From assembly GCA_018287875.1 (NCBI GenBank), contig JAGVVL010000013.1, positions 4,216,001 to 4,280,000 on the forward strand: a stretch of DNA of 64,000 bases. The letters are read 5' to 3'. A program made the translations under genes and the position numbers. Below the pieces are notes generated by a model. The model saw nothing but the letters and a program-made list of their open reading frames with translations, was not told where the DNA came from and searched no databases. This DNA is from Nigrospora sphaerica (lineage: Eukaryota; Ascomycota; Sordariomycetes; Amphisphaeriales; Apiosporaceae). Below are positions 1 through 64,000 of the stretch, in pieces (positions within the stretch are counted from its first letter, which is position 1; the number at the start of each line of letters is the position of its first letter).

Positions 1-2009
1 CATATGCGGTACCGTCCGAATATCGTATAGGGGTGAGATCTCGTATCGGATTTAGCCTATCTCCATTGGGTCCCATGCTAGACAGGCTTCCCGATTCTGT
101 AAGATCTGCTTTAGGACGGCCGTTTCTTAAGGTGTGAGCTCTGAGGTCTTAAGCTGATCAAGGACTTCCGCTTATCTGTCGTCGGTTAACCTTTGTCCTA
201 ATGGCATAGTTGTGAAGCGTGGTTACATATTCTTTATTAGCCCGTCCTTTGTTCTCGTAGGCATCTCGATTCCTGCCAGCACTGCACCTTTCCAAGACGT
301 GGAGCCTCCTGGAATACTACCATCTGAAGGGTAGTCGTCGACGGGTTGGACCTTTTGCGCCACTGTTTTGTACATGGTGTTGACTTAACTCGAGATAGCG
401 TGTTATCGGACCTCCTGTCCTCGCTGGAGAGATGAGGGCAGTCCTGATCTGCGGCTCGCAGCCCTATCGTCCCCCATGACCTTATCTCGAAGCGACCGTA
501 AAAAGTCCAGTAGGGTATCGTCCGAGAATCCCAGGAGGACATTGTCCTTATGCTCATTGTATAGTGGAGACTCTTAATCAGTGCTATCCGCCGCTCTAAT
601 GACGTTCAGGGAGAATGCTGTTAGTGCGATCTTCTTAGAATCCTTATTAGGGTGGTGCAGCCTTTGGATGCTACTGCGTCGGCTAACAAGCGCAGTAGCC
701 TGGCTTTTTCCGTTGCTGTGGCCATTAATCGAGACTTTCTATTAGTCTGCTTCTCGTCTGGTGTGATGGGGACTCTGATCTTTGTGTTGCCAATTAAGAA
801 TTCCGCTGAGGGCTTCGTATCCACAAGAACGTTGTAGATAAGCGTAGCACGTGTCTTTGATAGGAAGGGCAAGCTAAGGATCATATCGTGGCCTGTTGTC
901 TCTACGCGCACCATTGCAAAGTTGTCCTTCACCTTACAGTCGGCGAGCCACACGTAATCCTCTAATATGCCAACGGTGTTAGTGGGCTTGTCGGTCTCCG
1001 ACCATCCTTTGATTGGTATTGTTCCGTCGACCACGTACAGCGAGTTCTGTTCGTAATAGCGCGACGAGATAATGTTGAGCGCCGCCCTTGTGTCGACCAG
1101 GGCCTAAAGGATGCTCTCATCTCCGGTTGGTCCGACTCTCACTGGGATCCTTCCTAAGGGCTTTGTCCCGACTGACATGCTCGCAATCCTCTCGATAAGC
1201 CGCGCGTCCTTCTAATCAGGGGTTCGGTCGAGTACCGCAGGTAAGCCCTCCATACTGGCTTCTGGTTGTTTAGTGCTTGTCCGTACTAAGTTGACCGTCC
1301 CGGGGTAAATACTTTCGTCGTCCTTAGGTCTCGTCCTTATGCTCCTGATAACGCGCTTAGTTGCTATCTCGAGATTAACGACCTCCTCAATTCCTTGTTG
1401 TCTTTCGACGCTCTCCTTTGCTAACTCGAGCAATCCGAGACCAGCGGCTGGGACTTCACTTATCAGGTCCAGCAGGCTGATCGCGACGTTCTTGTCGCCG
1501 ACAGTTCGCTGCAGTCGTTCCTTCCAGCGCTTGACATCTTAATCAGTGGTCTGCGCAGATAGTCTCATCTCTGGCCCCATCGACTGGCTGGGCTCAGCGT
1601 CCTTCATAACGTATGAACCATCGTTCTTATGTATACGCTTCTCGGCAGCGTTCACAGCCGTCTCTATATCCGAGTCCTGGATCTCTTCGACTGTCGCGAC
1701 TCGGGCGATCGGTTCCTGCTTGGCTTGTACGACCCGGAACCCATCGTTGTCATAGCCAGTGACTTCGTACTGGAAATCTTGCCCAGGTGCGGTAGCGACC
1801 GTGAGGTTGTCGCAGAGTTCGATAGTGGTGATGGAGGGGGTCTTTACGCCTTGATCAACGATGCGCCCATGCTGCTGGCTCTCTTCGGCTTTGTGTATGG
1901 CGACGTCCTCTTGGGTGATCTGGCTGGGCGTCGTGAGGAACAGCATATTCCTAGCAATCGCCTGTTGTCTATACGTCCCCCTCCGATTGACGAAAATGTC
2001 CTTCAGCAA
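1..2009 (-). pseudogene. protease and start of reverse transcriptase of gypsy copy G1
   Basis: A linker frame (2009-1539) is followed by a retropepsin-like segment. Around 1060-1106 the minus strand reads A-L-V-D-T-R-A-A-L-N, where the family signature is D-S/T-G; the Gly is replaced by Arg, which should inactivate it. The flap and C-terminal half of the protease lie in the 1034-621 frame. From about 400 down to 1 the frame reads the pre-RT region (TMYKTVAQKVQPVDD, then QLKTSELTP, CLAWDPMEIG, IRTVPH), interrupted by several stops. RT motifs themselves are beyond the window edge. Confidence 0.7.
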
Positions 2010-2162
2010 CTCCCAGAGGCAAGGGATCCTTCGGCGTCTTGTCTAATCGTTCAGGTCTTCCTGGAGCCATTCGCCTGGTTCCGAACGGGTGCCCATCCGC
2101 CATTGCTTAAGGTCCGGCATAAAGTGAACCACCTTCTCCTGTTCCAGGTAAGCCTTGCAAGG

Positions 2163-2204
2163 GCACCGCGGGCTCTTATGGTTAGGCTTGCCGCAAACAT
2201 AGCA
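2163..2204 (-). other. CCHC zinc knuckle of G1 Gag
   Basis: Minus-strand codons read C-Y-V-C-G-K-P-N-H-K-S-P-R-C, an intact CX2CX4HX4C nucleic-acid-binding knuckle. It lies in the expected place between the Gag body (2541-3170) and the protease (about 1100), and confirms the element type and orientation. Confidence 0.85.
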
Positions 2205-2540
2205 GCTATCGAAATCATGGAACTAGATGAACTCTGGTCGGCTCTCAGGGATGATCCTGTCGAACGAGCCTCGTCCCCCTCGACCTCCTTGGCCGAAGCG
2301 AGAGTAACCGGAGGGTCCTATAGCGTTAATCTGGGGTGGGTCGCGTTGATCATCGCGTGCTCCCAGTGCCGTCATCATCTGGATCCTCATGTTTTCCATT
2401 ATGGCTCGAACTTCATCTATTGGGTCTGGCTGGCTTGGCTTCTGCTGCTGCTGAGGCTGAAAAGGCTGGTACGGATTAACCGGCGGAGGTTGCTGAGCCT
2501 GGACTGGCGGGTTCAGTTGTCTTGCGGTGCACGCGGTCCT

Positions 2541-3452
2541 CTAATCGTGTATCGCTTGCTCTTCCGTATGGATCCTGGCGCTCTCAGGGTCTAGTCTGTT
2601 AGCGAAGGTAATTTCCTTAATCATCCACTTCAGCATATGACTGCAGGTCTCCTGGTAGTCGGCTCCAGGGTTCCATTTGTACAGCTTATGTTGGATGGAC
2701 AGGTGGAATCTCTTAATTAAACCTTCCTTCGTCGCCCTGGCATGCGATCCAGTGGATCCGGCCACGTTCTTGAGCTCCTGCGCGAGGCGCTGGTGTTCTT
2801 GAATGTAGCTGTGGATCTCCTTATAGTTGCTCAGCTTTAGTCCCGACTTAAGGTCGTTCAACTTCTGCGTGACTGGAATCTGCTGTAGCAGATCCCCCAT
2901 CTTGAACTCCGAGATCATGTTGGCCTTCATCTCTCTCCAAGTCTTGCTTTTGTCGAGACAATTCTTGACATTGAACAGCGTCTGCTGACCCTCGCAATAG
3001 GCCAACACTTCGTCCATCAGGTCTTGATTAGAGAATCTGTACCTTCGCATGTGCAGGTCAAATATCTCGAGAAAGCTGGACACGTTGTTCCTATCAAAAC
3101 GCAAGTGGGGGTATCTGCTGGGGTCCGGAGGGGGTCGCGACATCGCCCATACCCAGGGAGGAACTTCCATTGGATGCGCATGGCCTTGATCAGGATGAGG
3201 ATAAGCAGGACCTGGCCCGTTTTACGTTCCTTTTCCTTTCTCAGTTGCCATTGCATCCAGTTGGTCAGGGTCTGCCTGCGAATATTGCTGGTGGACTTCG
3301 TTATTCGGCGTCTTTTTAGGGGTATTGTCAATTGCAAGGCTTTTTGGGGCAAAGTTCTGATCAGAGTCGTCGGAGGTAGACATAATACTTGCTTCGTGCT
3401 CAGTGTCCTGTCCATGATGTCCCCTTTTATTGTGACGATTATAAATAGTCAC
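2541..3452 (-). pseudogene. gag of gypsy copy G1 (frameshifted)
   Basis: The N-terminal part is an acidic, low-complexity frame from an ATG at 3452 to a stop at 3222. A second frame (3170-2541) carries the conserved Gag body, with FLEIFDLHMRRY, LIKRFHLSIQHKLY and SHMLKWMIKEITFANRLD. The two are out of phase, so a frameshift lies near 3170-3225. Capsid-type Gag proteins of fungal gypsy elements have this composition of helices followed by a zinc knuckle; here the knuckle lies downstream at 2163-2204. No sign of host function. Confidence 0.75.
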
Positions 3453-4680
3453 TCGACTCTAAGGTCGTAGCCATCTTAGCCGACGACTCTGGTAACTTCG
3501 TCTCCTCTTCCCCGCACTTTGTTAATTAGAGCATCGTACTAACTGACCTTCCCACTTGGGATAGTCCGCAATTGTTAGTCTTATCTTCATGGCTGTCTGG
3601 AAGACCCTTATAAGGAGGTCTAAAGTGGACACTAGTCCACCTAGACTCCAGCATGCCATTCGTAGTACCATAATTAGTAGTATCCATATCTTATCTTACA
3701 GCTTATGCAGTGCATTGCTGGCTTCAGCGTGCCGCTTAACATAACTCGAATTGTCAGCATCGCGCTGTCCTTACTGGAAACTTTTCCGTTTTACCCCAAC
3801 ATTGGGTCTCTGTGCATTTCGTAACTGGCGCTTTTCACGCTGATTAATAATTCCCACCATTATATGAGGTCTCGTCGGTAATCAAAAGAGGGGTAATACT
3901 TCCTGAAAGTCCGGTCTGTTAGGGTACTCAATCTTCCCTCAACAACAGATCCGCAACTCGGTATCTTCAGCACGTCTTCAATGCTTCATCGTCTCTCTCT
4001 CTCTTCTGACTGTTAATCAAGAGGTTCACAGTTCGAGCCTATGGGGGGGAGCCATAGAACAGATAAACACTAGGTGTAGTGCCTGGTGGAAAGACGCGGT
4101 CGTGAGGTCGATCCCTGATAATGTGATAGATATGCCCTCGATTTAGGACGTGCAAGTCCTTAATTAAGGGTATGTCTATCACTTAAGTAAAAGTGAGGTC
4201 CAACTGGGACAATAACTGGGACAAAAACGGTTACGAGTGATGGTCTCAAAAGATAAAAAGAAGTGAACATGTCTTGTTGTTGTCTTATCTCTACGGTGGA
4301 AGCTGGACGGCTACTTATAGGTGCAAGTCCTTGATCAGACCCCTGGCATTGGGTGCTTACGTACCCTAGCCCCGTCTCACTATCTTTAAAGCGGATCCGG
4401 CACTGCTTAGCTAAGCTGCTAAAAGTCCTTTAGTGCCTATTGCGAGTTCTTTAAGTGCTTAATAGGCTCCTATATATTTTCTTCTAATAAGTATCCCTTC
4501 TATTTTGAAAGGTATTCTTATAAACCCTTGTTTCTTCTTTTATCGAGAATAGTCTTAACTTTATATTTCTATTAATCTAATTCGATTTTTAACGTTGCTT
4601 CGAGTTTAGCGTTTACTAATGCAGGTTCGAGTAGCGAAATATAAAATATAGGATGTATCTTTATAGTGTCCGGTAGCGAT
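3453..4680. other. Non-coding stretch between two gypsy copies
   Basis: No sustained frame and no recognisable domain. It probably contains the 5' leader and LTR of G1 and the 3' LTR of G2, but I could not pair up LTR ends. It includes a tRNA-Asn-like fragment at 4004-4054 and a short duplicated phrase (GTGCAAGTCCTT near 4149 and 4320). The part beyond 4440 becomes strongly AT-rich. Confidence 0.5.
4004..4054 (+). other. 3' half of a tRNA-Asn(GTT)-like sequence
   Basis: The stretch reads like the anticodon arm, variable loop and T-arm of a fungal tRNA-Asn: TCTGACTGTTAATCA (anticodon GTT in its loop), then AGGTTCACAGTTCGAGCC. The 5' half (acceptor and D-arm) is not present upstream, where there is a CT-rich run instead. 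It is therefore a tRNA fragment or tRNA-derived repeat piece, not a working tRNA gene. Chance resemblance cannot be fully excluded. Confidence 0.4.
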
Positions 4681-4699
4681 AATCTATAGTTGGTTATTA

Positions 4700-6300
4700 A
4701 AATAACTTTTTCGACTTCGAATAGTCCAATCTTTTAAAGTCGAGTTTTTTGCTAGGTGGCTTAGTTTTAATATTTTTACAGAGTAGGTAAACTTTGTCTC
4801 CTCTTTTAAAGGTTGGTCTCTTTAACCTTACTTAGTTGTAGTATGCCTTTATTCTTCCTTATAAGAAGATAAGGTCTTCTTATAGTGTTCTCTGTATATC
4901 GACGATCTATGCAACTGCAATTCTTATAAACAGGGCGTCTTCCCTTTCGATTATTAGTCGTATAACCTTTAAGTTGAATCCATAGTTGGCCTTAAATAGT
5001 GACATGCTGAGTAATGTGTTGTTAGCACTGTTATAGGAGATCTGTGCTATTAGCAATAGTCTAATCCAGTTATTCTATCGGTAGTTAACATAGCATTATA
5101 GGTACTATTTAAGTGTTTGGTTTATTCTTTGTTGCAGGTATAGGACTTATCCTACACCGTTCTCTGTCACTACGGACTAAGCTATGCACTTAACGAGAAG
5201 CTAGTCCTTTAACCGAGCCTATCCTAAAGCTTGGGCCAGCCTACCCTGGAGCACGGGCCAGCTTACCCGCAAGCATGGCCCGCTTTACCCACAAGCGTGG
5301 CGTATGCCACGTGGAAGCTTCTGCAAGTTTTCACGAGTTTCTACGTGGCCACCTGAAGCTCCCACAAGCCCCTATGAGGCTCCACGAACCTCTATAAGGT
5401 TCCATATGCTTTTAAGCCACGTAATCACTTACGCAATCACTTACGTGTCTTCCTATTTGTATTACTAAGAGGATAAGGGTTTAACGAGTATAAGTAAAGG
5501 CTGAATCTCTCCTCTTCGTGTAACTAGTCTGTCCTGAAGCAAGCAAGCACACGAAATACAGTCTCGTTTCTTTTGAAGAGAAGTTCCTTATTCTTCCGTG
5601 TTTCTCTATAAGAAACAACCTCCGAGATCGAAAGAGCCCTTATAAAGGGTTGCTTCCTCTTCCGATCGAACCGCTACTTCTAACATTCTTTCTATCTGTC
5701 TATCCGTCTATGGGTGATAGGCCGTGGACAGCTTATACTTAACACCTAGCTGTGTTATAAGTGATTTCTAGAATTTACTAGTGAACAGTTTATCTCGGTT
5801 AGAGATGATTTGCTCTGACAACCTATGTTGGCTGACGACAGTTTTAAGGAAGGCGTATACAAGTTCTTCTACATTGCTTAACTCCTTATATAGTATGTAA
5901 TACGTGTACTTTTTAAGTTTGTCTGTGATAACAAGGATACTAATATAGACTGCTTACGTTATAGGTTCCTTCGATAGTGGTAGTTTCATAATGAAGTCTA
6001 ATACAATTGTTTTCCAGGCCTTACCTGGTGGTAATATAAGCTAGAGTTCTCTATATAGCTTATAACGTGAGGCTTTAGCCATGTTATATAGATCGCATTC
6101 TTTAATAACGGTTACGATAATGTCTCTTAAGTTAAGGCAATTGTACTATCGTTTAATCTATATCATAGTCTTGAACCTTCCTTAGTATCTATAAGCAAGG
6201 TGCTTGTGGAAGTTCTTAACAAGTTTAACTTGAAGACATTCAAAGATCTTGGTCTTACTATTATACCTGGTTAGTTCGTTACCGCTAATCTTTCGAATTC
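4700..6300 (-). pseudogene. integrase of gypsy copy G2, split by a solo LTR
   Basis: The minus strand reads ISNRDKLFTSKF, LGVKYKLSTAYHP and TDRQIERM up to 5686. It resumes after the inserted LTR at 5129 with QRINQTLK, MSLFKANYGFNLK and LKRPTFKRGDKVYLL. This is the catalytic core and C-terminal domain of a Tf/gypsy-type integrase. Stops replace expected Trp and Gln codons (for example in the K-F-stop-K-S segment near 5770). The clean join across the LTR shows the insertion is precise. Confidence 0.8.
5130..5685 (-). repeat. Solo LTR of the copia family (LTR-A), with 5-bp target duplication
   Basis: This is a 556-bp segment with TGTTGCAGG at one end and CTTCTAACA at the other, about as long as the copies at 8171-8749 and 21874-22460 and alike along the whole length. 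It is flanked on both sides by TTCTT (5125-5129 and 5686-5690), a perfect 5-bp target-site duplication, and interrupts the gypsy integrase frame. It includes a GCAAGCAAGC microsatellite and a GC-richer core (GGGCCAGCCTACCC). No internal element sequence remains, so it arose by LTR-LTR recombination. Confidence 0.9.
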
Positions 6301-6699
6301 GCTTATCCTAATCCTTGTGTTATACACGATATACTACGTCGAGTTGCCTAATAGGCACGAGATTTCCGTCTGGGTTTTTAGTAAGAATTATATGTGTCTC
6401 AATTAGTACTTCTTATTTATAATCTAGTTAGCGGCTTAAGAAATTGATCCTGCCGTTCTTATTACCCTTACAGTAGATAATAATAAAATTAAATTCTAAT
6501 AGGAATTCTATTTAATAGATCTGTCGCTTATTGAGTTCCTTATTTATTGTGAATAATACAAGGTTCTTATAATTTTTATATACCTTAACTTAATAAGTTG
6601 TACCGCTTAAATAATGTTTCCACTCTTAGAATGCTTCGATAATAGCTATTAACTCTTTATTATAAATCTGGTAATTAAGTTGTGGTCTGTTAAGCTTCT

Positions 6700-8170
6700 T
6701 CGAGAAGAAAGCTATAGGGTATAGCTTCCTATTCTCGTCTGCTTAGCTTAGTTAGCCTCCGATTACGTAGTCTAACGTGTTGGTCTCGACCTCGAAGGGT
6801 TATATAAGATCGGCTATATATAGTACTGGCTCGTCGGTGATCCTTTTCTTCAGTTCATTAAAGGCTGTTTCTTCCTTATCCGTCCACTAAAAGTCGGCGT
6901 CCTTACAGGTCAGGTTCGTTAAGGGAGTGGCGATTTTTCCGAACTGGTGAATAAACATCCTATAGTAGTTTGCCAATCCTAAGAAGGATCGCATATTACT
7001 TACGTTTTAAGGAGTTAGCTAGTTTTTAACTGCTAATACTTTAGACTCTTCTATACGGATTTCTCCTATAAATATTATATATCTTAAATAGTTAACTCGT
7101 TCTTATTCGAACTCGCTTTTCTTAGGGTTGACAAGTAGCTTTACATTGCAGAGTGCTTATAGAACTAGTTTAATATGCTCTCGGTGTTGCTCGAGATTTT
7201 CTAAGTAGATAAGGATGTCGTCGAGGTAGATAACAACGAACTTATCGATAAAGTCGCGTAAGATATAATTCATTATATTCTGGAAGCTTGCTGGCGTATT
7301 AATCAGACCAAAAGGCATTACTAGATATTCGAAATGTCTATACTTAGTTCGGAATACCGTTTTCTACTCTTCGCCTTCCTTAATATATATAAGGTTGTAT
7401 CTATTAGGTAAGTCAAGGGCTGTAAAGATCTTAGCCCTACCTAATTTATCCTATAGGTCGCTGATTAATAGTAGTAGGTAGTAGTTTTTGACTGTTATTT
7501 TGTTAAGCTTCCTATAGTCGATATATAGTCGCCATTTCTTCTTACTATCCTTACCGGCCTTCATCAAGACGAAGAGTATAGGATATCCGGCTGGCAATGT
7601 TAATAATCTAATGTTGCCTTTTATAAGGTTCTCTTTAAGGTATTCTTTAAGTATTTCCTTATATTCGGATATGAGTCAGTATGTTAGTATAAATTCAAGC
7701 TCATGGCTTTCTTTTAAGGGTATCATATAATCCTATCTGTTATACTCTGGTAATCCTGTAGGTAGTTTTCCACTAAATAAGTTATTGAACTCCCGGTATT
7801 GTTTTAATACTTCGGGTCTTAGTTTCGACTCGACTTCCTTATCCTCCTATATCCTTAAGTAGGCTCGAAAGGTTATAGGCTTGCTTAAGGGTCTTCTTTA
7901 ACAACGCTTTTTAAAGGCTAAGTCTCTTCTTAGTGTATCCTATTAGACTTAGCTAGTTATCCAGTTAACTTTAGAATTGCTTTTCTATAACTAGGATATC
8001 CTTAAAATTATATTGTAACCTGATATATCGGCGATATTGTATATAAGAGTTTCTATCTTCTTGAGTAGGTGTATTAAGAGGGGCGCAGTCTCCTTTAACA
8101 CTTTTTTATAGTTATACGCGAAGGGCTCTCTATTTGCCGCGTTAAGTCAGTAAGGGGCGTCTTTTATTAT
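6700..8170 (-). pseudogene. protease C-terminus, RT and RNase H of gypsy copy G2
   Basis: Minus-strand landmarks in order are SGKLPTGLPEYN and ESHELEFI (linker), KKKWRLYIDYRKLNKITVKN (RT palm), [18 protein letters not shown], then [11 protein letters not shown], the catalytic YLDD box at about 7200-7240, and FEVETNTLDYVIGG (RNase H start) near 6800. The key aspartates of YLDD survive but the frame holds many stops. A solo LTR sits immediately upstream at 8171, splitting the protease. Confidence 0.8.
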
Positions 8171-8749
8171 TGTTAAAAGTATAGGGCTTACCCCTATACC
8201 GTTATCCTTCGTTAAGGACTTAGCTATGCACTTAACGGAAAGCTAGTCCTTTAACCGAGCCTATCCTAGAGCTCGGGCCAGCCTACCCTGGAGCACGGGC
8301 CAGCTTACCCGCAAGCATGGCCCGCTTTACCCACAAGCGTGGCGTACGCCACGTGGAAGCTTCTGCAAGTTTCCATGAGTTTCCACGAGTTTCTACGTAG
8401 CTCCCTGAAGCTCCCACGAGCCCTCATAAGGCTCCACAAACCTCTATAAGGTTCCATATGATTCTAAGCCACGTAATCACTTACGCAATCACTTACGCGT
8501 TCTTTTCTTTGTATTACTAAGAGGATAAGGGTTTAACGGGTACAAGTAAAGGCTGAATCTCCCCTCTTCGTGTATCTAGTCTGTCTAGAAGCAAGCAAGC
8601 AAGCAAGCAACTTAGAGATCTCACTCTCTACCCCTCAAGAGAAGTTCCTACTCTTCCGTGTTCCTTTATCCTTAAGGAACGGCCTCCGAGATCGAAAGAG
8701 CCCTTATAAAAGGTTGCTTCCTCTTCCAATCAAACCACCACTTCCAACA
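8171..8749 (-). repeat. Second solo LTR of the copia family (LTR-A)
   Basis: A 579-bp copy of the same LTR, beginning TGTTAAAAG and ending CTTCCAACA. The flanks ATTAT (8166-8170) and ATTTT (8750-8754) match in 4 of 5 bases, consistent with a mutated target duplication. Gypsy protease-region sequence continues on both sides. The internal CAAG microsatellite is longer here (five units near 8588-8608). Confidence 0.85.
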
Positions 8750-10139
8750 ATTTTCCATAGTATCCGGAGTTTGTTAACGATTCGTGGAGAAAAATAGTTT
8801 CCTTAAGCTCTACTATCGATTAATATAGGTACTTTATATCCTATAACTTATACTAGTAATATTAGCAATTTATATCTATTATAGTGGTGTCTTCCTTTAT
8901 TACTTATTATATATAGGGACTTATAGTTCTGCTAAGCCAAGTGTAGTCCCTTTGTAACTAGCGTCGGTCTTTTCCTGACTTCTTAGCTTATTACTAGCGA
9001 GTAGCTCTAGCTTACCTCGCGGTTTCCTTATTTATTTAAGCGCCTTAGTATGTTAAGTGTCCTATATATTCTTTCAAGGTCAGGTCGTCGTTAAATAACA
9101 ATATATATTCTATTAAATCGATAGTCTTCAGCGTCGACGTTCTAGTTAATAAGGCTCCTTCTTTTTTGTAAAAAGTAGGGTTATATAGTATTGGAACTTT
9201 AATAAGTTCCTTTACCTTATATCCTTCTAAAGGCATAATTAGCTATGCTTTTCGTTATTTGCGAACTTTCTGTTTATAAAGAACCTTCAACTTTATTTAT
9301 ACTTCGGCCTTTTTAAGTCCGTGGATATAATATTGGTATATTACGCACTAGTGCTATTCGAGTTCTCTATCTATATAAACTCGTGGATACTCGAGAGGTG
9401 CTTTAAGTAATAAAAAACCACTCCGTTTAATAAGTTTAACAATAGTTTTGTCAACTTCCTTTAAGGTGTATAGGCAATGGAACGCTTATTTAAGAACCTA
9501 TTAAGGAAATACGTGATTTCGGAGCTTCTCTCTTAGGTGGTAGATACAGGCGTCGTAAATATAAGAGATCTATATTAGCTCTCTATAGCGTTTAGTATAA
9601 GGGTGAACTCTTTTGTTATCGCCGAATCTTGGTCTTCGTTATATCTGGCCGTTATTTTAGGCGGCGTTAATAAGTCTTTCCGCTAGGTAGTTCTAGTTAA
9701 GGAATACTCCTTTAAATAAGATCTAGCTATCGCCTTTTATACTTCGGTGGTATATAGCTTGCTTATTAAGTGTCTTATCGGAGTACTTATTTATTTTGTG
9801 AGGTTCCGGGAACTCGACCTATTATCGGAGTTCTTCTTTATCGTCGCTGCTTTCTTCAACTAAGAACCGTTCCTCGTGGATGTCTTATTATAGTACCATC
9901 GCGAGAGTACGTGTCTGTCGTGGCTGTTGAGGGTATTATCCGGCGCTATCCTTAGCTGACCGGTGGGTGTTATAGTTATCGTTATAATATGCCGTCTAAT
10001 TAAGTTTGTCGTGGGGTATACTGGGGGTACTCGTGACTTCCTTTCCCACTCTATCTAGTGCCGTAGTGTCGCTATGTTAAAGGACGTTAACACGTCGCTC
10101 AGGGACTTTTTGCTACTATCAGGGCTTCTTTAGTTCCTT
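8750..10139 (-). pseudogene. gag-protease linker region of gypsy copy G2
   Basis: AT-rich and full of stops. The only frame of note on the minus strand is 63 codons at 9236-9045 (MPLEGYKVKELIKVP...), which fits the region between Gag and protease but carries no diagnostic motif. I infer that it belongs to G2 from continuity on both sides. Confidence 0.4.
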
Positions 10140-11136
10140 ATATAGATAGGCGTATAGGATATCCTTCCTTCCTACAGTTGTAGCACTTGCCTTGAAATAT
10201 GGGCTTATCGTAGTAGGTTACATTAAGGTCTATTAGTCCCAAATAATTACCGTAGGAGGTCTTGTTCCTCTATCCTTTATTATTACGTTGGAAGGGCTAA
10301 TTCGCCTCTCGCTTCTTTCCAAAGTTAGTAACTATAGGTTTATAGATAGCTTATTATCTTTTACGCTTTATCTTTCTTTTGTAAAGTCTGTTATCGATGC
10401 GCATAACAAGCTCGATATACTTGGAGAGCTCGCTAAGGTAATCTATTTTAGCGACCTCGTCCTTAATTTCTTCCTTAAGACCGTGGTAGAACTGGGCAAT
10501 GTAGGTATCATCGTCCCAGTCTAACTTGGAGATGATTTGTCGGAATCCGGCTGCGTATATAGCGGCGGACTTTTTCTACTGGTGCTTTATAAGCTGTCGC
10601 TTGGCTATACGGACTTCGTCTGGGCTCCTAAAGGTGCCCTTAAGCTTAACTTCGAATATCTCGTAGCTTCCGAAAATTGCTTTAGTCTTATCCTCTTAAA
10701 GATTCTCTTTATTAATTAGATAGTCTCTTATTATAGGTTCAAACCACGCGAGGGCGTCGCCTTAGAGGTATCCAGCGATATATATAAATTAAAGTCGTTA
10801 AGGAAGCTATTAGAGTAGTACTTTAAGTAGGCCTTGGCCTACGTAAGGAACATCTGGACGTTCCCATCCCTGCTATTGTAAAGCGTAAGACCGGGGTACT
10901 TGTGCTTTCCCTGGTCCCCATTTTTGGCGGCGATCTACTACTGGAGCTGTATAATATCGTATTAGAGGGTTGCGACACTCTATTAAAAAGCGTTGATTAT
11001 ATTGTATAGCTCCTAAGAGGTATCGGCAGCTGCAGGCTGTGCAGTCGGTTAAAGAGTCGCTGGGGCTCGCTGACCTGTGGTAGGTGCAGGTGTAGTTGGG
11101 GTTTGAGGTGCTATTATGTCGAGAGTTAGTGTCCAA
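10140..11136 (-). pseudogene. gag of gypsy copy G2
   Basis: The minus strand around 10890-10750 reads HKYPGLTLYNSRDGNVQMF and AKAYLKYYSNSFLNDF, typical of gypsy Gag capsid regions. Near 10150-10200 a knuckle reads C-Y-N-C-R-K-E-G-Y, in which the expected His is Tyr (CAC to TAC), again a C-to-T change. Multiple in-frame stops. No product expected. Confidence 0.65.
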
Positions 11137-11175
11137 GTAGTTAACGGTGACTAACCTAAGTATAAGTGATTAAAA

Positions 11176-11600
11176 TGTAATAAAGCGCTATACTTAAGTA
11201 CTGTGTAATGTAGGGTCTGTATAATCCGGGATAGAGAGCGTCTATTTAACTTAAACACTAGTTATTAGGTAACTAAATAACTGAGGGTACTTACCTAAGT
11301 AACTCGTCTGAACTTTATAATAGGTCGTTAAGAGGTTACTTCTATCTATAGGTAAGATAGATGCTTAAATTAATCACTAAGGTAATAACTGTTTATATAG
11401 GAAATCCTCCTAACTTATATACTAAGTTATTCCTTTACTGATACCCTGGATCACCTTGGATTACTACTGATCTAACTGATCCTTTAATGTTGGCTCATTA
11501 ACATCGTTGCTGATCCTGTACTAGAGGCTCACCAGTGGCCCCACTGATCCATCCCGTGGATCAGTGCCAAGCCTAGTGATCCATCACGTGACCTGGCCTT
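11176..11600 (-). repeat. Dispersed LTR-like repeat (LTR-B), copy 1
   Basis: This region starts TGTAATAAAGCGCTATAC and includes the phrases shared by the family: a GTCTGTATAATCCGGG-type segment, AGAGAGCGTCT, CTATCTATAGGTAAGATAGATGC and ATGCC/ACCCTGGATCA. The same string of phrases, in the same order, occurs at about 20.1-20.57, 30.67-31.1, 31.1-31.4, 31.6-32.03 and 33.64-34.01 kb in both orientations. TG...CA ends and size (about 420-470 bp) suggest solo LTRs of one family. The outer end is not sharply defined. Confidence 0.6.
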
Positions 11601-14600
11601 AGCGTGGCTTGCCCCTGGGGCTGGTGTTTCTTGTCCGAGGCTGGTCTCCCTTACTTGGTGATGTAGTAGGCGAGGTCTTGGCTGCATGGGCGCTTACCCG
11701 CTTCCATAAGATGCTTGTTGGTTCGGGTCGTCCGTAACACTTCTAGGCACTGATTAAACTACTAAACAAGTTTAATTTTGTTTATTAGCTAAATAAGCTA
11801 TATGGAGAGTCGAACTTAGTGGACTATATTATAATCAAAGATTTAGCAGCCAGTGTAGGTTTAGAGGTCGATTAGTCTCACTTTAGAACCGTCACAGGTT
11901 TAAGCAAAGCATAAACTGCTATCTTCCCTTCTTAACCCTTCCTTCCGACCCTAAGCTCTAAGGAAAAGAAATTAGCGGCTAGTTCAAGCCTTAATTAAGG
12001 GGAAACACAAGCTCTAGTCACACTAAGCAACAGGATACAGTCCTCAACGAGTATACTAAGATCAGCTACAAGAAGAGAAGATATACACTAGTTCCTCGAT
12101 AACCTTGAACTAACAACACCTTAAAATCGGCGTACACGTAATATACCACCATCTGCAACCCCTAGTCGGAGCCTGAGATTAAGAACTGCTATATTTGCAC
12201 TTATCCTAGAAAATAATGACAGGCCCTCTAGAATATACAATGATAACCGAGTATAGAACGCACCAACTTTACAGCGATTAAGCTGTCTTCAGACTCCTAA
12301 AGGGGAACAGCCAACTAGTAGACGACCTCAGTAGAGCCTACGCGATCGGCTCCTAATACACTATAACCACGCCCTATACCTCAGCGTCAGCTACCTATTC
12401 TTCTTATACTTAAGGGGACTGTTAATTAACTTTTACTTAAAGGAATACTCCCTTAATAAGGTATTCCTACCTTAATATAACACTTTACTTAACTAAAGAT
12501 CCCTATATATAGTTATAAGGCGGACTTAACTTAAAGAAACCTAATATAGAGCGATGATAACTTACTTATTAGGTGCTCAACGGATAACGCCTTCAGAGCC
12601 TTGAATAATAGCGCACGTATTAGTTATACCAGAGAAGGTGATACCCGAAACGACGCACTGTCTCGACTAATCCTCGCAGCACCACCAGACTGGAGAGGAT
12701 AGGCGGATATGCAAGCACAAGTGGAGGCACTCATTAGAGCTCGACAAGAAACAGATACCCAGCGGGCAAGCCGGGTAAAGCGCGCTTAACGTAGAGATAA
12801 GAAGCGGGTATAAAGGGATTGAGAGTATACGCAGTAGGGGTGCGAAAGCTGTGATACGTAATATAAGGAGGAAGAAGTGATATTGATTAAGAGGAATTAC
12901 AGACCTAGCCTTTCTATAACCAGCTTATTTATCTCCTTTTTATTAAAGTTTTGCGATATTTTCAGTTCTTTCTTTCGATACACTTCGTTATAGGAGACAG
13001 TTAAGACTAGGCTAGGGCTTTTATATAAGCTTTTATTAAGGGTTTATATAAGTATAAGTTAGGCTTTGGTAGTCCAGTTTATAACTAGAGAGACAGTGCG
13101 CTTTTTCCCTCCTTTTAATACACTGTTACTTTTATTACGGCACTTCACGCTCATTTTTCGTGACTATTTTGAGTTTCTTTTACTTCCTTATATTAAGGAT
13201 CATCTTGATCAACGATATCCTCACCTGATTGTTCCTTAGGATCGACCTCACGACTGTGTCTTTCCACCAGACTCCCTACAGTATGGGGTTTCTTGGTTCC
13301 ATTATCATGAACTTACGATTAAAAATAGACTAGTCTAGGGTAAACCGGTCTTAAAGCTTTATTAAAACATAGAGCAGTTTAGCTCGCTTTTAAGTCGTCT
13401 TACTTAAGCTAGACACCTTAGTGTTCTATTATTAAAAGGCTGCACCACCAAGTAAGGTTTAAAATATATTAAAGATCTAGTTTTTATATGTTTACTTAAT
13501 ATCTTTATCCTTAAGAAAAGTTTTAATACGTTCCTTAAAAGCAAAGATGTCTATAAAGATAGTGTTTTTATTATTTAAGACTGTGCTTAAGTTATAAGGA
13601 TTAAGGTAGTAAGGGTTAAAAACGCCGATGTTATCTTTCTTAACCTTATTAGTAACCGCTAAGAAAATGCTAACTTAATTAAGATAAGGTGTATTTTATT
13701 AAAATTACTATTGTTCCTCTTTAAAATAAGGTTCCTATCAATATTAACTAAGGCTTATATAGTAGTATTCCTTAAGTCCGGGTTTAAGTTAAAACGCTAG
13801 TCTTTAATCGACGAATCCTATAGATAGTTAATAAAGGAGATCTATATACTTAATAGGAGGTTAAGGCAGACCCTTACCCTTACCTTATCTAATAATTAAG
13901 GCCTTAATCTCGTTTAATCTCTACCGCACATTAGCCATCTCGTTTTATAGAGCATCGAGGCGACTGTCTTATTCGATCTTATTTCAACGTATTTAACAGT
14001 TAAGGTATTCGATTGATTTCTTATTTACACCTATTTATGTAAGTCGTTTAAAAGGTTTTATGTCTTCTACTTATGAATTTTCTTAACCTTAGTCCTATTT
14101 ATGTTTACCTTCTATTAGTAAAAGCAGTAAAGGCGAATATATAGTATTGTTAATCTTAAGCTAAAAAAACAACGGAATAGTTAATATAGACGGTTTTCAA
14201 ATGAATTTAAAAATTCGTTCTTCGGCTTCTTTTTAAGACGTAGTTCGCTTAGTAAGCGCTGTTTAAGCTATTAATGCTCTATTTATATGGTTTATAAGAT
14301 TGTTTTTCTTAAAAAGGTTAACGTATCCGCTTTTAAGGTCTTATTATATGTTATATATAAGTATATATAAGAAATACCGTTATAAACGGCGATAATAATG
14401 TTTTTTTATAAAGAGGAGGTATATAAGTAGAAGAGATTATATAGCTAAGTTGCTAACTAAACCTAGATGTCGATCGCTTAACTTAAGTTAACAGCTTACT
14501 GGAACTTTGGTTATTATTCGCGTTAAACGTTAGTGGTATTGATAGCCGAAGAGTAAATATTTGTTAGCTAAATAGTTAAAATAGTGGTGATCTCGCTAAG

Positions 14601-14962
14601 AACGGTTAGCCTACTAGAACTTCGGCCGCGCGCACTCTAATGATCTTCCTGTTAGTGCCCTAACGATGATATGGTTGTCAGTTATCGGCGATAGTGTCTT
14701 AGTGTTGAAAATAACTAAGAGATGCTACCATTTGATGAGGTGAAGCATGGGGTCAAAGTGATGTGTAGAAGAAGGCGTACCTCCCTGCTAGGACTGGCAG
14801 CGAGGAGCAGCAGATATATTGTTCTATCTGCCAAATTAGGCCTAGTTAGCTAGGCAGGACCCCTCTAAACGAGTATCCTGCCCCTCCAGTTCTGGACCCA
14901 GGATGCTATCCACGCATCAAACCAAAACTTACAGATAAGTTTTATCTCTTAAGGGGGGGTAA
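11601..14962. other. Degenerate AT-rich DNA, probably the decayed body of a plus-strand retroelement
   Basis: No intact frame. Around 12.65-12.80 kb the plus strand holds a short readable stretch (LILAAPPDWRG, then ADMQAQVEALIRARQETDTQRA) without a recognised family. The strongest clue is at the right end: a run AAGGGGGGGTAA directly before TGTTACGAC, which looks like a polypurine tract followed by a 3' LTR. I could not identify RT or integrase motifs in the RIP-like sequence between. Nothing else seen. Confidence 0.4.
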
Positions 14963-15168
14963 TGTTACGACATAAGTATAGAGGTATAAGGGCATGGGAA
15001 TGCATGGACCATTAACGGGTGGTACGTACCGCCGCTAGCTAAATATATTCCTGCTAAACAGTGACTGAGAGGAGCCTGTTCCTCTTCTTTTCCTCGTCAC
15101 CTGCAGTTTCCGAATCTGAATAGAAGCTTCAGGGCATCACCAGATCCCTTGTTCCTTAGACCACGACA
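14963..15168 (+). repeat. Probable 3' LTR of a decayed plus-strand retroelement
   Basis: It begins TGTTACGAC right after a polypurine tract (14951-14959) and has a candidate end at CCACGACA, giving TGT...ACA termini and 206 bp. A CCTCTTCTTTTCCTCG stretch and short length fit fungal copia-type LTRs. No partner copy lies in the window, so the end is inferred from the terminal bases only. Confidence 0.5.
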
Positions 15169-16914
15169 CTGCCCCATATCTTAATTAACAGCTCCCCATC
15201 TCAAAAACCTCTACCTATAAGGCCTCAACCTCTATTCTCAGTTACGCTAGATGCGACCAGTATCTTGTGACGTGGAAACCGACTGCAACTTGCGAGCAGG
15301 TCCGCTGGTGCCGCCAGCGCTGTGGTCGATACAACGGCGTCCGCCTGAGCCTGCTTACGTAGCCGGTCGTCCTCCCTTACGATTATGCCATCCGCGGTAA
15401 CCGCCCCGTGTTGCCGCCGGGTTGGGCTGTAGCCCCACGAGGACGCGGCTGGCGGCCGCATCGACGTTAATTTCGACGTTCACTTCTTACAGTGCTAGTG
15501 GAGCCAGCATTCGTCATCCCTCATCACCCGCTTCGGCTTCTTCGGAGCGCGGTGGCTCGGTTAGTGAATACTCGAGACTGTTCTGCCGGTGGTTCCGGTA
15601 CTTTTGATCGTCCCCCGCCAGCCATGGGCTTTCCGGTTTTGGTATCCACATGGCGGTGTAGCCGTGTTGGACTTGGGCCAAGACTCGACCAGCTAGACGC
15701 ATGAGATGAGCCTCAGCCAACTTTATCATATTGCCGGGTGCGCCTAGTCTGACTAGATTGGATTAGACTAACGTTCTCCAGTACCAATTTTCTCATCGTG
15801 TGGGGCGCAATGGAAAATAGCTTCCCGCTCACTAGGCGACATGGATTCGGCATCTTCCGGCGATGCTAAGGCTCACGATGTAGACCCCCAGCCTACTAGC
15901 TGAAAGTTTATTACCCTCAGCCGTTGGTGAGAGCAACGGTATCCTAGTTAAACGCTCTTCATAACACGGGAAGGCTGAAGTCTATTATGATTACAACATC
16001 TACACCGTCCTACTAAAATACGCGGTGGAGTATGCGTAGTCTTACTTCACCACGATCACAATCGCCATCGCGCACTTTTATCGCCGCAGCTGAGGCCCTA
16101 AGGTTAGATAATTTGATTTTAGATAACTACAAATGCCCAATAAACGAGGTGACGGCTGGCAAAGATCATCCTGCAACACTTATTGACAAGTTTTTGCGAT
16201 TTTAGGCTCATGATCGTTTACCGCCGCAGCCGGTGGCCGTCGGACAGGATCAGAATAACTGGGGATGTAGTATCCACTGGCAGGGACAAAGGCTACGGCG
16301 TGTGCTGCTAGCACCATGGAACTTAGACGACAGAGGCAAGGTACGACCGCGTAGAGATGGCATGATGGTTGGGCCCTGTCGGCATCTGGTTCTCCACGCT
16401 CTACCCCGGGCCAAAGCACGGCGAGTCTAACCTGTACTTGCATCCCCAATGCTGAATGGCTTATGGAATGGCGCTATCAATTCAAGCCCTGCTCAAGGTG
16501 GCCAGATAGCGAATAGCGATGAAAGCACGTGCTGCCGCCCATTCCTTCTTGCAGGCGTGACCTAGCCGACGCGCTGCAAACCGCCCCTTTCCGTCGGTTT
16601 TGCCTCGATTCCCAGGGCCATTTTCAGCCTGCTAAGTGGAGTCACCCTTACTGCTGAGCCCTCGGGCGTGCGACATGAACACGCTAAGCCGAATGCCAGC
16701 CCCTAGCCAGGTCGTATTTCAGCTTCTGAATAGCAACGGCGCGCACCTGCGGCCATTCCGGGCCTGGAAGGCCCGAGGCCCCCGAGGCATGCGCGCGCCC
16801 GTGTATAAAATGTTAGTGTCATGCAGCCAGCACATATGGCCAGGTCTCCAGTGACTTAGGCTCGGCGGACGCTCCCAAGGTTTGCCGCATTCACCCTTTC
16901 TTCATTCATTTACT
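15169..16914. other. Intergenic stretch upstream of the subtilase gene
   Basis: Base composition returns to normal at about 15.2 kb. Several short overlapping frames exist on both strands but none has a start, length or motif that supports a gene. Near the right end a TATAAA (about 16802-16807) lies roughly 110 bp before the subtilase start codon and a pyrimidine-rich leader (TTTCTTCATTCATTT) precedes it, consistent with a core promoter. Confidence 0.5.
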
Positions 16915-19752
16915 ATGCGCTCGCTCACGTCTAGCGCTCTCATCCTCGCCGGGTTATGGCTCGCGCCCGCCGCAGTCAGTACAGGCACCACACCAGCCTA
17001 CCGGAATGCCTTCATCGTCGAGGCAGAAGTTAATCATGGCCCGGTAGATCTTCCCGCGTCTCTGCTAAGGATTTTCATGCTAACGGCGGGTGACGAGCAG
17101 CTTGGTGACAACTTTCTCGGCGCTGTGAGCGACGCCGTGTCCAGCCTGGGACCCGGCTGCCAGGCCCACGCGCGTAACAGCTTTAACTCGCCGTACTTCA
17201 CAGGTGCCTCGTTCGACCTTACCTGCGATAATCAGCTCGAGCAGGCAAAGGTCTTACATGCCATTCATTCCTTACAGATGGTCGGCAAGGCCTGGCCCGT
17301 TGGCATTGTAAAGCACCAAATGGCTGTCCCTGTCGGTGGCAGGTCGCTCGCCGAGCTGCCTGCGGTAATTCCGGCCCGCGCGTCGCGCGATCCAGCCCAG
17401 ACGTCGGCGGACACTCTGTCGACGCACCTCATGAGTCATGTCAACCGTCTACACGCAGAGGGAATTACGGGTGCGGGTATAAAAATTGCTGTGGTTGACT
17501 CGGGCTTCGACGTCGGCACCCCCGGCCTCAGTAATACCAATGTGACGTACACGCACGACATCACGACAGGCTCATCCAACGTTGGCGACGACTGCTCCCT
17601 TCACGGCACGCACGTGCTCGGTATAGTGGGTGCCAACAGTGGTGCTACGAACCTCTACGGCGTTAACGGCGTAGCGCGTGACGCTACCTATGAGCTCTAC
17701 CGAATCCAGTCCTGTAACGCCACAGGCGCATCCACCGACGACCTTGTCGCCGCCTTCACCGAGGCGGCCAGTCGAGGCGTGGACATCATCACCTGCTCTT
17801 ACGGTGGCACCGGTGCCTTTCCCGAGGAGCCGTGGGCGATCGCGGCGTCGCGTATCTTTCGCTCGGGCGTCTTCGTTTCCCTCCCTGCAGGCAATGATGG
17901 TCCGGGCCCTTTCACAGGCTCAACCCCGGCAACCGGCACCGACATCTCGGCAACCGGCGCAGCTGACAACAACGTCTACCCCTGCGCGCAGTGGGAGGCA
18001 GCACTTACCATAGGCGAGGGCGCCGCTGCCAAGCCGTTCGCCCTTGTGCCCGGCGGACAAATGGGCTTTCCTGACCGCCCCCTTACAGTTTGGTCGCCCC
18101 TCAAGGAAGAGACCGACGCAAGGCCTGCAAATTGCTCTTTTGCACCGCAAGCTGTGCCACCCGCCGATCCAGTCAACACTATCGCTCTCTACCACGGGGG
18201 CCAGTGCTTCGTTGACGCTGATGGCACACTCCTCGAGACCAAGTTTAACATCAGCTACATCATGCATTACTCGAGACAGACACCATCAGGCCAGCCTGAC
18301 CTCTGCCCCGATGTCTGGGAGGCCGACTCGAGCAATATCCTGGGCGTCTTCGGGACCAACTACAAGACCGGAGCCGCTATTCAGTCGGCGCTCAGCGAGG
18401 GGCACGCGGTGACGGTCCAGGTCCCAAGCGGCCTTGTTGACCGCCCCCCTTCCTCCCTGACTAATTCAATCAACAAGCAGACGGGCGGCCTCATGGCCTA
18501 CTATTCAAGCTGGGGCCCCGCTTTCGATGTGCGCAGCATGCCAACCTACGTAGCGCCAGGCCACAACATCCTAAGCACCTTTCCTCGTCGTATCGGCGCC
18601 TGGGGGGTCATCGGCGGCACTAGCATGGCAACGCCCTATGCAGCCGGCGTGGCCGCGCTCCTGAAGCAGAAGAACTCCCACTGGACAGCACAACAGATCC
18701 AGTCAGCCATGGCGATTACAGCACACCCGATCAAGTGGAACAGCCGCCAAAGGACTGACTATTTCGGTGTGACTGCCGACTATTACGCTCCGGTTATACA
18801 GCAGGGTGGTGGACTCATCGATGCCTATGCCGCCGCGCATACTCGGACACAGCTCAACGTAACTAACCTAAGCTTTAACGACACCGTCCACCGTGTCCCT
18901 AAGATTAGCTTTACTGTTTCTAATGTGGGTACCGAGACGCTCGTCTACACTCTCGAGCACGTGGGCGCAGCATCGGGTTATATGCTTAACCACACAGGCA
19001 ATGCACAATATAATCTGACAAGCAACATGGGTCTTCCCGTTTATGCTGAACTTGACATCAGGCCATCCCACATCATCGTGGCCCCTGGAAAGATTGCCAC
19101 TATCTCCGTCTCGCTCAAGGCGGAACCACACCTGCCCGACGGCGTTTCATACTTCGGTGGCTACGTGGCCATAAACGCGACGACCTTGGGCAAGGCAGCC
19201 GTTGTCGATGCCCTGACGCTGTCCTACACGGGTATTGGTGGCAGTCTTGCATCTCTGCCTATCTTTGACCGGGACCAGACCTCCACAGTCACTGTCGACA
19301 CGTCGACATTCCGCCTAGAGCGGGCCAAACCGGGCCGTGTCTACACCTGCGACTACGACGTCGCAGCGCAGGTCCCCTGCACCTATGTTCCCGATGGCCT
19401 CGCGCCTGGCGTCAGCGTCTCGCTCGTCACGCAGTCGCGCAACATGACAATCGACCTAGTGAGCCTTGACACGGGACGCATCGTTCTCAACGACGTCGGT
19501 TTTGCCAACTCTTCCGCTCAGTGGGATCGCGGTAGCTACATATATTTGGATGGCACCGACCAGAATAAAACTTTCCTGCCACCTGGCAACTATATCTGGC
19601 GCATCCAGGCCCAAGTCCTGAATGGCGAAAAGTATGAAACATTGGATAGCGACATGTGGACGTTGAAGTATACGGCCAACAGCACTTTCAACGCCACACC
19701 GCCATTACGTCAGGCCGCGCGACGTGCCCTTCCCATTTCTTTCGACGTTTGA
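16915..19752 (+). CDS. Secreted subtilisin-like serine protease (S8 family, PA-domain type)
   Basis: An intact, intronless gene of 945 codons. I take the ATG at 16915 because the frame upstream of it offers only a TTG, and the protein then opens with a signal peptide (MRSLTSSALILAGLWLAP). A propeptide follows, then the catalytic domain with Asp195 (IAVVDSG), His230 (HGTHVLG), oxyanion Asn327 (PAGNDG) and Ser570 (GGTSMATPYAAGVAAL). The long gap between Asn and Ser holds a protease-associated insertion (about 385-520). The C-terminal 300 residues resemble the Fn3-like domain of large secreted subtilases. Many N-glycosylation sequons. It belongs to the minor-extracellular-protease type used by plant- and insect-associated fungi to degrade protein outside the cell. 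The nearest neighbours are retroelements; no cluster partner is seen. Confidence 0.95.
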   Translation: MRSLTSSALILAGLWLAPAAVSTGTTPAYRNAFIVEAEVNHGPVDLPASLLRIFMLTAGDEQLGDNFLGAVSDAVSSLGPGCQAHARNSFNSPYFTGASFDLTCDNQLEQAKVLHAIHSLQMVGKAWPVGIVKHQMAVPVGGRSLAELPAVIPARASRDPAQTSADTLSTHLMSHVNRLHAEGITGAGIKIAVVDSGFDVGTPGLSNTNVTYTHDITTGSSNVGDDCSLHGTHVLGIVGANSGATNLYGVNGVARDATYELYRIQSCNATGASTDDLVAAFTEAASRGVDIITCSYGGTGAFPEEPWAIAASRIFRSGVFVSLPAGNDGPGPFTGSTPATGTDISATGAADNNVYPCAQWEAALTIGEGAAAKPFALVPGGQMGFPDRPLTVWSPLKEETDARPANCSFAPQAVPPADPVNTIALYHGGQCFVDADGTLLETKFNISYIMHYSRQTPSGQPDLCPDVWEADSSNILGVFGTNYKTGAAIQSALSEGHAVTVQVPSGLVDRPPSSLTNSINKQTGGLMAYYSSWGPAFDVRSMPTYVAPGHNILSTFPRRIGAWGVIGGTSMATPYAAGVAALLKQKNSHWTAQQIQSAMAITAHPIKWNSRQRTDYFGVTADYYAPVIQQGGGLIDAYAAAHTRTQLNVTNLSFNDTVHRVPKISFTVSNVGTETLVYTLEHVGAASGYMLNHTGNAQYNLTSNMGLPVYAELDIRPSHIIVAPGKIATISVSLKAEPHLPDGVSYFGGYVAINATTLGKAAVVDALTLSYTGIGGSLASLPIFDRDQTSTVTVDTSTFRLERAKPGRVYTCDYDVAAQVPCTYVPDGLAPGVSVSLVTQSRNMTIDLVSLDTGRIVLNDVGFANSSAQWDRGSYIYLDGTDQNKTFLPPGNYIWRIQAQVLNGEKYETLDSDMWTLKYTANSTFNATPPLRQAARRALPISFDV

Positions 19753-20104
19753 ACGAACGCCATATTATTACCATGGCTCAGGACTTTAGGGAGCCGTAAC
19801 TTTCAGATGGGAAGAAGTACTGCATGCAGGTGGCATGACTACGGTTGTATATACTGGTATTCCATAAGAATAAATAAGTCCATCAAATACTATGCGACCA
19901 TCACTGCCACAACTTTTCACAGCCAGAGGCGCCAGTTTCTATAGTATTGAAGCCCACTAGATCATTCTTAAAGACAGATCCGTCATTATGTACTTAATTA
20001 AGCTCCGGCACCGGATAGCTCACCGCACTGACGCCGCAGTAGCCAGAAAGCATCAATGCTGATAGTCTCTCAAATATATACTTTTAAATATTAGACATCC
20101 AACC
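19753..20104. other. 3' flank of the subtilase gene
   Basis: No frame of note. AT content rises towards the right. An AATAAATAAG run at about 19869 could serve as polyadenylation signal for the protease gene. Confidence 0.4.
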
Positions 20105-20572
20105 ACAAGTCAGTAAGGACCGACTAGGGTCAGCAAGTTAGACATCTAACATTGGACATGTAAGACTGGACATCTAAGATTGGACATCCAGTTAACATCA
20201 GCAGATCACGTGATTGATCGGTGGGGCCACTAGTAAGCTAACACTAAGGGATCAGTGGGATTAATGGTGATCTATATTGATCCACGGTATTAATGAGGGA
20301 ATGAGCTAAGGATATAAGATAAAGGGATTTCATATATAGATAGTCATTACCTTAAGGATTAATCTAAGCATTTATCTTACCTATAGATGGGAGTAAACTC
20401 TTAACGACCTATCATAAGGATTTAAACTAGTCACTAAGTTAAGCAGCTTTAATTTATTAGTTACCTTACGACTAGTGTTGCAGTAGATAGACGCTCTTTA
20501 TCATTAATTATATAAACCCTACGTCTCGCAGGACTTAGGTATAACGTTCGTTATAAGTAGTAATATAAGTGT
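20105..20572 (+). repeat. LTR-B copy 2
   Basis: Contains the family phrases in plus orientation: GACATCTAAGATTGGACATCC, TGATCCACGGTATTAATG, GATAGTCATTACCTTAAGG, TTATCTTACCTATAGATGGGAG, TAGACGCTCTTTATC and TAGGTATAACGTTCGTTATA at the end. It is inverted relative to the copy at 11176. Ends approximate. Confidence 0.6.
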
Positions 20573-21873
20573 GGCAATATGAGGCTATCACTAGTTTCGC
20601 CCCTGAGATCACGTGAGGAGCTACTGGTACCTGCAGTAGGTCCTATGGAGCATGTGGGGAGCGGTCCCCAGCTACGAGTATATAGTCTGCCATCTCTGGC
20701 ACTTTCTTTTGTCCTTTCTAATGGATAACCTTGAACCTTTCGCTTCCCACGCCTCCTTCAGTGCGACAATAAGTTATAAGTTATTCTTAACCGTATTCTT
20801 ATAAAGTCTATAGCTACCATTACTTACCTTATAAGTTAAAGTATCTTCATTTGGCTCCCCCCCACATTTGGCCCTCCTTAACTTAATAGTATAAAACGCA
20901 ACCTTGTTGCTTTAACCGCCGATATATTCTAAATTTATAACAGCTATAATATAATAAGCAGCCTTACTTAGGCTTTCGCTATCGCTCTCTTTATTTAAAC
21001 CACTTTTAATCTTTTCGACCGCTAACTAAGCCCACTAGATGTCTTTAATATTTGCGAACTTCGAATTAAGGCTTAAATTCACCTTCTTTCTCTTCTTTTA
21101 TCTTATAGTCTTAATCCTAGCTTTAAAAGCCTAGATCTGCCTTTAAGTAATAGTTAATTAAACATTTTTCTTATTAAAGGCCTTTTAAATCTTCTGGAAT
21201 AGTAGTCGTTATATAATTAAGTGTTCCGCTAACTAGTTCAAAAGCTATACTTAGTCCTTAAAGTCAGATGTCTTCTTTAAAGTGGACTATACCATTATAG
21301 AAGTACTGGATCTTTTAAAGGTGTTAAGAAGGCTCTATTCAAGTGGGATTGCTTTAATTTTATTATATCAAGTGTTATTTAATATTCATTTTAAACTAAA
21401 TTCTAGTTTAAAAGCGGTTTTATTATACTTACTAGCTAAAGACTATCCTTCCTTCTTATTTATTCTTTTCTAGCACACACTGTTAATGCTAGCCTGCTAT
21501 TTACTGCTAAACTTTTAACAATCTTCTAACAGCGCCTCAACGCTAACCCAGAGGCCAAATAGACTTTGGGACCATCATTGTAATGGCTTCACCTCCTCGT
21601 GAGGACACCACCGATGAGGTGATGACTGGAACCGATCTTTCCGACCACATTAAAAAGCTTCCCCCACTTATACTTATAAGAGGAAGCGAAGAGGGCAGAA
21701 TAAGGCCTCTATAAACAGTCCACTGCGAAAGCAAAGGAAGGTCGACGACACTCGAGAAGCTTCGACGACGGAAGAAGCCGCGCTATAGACTGTAAAGGAA
21801 GAACACTAATTAGCCACGGACGTATTAGCCCTAATCCTAGGCGATATAGATAAGCGACATAATACTTAATAAT
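20573..21873. other. Degenerate AT-rich retroelement remains
   Basis: No intact gene. A short ATG-led plus frame at 21583 (MASPPREDTTDEVMTGTD...IKKLPPLIL) reads like the start of a retroelement Gag before it hits stops. The segment 20880-21480 has RIP-like composition with no readable domain. It lies just outside the copia 3' LTR. Confidence 0.4.
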
Positions 21874-22460
21874 TGTTGGAAGTGGTGGTTCGATCGGAAG
21901 AGGAAGCAACCCTTTATAAGGGCTCTTTCGATCTCGGAAGTCGTTTCTTATAGAGAAACACGGAAGAATAAGGAACTTCTCTTCAAAAGGAACGAGAGTG
22001 TATTTCGTGTGCTTGCTTGCTTGCTTACTTGCTTGCTTGCTTTTGGGACAGACTAGTTACACGAAGAGGGGAGATTCAGCCTTTACTTGTACCCGTTAAA
22101 CCCTTATCCTCTTAGTAATACAAAGAAGAGGACGCGTAAGTGATTGCGTAAGTGATTACGTGGCTTAGAATCATATGGAACCTTATAGAGGTTCGTGGAG
22201 CTTCATGGGGGCTCGTGGGAGCTTCAGGGAGCCACGTAGAAACTCGTGGAAACTCGTGGAAACTTGCAGAAGCTTCCGCGTGGCGTACGCCACGCTTGTG
22301 GGTAAAGCGGGCTATGCTTGCGAGTAAGCTGGCCCGTGCTCCAGGGTAGGCTGGCCCGAGCTTTAGGATAGGCTCGGTTAAAGGACTAGCTTCTTGTTAA
22401 GTGCATAGCTTAGTCCGTAGTGATAGAGAACAGTATAGAATAAGTCCTATACCTGCAACA
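21874..22460 (-). repeat. 3' LTR of the copia element (LTR-A, third copy)
   Basis: Read on the minus strand it runs from TGTTGCAGG (22460) to CTTCCAACA (21874), 587 bp, and matches the two solo LTRs inside gypsy G2. Immediately before it on the minus strand is GGTTAAGAGAGGGGG, a polypurine tract, so this copy is still joined to element sequence (22461-22512), which continues beyond the nested gypsy into the copia pol. This identifies LTR-A as a Ty1/copia LTR. No clear 5-bp match to its outer flank (ATAAT) was found. Confidence 0.85.
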
Positions 22461-22512
22461 CCCCCTCTCTTAACCTATACTGTTAAAATACACGATAATA
22501 GGCGTGCTTAAG

Positions 22513-22801
22513 TGTCAAGGAGCGGGCAGGCAAGTGGATAACAGAGTCGATTCAGGTTCTATGCTACAGGTCCAGGTTCCTATTCTGTCGGTACAGGTCA
22601 GGCTTGGTGGACAGGACGTAGCTTGAAGAGCTACAACTGAAGTCTTCTCGGTCGCAGACTTCTTATTTAAATCCCCAACGGAGGTCCGTACCGAGCGGTC
22701 TTGACAGAACTCCATCACGGGACAACTAATCCGTAGCCAGTTTAGGATGTCTCAGAGGCTGCCCTATGCCGGTACGGTCTGTCACAGTCCACCCCGTGAC
22801 A
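22513..22801 (-). repeat. 3' LTR of gypsy G3
   Basis: 289 bp, TG...CA ends on the minus strand. Identical to 28143-28431 except for A at 22766 versus G at 28396. On the minus strand that difference is C to T within CpA, the RIP signature. Confidence 0.95.
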
Positions 22802-22855
22802 GTACTCCCCTTCTTAAGGCGGAGTTCCATCGACGCGGTTCTGAAGGGCGGACGG

Positions 22856-24127
22856 CTAAGCCTTCCGTAGGCTAATAGGTCTCGGTTTCTCTAGGTATCT
22901 TCGGTGGAAGTTTGCCACTACCTCGCTGGCGTTAGCGACGTATTCCGCAGGCTCCTCGGTTGGTTGGTTGTATCCAGCCCACTTCACGGTGTATTTTAAG
23001 CGGGAGCCTTGGCCTCTGCCTCGGTTGTCTAGACGGGAATCTAGGATGTCTTCGACTTCGAACTCTTCGATGCCGTCGACTTCTATAGGCGGCGGCGGTG
23101 GTTGTACTTGACCGGGGGTAGGATTGTCAGGATTAGGATAGAGTAGGCTAACATGGAACACCGGGTGATTTCTTATAGACGGGGGTAGGTTTAACTAGTA
23201 AGCGTACGGGCTCACAACCTTTGTAATGGTGAAGGGTCCGAGTTGCTTCTAGTCGAGTTTCTTTTGAGGGCGTTTCGTCCGTATGTTTCGGGCATTAAGC
23301 CAGACTTTCTGGCCTACTTGGTATCGGCGGGCAGGGCGCCTCTTACGGTTGGCGTATTCCTTATAGCGGGCTTGCGTTAAACAGATCTCAGACTTCAATA
23401 TCTCGTGGACTTCCTGAATCTTCTAGGCGACGCGCTCGGCGTCCAGGGCGGCGGGGGTACGGTCGGGGTCCAGTGGTTTAAACCCGATCCTCGGATAGAA
23501 CCTATAGTTCGCAAAGAACGGTGTGGTCTTAATGCTCTTATTTAGGGCATTATTTAGCGCGAATTCAGCTAAGGGGAGCCAGCGGCTCCAATTGTCTTGT
23601 AAGTACGACACTTAGGCGCGGAGGTGCTGTTCTAAGAACGAGTTCGCTCGTTCAATCTGGCCATCAGTTTCGGGGTGGAAGGCAGTCGATAGCAGGCTCT
23701 GAATACCTAGTCGGTGGGTTAGGTGTTCCTAGAAGCGTCCCACGAATTGGGGACCTCGGTTAGAGATTACGGTTCTCGGTAGACCGTGCAGTTTCCAGAC
23801 GTTATTTAGGTATAGGCGCGCGACCTTATCGGCGCCATAGGTGTCTCGGCAGGCGATGAAGTGTTTCATCTTCGTTAAGCGGTAGACCACGACTAAGATA
23901 GCGTCGTAGCCGTCACTCTTCAGTAAGTGTACGACGAAGTCCATCGAAATGTCTTGCCATGCTCGTTCGGGTACGGGCAGCGGGCGGAGCACCCCTTGCT
24001 TAGCTTCGCGGGAAGAAGTGGTCCGGCGGCAGGTGTGATAGTTGTTAGTCCATTGCTCCACGAAGGCGTACATTTACGGCCAGTAGTAGTCTCGGGACAG
24101 GGTCTCGTATATGCGGGCTCTTTTTAG
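22856..24127 (-). pseudogene. integrase with C-terminal chromodomain of gypsy G3
   Basis: The 24073-23729 frame reads the zinc-binding tail (YHTCRR), core start ([12 protein letters not shown]) and [10 protein letters not shown]. In the last motif family members have Asp (S-D-R-G); here it is Asn, so a catalytic acidic residue is lost by a G-to-A change. Further frames (23611-23423) hold YLQDNWSRWLPLAEFALNNA. The final frame 23161-22856 holds a chromodomain ([11 protein letters not shown], then [31 protein letters not shown]), which in chromoviruses directs insertion to methylated-histone chromatin. Stops such as the one before MYAFVEQW fit CAA to TAA. Confidence 0.85.
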
Positions 24128-24694
24128 GTGTCCAGCCACGGCAGTGTCATAGTATGAACAAGTCAGTTCAGCGCGGAGTTCGGGTAGGTTAGGGATATAA
24201 AGGCAGTCGCGGTAGTACAGCATACCAGCTTGTTCCTCGCACTCGGCAAGGGAGATTAAGGGGTGGCGGGGTTTTCCGGTGCGCAGTGCCTTTAAGATGG
24301 AGTGAACGGTCTTATCCGACTCGTATCCTCAGGCTATAAGGTTCTAAATAGCTAGCGGCAGTAATAGGGCGTAGCGTTCTTATTATAGAGATAGTGTAAT
24401 AGCAGGCCGGGGGTCTAGGTCGACGGCGCTTAGTTCTAGTGGACGGCCAGGGGCAGATTACGATCTAGTTACGGCGTTGGCTCGGGTCGGGCTTTCCTCG
24501 AAGCAGACTGATTTCCTTTACAGTTCGAAGTTCTCTTTCTTTAAGACGACTCTACTTTAGTGTAGTAATCGTTCATCCCCCTCTTTAGGTAGGTCCTCTA
24601 ACCTCCTAGTTAGGGCGTCGGGTTTTATTCCTTACTTCCCGGGTCGGTATATAATCTTAAAGTTAAATCGAGATAAGAATTCAGACTATTTTGC

Positions 24695-25939
24695 TTATCG
24701 GCGGTTTAGCAACTTTATTATTGTGAAGTATTCTAGGTTCCGGTAGTCGGTGATGACCTTAATCGGCGACAGCGCGCCTTCTAGTTCAGGGCGCCATTCT
24801 TCGAAGCAACGAATGATGGCTAGAAGTTCCTTATCGTAGATCTCGTAGTTACACTCTATTGAAGAGTGCTTTTTTAAGAAGAAGGTAACCGGGCGTAAAA
24901 TTCCGTCGTCTCCGTACTGTGACAGCACACTAGCAGAGACGTAGTCAGAGGCATCGGTCTTTAAAATTACTTCTTTCTCCCAGTCGAAGGGAGCTAAGAT
25001 CGGGGCCGATATAAACGCGTTCTTTAACGCAACGAATGCATTCTCATATTCTTCCGTCTAAGCGAATTCAACCCCTTTCTTTATAAGGTTGACTAACGAG
25101 GCAACAATCTTCGAAAAGTCCCGGATAAACCGGCGGTAGAAGTTCCCAAAGCCGATAAACGCTTGTATATTGGTTAAGCAGGACAAGGTGGCCCAGTTCT
25201 TAACTGTTTTAATCTTGGCGGGGTCTATGCGTAGGCCATCGCGGCCTACAATCATCCCTAGGAACGTGGTCTCAGTTTTAAAGAATTCGCACTTCGACAT
25301 TTTCGTAAACAGGCCGGCTTCTCTTAATACTTGAAGCACCCTTCGTAAGTGTTCGACATGTTCCTCGCGGGTCCGGCTATAAATCAGGATGTCGTCCAGG
25401 TACGTAGTGTAGCAGATATCTAGGTAGTGTTGTAAGGTATCGTTAATAAACCTCTGGAATATAGCGGGGGCTCCAGTTAATCCGAAAGGCATAACTAACG
25501 ACTCGAATAAGCCAAAACGGGTGCGGAATACGGTTAAGTATTCTTATCCTTTTTTAACTCTAATCTCGTTAAATGCCGTAATGATATCGACCTTAAAGAA
25601 ATACTTCATTCCCTTTAAGTTATTTAGGGTCTCCTTAACTAGGGGCAGCGGGTAACGGTCTTTAATAGTGATGTTGTTTAGGGCGCGGTAGTCGACATAG
25701 AAACGGAGCCCTCCTCTAGGCTTCTTAACAAACAGGACGGGGGACGCGGCCGGGGACGAGCTAGGTCGGACAAACCCTTTCCGGAGATTCTCTTGTAGCC
25801 ACTCTTTTAGTGCGGCCAGTTCTTCGCGGGACATAGCGTATAGGGGTCCGAAGGGGGGCATTTTCCTTTCCATTAGTCTGATCTCGTGATCGTGATCTCG
25901 GTGCGGTGGTAGTTTCTCTGCCTCTTTCGGCGAGAACAC
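24695..25939 (-). pseudogene. reverse transcriptase and RNase H of gypsy G3
   Basis: The 25939-25544 frame contains [21 protein letters not shown], then [20 protein letters not shown]. The next frame (25492-25058) starts [18 protein letters not shown] and has the intact catalytic box [11 protein letters not shown], followed by [17 protein letters not shown] and the thumb-type [12 protein letters not shown]. RNase H follows at 24928-24695 ([18 protein letters not shown]). Single stops separate the frames. Confidence 0.9.
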
Positions 25940-26359
25940 ATCTTCGAATTCTCGCAGTTCTAGCGGGAGTTGCTTAGATAGGGGCGGATTAGCCTTCTGG
26001 GATAAGTGCTCGTCGATCTCTTCGACGGTGACGGGAAACGCGGCGTATCCTTTCCTCAGGTACGCTGAGCAGGCGCGAGCGGTGATCGGGGCGACGTCCT
26101 ATTAGGATAAGGCCTCTGGACAGTTCGGCAGGTTCTCTAGGCGGGCTCGTGCAGGGACGTCATATATGGCGACGACCTTTATAGGTCTCTCTAGTATGTT
26201 GCAGTTCTGGCGACAGAATTCGCTGTCGAATGTGAACGTGTGACTCGCGAAACCCACACGTGGGTCGTGCATCTTAAGCCACGGGATTCTAAGGACAACG
26301 GGGAAGTAAGCTAGCTGGGTTACGAAGAAACGTAGTCGTTTCTTGTGATGATCGTTTAT

Positions 26360-26653
26360 CTACATCGAACATTCGACGAAGTGGGTAACCTTCCTACTCT
26401 CGCTCGGGCGACCGTCGATCACCTCGATCTCGAACGGTCTTTGTAAGGGCCGCATCGGCAGCTCGTGGGCTTCAGCCCAGCTGCGGTTAATAAATGCCTT
26501 AGCGGCGGCCCTGGAGTCGGTTAGGGCGTAAGTCGGTAGGGTGTAGTTATCGGAAATCAGGGTGGCAGGTAAAACTATAAGCTTTCCACGTATATCTTCC
26601 TCTTCGCGGATAGATAGGCCATAGACGGAACAGGCAGATATCGGTAAGGGCAA
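26360..26653 (-). pseudogene. protease region of gypsy G3
   Basis: The frame reads GKLIVLPATLISDNYTLPTYALTDSRAAAKAFINRSWAEAHELP. A-L-T-D-S-R-A-A-A is the retropepsin active-site position, where the expected Gly of D-S-G is Arg, the same class of loss as in copy G1. The remainder fits the protease fold only by context. Confidence 0.7.
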
Positions 26654-26781
26654 CGGAGTTAGGGCGCCGGGCTCGGGAGCCTGTAAGCGACTTAATACAG
26701 GCTCACGCCATTTAACGACTGGGGACTCTCGGTGCGCAGCTCTTGGAACCGGTTAGCAGACGCGACTGCAGCGGAGATAGG

Positions 26782-28104
26782 CTAGGGAGACTGAATAAGC
26801 GGGGGTAGTTGCCGAGTGGGTAGGTTCGTGGACATTGTGGGGGGCGGGCTTTCTCGGGGGCTCGGAGTGCGGGCCTGGCGGAACTGGATGGGTTGGCGGT
26901 CAGGTTCGGGGCATTGGGCGACTATGTGGCCTTTATGGCCGCACCGAAAATATTCTCCTCTCTCTCTTCGGCCAGACGGAGAGCGGGGGCGGCTACGCTG
27001 GTGACTTAAGTCCATAGGATCACCGGCGTCGGTCTTAGCAGCAGGCAGGCGGGGTTCGTTCCTGGGAGGCACGTTGGGACTGGCGGGGATGGTGGTACTG
27101 TTAGCCTTAATCGTTCCTTTGTGACCGTTAACTTGACGCTAGTGCTGGCGAAATCGGTTATCGAGAGTTTGAAGATGACGGGCAAACGCGCGATACTCTC
27201 TCGTGGGGGCAGGGTTATGTAGCAGCATATCCTGGATCTCTCGGGACACGCCTTAGGACAGCAGAGGGGGCAGGGCAGCTTCGGGGACTTCGCTTTTTAA
27301 CGCGAGCCTCTCAAACTCTGCGAAGAAGACGCTGAAGTCGAGGTTCCGTTGTTTTAAATTGTATAGTTTGTTCTCAGCGTTCTGCTTCTAGTCCGGGTCT
27401 CCAAAGGCTTCTTCTAGGTATGACAGTATATTGGTATAGTCTATAAACTGCGGAATTCTATACTGGATACGGGGCAGGATTAGGTCGTAAGCTTTTCCGG
27501 ATAAACGGCTAGCGACGTAATTTAGGCGGGAAACAGCAAACGGGAACCGGTCGGCGTTGGAGACCATCTTCGAATGGACTTGTTAGACGAACCTCCGAAG
27601 GTCGCTTCGAGTTCTATCAAACTCCTTTGGGTCAGGGATCTTCTTACTAAGGGAGGTGGGTTCGGAACGTGAGGCAGGAGCAGATGTAAGCGTTCGCGGA
27701 GTATGATCTACCGGCGCTTCAGTGGCAGGTTCGGGACGGGGTGACGGTTCGGTCGGGGGTGTCTGTACGGTAGGGAGGGCGGCTTGGAGGAGGCGTTTGT
27801 TCTCGACGCGGAGGTCGACGATGATCTTTTGGTCCTTATCTGAGCGGCCCTCTTGGTAGCGGATTATCCCTTCTTTTTCTGCAAGGGTGATTTAGACGGA
27901 GGCAAGGGAGGAGTCCCTTTCAGCTAGAGCAGAGTCCCTTTCAGCTAGAGCCGAGTCCCTTTCAGCTAAAGAGGTTTCCAGGTTCGAGATATACCCGTGT
28001 AGCGTGCGCAGGTACAGTAGCCATCCAGACGCATCGTCCTGGACGCTCGCGAGCAGTTCTCCGGGATCTTCGGTATCGGTAAGTGCGGTAGGTCGGTTCG
28101 ACAT
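26782..28104 (-). pseudogene. gag of gypsy G3
   Basis: Starts at the ATG at 28104 (MSNRPTALTDTEDPGELLAS) and soon enters a heptad-like repeat with four near-identical units LAERDSA, encoded by tandem copies at 27904-27970, ending at a stop at 27892. The Gag body is spread over broken frames to about 27.1 kb. The zinc knuckle at about 26930-26970 reads Y-F-R-C-G-H-K-G-H-I-V-A-Q-C, in which the first Cys is Tyr (TGT to TAT), so zinc binding is lost. Confidence 0.8.
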
Positions 28105-28142
28105 TTCGAAAGCAGTGTCGAGCTTAGGAGGAAGCTACGTAA

Positions 28143-28431
28143 TGTCAAGGAGCGGGCAGGCAAGTGGATAACAGAGTCGATTCAGGTTCTATGCTACAGG
28201 TCCAGGTTCCTATTCTGTCGGTACAGGTCAGGCTTGGTGGACAGGACGTAGCTTGAAGAGCTACAACTGAAGTCTTCTCGGTCGCAGACTTCTTATTTAA
28301 ATCCCCAACGGAGGTCCGTACCGAGCGGTCTTGACAGAACTCCATCACGGGACAACTAATCCGTAGCCAGTTTAGGATGTCTCAGAGGCTGCCCTGTGCC
28401 GGTACGGTCTGTCACAGTCCACCCCGTGACA
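28143..28431 (-). repeat. 5' LTR of gypsy G3
   Basis: 289 bp, the partner of 22513-22801. Gag leader sequence begins directly inside it, with the first Gag ATG at 28104, leaving about 38 bp for primer binding site and leader. TTAAG follows immediately outside at 28432-28436. Confidence 0.95.
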
Positions 28432-29996
28432 TTAAGGGCGTAAGTTTAGTAGGCCCAAGAACCTACTGAATTTCTCTTTTGGAAGTGGCTTAGTTAAGCT
28501 ATCGGCGAGCATATCATTAGTCGAGGTGTATTCGACCGATATATTCTCGTTTTCGACTTCTTGCCGGACGAAATAGTAGCGTATAGCGGTGTGCTTAGTA
28601 CGCTGGTGATATTTGGGGTTATAGGCTAAGTTTATAGCCGAAGTGTTGTCCCCTTTTATCGGAATTGAAGCCGTTCTAACCCCTAACTCGAATAAGAGGT
28701 TTTTAAGCCATATAGACTCACGGGAGGCCTGTTCTAACCCGTTAAACTCGGCTTCGGTGGTCGATAAGGCTATAGTAGACTGCCTTTTCGATTTCCAGCT
28801 TATAGGGCCGTTATTTAAGGTAAAGAGGTAGCCGGAAGTAGACTTTCGAGTCTTGTAGTCGCCGCCGTAGTCCGAATCGGAATAGCCTACTAATGTAGGC
28901 TTAGTGTCGCCCTTATAGACTATAGAGTAGTCTGCAGTCCGTTTTAGATACTTAAAGACACCTTTAACAGCTTTTAAGAGCTGTTTATTAGGGTTCTGCG
29001 TAAATCGAGCTAGAAATCCCACAGCGTAGCAGATATCGGGCCTAGTCTGCGTCATGGCATACATTAGACGGCCGATTAGCTGCTGATATTCCTTTATAGT
29101 CTCCGAATTCGATTTTTCGTCTTTAAAAGCGGTGTAATTGATATTCTTCGGAAGGCTTGGAGAGAGAGGAACATCGGACGGCGTTATCTCGTATAAGTTC
29201 GAGGTTTCAAGGATTTGCCGTATATATGTCGACTGGTTTATCTTTATAAGTCGTTTCTCTCGGTCTCGGGTAACCTGGACACCAAGGAAGCAGAAAATAG
29301 GACCTAAGTCCTTAACCTCAAAGTGTTTTCCTATCTCTTTCTTTATTCGGTTAATATTCGTTAATAACGGACCGAATATAAGGAAATCGTCGACATAAGA
29401 AACGATAAACATCTAGAGTTCATCGTTATAATACATGGACTCGTCCAAGATTAGAGGTTTAAAGCCTAAGGTAGATAGGGCCTTTTTAACCTTTTGTTGC
29501 CACTGCCTTGGACTTTGTTTTAGCCTAAGGTGGATAGGGCCTTTTTAACCTTCTGTTGCCACTGCCTAGGACTTTGTTTTAGTCCGTATAAAGCTTTAAG
29601 AAGCTTAAATAACTGGGTACCATCGAATTTCCACCCAAAGGTGTTTAACTCCGGTTTTTCGAGTAGAAGATCGTCTAGGCCTTCGATGGGCTCGATATAA
29701 ACGTCTTCTAGTAGTTCTCCGTTTAAGAACCTGGAGACTATATCGATCTGTTCGATTTCCTAGTTATAGTAGGCGGCTAAGGCGAGTAAAACTCGCTATG
29801 TAGCTGGTTTTGTTCCGGAAGCGAAGGTTTCGAAATAGTCAAGGCCGTACTGCTGTTCGAAGCCTCTAACGACTAGCCGAGCTCTGTATTTAATAATATC
29901 TAAAATCGGGTGCGGGTTAAGTAGTTTTATTCGATTGACTTCGTGAAAAAAAGGGTTCGAAAAGACTTCATCTTTAAATTGAACTAACGTACTCAA
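28432..29996 (-). pseudogene. copia pol: RT C-terminal half and RNase H
   Basis: The long frame 29412-28432 (326 codons) opens MFIVSYVDDFLIFG, the copia YVDD catalytic box, and runs through RNase H with Asp-containing SDSDYGGDYKTRKSTSGY, ALSTTEAEFNGLEQASRE and KGDNTSAINLAYNPKYHQR to LADSLTKPLPKEKFSRFLG. A further upstream frame (29996-29796) has RARLVVRGFEQQYGLDYFETFA, the start of copia RT. Between them a 59-bp tandem duplication (29465-29582) shifts the frame, and sequence upstream of 29996 is missing. Confidence 0.9.
29465..29582. repeat. 59-bp tandem duplication inside the copia RT
   Basis: CCTAAGGTAGATAGGGCC... at 29465-29523 is repeated at 29524-29582 with three mismatches. Because 59 is not a multiple of three, the duplication alone breaks the RT frame. 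Confidence 0.9.
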
Positions 29997-30169
29997 AACT
30001 TATCGTATAACCGTGCATCGTATATAAAATGAAAGCTACTGCCTCTTATATTCTTTCTCTTAAATTATATTTACTATGTATAAATATTGATCTTGGTATC
30101 ATTTATTTTAAATTATGTTTCCATATAAGAATTCTACAATTTATTATAAGTATATTGTCTATGTGTAGG

Positions 30170-30370
30170 TAGCGCCTTAGCAAAGTGTTCAATCTATAAT
30201 CCTACCCCCCTGCTAATACTATTAAAATTAGTTAAGCGGCTTAGCACTCCCGGATCCATAATCCCCCCCCCCTGTATATAATCGAAAGAAGTAAAGCGGC
30301 TTAACACATATAAATCCACAATCCCCCCCTGATACACGTTGAAAGAAGTTAAGCGGCGTTTTGACGCTTA
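30170..30370. repeat. Short tandem array with C-runs, about 60-bp unit
   Basis: Three to four imperfect units share AAGAAGTTAAGCGGCTTA, then ATCCACAATCCCCCCC, with the C-run varying from 6 to 10 bases. Flanks are AT-rich. The C-runs are conspicuous in otherwise C-poor DNA. Confidence 0.6.
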
Positions 30371-30528
30371 GACTATTCTCGTCCCCCCTCCTCCCTCTTA
30401 TCTTGATATTTAAATAAGTTCAACTACCTACCATACTTTACGCCACTACCCCTTCACCGGTCTTCTATTTTTAATTAAGTTTAGTAATATAACGAACGCT
30501 ATACCTAAGTAATACGATATATAGGTGT

Positions 30529-32190
30529 TACGAACCTAGCCTAATGGATCTAGCTAACGCACTAAAGGTTAGCGCTAACACCTTATATATAGACTAACCC
30601 CCCTATTAGTACCGCCGTATTTAACGGTTATAACTGTTACACTAAAATTACATATAAAGGTTTAATAATATAGTTATGGACATCTAATAATAGACATCTA
30701 ATATTGGATATCTAATCAACGTCAGCAGGCTACGTGATGGATCACTAGGCTTAGTAATAATCTAACTGTATAGATTAGTGGAGCCATTAATAAGCCAACA
30801 CTAAGGGATTAGTGGGATCAGTAGTGATCCCTAGTGATCCACGGTATTAATAAGGGAATAAGTTAAGGATATAAGGTATAAGGATTTCCTATATAGATAG
30901 TCATTACCTTAATAATTAATTTAAGCATCTATCTTACTTATAGATAGGAGTAACCTCTCAACAACCTATTATAAAGATTTAAATTATTAATTAGTTAAGC
31001 ACCCTTAGTTTATCAGTTACTTAACGACCAGTGTTTAAGCAGGTAGACGCTCTCTGTTTTTAATTTTATAAACCCTATGTTACGTAGTATAGTAACGAAT
31101 GCTATACCTAAGTACTACATAATATAGGGTTTGTATAATTAGGGATAGAAAGCGTCTGTCTACCTTAAAAACTAGTTATAAGGTAACTAATAAACTAAGG
31201 GTACTTAACAGGGTAACTAGTCTGAACTTCATAATAGGTCGTTAAAGGTTACTCCTATCTATAAGTAAGATAAATACTTAGATTAATCACTAAGGTAATA
31301 ACTATTTAATAAGCAAATCCCTTTAACTTATATATTAAGTGATTCCCTTATTAATGCCGTGGATATATTAAGTAGCTGGCGATCCTTATATCCATCACTT
31401 GACCTCCTATCTCAATTAGGAAGTTATTCTGATCTTAACAATGGTTTCCTTACCTAGGCAATATTTCTATTATTGCCTTCCTCTATCGATAGTTTCCTTT
31501 ATAGCTAGGGAGGTCCTTAATAACTAATACAGTGTTCAGCTACTTTCTTTAGCTTAGATCTTTTAAAGTCGTAATAAGTACTTAAGTATAGCGTTCGTTA
31601 CAGTAAAGTTCTTACTTTCACAGATAGGAAGCGTCTATAGTAAGTCCGAGGCTTATTTAACTTCAAATATTAGGTTCCCAGTACTTAGCTAAAGGTAATT
31701 AGCTAAGTAACTAAGAGGTGGTGCTAAAGAACTGTTTAATAATAAGGTAGGTAGGAGATAACTTCTATTTATAAGAAGAATAGATACTTAAATTAGTCAC
31801 TTAAGTTATTACTGTTTATACAGCAAATCCTTATAGCTTATATCTTTAATTACTCCCTTATTAATATCGTGGATTACCTTAGATCACCATTAATTTTACG
31901 AATCCTATAATATTAACTTACCAGTGGCTTTACTAATCCATATAGCTAGATCACTGCTAACGCTGGTGATTAATCACGTGACCTATAAACGTGAGTTAGA
32001 TACCCAGTCTTAGATGTCCAACTATAGACGTCCATTGCTAGGTTACTAAGCCTTTATATATTATCTTAATATGGCGGTCGTAACCACTAAATACGGCAGT
32101 GCTAACAGAGAAGGTTAGTCTATAACTGTTAACGTTAGCGCTGACCCTTAATACACTGGTTAGATCCGTTAAGCTAAGTTTGTAACAGGT
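30529..32190. repeat. Nested inverted repeats: LTR-like pair enclosing LTR-B copies
   Basis: TGTTACGAACCTAGC...GGATCTAGC...GGTTAGCGCTAAC...CGCCGTATTTAACGG at 30529-30660 recurs in reverse complement at 32085-32190. Inside lie LTR-B copy 3 (about 30675-31085, plus), copy 4 (about 31090-31390, minus, back to back with copy 3) and copy 5 (about 31600-32030, minus). The result is a large imperfect palindrome centred near 31.09 kb. Confidence 0.6.
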
Positions 32191-33634
32191 AGCTTAAAGA
32201 CGGTTACACTAATATTATCTTCTCTTTACTATCATAACCGCTTAATGTCCTTATTACGAGGCACTTAATAATTAAGAAGCCATGCTTGATTATATTTATC
32301 TGAATATAAAAACTAAGCTAAGGCGGAAAGTATTTAGTTACTCTGTTTACGCGGGTGCACCAAGGTTTAACACCTTATATATAGATTATCCGTTCTACTA
32401 GTCCTAACTATAAGGACTTATCGGTCTTAACTACTTGGGGCTATTTAGAAGCTCTATTATAGTCACTACTCTCTTATATAGTACTACCCACTCTTATTTT
32501 CCTTATACTCACTTATAATAACTTATTTAAGATGCTATTTTAAATAAGATACTATATATATATATATATATAACTCAATTCTTTACTACTTTATTAAAAA
32601 TACTATAATATCTTACTATAGAAGAAAAAGTGTTTCTATATATTTTATATAAGATACCGAATGTTTAATTCGGATTTTTCTATATATTTTCTTTTCTCCC
32701 GATATTTCCTAAACGATTCTTTCTTAGAACAACTTCTCTTTATTTAACTGCTAAACTCGATTACTTGGATCTTATATATAACCTATAACTCTTACTTTAT
32801 AGACAGTATACTATTAACCTTAGTTAAGTTTGACTTCACAATATACCAATATCTTATATAAAATAGTTGTATATCTTTACATTTTAAGTATATAACCAAC
32901 TTGTCTTCACTTTTTAATGCTACTATTTACTTTTTCTTTATTAACACCTTTTATACCACACCCTTCTTTTTTATTATTGCTCTCTTCTTTCTCTCTATAT
33001 ATTCCCTCGTCTACTAAAGTCTAGACCACTAGTACTACCTAATCACCTGTATCCACCTTTCTCCTCCTCTTTTACTTATACTACTATTTATACTCTTTAT
33101 ACCAGATTATTGTGGTATATCAAAAAGAAATGTTTACCGGACTATCAGTTATATTAACCACTTCTATATCCTAAACAACACCTATTTCCAGATTAAAGTC
33201 GAACTTTATAAAGAGGACGTTAAGTTGCTAGTACTAGACCTTCAATAGTATTAACCACTTTAATATTATAATCGCTAACCACTCCGATAGCATAATCACT
33301 ACCTATATCCAAATTAGAGTTAAGCTTCGCTAAGATATAAGATCGCTAGTATTAAACACTCCTAAATCTTAAACTTTACTACCGTTATTAACCCCCCCTA
33401 CTCTTATATATTTATGTTTATTTCCTTTTCAAGGTATATATATTACGACTTTAAAAGATCTAAACTAAGAAAGGTAGCTGAGCACTGTATTAACTATTAA
33501 GGACCTCTTAAACTATAAAGGAAACTATTAACAAGGCAAGTAACAATAAAAACAAGCCTAGTAAGGGATATTGCCTAAGTAAAGGAAACATTGCTAAGTA
33601 AGGGATACCTCCTAATTAGAAAAGGGAAGTCACG

Positions 33635-34012
33635 TGACGGATTATAACTTAGACTATATAATCTAACGTAAATTAATAGATCGAGTTGTCGAGCTATCGA
33701 GCCGGATTATAAGATCGACTAGTCAATCTAACAATCTAGAATATAAGTAAGGGAATAACTTAGTATATCAGTTAAAGGGATTTCCTAATTAAACAGTAAT
33801 TACCTTAGTAATAAATCTAAGTATCTATCTTACCTATAGATAGGAGTAACCTTTTAATAACCTATTATAAAGATCAGACAAGTTACCTAGTTAAGCACTC
33901 TTAGTTCATTAGTTACCTTATAACAAATGTTTAAGTAAATAGACGCTCTTTATCTTTAATTATATAAACCCTATATTATGCTCTACTTAAATATAGCGTT
34001 TGTTATAATATA
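33635..34012 (+). repeat. LTR-B copy 6
   Basis: Plus orientation with AGTAATTACCTTAGTAATAAATC, TATCTATCTTACCTATAGATAG, TAGACGCTCTTTATC and ATATAGCGTTTGTTATAA in family order. Left end uncertain. Confidence 0.55.
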
Positions 34013-35935
34013 AGATATCTATAAATTTAAAGTTAAGAGGACTATTATATACGGTATACTATTATAACTCTTCCATTGGATAACTTTATATAAGATACCG
34101 GATCTATATATAAAATAGCTACCTAGGTATCTTATTTACTTTTATAATATCTTATATATAAAAGCTTTTGTTCTTAATAGGTGGCTTAACCTCTTATAAC
34201 TACATTTATAAATACCTTTATATACCTATCGCTTTAAGATTAGTAGCATAGTAAAGGGCGATAATATAGAAGATCGCAAGGATAGCTTAAATAACGAGAC
34301 TGGTGTGATTAACGGTAAAGAGACAGAGGATAATAAGCTAAAATAAATAGATTTATACACTTTAAGTAATACCTCTTTCACCTCCTTTATTTAAGGTATA
34401 AATATTTAATATTTTATATACTATACCTGCCTTTAATAATAAAACTATATAGAAAGTAGGGCTGCTTAATAGACCTCCAGTAATATTAGCCACTTCTATA
34501 ACTTAAATAATCCCTCTATACTTATATAGCTTTTCTATTAACTAACTTTATATAAGATACTAGATATATATTTTAATATCTTATATATAAGAGCTTCTAT
34601 AATAAGTAGTTCTAAAATATATAAACTGCCTTTAAAGCTAGGTATTAATTATAGTAGAGGTTTAAAAAATAGACATATATAAAATTAGAATAAATTATTT
34701 AGCCTCCTTAAGCTCTATATAAAGCCGTATACTAATGATATATAAATCGATTATCTTAATTCTTCTGTTTTATACTCTAGCTTTCCTATAACCAGAACTA
34801 TTTAATCTCTTCCTTTAAAAATTAATACAGTATAATATTAGCTTATTAGCTCCTTATATTTAGGTCCCACCTTATGAAAATTGCCTTCTTATATAGCCTC
34901 GTTCTTTAACTTATCTTACTACTTAGCTATCTATTTAGTAATATTTGTTTTAACCCTATAATTTATTACCTACTCTCCTTAAGCTTATAATATGTAACTA
35001 TTATAGGATTTATAGTTTTCGCTATTATTATTACCTATATTTTTTAATAAATTAGCTTAAGTACCGAACTATACTTTTTATAATTCCACTGTTAGCTTAT
35101 ATTATAGGTGTTTACCCCTTATATCACTCCTAAATCTTAAAATCTTTTCAACTATTATAACTTAATTAACAATTCGGTATTCATTTACTTACTTATTAAC
35201 CCACCTAACCCTGCTAGAATACCTGCCTAGCCTCTTAACTGCAACGACAAGGAAGAAGCAAAGAAGCGCCAATAAGAGGCCCGACAAAGATATAAACAGA
35301 AGAACCGGGAAAAGAGGACACAATAGGCTATCTGTTAAGCGTATATGTATCTCAACGTAATGAGACTAAAACCTAAAGATTCCTTTCCTCGCATACCTAA
35401 AGGCTAGTGGGTCATCCTGGAAACATTTTACAGCCTTATCATACGGGGCATTGAGCCATCTTTCGAGGTACAGCACAAACAGCTATGTGATGAAGGCTAA
35501 GGGCCAGCAGATTCGCGATGCAGATTAAGATGCATAATTCGGCCACCTCTTTAAATCCTTCCCTGCGTAACTGCGTAGATACTGTATGTACAAATAATCG
35601 GCATGAACGCGTTCAAACGCCAAATAACTAGTGCTTCTTAGAACAAGGCCGCTCGCTAGAGGGAGGCAACGCCGAAACTTTCGGCCCGACCTGTCCACAC
35701 CTAGGGACATACTTTCATGTAACTCTAGAGGCCATTGCAAAGAGCAGCCCCTTATCGTGAAAGGCAGATTCTGTGTCATTGACTCGTCTCGATGAACGGA
35801 AAATTCTTTTTGCTTTCTTTTTGACCTTATCACAACTCTTCGATTTACGAAATGCTGGTTTTATCGAGTGATAATGCAGTCTACCGAGGCAGCAAGCTAA
35901 GATACCCTTGTAACTGCGGTAGACTGGTTCTTTTG

Positions 35936-36259
35936 CTACTCCAGCTCTCTCATGCTGGAACGACTGTCGTGGCGCCTGTTGTGGTCGGTTTGGGGTTGTG
36001 CTGAAGGACTAAATAACTGCTTGCTTTTTAGTACATATAGGCAGGTGTAGAGCAGCCCCCCAAGAACTACTAGGGCAAGAAGGAGAGTGATGGTGACTAG
36101 AGCGACGAGGGAAAACGCAAGAATCCTGATCCCGTCGAGGTACTTTCCCGCTGCCGTGGCTTCCTGTATCGTTGCAGTTATCACAGTGGGCTTAGGTAGG
36201 ACAGAAGGCAATGTATTGTTTGGGAAATATGGGTGCCTAGCCGGTCGCAAGGGATTCAT
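35936..36259 (-). CDS. Small hypothetical single-pass membrane protein
   Basis: 107 codons from the ATG at 36259. A Pro- and Thr-rich N-terminal half (about 40 residues) leads into one long hydrophobic helix (about 47-78: ILAFSLVALVTITLLLAL...GGLLYTCLYVL), then a short polar tail with an Arg/Ser-rich end. Not recognised. It lies at the edge of the repeat region, where normal composition resumes, and has no co-oriented partner. It could be a short gene, part of a longer spliced gene, or a spurious frame with a hydrophobic stretch. Confidence 0.35.
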   Translation of the reverse strand: MNPLRPARHPYFPNNTLPSVLPKPTVITATIQEATAAGKYLDGIRILAFSLVALVTITLLLALVVLGGLLYTCLYVLKSKQLFSPSAQPQTDHNRRHDSRSSMRELE

Positions 36260-37749
36260 TCTTATTTTTTTACGGCATGCTATTTCTTAAATGACCACTT
36301 CGTCGACTTTTGTAATACGATGGCGTAAAGCGTGCAGCGTCAGTCACATTGGAGTACTACATCATCACAAGCCGTGCTATGACGGTACTGATCAGCTGCG
36401 GTATGACTATGCCGTCATTGCACCCCGACGGTCATAGAATTTCTCCTGAACCACTTAGAGGGCGGTCTTATGTTTCGGGACCCGATCTCCTATGCGTCCG
36501 ATAGGATACCCCGCAATGCTGTGTACGATACTGATTGTTGTCTTGTAGTTTACAAATGAATACACAATATGCGCCGTCATCGGCGGGGGGCATCTTACCG
36601 GCATTCTGACGCCCGATTCCCATGGTTTATCTTCCGTACCGATCGAGTGGCTCGATTGTCGATGCTGACTCTGTCTATGGGCGAGGCACCGACGGGTGCG
36701 AGGATGAGGTTAGTGTGGAGCTATGGTTGGGAGGGGAGGTAGAGCCCCGCCTAGGGCGAACGTCGTGTATCGGATAAGTATACTGAAATCAGGTGATCAA
36801 TCACATTTTTGTGATAGCAACGCAGGCCAAAATGATCTGCTCACGGTTGACTAGAGCTACCACCGCTTCAGGTTTTAGACCAGAGGAAAAAAACTTGTTT
36901 GACGATTCCGTCGACTTCCCACGATACTTATGGCTGTAAAAGGGCGTAGGGGCAAGCTTTGCCGCAAAGGTATGAAGGGTATCAGATTTGATACCCCTGC
37001 TGAAAAGCTTGTCGTTCGTAAATCACAATCGACAAAACACCAGAGGTTGTTGAAAACGTCCTTGTCAGGAAAAGCCTACCATTAAGCATGCCGCATGATT
37101 CCCACAATCTTTGCCTTGCCATGAACACTGGTTAATTACATGCATATCCCGGTTGTTGAATTTCAACAGCTCTCTCGCGATAGGAAATCTGTTCGAGCCG
37201 TACTACGCTCATGGCACCACAACGATGTCTTGGCAAAAACAGGCAACAACTACGCATGCTGCATTTGGATTCTGTTCTCGGTGACTGTAGAAGCTTTACA
37301 TCCGCTTCCCGAATCACAGTGAGGCTGAAGCCTGAGGCAAGGAGTGTACTGTGCCTATGGCCAAAGCTGAGTTTCGCTGCGCGCGGTGAGGGCTTTGCCA
37401 ATCTGGCTCTTCCCTGGAAAGAGGGCAGCAACGCGTTTTGGAGTGGATCCATAACGCCAGGCGTTTCACGTAACGCATTACATATGCTGTAGGACTAGCT
37501 CTATTTCTGGAACGTCGTGGGCTGGCCGATTGTCGTACCACATGGATTGCCGGCTAAAGCTACTGTATCTTGGCTCAAATGGGGGTTTTCGTCATTCATT
37601 GACGTAGGAAAACCGTCTACGGTCTTATTTACCAGATACTGGTCGGCTAAACTTTACAATATTACACAATATAGGGGATGACACCACCTTATATGTACCG
37701 TGTCAGACGAGAGGCCTTCGTAGATAAAACCGGCAAGCGCTGTGTGTAG
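36260..37749. other. Intergenic stretch without a supported gene
   Basis: Normal base composition. Several overlapping short frames around 37.13-37.54 kb on both strands have no motif, signal peptide or splice pattern that singles one out. Confidence 0.5.
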
Positions 37750-38133
37750 ATGTTCATGCCTTCTATTTTCGACACTCAGTACCAACTTGAGGGTAGCTTT
37801 CCGGGAGAGAAACCCGACGAATTCCTGGGTCTCGTACCCTACGACAGTGAGAACGCTGACTGGTTCAATTTCGACTCTGTCGTCCCACCGATTTACAGCG
37901 AAACAAAATCCACATCATGCCATGACGCGGAAACAATTAAACAAATCAGAGGCTTAATAGTGGAGGTACTAAAGGAGAACTGTCCTAATTGTGCCCTTCC
38001 GCCAATCGGTAGCGAAACGAGATCCGCGTCACACGATAGTATGGAAAGAACCCAAGAGGTTAAAGACTTGATGATCGAGGTACTAAAGGAAATTAAGATC
38101 ACACAAGAAATGCTAAATGAATCAGGAAAATGA
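37750..38133 (+). CDS. Small acidic hypothetical protein with an internal duplication
   Basis: 127 codons from the ATG at 37750 to a TGA. The N-terminal 40 residues are Asp/Glu/Phe-rich. The rest holds two copies of a roughly 36-residue unit: PPIYSETKSTS, then IKQIRGLIVEVLKE; and PPIGSETRSAS, then TQEVKDLMIEVLKE. Each ends in an amphipathic helix. The nucleotide repeats have diverged while the protein pattern is kept, which argues for a real protein. No signal peptide; family not recognised. Confidence 0.55.
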   Translation: MFMPSIFDTQYQLEGSFPGEKPDEFLGLVPYDSENADWFNFDSVVPPIYSETKSTSCHDAETIKQIRGLIVEVLKENCPNCALPPIGSETRSASHDSMERTQEVKDLMIEVLKEIKITQEMLNESGK

Positions 38134-39508
38134 GTGTGGCCAGTTGTGCCGAACAGCGGCCATGGGTTCACTCTATGATCTGGGTTAGGGTGATGATCGG
38201 GTGTCACATTTCTGATCTACCTGTTATAGGGCGTCCGATGAGAAGCAGAATCATGAGCCGCTAATGTAGAAAAATTCCCTCCTGGACCCAAGCAATTCCG
38301 GTGACTTTAATCGCAAGGTGAAGTAACCACAGCCACTATTCATGAGTGATTGGCCATTTTCAATCTCACGAGCTCACCGTTGCGGGCTCTTCTTGACTTA
38401 AGTGAATTGAATGGAGATCCGTTTCGTCGACTTTGTCCACCCAAGACTGCCCGCTAATCCACCCACATGTTAGGCGGGCCCTGGGGTCACAACGGTCTGC
38501 GATGCGTCTATCCTCAAAGAGACGCTCGCTGCATCCCCACGTTGTTGCAGTCAAGGTGGTTTCCTATTCTTGGTACCGCAGCATGTTCTTACAGATTAGA
38601 TGGTGGGAAGTGCTCAGTGGCGTGTACCGTACAGCATCCCCTTGTGTAACACGTTTACAGTTCCGCTTCCTACACAGCCGCGGGTGACTCATTAAATAGT
38701 ACCGTTGTGGTGAACCCCTGTTTCTAAGCAGAAATCTATCTATCTTGCCCATAATGTGTTCGTAGAATGTAAATGCACAGAGCCCTGTTGTTTATTGGGT
38801 GTTTAGCAGATTGTCTAGAAGACCGAATGCTTAAACCTACTTGACTATGGTCTTTGCCCCCAAAAGCCCGGGTTGCTAATAGTAGGACAAATCGGAAGTA
38901 AGAGCGATGCTATTCCAAGGAAACATCACAGTATTACACCTCTCGTATAGCCTAGGTGTCATGTAAGGGGCGCATTTCCTACTGAATCGCGTTGCATTTC
39001 CTTTACGAGGATATGTATCGACCAATAAGCAGGGAGACGGACGTCAGAAGGAAGTCGCATAGTTTTTGTTACTAAATCTCCATAAGAACACCCTCATGTT
39101 ATCCGCTAAGTCGCATAGCGCTCCTTCCGCCCGGTTCAGCACTCAAAGTGACATCAAATGGACGTCTAAAGAGTTGGTGTTTTATTTCTTTCCGTTAGTT
39201 GTATGAGTTCTAGTGGAGTGCTTACTACATTCATCGTGGAGGTCTACCATAAGTGCGCTACTCACTCGTGTGCGCCACCCATAAAAGAGCTACGTCATAT
39301 AAGTGGATGTATTAACGTACTTAGTGAGCACTTCCACCACTATATATCACTGTATCTTGTACAGCTATTTTTTGGATGATTTGGCTAATACCATAGGTTA
39401 GATTACGTACTTGGTTTGCTTTATAGATAAACTGTTCTATATATGCTTACAAGGAGTCATATGTTCGGCGTGCAAAGGGTCTCCTGAGTTCATTTCAATT
39501 ATTTAAGG
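38134..39508. other. Intergenic stretch
   Basis: No supported gene. A CTATATATG (about 39437) about 70 bp upstream of the next ATG may be its TATA region. Confidence 0.5.
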
Positions 39509-40450
39509 ATGACTGCGGCACTAGTTAAACATATGGCCCAAGGTACGATGAATACAGATACAGGAAAGCAGCTTCAGGAGATGAGGAGAATGTGCAAAAA
39601 ATTGAAAATAAAGATACGAAAACTAGAAGCGGCAGCTGGAAGTCATTATTCTAACGATGACAACGCGTCTGATGATAATGACGAAACCTCTACCTCCTCG
39701 GCTTCTCGTTTACAAAGTCCAGCGATGTCCAGTTCCTCAACATCGGATTCAGCCCGTTCCACGTCGTCAACATTGGACCGTGCTTCATCAGTTAGTGAAG
39801 ATGAAGGCACCGCCTCTGAGAGCTCTAGCAACAGCCTAAAATCATCTGATAACTCAGACGATGAAGAAAAAGACACTGGGGGAGAGACTTTCACGACATA
39901 CGCCACGAATGGAAGGCGTGGCGTCGCTTCGGCTTCTGGCTTAAAACGTTCACAGATGTCCAGTTCCTCAACATCGGATTCAGCCAGCTCCACGTCGTCA
40001 ACATCGGACCATGGAACTCCACCAGCTAGTGAAGATGGAGACACCGCCTCTGAGAGCTTTAGCAGCATCCTAGAATCATCTGATAACTCAGGCGATGAAA
40101 GCGAAGACACTAGAGGGGAGACTTACACGAGCTACGCCGCCAGGGTAGGACAGCATGGCGGCGCTTGGGCTTCAAGGATGTCCAGTTCCTCAACACCGAA
40201 TTCAGCCAGCTCCACGTCGTCAAAATCGAACTATCAAATTCCATCGAATGGTACACATCAGGGCGGCACGGGGCCTAAATTCCCATTGACAGGGAATTCT
40301 CATGGTGGGGTTGTGTCACGGGGTTCGGATAGCAGCATTGAAAATCTAAAGGATGAGTTCAACCAGTTCTTGTTAGATTTAGCAGACTGCTTGCCAGAAT
40401 TATGGGAGGAGTATTACAAAAACAAAACTAGAGATAGGAGAATGGTTTGA
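39509..40450 (+). CDS. Ser/Thr/Asp-rich hypothetical protein with three tandem repeats
   Basis: 313 codons, intronless. The N-terminus (about 1-45) is a basic coiled-coil-like helix (MRRMCKKLKIKIRKLEAA). Then come three tandem copies of a roughly 75-residue unit starting MSSSSTSDSASSTSSTSD and ending with an acidic stretch and GETYTSYA; the nucleotide copies start at 39725, 39956 and 40178 (spacing 231 and 222 bp). The C-terminal 35 residues form a helix (LKDEFNQFLLDLADCLPELWEEYY). The low-complexity core is disordered and acidic. Family unknown; it could act as a nuclear or cytoplasmic scaffold. Frame retention across repeats of unequal length supports a real gene. Confidence 0.65.
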   Translation: MTAALVKHMAQGTMNTDTGKQLQEMRRMCKKLKIKIRKLEAAAGSHYSNDDNASDDNDETSTSSASRLQSPAMSSSSTSDSARSTSSTLDRASSVSEDEGTASESSSNSLKSSDNSDDEEKDTGGETFTTYATNGRRGVASASGLKRSQMSSSSTSDSASSTSSTSDHGTPPASEDGDTASESFSSILESSDNSGDESEDTRGETYTSYAARVGQHGGAWASRMSSSSTPNSASSTSSKSNYQIPSNGTHQGGTGPKFPLTGNSHGGVVSRGSDSSIENLKDEFNQFLLDLADCLPELWEEYYKNKTRDRRMV

Positions 40451-43400
40451 TCTAAAATGGCGCTTTCTTTTACACCTAACTAGGGACATAGCATAATAAG
40501 AAAATGCGTCGTCTACGCTAGCATATTTCGGCCGCCCTTGGGAACCTCGTCACCTAGAGTATTTGAAGCCGTACTAGAGGATACAATGATGCTACGAAGG
40601 CTATTGGCCCGCTAACTGCAAGGAACCCGCTAATCTATTGCTTCCCATTCGCCTCCAAATGCCTAACATACACTGTCATAGAGGCTCGTAGGAAAAGCCT
40701 GAGCACTGTCTTCCCACAGTACTGCTAGGGGATTCCATAGCCACTGAAGGCCTCTTGGGCCACAGACGCGGTTTCGCTGGACCCTGCTTCGCCCATTGTC
40801 TCGCGGGTGGGCGGAAGTCCGTGGCTGTTCACAACGTCAGACAGGCGTCAATTGATGACTCACGTACCGGAGACTGTGCCGAGACATTCGTGGGTTCATC
40901 TGCTGGTCCATAGGACCTACTCTGCTTAGGGACGAAAATAGACACTTGAAAAATACCAACAGGTTAAGCTCGGTTCTTCGGACTGTTCGCCCCTCCTTCA
41001 GCTAACCATGCCCACAGACAGAGGGTGCAGTGGAAATTTGCGGCCCGGCACCATTCACCAACTTTCTTCCAGCTCAAATATATTAAATTGGTTGTAGAAG
41101 TCAGTTTATTTTGCCCACGTTACAAGCAGGAGGCTGGTCCGTCTTCGGTGAGAGTTTTTAGGCGTGTTGCATCGGCAATCAACTATGTACATTCGCCTTT
41201 CCGCTTGCTAGGAATGCCGAAAGAATAAAACGAAGGCATGGTAATCTCGTCAGTAGCAGTATCTTGCGACGTTCCGTTGGGAACGCGAACACTTTCGCAA
41301 ACAAACGCGCCCTCGGCCACTTGCAGCCACAATCGACAGACTTGACAGCGTCCGGATTTCACGTAGGCATGGCGATATGGTATGAGGGGTTTTGAGGTGT
41401 CGCAAAGGAGCTTCCTGGTGCGTGGTTTCCCTTGGGGTTATGTTGCGTATGCCCATTTGTTGGTAAGCCCGATCCCTTACAGTACATCCTGCATGACGTC
41501 TCTTCGTCGCAACCGTTTGTGCGGCCGTATGGAGAGGCTGCTGCACATAGCCTTCCCACGGGCAGCCAATGTGGAGGCTGTTGTCAGCGCTTTGGATACG
41601 GTTCGACGCAAGGCGGCGGCTGGAGTTGCAATGACCCCATTGTTCTATTCCTGATATTTTTTGTTCGTGTCGTAATACGCCGCGTAGCCCCCACTCGTTT
41701 GCCGGTCTGGAGAGACGGCCGCTGGCTAGCCGCCCGAAGCCAGAAAACCTTCACGAACGGCTTTGCGGCCATCTAGCCCGACGTCGCACCCTTGTTTTTT
41801 AAAGATAGCATGCGATAGAGAGGCCGTGCCGGAAACGGCACGTAATCTAGCTTAGAGGAACGCCGGGCGTGTATGTGTATATATTATTTGTCGCACCACA
41901 GCGGCACTGGCAAAATAGAAACGGACTTTAAGGTTATCCATGAAGGGAAACTAACGTAAGTACTCCGTCCACTTTCTACGTCCTAATCCTTCATCCTTCA
42001 TCTGCTTCTGCTTCCTGCTTACATGCTAATGTACACCACGTCCCGTCTGACCAGGCTCCCAGTTTTGCCCCATATACAGCCTTCCCGTGTTAGTTGGCCG
42101 TTCTAGATCTGATCTGTTGTGCCACGTGGTCTTAGACTGTTTCTAGCTGTGTTTAGCGCTCGTAGTGCAGTGCGGCCGATATGATCTCGTGTCGCTTCTG
42201 GGTATGTTCCGTTTCTCATGGACGTCGACCGGATCTGGCGTACCCGGCTCTTCCTATTCCGCCCACTTCTTACTTCATCTGCTTCCTGCCTCGTCCGCTT
42301 CCTTCTTCGTCGGCTTCCTGTTTCACCTTAGATCATCCTGCATATGCCAATATCAGCATTCAGTCCTGGGTTCAAATCGTATCATCTCGCGCCTGCCGTC
42401 TGTATCGGCTCCTGCTGAACGGTCGTTTTGAAAGACTCTGTTGCCGCGACGGCTCCTCTAATTGCTTCATCTTTATCGTTCCTTATTCCTTGCTCCAGTG
42501 TCGACACTGTAGCAGCTCTCAGTCGCTCGCGTCCCAAAGAACCTCTCGTCCGGCATGCGATGGGCAAGATTTAGGCCCGGAACTGGCGGGGCTCACGTTC
42601 AGCTTGAACTTGTTGTTTCATACGATGCTGTTTTCCGGCAAAACTTCCAGCCATCGCAACTTCTACCAGTGGCCACGTTCACCCATCACGTCTTCTTTCA
42701 GTAACAGCTTTTCCAGGAGTAGCTTTTATCGTAGTATTTTCTGTCCGTAATAGACTCTGTCCATAGTGGCTTCTTCCTGTGACAACATCTAACCGTGGCA
42801 GCTTCTGCCCAAAGAAGCTTCTGTCCGTGGCAGCTTCTTTCAGTATGTAGTAGTTGCTATCGATTGTGAGATGGTGGACATAGAGGCACCGATTTTGCTT
42901 CAACCATAACACCAGAACCTGGTTAGCTCCGGATTTAAAGCAAGTTTTGAAGATGAACCGCGATCCTTCATCGTCATATCAATCGCTGGGACAGGGAAAC
43001 AATCAAACTTCCAGCAGAAGTTTGGCTACTTCTACGCCGCGCAGGGTTTAAAGAAGCGAAATTGCCTACCTCTGCGCCATTGATGTTCTGACAGGCGAAA
43101 TCGCAACCGACAAATTCGTCCAGCCACAAAGTAGATTGACTGGTTTTGAATCCACAGTGTAGCCCTAGGTATCTCCGTTTAACTACTTGAAAACTATTTA
43201 ACTTATGGCAAATAATCCATGCATCGTTGCAGTATCTTCTGGAACCTAATGTTTGCTATAAAAGAAAAATTATAGCAACGGCAATCAAGACCTTACACGC
43301 TCTCTTTAGATCATGTTCAATGGGACACATCAAACGCCGGCTCGTCTATTTTCTGCGATTAGAGCGGCTACAATTCCTGAATTTTACAGGAATAGCTAAG

Positions 43401-43725
43401 TTTACTTAGTAGATGAGGCCTATAGTCAGGTTTAATTCACGCTTTACTTTAAAGGCTCAATCCAGCTTCTTACTCATAGAAACAGCGCCAAAGCTTACAT
43501 AGCGGGTCCAGGATGGTATCGAATCTTTTGAACCAGGTATGAGACATTATGAAGGTATCTACACTTAAGTTAACTTTCGAGGAGCACAATATTATATTTC
43601 CCTATGTGTTTATAGATAAGGTAAACTTAAAACGGAGAAACTGACTCAGACGGACTTTTTCACGATTCCCCAGGAAAAGAATAGAATAACAGATAACTCA
43701 GCGGGTGTATGACGTCTCTAGACAT
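40451..43725. other. Long intergenic stretch without a supported gene
   Basis: Many short overlapping frames on both strands, none with a recognisable domain. At 42640-42850 there is a loose array of phrases related to GTGGCAGCTTCTGTCC with period near 18-20 bp (for example 42796-42840), probably a decayed minisatellite. Nothing else seen. Confidence 0.5.
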
Positions 43726-44471
43726 TCAAAGGCGTATATGAAGCAGAGTTCCCTGCCAAAATCTGCCATTCCCACGCTCCATATTAAAATCGCAAATAGT
43801 GGTGAATCCCTGTCTCTCATAATAACTAGCAGGCTTGTGAGCGGTTTCTCGAATATAAATAGGTCGGACAAAACTTACTCAATTAGCTTTCTTCCGTTGC
43901 CCGCCCAGCCGTCCACGTACACAGCACTGTAGCCTTTGTCCCTGTAATATTCCACCACTTCATGCAGAAGTGCGGATCCTGCTCCCTTGTGGTACCTTCC
44001 AGTGCGATGATCCGCTACCATAACTTCCACATAAGCATAGTTGATGGTATTTTCGAAGTGGCCTGCCTGTAGGCTTGGTGGACAATGGGAGGTAATGTAG
44101 TCTGGAACCCAGTTCTCATGAACGCACGCCGCCGCGACTGACAGCCAGGTCTTGCCGTCTGCACAGACACGCATTTGGACGTTAGTCTCCTTCAATTCGT
44201 CCATACCTGTACCGTCAATTTCGACCTCCACGATGAAAACTCGGACTTTTTCACCGACTCCCGTTCTTTCATAAGATTGGGACTGTTTGATCGACTTTTC
44301 TGTCTCTTCCAGAAACCCATCCTTCTTGGAGAATGGAACATCACCCCACATTTCGCCACCTCCTATCGAACTCAGGAAGGGCAACGTGGAGTCGAAGGCG
44401 GCGACGAGGAACTCTGTGTCACTCGACAGCGTGCCAGCGTTTCGCAAATTGTATTGGGGCATCTTCAGCAT
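43726..44471 (-). CDS. GNAT-family N-acetyltransferase
   Basis: Two exons: 44471-43879 and 43825-43726, with a 53-bp intron (43878-43826; GTAAGT donor, CTGCTAG acceptor), 230 residues. Without splicing the frame stops at once after KLIE; splicing restores YYERQGFTTI and FWQGTLLHI, a typical GNAT ending, so the intron is well supported. Motif A is YVEVMVADHRTGRYHKGAGSALL, with the acetyl-CoA pyrophosphate loop K-G-A-G-S; a helix and DKGYSAVYVDGWAGN follow. Such enzymes transfer acetyl from acetyl-CoA to an amine. Substrate unknown. It is on the same strand as, and 660 bp downstream of, the first RiPP precursor, so N-acetylation of a peptide product is possible but unproven. Confidence 0.85.
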
Positions 44472-45134
44472 ATTCGCGTTGCGCTGTTATTTTTGGCGAA
44501 AGAGCAAAAGCTTGAAGAAAGTTGAGAAGGCGCAAAGTGATGATTATGCGGGGCAATTATTTTTAAAAAGACCTGAAGAGCGTTGAAGTATGGATGAGTA
44601 ATTGTTTGAAGAAGAAAGTCTCAAATTGACTGTCTGGGAAAGAGTCGAGTATATATATACATCTTGCTGAGTCAGCTTTTGGATAGGATCGATTGCTGAC
44701 TTACGATAGCCAGAATGGGCCCACAGGACTAGTCTCTAAAATATCTGGTTTTCGATGCAATGGCTGGTCCATATGCAATGTAAAAAAAGATATCCTATGA
44801 TAGCTAGACTTGCGTCTTGGCTACATTTGCATACACATGCACCACTCATTATTGCTCTAGATAAGACGTCACGAAGGGCATGGGCCCAGACCCACTATTT
44901 GCTTAACCAAGAGGCTAAACTTAATGGAACAAAACAAGCGAATGAAAGATTGTGCATGCATCATGCAGTAGCTGTACTGACTTTTGTCCAACAAAGTACT
45001 TAAGTTGCTCCTATGCTACAGCTCCACGGCGGTAGACCAAATACCACCATAAAACTCAATTTGATGGACTCGCAAAGAGACAGATGCTATATCTTAACCA
45101 TACATCAGCAAAATCAAGCAGCATAGTTCAGTAA
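44472..45134. other. Intergenic stretch between GNAT gene and precursor 1
   Basis: A TATATATATAC run at about 44650-44660 lies about 180 bp upstream of the GNAT start and may be its TATA region. One 82-codon plus frame (44755-45003) has no motif and is probably chance. Confidence 0.4.
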
Positions 45135-45583
45135 TTATTTGGCGACGGCAGCGGGCTTGTTGTAGGCCAGGTCGGCGTCCAGCTCAGCGCGGGCGACGGC
45201 AGCGGGCTTGTTGTAGGCCAGGTCGGCGTCCAGCTCAGCGCGGGCGACGGCAGCGGGCTTGTTGTAGGCCAGGTCGGCGTCCAGCTCAGCGCGGGCGACG
45301 GCAGCGGGCTTGTTGTAGGCCAGGTCGGCGTCCAGCTCAGCGCGGGCGACGGCAGCGGGCTTGTTGTAGGCCAGGTCGGCGTCCAGCTCAGCGCGGGCGA
45401 CGGCAGCGGGCTTGTTGTAGGCCAGGTCGGCGTCCGAAGCAACTTTACGACCTAGCAAGAGTTAGATACAGGCGCAAGCAAACTCTCTCGCCACAAAGTA
45501 GTAATGCTTCTCTTACCTGTTATAAAACGAGCATTGGCGATAGCCAAGAAGCTCGAAACCAAAATTATATCATGGAACTTCAT
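45135..45583 (-). CDS. Secreted repeat precursor peptide 1 (UstA-like RiPP precursor candidate)
   Basis: Two exons, 45583-45517 and 45451-45135, with a 65-bp intron (GTAAGA donor, CTAACTC branch point, TTGCTAG acceptor), 127 residues. Exon 1 supplies a signal peptide ([18 protein letters not shown]). After GRKVAS come five exact copies of [17 protein letters not shown] and a sixth ending AAVAK. Each unit has one Tyr and no Cys. The layout (signal peptide, short intron, identical short repeats) matches dikaritin and Kex2-processed repeat precursors. Unusually, units are not separated by Lys-Arg or Arg-Arg; only Arg-Ala occurs in each, and one RK near the start. Two UstYa-like genes lie nearby, one divergently transcribed. 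It could instead be a non-RiPP secreted repeat protein. Confidence 0.8.
45141..45435. repeat. Perfect 51-bp tandem repeat array in precursor 1
   Basis: Five complete 51-bp units plus a partial sixth, identical base for base by eye. GC-rich compared with flanks. Both strands are open through the array, which is why an antisense frame (45442-45128) appears. Confidence 0.95.
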
Positions 45584-46773
45584 GTCGGCGACTTTGGCAA
45601 CTGCAATGATGCGTAGCAAAATGACTGGTGAGCGGGATCGTAATGTTTGAAACTTGTAGGTTTACAGAGAGTTGAGTTATGATGGTTCAATAGAACGTAT
45701 GTCAAACAGTCTGATTATTATATATGTTTTCTCTGCTTGCTCATATACTCCCTGCAACCGTCTTCATGCATTTTCTTTACCTAAGTTTTGAATCTCATCA
45801 CTCTTGTCCCAACGCTTTCTTAGTGTCGCAGTAATTCTCGGTTGAGAATTTAGCCAACCGAACTGCACAGCATAAGTAACGGTGGATGCACTTCTGCTTG
45901 CTGAGGAACTAGTTCAAGTGATCTATACGACATTGGCTTGCGACGCACCTCGCTTGGTAATGCGCTTACACTTATTATTGATTCTTGGCAACGTACCTCA
46001 GGTATTGCTCCTTCCACATTGAATACTTGGCTCTGCTCCATCCTATTATTGATTCTTGGTAACGTACTTCATTTATTCCTCCTTCCACATTGAATGCTTG
46101 GCGCATCGTATGCTTGTACAGCCATACCCAGTATTTTCAGCTGCAAAGAACTACATTTAGGCTGTCACCCCTGTTCCGATGTTCCCCATAGGCCCCTTCT
46201 TCCCCTCTCCGGACCCATGGACATCAACATCCGGCTCATTATAATTTGGTTTCAATTGTGGGACTCTAATGGATCCGCTTTGGCTAACCCCCTCTGCAAA
46301 TGCATCATGTGTTTGATGAAAAGCCATGGGTCTTTCCGTATCAGGCCCAAAACGCGCTTGAAGTGACATGTGATGTATTACTTGACATCGAAGTGCCCTG
46401 CAATATCCACTCAGGTGTCATCATGAGCCATACAGACCTGAACAGTAAGCAACAACCCCCTAGTAAGTTTCATTTACTATCTCACCATTGGCCAAGGTTG
46501 GTGTTGCTTCTGCGGCTATACGGTATCGTCCAAGAGCCTGCATAAGCGTGCCCGTGAAAATTTTCGAAGAAATACTTCCAATCAAGAGAGGCTTGGCCCA
46601 ACTTAGTAGTAGGATAATGTAATTAAGACCCTACGTGCTCTGATATCACATATCTGGATTTGTATTCCTTAACTGCGCCCCCAAGAATTCGAGTGGTTCA
46701 TATTCTCTACTTCAAACTCCATATCATTATTCCTCATATTACTGGAATCGCTTTATACGCCCCGAGAAAAACC
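45584..46773. other. Divergent intergenic region between precursor 1 and UstYa-like gene 1
   Basis: About 1.2 kb separates two genes transcribed outwards, so it may hold shared control sites. It contains a tandem duplication at 45973-46102 (ATTATTGATTCTTGG...CTTCCACATTGAAT, units about 71 and 59 bp). Short frames at 46.1-46.55 kb show no motif. Confidence 0.5.
45973..46102. repeat. Two-copy tandem duplication upstream of UstYa-like gene 1
   Basis: 45973-46043 and 46044-46102 share TATTATTGATTCTTGG, AACGTAC and CTCCTTCCACATTGAAT with several substitutions and a deletion. Lies in the divergent promoter region. Confidence 0.75.
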
Positions 46774-47809
46774 ATGTTGGCTGAACATGAGAGCAAAACG
46801 ATTGAATCGGCTGCTCATAGCGACGAATCAAGCGATGGTTGTTACAGCGAAGAGGCGACATTGATGCTAGGACTTCTCAAGAAGAAGCCCAAAAAGTCCT
46901 CCATTTTGCTGATATCAATATCAGCTTTGGCTCTGGTCACTCTGTATTCAGCAGTCCTGGTCCAGGTAACCTGGCATATCTCAAAGGGAGGCCGCATGCA
47001 GGGCACCAGATTCATGAAATGTTGGTCATACCAAACACTCCCGAGGGCTTTTATCTAACCATACTTGTAGCACTCGCCAATGACTTCATACAATACGAAC
47101 CGCGTGTTTTTCACCAGTTCGAGCGGCCATATCAAAATGTCACGTATTTCACTACGCCAGATGCGGAAGTGGACGGAAATTGGCATAACATCTTCGAACG
47201 TATGTTCATGCCAGATCCTTTGATGAACTCGGGTCTGTGATCTAACCCATACTGTACTTTGAAGATCAGAACATTCGAATCCCGAAGAACGTCATGCAAG
47301 AAATCGGTCGAGTGGATGAGGGTATCGAACTTCCTGGCGGTGATTTCTTTGGGTCCATCATGGTATTCCACCACTTGCATTGCCTGGTATGCTTAACCTT
47401 TAGTGATCTATCAAAAATATAAAAACTAATCTATGAAAGAAAAATCTGTTCCATGCGCTTCACCCCGAATATTACAACCTCACAAAATTGACAAGCCACG
47501 AAAAAGACATGTTCGCTGAACACAACGGTAGGAGATCTGGCAAAATATTAGTTCTTTGGAGGTCCCTATATTCACTGACAGGAATTTACAGACCATTGTC
47601 TTCATATGCTTCGTGAAGCAGTTATGTGTCAAGCTGACACCACCTTATTGACAATGAAATGGAATTCTACTGGCCTTCGACCTATAGGAAACTTGACCAG
47701 TCCTCACGAATGTGTCAACTGGGATAGGCTTATGGAATGGGTTATTCCCAATTCCTTCGATGCCCTAGCTGATGGCGTTCTGGTGCACCCGACACTTGGT
47801 ATGGACTAA
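46774..47809 (+). CDS. UstYa-like (DUF3328) membrane oxidase, gene 1
   Basis: ATG at 46774, acidic N-terminus, then one transmembrane helix (SSILLISISALALVTLYSAVL). Later exons give FIQYEPRVFHQFERPY and PDAEVDGNWHNIF, then (47265-47386) IRIPKNVMQEIG...MVFHHLHCL with the HHLHC motif, (47440-47527) HPEYYNLTKL, and (47592-47809) DHCLHMLREAVMCQADTT, the second His-Cys motif. Introns at 47200-47264, 47387-47439 and 47528-47591 are clear and in phase. The first intron, after 46965 (CAG then GTAACC), is unresolved: the best acceptor (CTAACCATACTTGTAG, ending 47070) is one base out of phase, while weaker acceptors at 47009 or 47045 keep phase. UstYa proteins oxidatively cyclise RiPP peptides in fungi. 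Confidence 0.85.
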
Positions 47810-49520
47810 TATATCTCGAGTTGGTATTAGCTCCAGCACGAAGTATTCTACTAACCAAATGCCAGGTCCTGTGTTCCGTAATGGACAATTGGTTCAAAGT
47901 TCTTAGCCATGGTTATTCTTGGGAAGATTAGATGGTGTGTTGTTTGGGCTGTGATGGGTAATACCTGCATAGAGGACGGGCAAGACACCAATCAGTCCAC
48001 CTTCAAATGTCGCTATCTCCCAGCCACTAAAGCCAAAAAAAAAAATTTGCAGGGTGCCAGCTCTCCAGTTCGCGTCCCATCACATATCTGATTCATTAGG
48101 CTGGACTGGGTTTGCCAATGTCACCATCGTCGCATGTTATCGTCGCGGGCCGCGGGCACTGGGTAGCCTGACGCGACGCACCTCAACACCTCGTCTTGCT
48201 GCGGAACTCTTACATTCCCTGCAGGTGCTATCGTATGGAATGAGCCTTGAAACCACCACGAACGGAGGAAAGATCTAACCTATCTAGGATGAACAGGCCT
48301 TGTAGCGTAGGACTAGACGTGAGTTCAAGTCTCACCGAGTGTGGTAGTTATGATGGGGCCCAGCCTCGGCACCAATGAAGCGAGCTCTGCTTGCCGGTGA
48401 TTCAGACCACCAAGGTTGCCGGACGAGGCGAGTCAGGGAACTGCAGGAGGCCCCCCCTTGTATGTTGGGATGATACCAGTAACCTCAAGGATTGGGCCCT
48501 TGGTCTTGCGAATCACCAACGCGTCAGAATTTCGCTTCACATGATTCAGGAGTTCAGAGGGCACGAGTGGTGTGATCCGATAATCAAGGCGCAGGAGATA
48601 CCTGGGTGTGCCAAGACTGAGGTTATCATGGCGCAGCTACTCAGTCTGGGCGACAAGGATGAGCTAGCTGATGAGCAAGACGAGCCACGTTGGCATTTTG
48701 GCGCCCTGCTACTGGCAGCGATCAAGCCTGGGCCGTCTATTTCCCCACACGAAGCGCCTTTCTCCTGCTAGGAAGGCATGCGCTCGCGTCAAGCGGCGCA
48801 CCGGACGTCCCAATTGGACAGGCCGAGTGGACGGACCAGAGGAGCGACAGCCAGGAGCCACAGTCGGACGGACATCGCTGTTCCAACGGGCATGCATGCG
48901 CCCCTTGTCTGCCATGTACGGTATAGTAGCATCTCGGGTACGACGTCGGCCGACCCGAGGGGGAGCCTCAGAGCCGACCTTGGGCTATGAAAAGGTGGAG
49001 GGGTCTTAGCTGGGAGAGGCGGAGGGACGGCTGCCCTCTGTACGGGAGGAGCGGGAGGAGCGAAAGGGCGGTAGCTTAGTGTCATGTTTGCAATCCAAGC
49101 CGCACGGCTCCTCTGCCCCTGCCCAATCGTCTGTCTCGGTCCAACCGAGCGTCTTGCAGGCAGTGAGTAACCTGTCGATGCAATTGTGCCTGATTCGCCC
49201 GCCCGGTGGTCTCTGCGACCCTTTACACTGGCGACCCTCGTTTCCCTCACACCGCACTGTCCTTGCCGCCACATTAATCCTTAGCAGCATCGTTCAGTGC
49301 CCCACGTCGGGAGAGGAAGAGCCGACTGACATGGCCGGGCCCTTCTATGGCGAGGCTACTTCGCTCTTCCAACGGCTGTATGGCCGCGCCCGTTCTTACG
49401 CTAGCTAGCCAGTGGAGATCCGCGGGACGGCGGCTAGTACAGCCGCTGCTTTGCAGGGCGCTTGTTGGTTCGGTCGTCCTAGCAATAGGGATCCTTGCTG
49501 GCAAGACCCGCTCAATCCAC
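47810..49520. other. Intergenic stretch, turning GC-rich to the right
   Basis: No supported gene. A 127-codon plus frame at 48391-48771 (MPVIQTTKVAGRGESGN...WHFGALLLAAIKPG) has no recognised domain. A small hairpin GTGAGTTCAAGTCTCAC at about 48319-48335 resembles a tRNA T-arm, but the other arms are absent. GC-rich composition from about 48.1 to 51.3 kb differs from the cluster genes on either side and may be an insertion. Confidence 0.45.
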
Positions 49521-49967
49521 CGCTTGTGAGCGCTGGCAGGCAAAGCGAATGCAACCATGTCTGTCTACTTTGGTTGCCGCGGAGCTTTGCAGGACGCCAT
49601 GGCCCGTTACGGCAGCTAGCCTGGGCTTTTCTGTGGAGCCTGTTTTATCCCTGTTTTATTTCCTGTTATATTCCCTGTCCTTCGGTTAGAATACCAAACT
49701 GTCGGGACGCGCCCCCTCCTCTTATTGGTCTTTCGCTCAACTAACAAACCGCTTGTGAGCGCTGTCAGGTGGAGTGAATGCAACCATGTCTACTTTGGTT
49801 GTCGTGGAGCTTTGCAGGACGCCATGGCCCGTTATGGCAGCTAACCTAGACTTTTATGTGGAGCCTGTTTTGCTCCTTGTTTTATTGCCTGTCCTTCGGT
49901 TAGAATACCAAACTGTCGGGATGCGCCTCCTCCTCTCATTGGTCCTTCACTCAACTAAAAAACCGCC
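49521..49967. repeat. Tandem duplication of a roughly 229-bp unit
   Basis: CGCTTGTGAGCGCT...GAATGCAACCATGTCT...GTCCTTCGGTTAGAATACC...CTCAACTAA at 49521-49749 is repeated at 49750-49967 with substitutions and small deletions (roughly 85-90 per cent alike by eye). Confidence 0.85.
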
Positions 49968-51334
49968 CTCTGTGTATTGCCCTCACCGAGGAAGTCGGCC
50001 GTACGAATGGGAACAGAAGCCAGGGTCCACTAGCTTATCACCAGACGCTCGGAGCTCTAAGAGGTAATTCGTAGCGAATACCTATGGGACTCCACAGTTG
50101 GTAGGCGAGGCACATGCTTGACTGTCGGCCCTCTTCCGCGCCGGATCGAAACGGGCAGATACCGGCGCGCTAGTACTGCCTACTTCGCTAGCTTGTACGG
50201 AATGTTGGGCTTGCCTAAGGCCCCCCCCGCCGGGGAAACGAGTACAATATGCGGAGCGCCAGCATTCCCATGCCCTGCCGCTACGCCTTCCTCCTGGCCT
50301 GGTAGGGCATGTCGAAGGTCAAGCACACCCACGACGCGACCCATGATTCCTGGCTCGTGTCTTCGTCTAGGATGCTGAGCGCCAGGACCTTTTGCCAGGG
50401 AAGGCTTGTCGCGACGGCCCCATGGAGCGGATCTCCAGACGTGTTAAGCGCTTCCGTGGAGGACTCCAACCAGTTGCATCGGGTTACGCGACGCTGTCAC
50501 CAGAGGGCTCTTGCCGCGCTCTTGGCATTGCATGACCGACATCCAGGTTCGTGTTCAAAAGCGTCGAAAGAGCGACCAAAAACATTCTTGGCTATCTCTG
50601 ACCAGTGGGATCAGCTGTGTTCGAGATCCTATTGGCCGGGTGGTATGCGTTCATCACACAACTATATGCAAGCACAACGATCAGTACGTAGGCTTGGGTT
50701 AGACAGAGACTCGTGTGGTTGAGGTTTGGTGTCGGCATGGGTTCGCACCTCGACGGGGAAGACAAGGAGGGCGTGGCAGGTGTGTATGCCCTTGTGGGGA
50801 GGTTTGTCGTCCTCCGGGTTGATGTAGGATCCCAACCTAACGAATACCGAACATTTTCGCAGTGGCTCTGGTGTCTGCGCGGGTTTCAGTTGGAAGGTGT
50901 GGACGTCGACTGGTACGGTTAGAGAGACATGAGCCGGCGTCGTTCAAGGCGAAGCGCTCCGAGCCCCTGGGCAGAGGCAACGACGAAGAGCCAACGAAGG
51001 AATACATAGGCATCCAGGCCACTCAGGTCATCCTTCGCCTACGTACACATTCATTTGTCGCCCTAGTGATGCCAGGTTCCACAAACCAACAACATCTCTA
51101 AAGGTCCTCCGTGCGCATAGCGCTCGCTTTCACGCTCGCCGCACCACCGTCATGAACCCACATCAGCCCTAATGACCGTTGGTTCGTATGTTCGCACTCT
51201 ACGTCGCGGGCACGGAAACAGGACAGTAGCGCGTCCGCTCCTTTCCCATCTTACCCACGCAACCCCGTCTCGCGTCGCTCGCCAGCTCAAGTCCAGAGCA
51301 CCTCCCACACCCCACGAAGCACCAACCTTCCACC
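49968..51334. other. GC-rich stretch without a supported gene
   Basis: Short overlapping frames on both strands with no domain, signal or splice evidence. Its role between the two UstYa-like genes is unclear. Confidence 0.45.
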
Positions 51335-51965
51335 ATAGTTCTTTTCGGTATCTAATTCCCTAGAACAGTTGGATCCATTTGCTGCTGGTTCCTTCCGTTT
51401 TGGGTATCACTATCACCCCGCACGTACTGTACGGCGGCCCCGTAGAGACGACAACACGACAGGTCCCTATGGAGCAGGTGCTATTGTAAGTCTGTATTTA
51501 TCCTATCGCGGTTGTTATATTCGGCAAAAGGCAGTATTGAATGCATCCTAACACCCGATAATACGCTATAGTGGTATGATTGGTGGAATGGAACATAGGT
51601 GAGGGGATACAATATGCGATTTCAGTAACTAAGCAAGGATCTGCACGCGCCCCGCCTTGCATGAGCTCTCTAAGTAGCTACGCACACCGAGCCGGTAAGT
51701 CCGCCAATTAGGCCTGCAGCTCTCGCATCGGTACCGTAAACTTGGTTCTTTACATCCAGGGCCCAAGGACGATCAGTCGATACTGATAAGACTACCGACC
51801 TTATTCGGGAAGGTCCCATTCATGCACAAGCCTGCTTTTTTATCCTATCGGTTCTAGACCGGCAATAACTCGGTCTGTCGTGCGTTCAGCAACCCTCGGT
51901 GTAGGTTCTGCATAATCGTGATGCACAAACTCTCAGCATCACCTGATGTTGAGAGGTTCTTGTTC
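51335..51965 (+). repeat. Left arm of an inverted repeat flanking UstYa-like gene 2 and the GST
   Basis: About 630 bp that recurs in reverse complement at 55195-55845 (shared landmarks include CAGTTGGATCCATT, TATCACCCCGCA, GGCCTAATTGGCGGAC in inverse, TATCGGTTCTAGACCGGCA and CTCGGTGTAGGTTCTGCATAATCGTG). By eye the match is near 85-90 per cent with small indels. At its inner end is a near-perfect 26-bp hairpin (51930-51955, CTCTCAGCATCA, CC, TGATGTTGAGAG). Confidence 0.9.
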
Positions 51966-52085
51966 TAACTGCGTTTTCCCGCCTTCCCACATACCTTTTC
52001 CCCTTTCTCTTCCTGCTTTGATTCTTTTCAGAGCGAGAAAGAGACAGAAACATCAACCAAGTCTGCTACCACCAGCGATATTGCT

Positions 52086-53172
52086 ATGTCCCAAAAGCAA
52101 AGCTTTGTAAAGCTTCAAAGTGATGACCCAGATGATGAAGGTATCACTTTGCCTTCGGAGACGAGGCAGTGGAGCTTGCAAGTCATCTGGCCTCTGTTGA
52201 TTTTGTCTGCATTCGAGGCTATAATAGTCGCCATTTTGGCAACTTTACTACTCACGAGACGTCTATCAGACAGAGAATGCGCTGCCCACCTTTCGGTGTA
52301 CTGTGAGTTACAGAAATTGACTGAAAAGGCTCTGGGCTCTGGTATGTCACTGACATTCAACTAGCGCCTTTACTGGATGATCCCAGCCTTATCCAGTATG
52401 ATGCATTCGATCTCCCCACCTACTTCAACCAGCCCTCACCCTACCGTGGGCCGCCAACCCCCGAAAGAGAGGCTCTATGGGAGAAACTCTGGCACCGTAC
52501 GTTACACTTCGTTTCAATTCATCTGACTCCGGTCCGTTGATTGCGGCTAAATCTATCATAGAGGGCACCATCAATGTGCCCTTGGAGAAACTAGGTGCAC
52601 TGAACAAAACGCTTAAAGGGAAAGAATATAAGCGTACACCAATCGAAGCAGGTGGTGGATATGCAGCACAGGTCGAGGTTCTACACCAGTTACACTGTGT
52701 GGTATGTGGCATCTGACTAAGTTCGCCTATATGAAACTATCTACGGAGCTAACAAGACATATACAGGGTCTCCTAAGGTCAGCATCCTACAGAGAAGAAT
52801 ATGAGAAACAAGGAATACCATTTCCAGGTTCTCAGCATGGGCTAGATCCCGCAATAGCTCGAATGCACATGGGTTCGTTAACAAAACACTTGCTCAAAAT
52901 GATTTTAACTGATATCAGATTCTACATGCAAGATCACTGCATTGAGGTGTTGAGATTGAATATCATGTGTCAAGGCGACGTCACCCCAATTCTAATCGAG
53001 ATGGATCCTAAGGTGAAGCTCCTTCGCTAATCTCGCGATATTCATGGCTACGTACGTTGCTCACATGACGCAGGCACCATTTGGTGAGAGGGCAGACTTC
53101 ACATCATATCACAAATGCCGCAACTTCTGGGATATTCATGCGTGGGTCAAGGATCATGTTGCTATTCCATGA
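52086..53172 (+). CDS. UstYa-like (DUF3328) membrane oxidase, gene 2
   Basis: Five exons: 52086-52302, 52365-52496, 52562-52701, 52767-53012, 53074-53172; introns 61-65 bp, all in phase; 277 residues. Residues about 33-59 form a transmembrane helix (VIWPLLILSAFEAIIVAILA). Exon 2 gives SPLLDDPSLIQYDAF...YRGPPTPEREALWEKLW, very typical of the family. Exon 3 ends with VEVLHQLHCV (motif HQLHC). Exon 4 carries ASYREEYEKQGIPF and DHCIEVLRLNIMCQGDVTP (second motif); exon 5 ends ADFTSYHKCRNFWDIHAW. All expected His and Cys residues are present, so it looks functional. A 40-residue spacer before DHCIE is longer than usual; no intron that keeps the frame was found there. In ustiloxin-type pathways these proteins form the macrocycle on Tyr-containing cores. 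Confidence 0.93.
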
Positions 53173-54021
53173 CCATCCCTGATATACATATGGACTTGGT
53201 GACTTCCACAGCAAAGAAGAAAATATTAAATAGGCGAATGATTTAGGCGATCATCAGTTTGATTATCCTATAGTTACCATCTGTCCGCTTCATTATAACC
53301 AGTAAGGGTTAATGATTAAGGAGCGTTACAGGTTGGGACCTGGGAGATAGACTCGGGCGCACCTGGCCCGAGCGTCCCACGAACCCCTGACATGAGGTTC
53401 ACGACTAGGTCTCTTTATTCGGATGCTGTGCTATTAGCTAAGATCCGGGATGAGGAATCGAGCAACGAACCGAACGCTCCGACCCGAACGTTCCGGCCGT
53501 TCCGGCCGCCTCGCAAGGACTTCGCGAGACGCTGAGCCCGACCTCCTGAGGTCGATTTCTCTTCCTCTGTATCTAGAAAATAAACAGCATTTGACCACCT
53601 TCGATGGTGCTTCAAGGCTCAACCTCTCACAAGGAGCTGCAGTTCAATGTCGCACGGAACTATTCCAGCTGACTTTTTGACCCACTACGCCTGCATAAGC
53701 CCTCTGACACAGGCAGGAAACCGGTTTTAGAATAATTGACCCTACTGGCCACCGTACCAGTACTTCATGTACAGTTAAACCTTAGTTTGGCTCCCATGCA
53801 TGCACCCCGCTTAATTAGGCTTGTCTTAGCGCAGACCGACCGCGTGACCCGGCTTGAGAAGTAGCCGACAGATTCCCTTACACTCGCAAAGGCCCTGTTC
53901 TGCGGCCTCGAATCATACATAAGGCTGAACACACCGCTCTATGAATACCTTTATTTGGCGGTCTCTGCTCAAACGTTCTTTTTGCTTCTCATTAAGCGCT
54001 CATAAAATCAAGATCTGAGGC
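53173..54021. other. Intergenic region between UstYa-like gene 2 and GST
   Basis: About 850 bp, no gene. At 53454-53515 there is a dense set of CGAACG, CGTTCGG and GTTCCGGCC words forming short inverted repeats, more GC-rich than the surroundings; it might be a repeat remnant or regulatory patch. No factor assigned. Confidence 0.4.
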
Positions 54022-54948
54022 ATGGCTTTCACGTTTCATGAGTCAACTCCTCCTCGTTTGATGGAAGTGAAGGTAAGCTCATATGCCTTATTAAGGCGTA
54101 GCCTACCTCTAAATGCTAACAACCTCATAGGCATTGCATCTACTGACGGAGAATACCCCAAATGGCAAGAAAGTGCAAATCCTACTGGAGGAGCTCCATG
54201 CAACCTACGGTACATCTTGGAAAACCCACTTAGTTGATCTCGAGAGTGAAGAGCAGAAGAAAACTTGGTTCTTGAAGCTTAATCCTAACGGTATATTTGG
54301 CATGATATAGGTCTCTTTTTCCGATGTACTAATCACGGAATTGGCAGGAAGAATACCGGTCCTAATCGACACAACGAAAAGCACGCCGATTTCTGTTATG
54401 GAAAGCTCGGCAATATTAATCTACCTACAAGAGACATACGACCCGAAGAATCTTTTTGGCTTCGAAGACCCTATACAGAGAAGCCAAGTTATTCAATGGC
54501 TATTTTTCTGGCATGCAGCATCCCCTGTACAGGGCCAAACACGACATTTTGTCAGAGATGCGAGGGAGACTATGCCCTGTAGGTTCACAATAAATTGGTT
54601 TAGATGTGAAAGGATAAATGTTCACATGGTACAGATGTCACTCAGAGGTTCCAAAGCGAAATGTTGAGAATCTATTCAGTTCTAGAGGATCATTTCAGCG
54701 GAAAGCACGGAGGAGGGCCGCGTCATTACCTTGCAGGCAACGGGCTCGGAAGATATAGCATTGCGGACATCGGGACGTGGCCGCATGCACGAGCATACCG
54801 CTCGATAGGGTTCTCAGAAGAGGATGTGAACCCCTTCCCTCATCTTCTACAGTGGATCCAACGGATCGCAGAACGAAAGGCGGTCAAAAGTGGGACCAGC
54901 GGGAAATACGACAGCGAGGAGAGCCCTCAATTCGTGATAAAGGAATAG
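54022..54948 (+). CDS. Glutathione S-transferase-like protein
   Basis: Four exons: 54022-54072, 54131-54290, 54348-54578, 54635-54948; introns of 56-58 bp with GTAAG/GTATAT/GTAGGT donors and AG acceptors; 251 residues. The thioredoxin-like N-terminal domain shows TPNGKKVQILLEEL, WFLKLNPNGRIPVLID and the glutathione-binding ESSAILIYLQETYDP. The helical C-terminal domain has QWLFFWHAAS, QGQTRHFV, QRFQSEMLRIYSVLEDHF, then HYLAGNGLGRYSIADIGTWPHARAY. This is the fungal Ure2p/YfcG-like class. It probably conjugates or reduces with glutathione. Position between UstYa-like gene 2 and precursor 2, inside the inverted repeats and on the same strand, suggests a pathway or self-protection role. Product identity is firm, pathway role inferred. 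Confidence 0.9.
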
Positions 54949-55194
54949 CGGGACGGCGGGAATTTCCCCTGCTGTGTACCTGATAGAAATAGGAATACAA
55001 AGATGCTGCGCAGCTGGCTTTGGAATATTGGTCCCGAAACAGCATACTATTTTGACATAGACTTGGATATCAAAGTTTAGGCCACTGACTAATAAAAGCC
55101 TATCACTAATACCTTCTTGCGATAAAAAAAGAGGTGAAGGTGCTAGAATCTGAGCGATAGAATCTGAGCGCGAGAAACGGGGTCAAAACATGCG

Positions 55195-55845
55195 TCCGGA
55201 ACACAAACCTCTCAACATCAGGTGATGCTGGGAGTTTGTGCATCACGATTATGCAGAACCTACACCGAGGGTTGCTGAACGCACGACAGACCGAGTTATT
55301 GCCGGTCTAGAACCGATAGGATAAAAAAGCAGGCTTGTGCATGAATGGGACCTTCCCGAATAAGGTCGGTAGTCTTATCAGTATCGACTGATCGTCCTTG
55401 GGCCCTGGATGTAAAGAACTAAGTTTACGGTACCGATGCGAGAGCTGCAGGCCTAATTGGCGGACTTACCGGCTCGGTGTGCGTAGCTAATTGGGGTACT
55501 GTATGCAAGGCGAAGCCCGTGCAGATCCCTGCCTTGGTTGCTAAAATCGTACGTTATATCCCCTCGCCAGTGTTCCATCACACTAATCATACCCCTATAG
55601 AGTATTGCCCCGTATGAAGTTGCATACAATACAACGTTCTGCAGAATACGAGATGCCGAATACGACGACCGCGATAGGGTAAAGCCGACCTACAATAGCA
55701 CCTGCTTCATAAGGACCGGTCATGTTGTCGTGTCTACGGGGCCACTGTACAGTAAGTGCGGGGTGATGGTGATATCCAAACCGGAAGAAACCAGCAGTGA
55801 ATGGATCCAACTGTCCTAGGGAAGTAGATAGCGAAGAAGACCCTG
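55195..55845 (-). repeat. Right arm of the inverted repeat
   Basis: Reverse complement of 51335-51965 over about 600 bp, including the hairpin (55209-55234). A minus-strand frame inside it (55921-55595, with FFRFGYHHHPALTVQWPRR) corresponds to a shorter frame in the left arm (51369-51551, FRFGYHYHPARTVRRPRR), but the two diverge and no family is recognised. The outer end lies about 150 bp before precursor 2. Confidence 0.9.
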
Positions 55846-55993
55846 AGTAGTTTGTGTAAGTATTAATATCTGTTGGTGCCTTCGCGTTTAACAGGCTTGT
55901 CAACCCACGTTTAGCCCTCATCTCAACTCTTTAAATATATTAACCACGGCTGTTTTGAGCTTTTTCTACAACCTTCAGATCACAGCTTTCAAA
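55846..55993 (+). promoter_or_regulatory. Putative promoter of precursor 2
   Basis: The only unique DNA between the inverted-repeat arm and the precursor ATG. Contains TTTAAATATATTAACC at about 55931-55946, 48-63 bp upstream of the ATG at 55994, a TATA-like region, and pyrimidine-rich TTTTTCTACAACC. Regulatory elements may extend into the repeat arm. Confidence 0.4.
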
Positions 55994-56494
55994 ATGCATA
56001 TGAGATTTATCCTTCCAACCCTCACGGCAGTTTCCATTGCCATCGGGGCTCCTGCAGGTTAGTAAAAGCCTCGGATGTCGTAGTCCTAATCAGGAACAAT
56101 AAGAAGCTAACCGATCACAGAAATCAAGCGGGACGAGTATGGGACGACCATGAAATGCGATATTGCCTATGCAGACTTCGCTAAGGTTTCTGGTAAACGA
56201 GACGAGTACGGCATCACGATGAAGTGCGACTCCGCATACGCCGACTTCAAGCAGAAGCGGGACGAGTACGGCATCACGATGAAGTGCGACTCCGCGTACG
56301 CCGACTTCACACAGAAGCGGGACGAATACGGCATCACAATGAAGTGCGACTCCGCATACGCCGACTTCAAGCAGAAGCGGGACGAGTACGGCATCACGAT
56401 GAAATGCGACTCCGCGTACGCCGACTTCACACAGAAGCGGGACGAATACGGCATCACTATGAAATGCGATTCCGCTTATGCTGATTTCAACTGA
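55994..56494 (+). CDS. Secreted Kex2-processed RiPP precursor 2 (UstA/dikaritin-like)
   Basis: Two exons, 55994-56057 and 56121-56494, with a 63-bp intron (GTTAGT donor, GCTAACC branch point, CACAG acceptor), 145 residues. Exon 1 is a signal peptide (MHMRFILPTLTAVSIAIGAP). Then EIKR and six core-containing units, the first DEYGTTMKCDIAYADFAKVSGKR, the rest DEYGITMKCDSAYADF followed by KQKR or TQKR alternately; the last ends in Asn. Every unit starts right after Lys-Arg, so Kex2 cleavage would free six nearly equal 16-20-mers, each with two Tyr and one Cys. This is the hallmark layout of ustiloxin-, asperipin- and phomopsin-type precursors. Neighbouring UstYa-like and GST genes support a RiPP pathway. 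The core does not match any product I know. Confidence 0.93.
56213..56494. repeat. 60-bp tandem repeats in precursor 2 with a 120-bp higher-order period
   Basis: Units 2-5 alternate in both protein (KQKR, TQKR, KQKR, TQKR) and silent bases (TCCGCATAC, TCCGCGTAC, TCCGCATAC, TCCGCGTAC), so a 120-bp dimer was duplicated. Units 1 and 6 at the edges are the most diverged. Confidence 0.9.
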
Positions 56495-56819
56495 CTTCCT
56501 TGACGGCGAGCCAAATAGTTATGGTTTTGGGTAGTGGCATTTGGCGGGGAGGTGATAGGGGAGGGGATGGATGTTGGGTGTCTCAACTCATTTTCTATTA
56601 TGACTACACCGCTCGTTAAATTTGAAACTATATTCTATCCTTTAATCTTGATAACTGTACGGTATTATTATTATTATTGTTCTTACACCTAGCGACCTAT
56701 CTAGGCCATGAGGACCCCCCGCGCATCTTAGCCTAGGAAAACCGTTCTGGGCTGACGTCCGGCCGGGTGAAAAACCTAGGTTCCGCTGCGTCGCACCGCT
56801 TCTATCTGCTCTTTGACCT

Positions 56820-59800
56820 GCCATACCGAGATCGGGCTCAGCGCGCCCGCTTCTTAGCTGATGAGTTGATTCGCCAGCTGGAACATGTCCAGCCTACGCG
56901 AGCGGAGTAGCCATCTCGCGATAATTCCTGCTTTTCCTGGGGTGTCGAGCATCCTGTCCGTGTCTATCGGTCCTCCTAGAGCTTGGACGAGATGCTCTCG
57001 TCTTTCTCTTTCCCGTGGGCAGAAAACGAGGATATGCCGGACGGTCTCCCTGCCCTGACCACAGACGCACTAGGGGCTGTCGAAGCCCGGGACCCTACGC
57101 TTAAAAAGGAAGTCTCGCAGCCCAATCTTGCCAGTCCTCGCTTGGACGAGGATGGAGCTCTCGGCTTTATGGAGTCCCTTATGGAGCTTGAGGACGTGTT
57201 TGTCTGGCGGCATCTTAGTTGCTATCAGGGTTCGTGCTGTTCGATTTTGCTGCGCTTGTTGCTATCTTTGAAGCCAGTCTCTCTCCTCAGCCTTATATAC
57301 TGAGTCTCCAGCTAGCCATTTGTCTAGCCACCTCTTACGATCGGGAGCGTCGGGGCCTTTCGGTCTGCGCCAGCGAGTCGGTCTTGTTAGGATCCATCTA
57401 GCTGCGCTTTCGCATCTCGCTTGGATGAGTGATGCGATACGCGGCTGTTAGAGCCTCTCTTCCAATGCCGCCACCCTTCTGTTGAGCCACGTGTCTAAGG
57501 GGGACACGTAAGCTTCCGTTTCTAGTACTGCGGTAGCCGTGGCTTTGAAAGCTCCTGTGACCTTTCGGAGGCACTCTGTCTGGACGTCGTTAAGTGCCTT
57601 GGCTCTATTTTTCGAGATCTGGCGGTGCCACTCTGAAGCTCCATAGCCTATTGCAGACCGTACGACGGCTGTATAGACTTGGCGGGCTCGCTAGAGAGAC
57701 GCGCCCTATGTCGAGCCGGCTATCCGATCTAGAGCATAGACCTGCGTTGCCATCTTCTTCGATATCGACTGGATGTGGACGTCCCAGCGGAGACGTCTAT
57801 CCACCTGGATGCCAAGGACGCGGCAGGAGTCTTCTGGTTCGATTTCGTGGCCTTCTAAGGCTATCTTCGTGTCCGGACCTTTCCGTCTTCGAGAGAAGTG
57901 GACTAGGTGATATTTCTGGACTGCAAAGGTCATGCCGTGGCTGACTGCCCATTCCTTACAGATCCTGTGAGCGGCTTCCAGCCGCTCGCAGGTCTGCTCG
58001 GGGTTTAAACCGAAGCCCACGAGGTTCGTGTCGTCTACGAAGGCTATAGTAGCTTTCCCTGGTACGGCGCGGAGAGCCTTATAAAGGCCGGCTGTATAGA
58101 GGCAGAAGAGGATAGGCGACAGAGGTGAGCCCTGCGGGACGCCTGCCGGGACTAGGATCTCGTCCGATTCTTAGCCGTCGAAGAATAGCGTCGTGGACCG
58201 GTTAAATAGGAAGCTTCGGATCCAGCTGATAGTCTATATAGGGACCCTTAGTGCTCGCAGGTTAGCGAGAAGCCTTCCATAGTCGACCGAGTCGAAAGCG
58301 CCCGAAATATTTAGCGATAGAAGGGTTGCTGCGCCTCTATATTTCCAGGCTGTGCGGACTAGGTCCGTTAGCAACCGCAAGGCCGTTTCTATGGAGCGGC
58401 CTTTCCAGTTGCCCATCTGTTCGTCCGGGAGCAGTCCGTTCTCTTTGGTAAAGCTAGCTAGCCGTTGCGTTAGTAGGCTCTCGATCGCTTTCCCTATGGT
58501 GTTAAGCAGCGCAATAGGTCTCCATCTGCCGGCTTGGTGATACTCGTTTGGCTGCTTTCCTGGCTTCCGGAGGATAACGGTGACTGCTTTCCGGAACGCT
58601 CTTGGATAGTATCCTATATGCCAGCACGCTTCCGCTAGGGAGGCCAAGGCCTGGAAGAGGGGCTTTCTTAGGCGTTTAAGGAATCCGTTCGGAAGCTGGT
58701 CTGGTCCAGGTGCCTTCCACTGGCCTGCCTTAGTAAGGACGTCTTGGACTTGTTCTGCTGTCACCTTGCTGTCCATATCGAGAGGCGCTGCGAGCCGGTT
58801 CGTTGTTCGGAAGCCGGTGTACGTAGCCTTAGGGAGGGGATAGAACCTCTCTCGGAAGGCCTCTGTTTTCTCCTTATGGGTCGTTGCCTCGCCACGCGGT
58901 GTGTAGAGTGTAGGGACTGCCGGGGGTAACGGCGGTGCTGCTCCTTCCGTTCTTGCCTATCTCGCGATATTCCAGACGCCAGCTGGCTGGCTAGACGCCT
59001 CGTGGAGCATATGTCTCCAGGACGCCGTCTTGGCTTCTCGGATTGCTTTCTTCTTTGAGAGAGTTGACTGCCGGAGGGCTCGCCAAGCTACGTCCGTCCT
59101 ATCGGAAAGCCATATCCGCTGGGCTCTTCGCTCCTTCTCTATAGCTTCTTCTGTCTCGCGGTTCCACCAGGCTTTGCCTCTCCCTTTAAAGTAGCGGAGG
59201 GGGGCAACTAGGTCGGCTATCCGAGTTAATTCCTTAGTCAACGTTTCAGTGTAGCTATCGATTTCTTCTGGTGTCTCGAGTCGCCCTGGCTGTGGTAGGT
59301 ATGCCGCTTCTGCCTTCGCCTGGTCATAGTCAGCTGTTTTCCAGCTGCGTTGTGGCCTGTCTTGGCGGTCTGTATGGGGTCCAGCCACGCGTATCACCTG
59401 CGGGAGGTGATCGGATCCAGCATATGGGGCGTACCCGTCGTAGGCAGTTCGGAGATCGTCCGTGGCCCACGCTAGGTCGATCGTGGAGTCCATGCACCCT
59501 CTTCGAGTCCATGTCGGTGTTCCAGGGGGTGTGATCAGCTGGAGTCTCCAGGATTCTGCTAGCTGGAGCAGCTTATCAGCTGCCCTATAGGGTCGGACGT
59601 TGTATCCTCCCCAGACGGGGTGGTGGACGTTGAAGTCTCCCACGAGGACTGTTCGTCTTAGCTGGGGTTCGGCATGGAGGGCTTCGATAGCGGGCAGGTC
59701 CGATCTGCTAGTGGACCCAGGGGGAGGCGAGTATATGCAGACGACTGTTATGGGACCGTCTGGTAGTTGGATTGTGATGTGACACCTATCTGGCTGCGCC

Positions 59801-60042
59801 TTGTATGTCCACTGCGCTGGGGTGTACTTCTTATTAATATAGATGCATGCCCTACCTCCCTCGGTTGCGTAGAGTAGGTAGTATAGAGAGGATCTCGGGC
59901 AGTAGGTGGTCGGTATATTTGGGTTTCGCTAGGGCTCTTAGATAGCCAGGACGTCGTACTCTTCGGAGATGGCATCAACTGCCGGGATCTGTGCTTTCTT
60001 GCTTTTCTGCGTGTTCCAGTGTAGGATCCTTAGCGCTGTCAT
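56820..60042 (-). pseudogene. LINE ORF2 (endonuclease, reverse transcriptase), several stops
   Basis: ATG at 60042-60040 sits in ATGA with the ORF1 stop. Order: endonuclease (MTALRILHWNTQKSKK; VGDFNVHHPVWGG; STIDLAWAT; GSDHLPQ), then RT (KAPGPDQLPNGFLKRL; WRPIALLNTIGKAIE; GAFDSVDYGRL; GVPQGSPLSPILF; catalytic FVDDTNLVG), then a C-terminal CVCGQGRETVRHILVFCP zinc motif near 57040. Stops occur for example in the endonuclease N-terminus (near 59940), after VWNIAR (58957), in the RT (about 58233) and after IAGST (57706). The catalytic motifs survive. Confidence 0.9.
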
Positions 60043-61397
60043 AGTCGAGCGTGGATGCTGTTTAGTGTTGACTCCGGTGTTTCGATGTCCATGTCGTCTA
60101 TCTCTTCGTGGGTTCTACTGCGGGCTCTGCCAGTGCTTCTAGTACGGCAGCTGGTCGCTCGACGCTTCCGCGGCTGAACTGTCTGCCAGTCTTCGGCTGT
60201 TGTCTTAGGGGGTTCTTGCAAGGGCAGTGCGAATCCCTTCGGTCTTGTGATATAAGCAGCCTTGGCAATCTGGACCTGCTCTTGGCGGACTGGGCACTCC
60301 TTAGACCACGCAGTGTGTGGTCCTCGGCATGCTGGACAGCAGTACCGGCTCTTATTCTCGGCTTCTGGGCATTCTTTATCATCATGCTTTGTTGAAGAGC
60401 AGAGCCCGCACCTGCGTGCGTGGCGGCAGACACGGGCGATATGTCCATAACGGTAACAGTGGTAGCATTGCTTAAGCTGTGCTCCTTCGGCGAAGGGCTC
60501 GCATGGATAGTAGCTATACTGCCAAATAAGGCCGTCTCGACATAGCTGTTCCGCTTGTTAAACCGTGGGTACTGCAATATATAGGGCCGTGACCTTCCCA
60601 GACGAGGTCTTAGTGTTGCGAGGTAGCTTGGCCTCTAGTACGTCGATAGGGCCGCCGGGCTGGTTCCGGAGTTGGACTCCTAGCTGCCCTTGGTTCGTCT
60701 CTATGGCCTCTTTGTTAATGCCATGGGCCACCACCAGGATCTTTCTCTTCTGGATGGAGGCACTCTCTCCGAAGGCCTCGGCGGTCCAGTTTAGGTCGGC
60801 TTCTAAGGCTTGTTTCTCCGCTGCTGTCTTGCATGTGATGGCGTAGTCTCCGCTAGGGAGCTTACGTGCTGCTACTGCTGCCTCTCTCCCTGCGGCGGTG
60901 TTAATCTTGCGAACGATCTCTGCGTAGGTGCGTCCTTCTGTCTCTGTAGCCTTAACGGTGATCTCTCGTTCCTGACGGGGAGGGAGCGCCTTAGCTATCT
61001 GAGGGGCTCTAAGTGAGGGAGCGGCGGTTATGGCGGTGGCAGCGGCAGCGTATGTCTTAGGAGCCTTAATGTGCTTGTGGATGGCCTGAAGCGTGTTCTC
61101 GATGGCATCGATGCGTCTCTCGATGCTAGTCTGGTTGTCTGGTTCCTTAGCTGCCGCCTCGAGGACCGGGATGGCGGCTTGTACGGCTGCGACTAAGGTG
61201 GCAACGTCGGAATCACCAGCTAAGAAGCGTCTAAGGCTGTTTACGGTGCTGCGAATGGCTTCTGGACTGCGTCCAGGTGTCGTGTTGCTGCTTGGCGATG
61301 GCGTACGCGAGTCTGGAGGCGAGGGCTCGGGTGGTGGGGCGGGACGTTGGGGGTTCCCGCCACCCGCGCTTTGCCTCGAGGGTGGTGGATCGACCAT
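60039..61397 (-). pseudogene. LINE ORF1 (Gag-like, zinc knuckles), one in-frame stop
   Basis: Starts at the ATG at 61397 with a Pro/Ser-rich N-terminus, then a helical region (ATLVAAVQAAIPVLEAAAKE), and RNA-binding segment to 60558, where TAA follows PTV. Beyond it the same frame resumes with AEQLCRDGLIWQYSYYPCEPF and three knuckles: CYHCYRYGHIARVC, CGLCSSTKHDDKEC and CPACRGPHTAWSKEC. It ends with a TGA at 60041-60039 that overlaps the ORF2 start. The stop GTTTAACAA could come from CAA by a CpA change. ORF1 proteins bind element RNA. Confidence 0.9.
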
Positions 61398-61531
61398 TTC
61401 TAGGGTAAATGGGGCCCTAGGAACAGTTTCCGGGCTATCCGGTGGGTTTCAGAGTCGTGGTTGTGAAGTTATCGCCGTGTGGGGTCGGTTTCGAGAAGTT
61501 TTTTTTTTTCTCACGTAACTGTACGGTATTA

Positions 61532-62088
61532 GATCTAGTGAGACATTGTAACGCATTTTCACTACTTATAGCTCGAAACAATGATGCCATTTCCATATAA
61601 TACCTGGGTCAACTCCCTCTTTATGGCCGATTCATTTTGCCAATCCTTGTCCGCTTAAGCACTGCCCAGAACGAGGCGGCCCACTGCCAAGGTGGGCGGC
61701 GATGAAAAAAAGATTTTTACCCTGACCCTGGGCCGACCAGCGACTAGACGCGAGGCCGGACTGATTGCAGTCGCAACCCTTATACTATATTGAGGAATCC
61801 AGACTCAGCCACCGTCACGACTATCGCGAAGGACGACTCGCGAAAGCACTGTGGTCGACTGCCGTCATGAAAGCATTCTTAACGAAGTGGCAGACACAAA
61901 GGTAATGAAATTCGATTCATATGGACTGGCGTGAAGCGCCTGATCGTTTAATACCAGCACAAGGTATACCTTGGTTCTCAAATCCGCTGAAATGCACATA
62001 AATAATCCATATCGAGACTTGAGTAGAGGCCGTCTCTCCCTTTCAATGTGATACCGCTTGGAGCCTGAGCGTCTGTCCTCCATCGGGC
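61532..62088. other. Flank of the LINE, no gene seen
   Basis: Before the LINE inserted, this was continuous with the precursor 2 downstream region. Short frames only. Confidence 0.4.
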
Positions 62089-62886
62089 TTGATGCAGGGC
62101 ATTGCAGTGCTAAACTTCTGTACGATACAGTGTGATCGATCTGAAAACTTTTTGCAACAGACTGTACAGCCATCCGGACACTCGGTACAAAAAAAAGAAT
62201 CTTTTGATCGAATTATTGAATCAATATCGTTCATGGAAGAGGGGGTTGTGAAGAAGCGACGGCGGACGTCAGGCGCGACCATGGCGGGTCGAACCGAAGA
62301 AAAGATTACAGTGGAGCCGACCAACGCTACCGCAACGTCACCCAAACGATCAGGCCGCATCCGAAAGCCCAGCGCGAAGGCACGATACGCGCCACGACTA
62401 GGCAACGACACGAGCGGAACGTCCGGAATCGAAAGCGATGGAGAGATTGAAGATGATAAGGCCCTTCTTTCGACCCTGCTGGAGTTGTTAGCCAGCTCCC
62501 GCGACGAGATTAGGAGCCTGAAGGACTTGATCAGCGCCCAGTAAAACACGATCCGAGACCGACTCGCGTCCGAGCACCAGCTTGCAAGGGCATACCTCTC
62601 CGACCGACGGATCCTTAAGGCGATCAAGATATTCGAGCACGTGGTAACGGTGCGGAAAGAGACGCTCGACGAAAGGGATCATGACCGACTCGTGTCCGAG
62701 CACCAGCTTGCAAAGGCATACCTCTCCGATAGACGGATCCCGGAGGCGATCAAGTTGCTAGAGCATGTGGTGGCCATTGAGATGGATTTACTAAATGAGG
62801 ATGATCCTGACCGCATAGTGTCAAAAGATTTGCTAGAGGAGGCATATGAGATGATGAGCGACGGTTCACTAGGGTCTGATTCATGA
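62089..62886 (+). pseudogene. TPR-repeat protein gene interrupted by one in-frame TAA
   Basis: The frame from the ATG at 62089 runs 151 codons (a basic, nuclear-localisation-like KKRRR and KRSGRIRKPSAKAR, an acidic stretch, then the helix LLSTLLELLASSRDEIRSLKDLI) to TAA at 62542-62544. The very same frame continues without another stop to 62886 and encodes two tetratricopeptide-type units: LASEHQLARAYLSDRRILKAIKIFEHVV and LVSEHQLAKAYLSDRRIPEAIKLLEHVV, then a third partial unit. The repeats resemble the C-terminal TPRs of fungal NLR-type proteins and kinesin-light-chain-like repeats. CAA to TAA would explain the stop. It could be a truncated relic of a longer NLR gene, or two short products. 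Confidence 0.6.
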
Positions 62887-64000
62887 TGTTGTACGTAGCT
62901 TAAAGTGAAGGGATGTAATGCGAAAGTACGTTGTATGTAATAACATTCTGAGTCAGTCGACTAAGTATGGACCATTAATAGAAAGTTTACTACCAACTAT
63001 GAAGGGCTGCCAACCTCTGTACAATACATTAAGGGCCAAAAAATAGAATGCTTACCTGTCAGGTCTATGTACCCTACAGCCAAGGTACTCGGGGTACATG
63101 GTAAGCGCCAAGAACGCCGATAGTGGCCAGTGCACAAGAAAATAAGAGAGTGAACCAGAGGACACTGATTTCGCGGATGGCTGTACATGTACTGTACCTG
63201 TGTTGCAGTGAAGGACACCGTTCTCTGCGATGCGAAGACTTCTAACTCATCCTCTTTCATCGCCGTTTTTCCTGACTGTCGGTTATACATAACATAGCAC
63301 CCTCACATACATATTTCAGGCGATAAATAGAATAAAAGGAATAAATCTGGAAAGTCATGGTGGATGACGAATTCACTGATCACCAGTATCCCAAGTTCGA
63401 GGGAGAGGTGTGGAAGCGCCATTACATCTGGTGAGGTGGAGACGGTGCTTCGGGGTGTTCATATGGCTTGTTATTTCCAACCAGTACTTTACTGACCGCT
63501 CGGATACTGAGCATATTGTGCATTGCGGTGTGAGACGTGATAGGAGTTGGCAGTTACGAAGGTATTCATGCCTTGTTGGTTTATCCTTTGTGGGGTTACC
63601 ATGATCCCCGCTTCACCTACTGGCCCTGTATTAGAAGAAGCCATAACCTCATGAAAATACCGTCGGTGAAATGAAGGGGCGGGGTTGTGTCGAACAACGT
63701 GTATCGAAACACAAAGGCGCGGGATAGAATAACGAGTATTCAATGCCTCCTCACCCCATGTTGGCTATATAGCATTAATATGACGCGAATACCCATATAG
63801 GTGCATGTAGCGGTAGCCCTTTGCATGCACAAAACCATACGAGGACCTCTTATTGTCTATGCTGCATACTTCTATCCATAGCATCCATGCAAAAGCTCCC
63901 GAGGCTCCTTGTGCGGCCGATAAACCCCATTTCTCTGACTTTCGCCGCATCTTGGAATTCTTCAATGCCTGTGGCCTTCTTCTTGGTGGTGTTCGTCAAG
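62887..64000. other. Right end of the window without a supported gene
   Basis: Short frames only. At the extreme right a minus-strand frame is open from the window edge to 63765 and includes AFAWMLWIEVCSIDNKRSS, faintly like the W-I-D-x-C-C-I-D-K motif of HET domains; the rest does not follow the family and I do not call it. Its start, if any, is outside the window. Confidence 0.3.

What the first reader, a model, noticed from the sequence alone, without database searches (positions are those of the whole stretch)
43726..56494. Candidate dikaritin-type RiPP cluster with two different repeat precursors
Two spliced, secreted repeat-peptide genes, two UstYa-like (DUF3328) genes with both His-Cys motifs, a GST and a GNAT acetyltransferase occur within 13 kb. 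Known ustiloxin, asperipin-2a and phomopsin clusters pair a repeat precursor with UstYa-type oxidases. Two structurally unrelated precursors (a Cys-free 17-mer unit without dibasic sites, and a Cys-containing 20-mer unit with Lys-Arg sites) beside two UstYa-like genes suggest either a two-product locus or two adjoining clusters. The core sequences match no product I know.
Basis: partly seen in the sequence, partly recalled or inferred. Interest (0 to 1): 0.93.

Follow-up and report, generated by a model that had tools for sequence, protein, structure and literature searches.

The report
Two neighbouring fungal peptide-making gene pairs
Near a chromosome end of an unnamed fungus, two unrelated repeat-peptide genes each sit beside their own peptide-modifying enzyme gene, and the two pairs appear to have different ancestries, so this looks like two small natural-product loci side by side rather than one.

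Summary
GNAT, precursor 1, UstYa1, UstYa2, GST and precursor 2 give intact spliced models inside 43726-56494. Both oxidases match Pfam UstYa at about 1e-43 and carry both HxxHC motifs. Best reading: two adjoining single-oxidase dikaritin-type pairs. Pair A (precursor 1 + UstYa1): relatives of both lie in Colletotrichum; a similar divergent pair with DADLxY repeats lies on contig C1, although direct searches did not link the two precursors. Pair B (UstYa2 + precursor 2): relatives of both occur in Apiospora marii; its five exact cores differ only synonymously, 43 of 43 codon differences, and hold DEYGI, close to the EDYXI motif of ustiloxins and phomopsins. The missing dibasic sites of precursor 1 are less odd than they looked: other UstYa-linked arrays here mix KR with TR or ER. 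Degenerate repeats lie between the pairs; the telomere is 26 kb away. GST has a near-copy elsewhere, so its role is doubtful. Expression, linkage in relatives and products are untested.

The parts
43726..44471 (-). GNAT-like acetyltransferase gene, two exons (44471-43879, 43825-43726), 230 aa; membership of the locus uncertain
   Evidence: Model; PF00583 E 2.3e-4, over cut-off; paralogue, 49% identical, split at the same place, at C9:3239499-3240244
45135..45583 (-). Precursor 1: signal peptide, 65-bp intron, six copies of [13 protein letters not shown] in a 17-aa register, Arg-only junctions, last residue Lys; 127 aa
   Evidence: homologues in Colletotrichum asianum and C. chrysophilum; no second close copy in own genome
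46774..47906 (+). UstYa1 oxidase gene, six exons, 277 aa, HHLHC and HNDHC; divergent from precursor 1 with 1.2 kb between
   Evidence: Colletotrichum relatives 70-72% over nearly full length; tree
48000..51330 (.). Stretch between the two pairs, of which about 2.3 of 3.3 kb is degenerate repeat sequence, 70-82% like other places
   Evidence: 60 own-genome matches, itself included
51340..51965 (+). Left arm of an inverted repeat (inner tract 287 of 291 columns identical, outer 273 of 352)
   Evidence: three places in the genome
52086..53172 (+). UstYa2 oxidase gene, six exons, 257 aa, HQLHC and HMDHC
   Evidence: Apiospora marii 73.6%, Neoarthrinium moseri 86.9% over residues 59-257
54022..54948 (+). 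Glutathione S-transferase gene, four exons, 251 aa; probably a passenger of a duplicated block
   Evidence: paralogue of 89% DNA identity, open at the same exons by eye, beside the third repeat copy on C18
55199..55840 (-). Right arm of the inverted repeat
55994..56494 (+). Precursor 2: signal peptide, 63-bp intron, six units after KR (core DEYGITMKCDSAYADF in units 2-6, DEYGTTMKCDIAYADF in unit 1); 145 aa
   Evidence: homologue with three units in Apiospora marii

Best explanation
The stretch holds two adjoining, separately descended dikaritin-type gene pairs, each a secreted repeat precursor plus one UstYa-family oxidase. Pair A is precursor 1 + UstYa1; pair B is UstYa2 + precursor 2. Shown: gene models, both HxxHC motifs, repeat arrays, purifying selection on the precursor 2 core, nearest relatives of each pair in different lineages, a similar pair A on contig C1. 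Inferred: each precursor enters the secretory pathway. Precursor 2 is cut by a Kex2-type protease after Lys-Arg; precursor 1 after the single Arg of AVAR|AE. Basic ends are trimmed. The oxidase then cross-links a core Tyr; in pair B most likely Tyr to the Ile two residues on, as in ustiloxins and phomopsins. For pair A the partner residue cannot be named. GNAT could acetylate a pair A peptide; GST is probably a passenger. By recall of its ITS the host is of the Apiosporaceae; if so, pair A was probably exchanged with Colletotrichum.
For: UstYa matches; motifs. UstYa1 groups with the 8 Colletotrichum rows at 100/100 (48); precursor 1 homologues in two Colletotrichum species. UstYa2 and precursor 2 relatives both in Apiospora marii, UstYa2 also in Neoarthrinium moseri. 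Second UstYa1-type gene on C1, with no UstYa2-type match at 1e-3 (101), and a divergent precursor of four DADLxY units with KR junctions; its unit resembles that of precursor 1 (46 of 20,000 shuffles as good). Multi-copy DADLxY beside 2 of 2 UstYa1-type genes and 0 of 12 other fetched UstYa neighbourhoods. Junctions: C1a 8 of 10 TR, 2 KR; C9 2 of 7 TR, 5 KR; C10 5 of 7 ER, 2 KR; the A. marii precursor has TR between units 1 and 2 (27). Kex2 tolerates other P2 residues and takes Ala at P4 (PMC8528282, passages). Terminal Lys in precursor 1, P0002, P0003 and the C1 model. 43 of 43 codon differences synonymous. Degenerate repeats between the pairs.
Against: No expression or product data. A genome search with precursor 1 did not list the C1 precursor at E 10, nor did the reverse search list precursor 1; their kinship rests on a short motif, position and a shuffle test chosen after seeing the match. 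Linkage in A. marii or Colletotrichum could not be checked; the A. marii precursor and oxidase records show different contig lengths (119,852 and 4,611,974), perhaps two strains. The argument for pair B rests on one species. Whether UstYa1 is nested in or sister to Colletotrichum is open (AU p 0.229). No supported fork joins UstYa2 with just its two nearest relatives. Protein searches scored only the 7,993 and 7,997 best candidates. The host's family is recalled, not computed. No tyrosinase, methyltransferase, peptidase or transporter gene was seen among the modelled genes; Pfam was run on selected frames only. By my grouping, 14 of about 25 UstYa neighbourhoods were examined, one of them only 3.3 kb long.
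Confidence: 0.7

Rival explanations
1. One two-product cluster: both precursors and both oxidases are co-regulated and share tailoring enzymes (GST, GNAT).
For: All lie within 13 kb; clusters with one, two or five UstYa-type genes are known (PMC7329392, section read). GNAT genes flank a UstY gene in lichen Clan R2 clusters (PMC12048977, sections read).
Against: Different nearest relatives for the two pairs; degenerate repeats between them; a similar pair A on C1 stands without pair B, and no match to GNAT exon 1 or GST was listed in that 10-kb stretch at E 1; GST belongs to a block also found on C18.
Confidence: 0.15
2. Precursor 1 is not a modified-peptide precursor but a secreted repeat protein or a source of linear peptides, next to UstYa1 by chance.
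For: No dibasic sites between units; the KEP survey requires KR, KK, RK or RR (PMC7329392, section read). No product known. Direct searches do not link it to the C1 precursor.
Against: Same divergent layout with a resembling repeat at the second UstYa1-type gene; both genes have Colletotrichum relatives; single-Arg junctions alternate with KR in other UstYa-linked arrays.
Confidence: 0.1
3. Both pairs are silent relics in a repeat-rich subtelomere.
For: 26-39 kb from a telomere, among repeats; the precursor 1 array is identical at DNA level, so it gives no internal sign of selection.
Against: All frames intact; the precursor 2 core is kept through synonymous-only change, and the last two cores of the A. 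marii homologue are identical to it.
Confidence: 0.1

Closest known systems
Ustiloxin and phomopsin clusters (dikaritins)
   Same: Secreted multi-copy precursor with KR junctions and UstYa oxidases; pair B core DEYGI resembles the EDYXI motif (PMC6339444, section read)
   Different: No tyrosinase, methyltransferase or peptidase gene seen among the modelled genes; one oxidase per pair; acidic order D-E rather than E-D; core holds Cys
Asperipin-2a cluster
   Same: Minimal cluster with one UstYa-type oxidase (PMC6514808, passages)
   Different: No reductase or transporter gene seen among the modelled genes; other core
Kex2-processed repeat proteins (KEPs) beside DUF3328 genes
   Same: Pair B fits; 1758 of 7878 KEPs have a DUF3328 neighbour (PMC7329392, section read)
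   Different: Precursor 1 fails the dibasic criterion
Lichen Clan R2 RiPP clusters
   Same: Single UstY homologue with GNAT acetyltransferases (PMC12048977, sections read)
   Different: No repeat precursor was found there (passages); only one GNAT gene here, and its role is unshown

Membership tests
UstYa family (PF11807) | Profile match over cut-off | tested here: met
   149.3 and 152.1 bits against cut-off 25, profile positions 5-217 and 6-220 of 220
UstYa family (PF11807) | Two HxxHC motifs | tested here: met
   UstYa1 from 161 and 194; UstYa2 from 158 and 197
Kex2-processed repeat protein: precursor 2 | At least 3 tandem repeats of 8 aa or more between KR, KK, RK or RR | tested here: met
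   Six units, each after KR
Kex2-processed repeat protein: precursor 1 | At least 3 tandem repeats of 8 aa or more between KR, KK, RK or RR | tested here: not met
   Junctions are AR; no dibasic pair between units
Kex2-processed repeat protein | Signal peptide | tested here: inconclusive
   Hydrophobic N-termini with plausible cleavage sites by eye and hydropathy; no SignalP
Dikaritin | Repeat precursor beside a UstYa-family oxidase gene | tested here: met
   Precursor 1 next to UstYa1 (1.2 kb); precursor 2 2.8 kb from UstYa2
Dikaritin | Peptide cyclised by the oxidase | not testable with these tools
   Needs mass spectrometry and gene removal
Dikaritin (five-gene definition, as told in PMC12048977, passages) | Tyrosinase, methyltransferase, transporter or peptidase genes | tested here: inconclusive
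   None among the modelled genes; Pfam was run on selected frames only
Ustiloxin/phomopsin subgroup: precursor 2 | EDYXI core motif | tested here: inconclusive
   DEYGI, acidic order swapped; an acidic-acidic-Tyr-x-Ile motif arises in 802 of 200,000 shuffled units, tested after the resemblance was seen

The most novel reading that the evidence does not exclude
UstYa1-type oxidases and DADLxY repeat precursors form a coherent peptide family in Sordariomycetes, spread partly by horizontal exchange between Colletotrichum and Apiosporaceae; some members have lost every dibasic site between units and are processed at single arginines, so surveys that require dibasic sites have missed them and their new cross-linked peptides. 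(Set at 0.30 after I added that direct searches, do not link the two precursors.)
Probability: 0.3. Interest if true: 0.62.

Novelty: new variant of a known kind. Interest (0 to 1): 0.45.

Why it matters
Few dikaritins have known products (a 2022 review counts five, PMC10512285, passages), and a large survey finds precursors by dibasic sites (PMC7329392, section read). A UstYa-linked precursor with Arg-only junctions, with a resembling KR-type precursor in the same genome, would mean that such surveys undercount, and offers a built-in comparison of which junctions the protease and which core residues the oxidase need. Two pairs of different ancestry side by side near a telomere would also be a case of cluster assembly in progress.

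Tried and rejected

A Fisher test of 2 of 2 against 0 of 9 gave 0.018. It was made after the pattern was seen and with a count of nine; recounted, held ten other neighbourhoods, and one search added two. C4 and C18 gave identical sums and are not independent.
Full report
What is there. The window is bases 4,216,001-4,280,000 of contig C5 of an unnamed 51.6-Mb assembly in 33 contigs. C5 (4,298,756 bases) ends in TTAGGG repeats, so the locus lies 26-39 kb from a telomere. Six genes give intact models within 43726-56494: GNAT, precursor 1, UstYa1, UstYa2, GST and precursor 2. All modelled introns are GT-AG, 50-67 bases. UstYa1 aligns with the C. camelliae protein over its full length (1-277 against 1-278), which supports its splice model.

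Oxidases. UstYa1 and UstYa2 match PF11807 at 1.9e-43 and 2.7e-44, carry both HxxHC motifs, and each has a hydrophobic stretch near the N-terminus (peaks from residues 43 and 37). They are 29% identical to each other. In an alignment of 36 of the 49 database hits the His-Cys of the second motif is invariant and the first motif is kept in at least 90%. The whole genome gives 52 exon-level matches to PF11807, so such genes are common here.

Precursor 2. Units 2-6 have the identical core DEYGITMKCDSAYADF; 43 of 43 pairwise codon differences are synonymous and all 8 variable columns are third positions. The one homologue found (7 candidates scored), from Apiospora marii, has three units and is 82% identical over its 85 residues; its last two cores are the same. 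The first unit here lacks the Ile (GTT in place of GIT) and has Ile where the others have Ser; the A. marii first unit shares both differences, and the junction after it is TR there. DEYGI resembles EDYXI, reported for ustiloxins and phomopsins (PMC6339444, section 10 read).

Precursor 1. A 51-bp unit repeated 5.8 times without a difference encodes a Cys-free peptide with one Tyr per unit. Homologues in Colletotrichum asianum and C. chrysophilum have three and two units. A third, weak hit (P0004, E 0.03) shares DADMAY. In all three named precursors the last unit ends with Lys where the others have Arg, as if each unit were meant to end in a basic residue that is then removed.

A second pair of the same kind. 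A search with an Apiospora kogelbergensis oxidase (P0023) found UstYa1 first and, among weaker places, a gene on C1 with segments of 35-53% identity. I fetched 10 kb around it. That gene is matched by UstYa1-type proteins (summed best 211.7 bits) and by none of the UstYa2 type at 1e-3; its full model was not completed. About 1 kb away and divergent lies a repeat gene whose model reads four units of the type AEEQDADLQYFPTKR, the last ending in Lys. Its unit resembles that of precursor 1 (46 of 20,000 shuffles as good). Against this: a whole-genome search with precursor 1 did not list it, and the reverse search did not list precursor 1, both up to E 10. Multi-copy DADLxY repeats occur beside 2 of 2 UstYa1-type genes and beside 0 of 12 other fetched UstYa neighbourhoods; one single match lies in L021. 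I take precursor 1 to be a relative of a KR-type precursor that lost its dibasic junctions.

Single-Arg junctions. In three other UstYa-linked arrays of this genome the junction varies between KR and other xR: C1a 8 of 10 TR, C9 2 of 7 TR, C10 5 of 7 ER. [quoted passage not shown] Ala at P2 is not among the residues it names, so a cut at AVAR is plausible, not shown.

Ancestry. UstYa1 falls with the 8 Colletotrichum rows at 100/100 in a tree of 28 of the 49 database hits plus the window; whether inside or beside them is open (AU p 0.229). The nearest rows to UstYa2 by path are Apiospora marii and Neoarthrinium moseri (12 of the 49 hits plus the window), but no starred fork joins just these. 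NCBI taxonomy puts Colletotrichum asianum in Glomerellales and the other two in Apiosporaceae, Amphisphaeriales. The ITS of the assembly looks like Apiosporaceae to me, by recall only; its second rDNA copy differs at 11 of 496 columns. If that is right, pair B is at home and pair A is the likely import, while the C1 gene, whose best summed matches are Microdochium, Tolypocladium and A. kogelbergensis, would be the native copy. Loss in other lineages is not excluded.

Surroundings. Of bases 48000-51330 about 2.3 kb is degenerate repeat with 60 matches, the place itself included. The block UstYa2-GST is flanked by an inverted repeat whose inner tract is 287 of 291 columns identical. A third copy lies on C18 beside a GST gene 89% identical at DNA level and open at the same exons by eye. 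GST is therefore probably part of a duplicated block. GNAT has a 49% paralogue on C9, about 2.4 Mb from the nearest listed C9 UstYa match, but GNAT genes flank a UstY gene in lichen Clan R2 clusters (PMC12048977, sections 14 and 21 read), so a role is possible.

Mechanism. Signal peptide, protease cuts at basic junctions, trimming, oxidative cross-link at Tyr by the neighbouring UstYa enzyme. The processing sites are read from the sequences and the known families; the trimming and the cross-link are inference.

Literature. Searches on UstYa and DUF3328, Apiospora or Arthrinium with RiPP or UstYa, ustiloxin and phomopsin oxidases, victorin, Colletotrichum with UstYa, RiPP or dikaritin, DUF3328 with subtelomeres and DUF3328 with Kex2 and Colletotrichum listed no title or abstract on this locus; most listed papers were not opened. 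A search for five core strings returned one unrelated paper. Genome papers on Apiospora malaysiana, A. arundinis and Neoarthrinium moseri report predicted RiPP clusters in general terms (passages). The library holds open-licence papers only, and supplements could not be read.

Verdict. Pair B is a new member of a known kind, pair A a new variant; the locus is best read as two adjoining pairs.

Noticed in passing
L022+L023 (C9:388001-408000), joined positions 17174-17674; L024+L025 (C10:3518001-3538000), joined positions 5195-5686: Two related repeat arrays (DNNVDAAATRAGWLY units) near UstYa genes, with KR, TR and ER junctions; likely paralogous peptide clusters.
   Followed up: partly
L030+L031 (C1:7486001-7506000), joined positions 12734-14098: A repeat gene with APHHKTK units and mostly LETR junctions about 3 kb from a UstYa gene.
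   Followed up: partly
window 51340-51965 and 55199-55840: Inverted repeat with a nearly identical inner tract flanking UstYa2 and GST; recombination between the arms could flip the 3.2-kb segment between them.
   Followed up: partly
window 16855-19749: A 965-aa frame with a subtilase domain (PF00082) and an Fn3-like domain, about 24 kb from the locus.
   Followed up: no
window 56900-61507: A LINE-like element with endonuclease and reverse transcriptase frames, 89% like a copy in L032.
   Followed up: no
P0009, Apiospora marii relative of UstYa2: The database protein seems to read through an intron just before the second HxxHC motif, in a frame that the window sequence also shows there.
   Followed up: no
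G000:C4 near 108 kb and C18 near 1,193 kb: C4 (110 kb) gives nearly the same UstYa matches and scores as part of C18, suggesting a duplicated or redundant contig.
   Followed up: no
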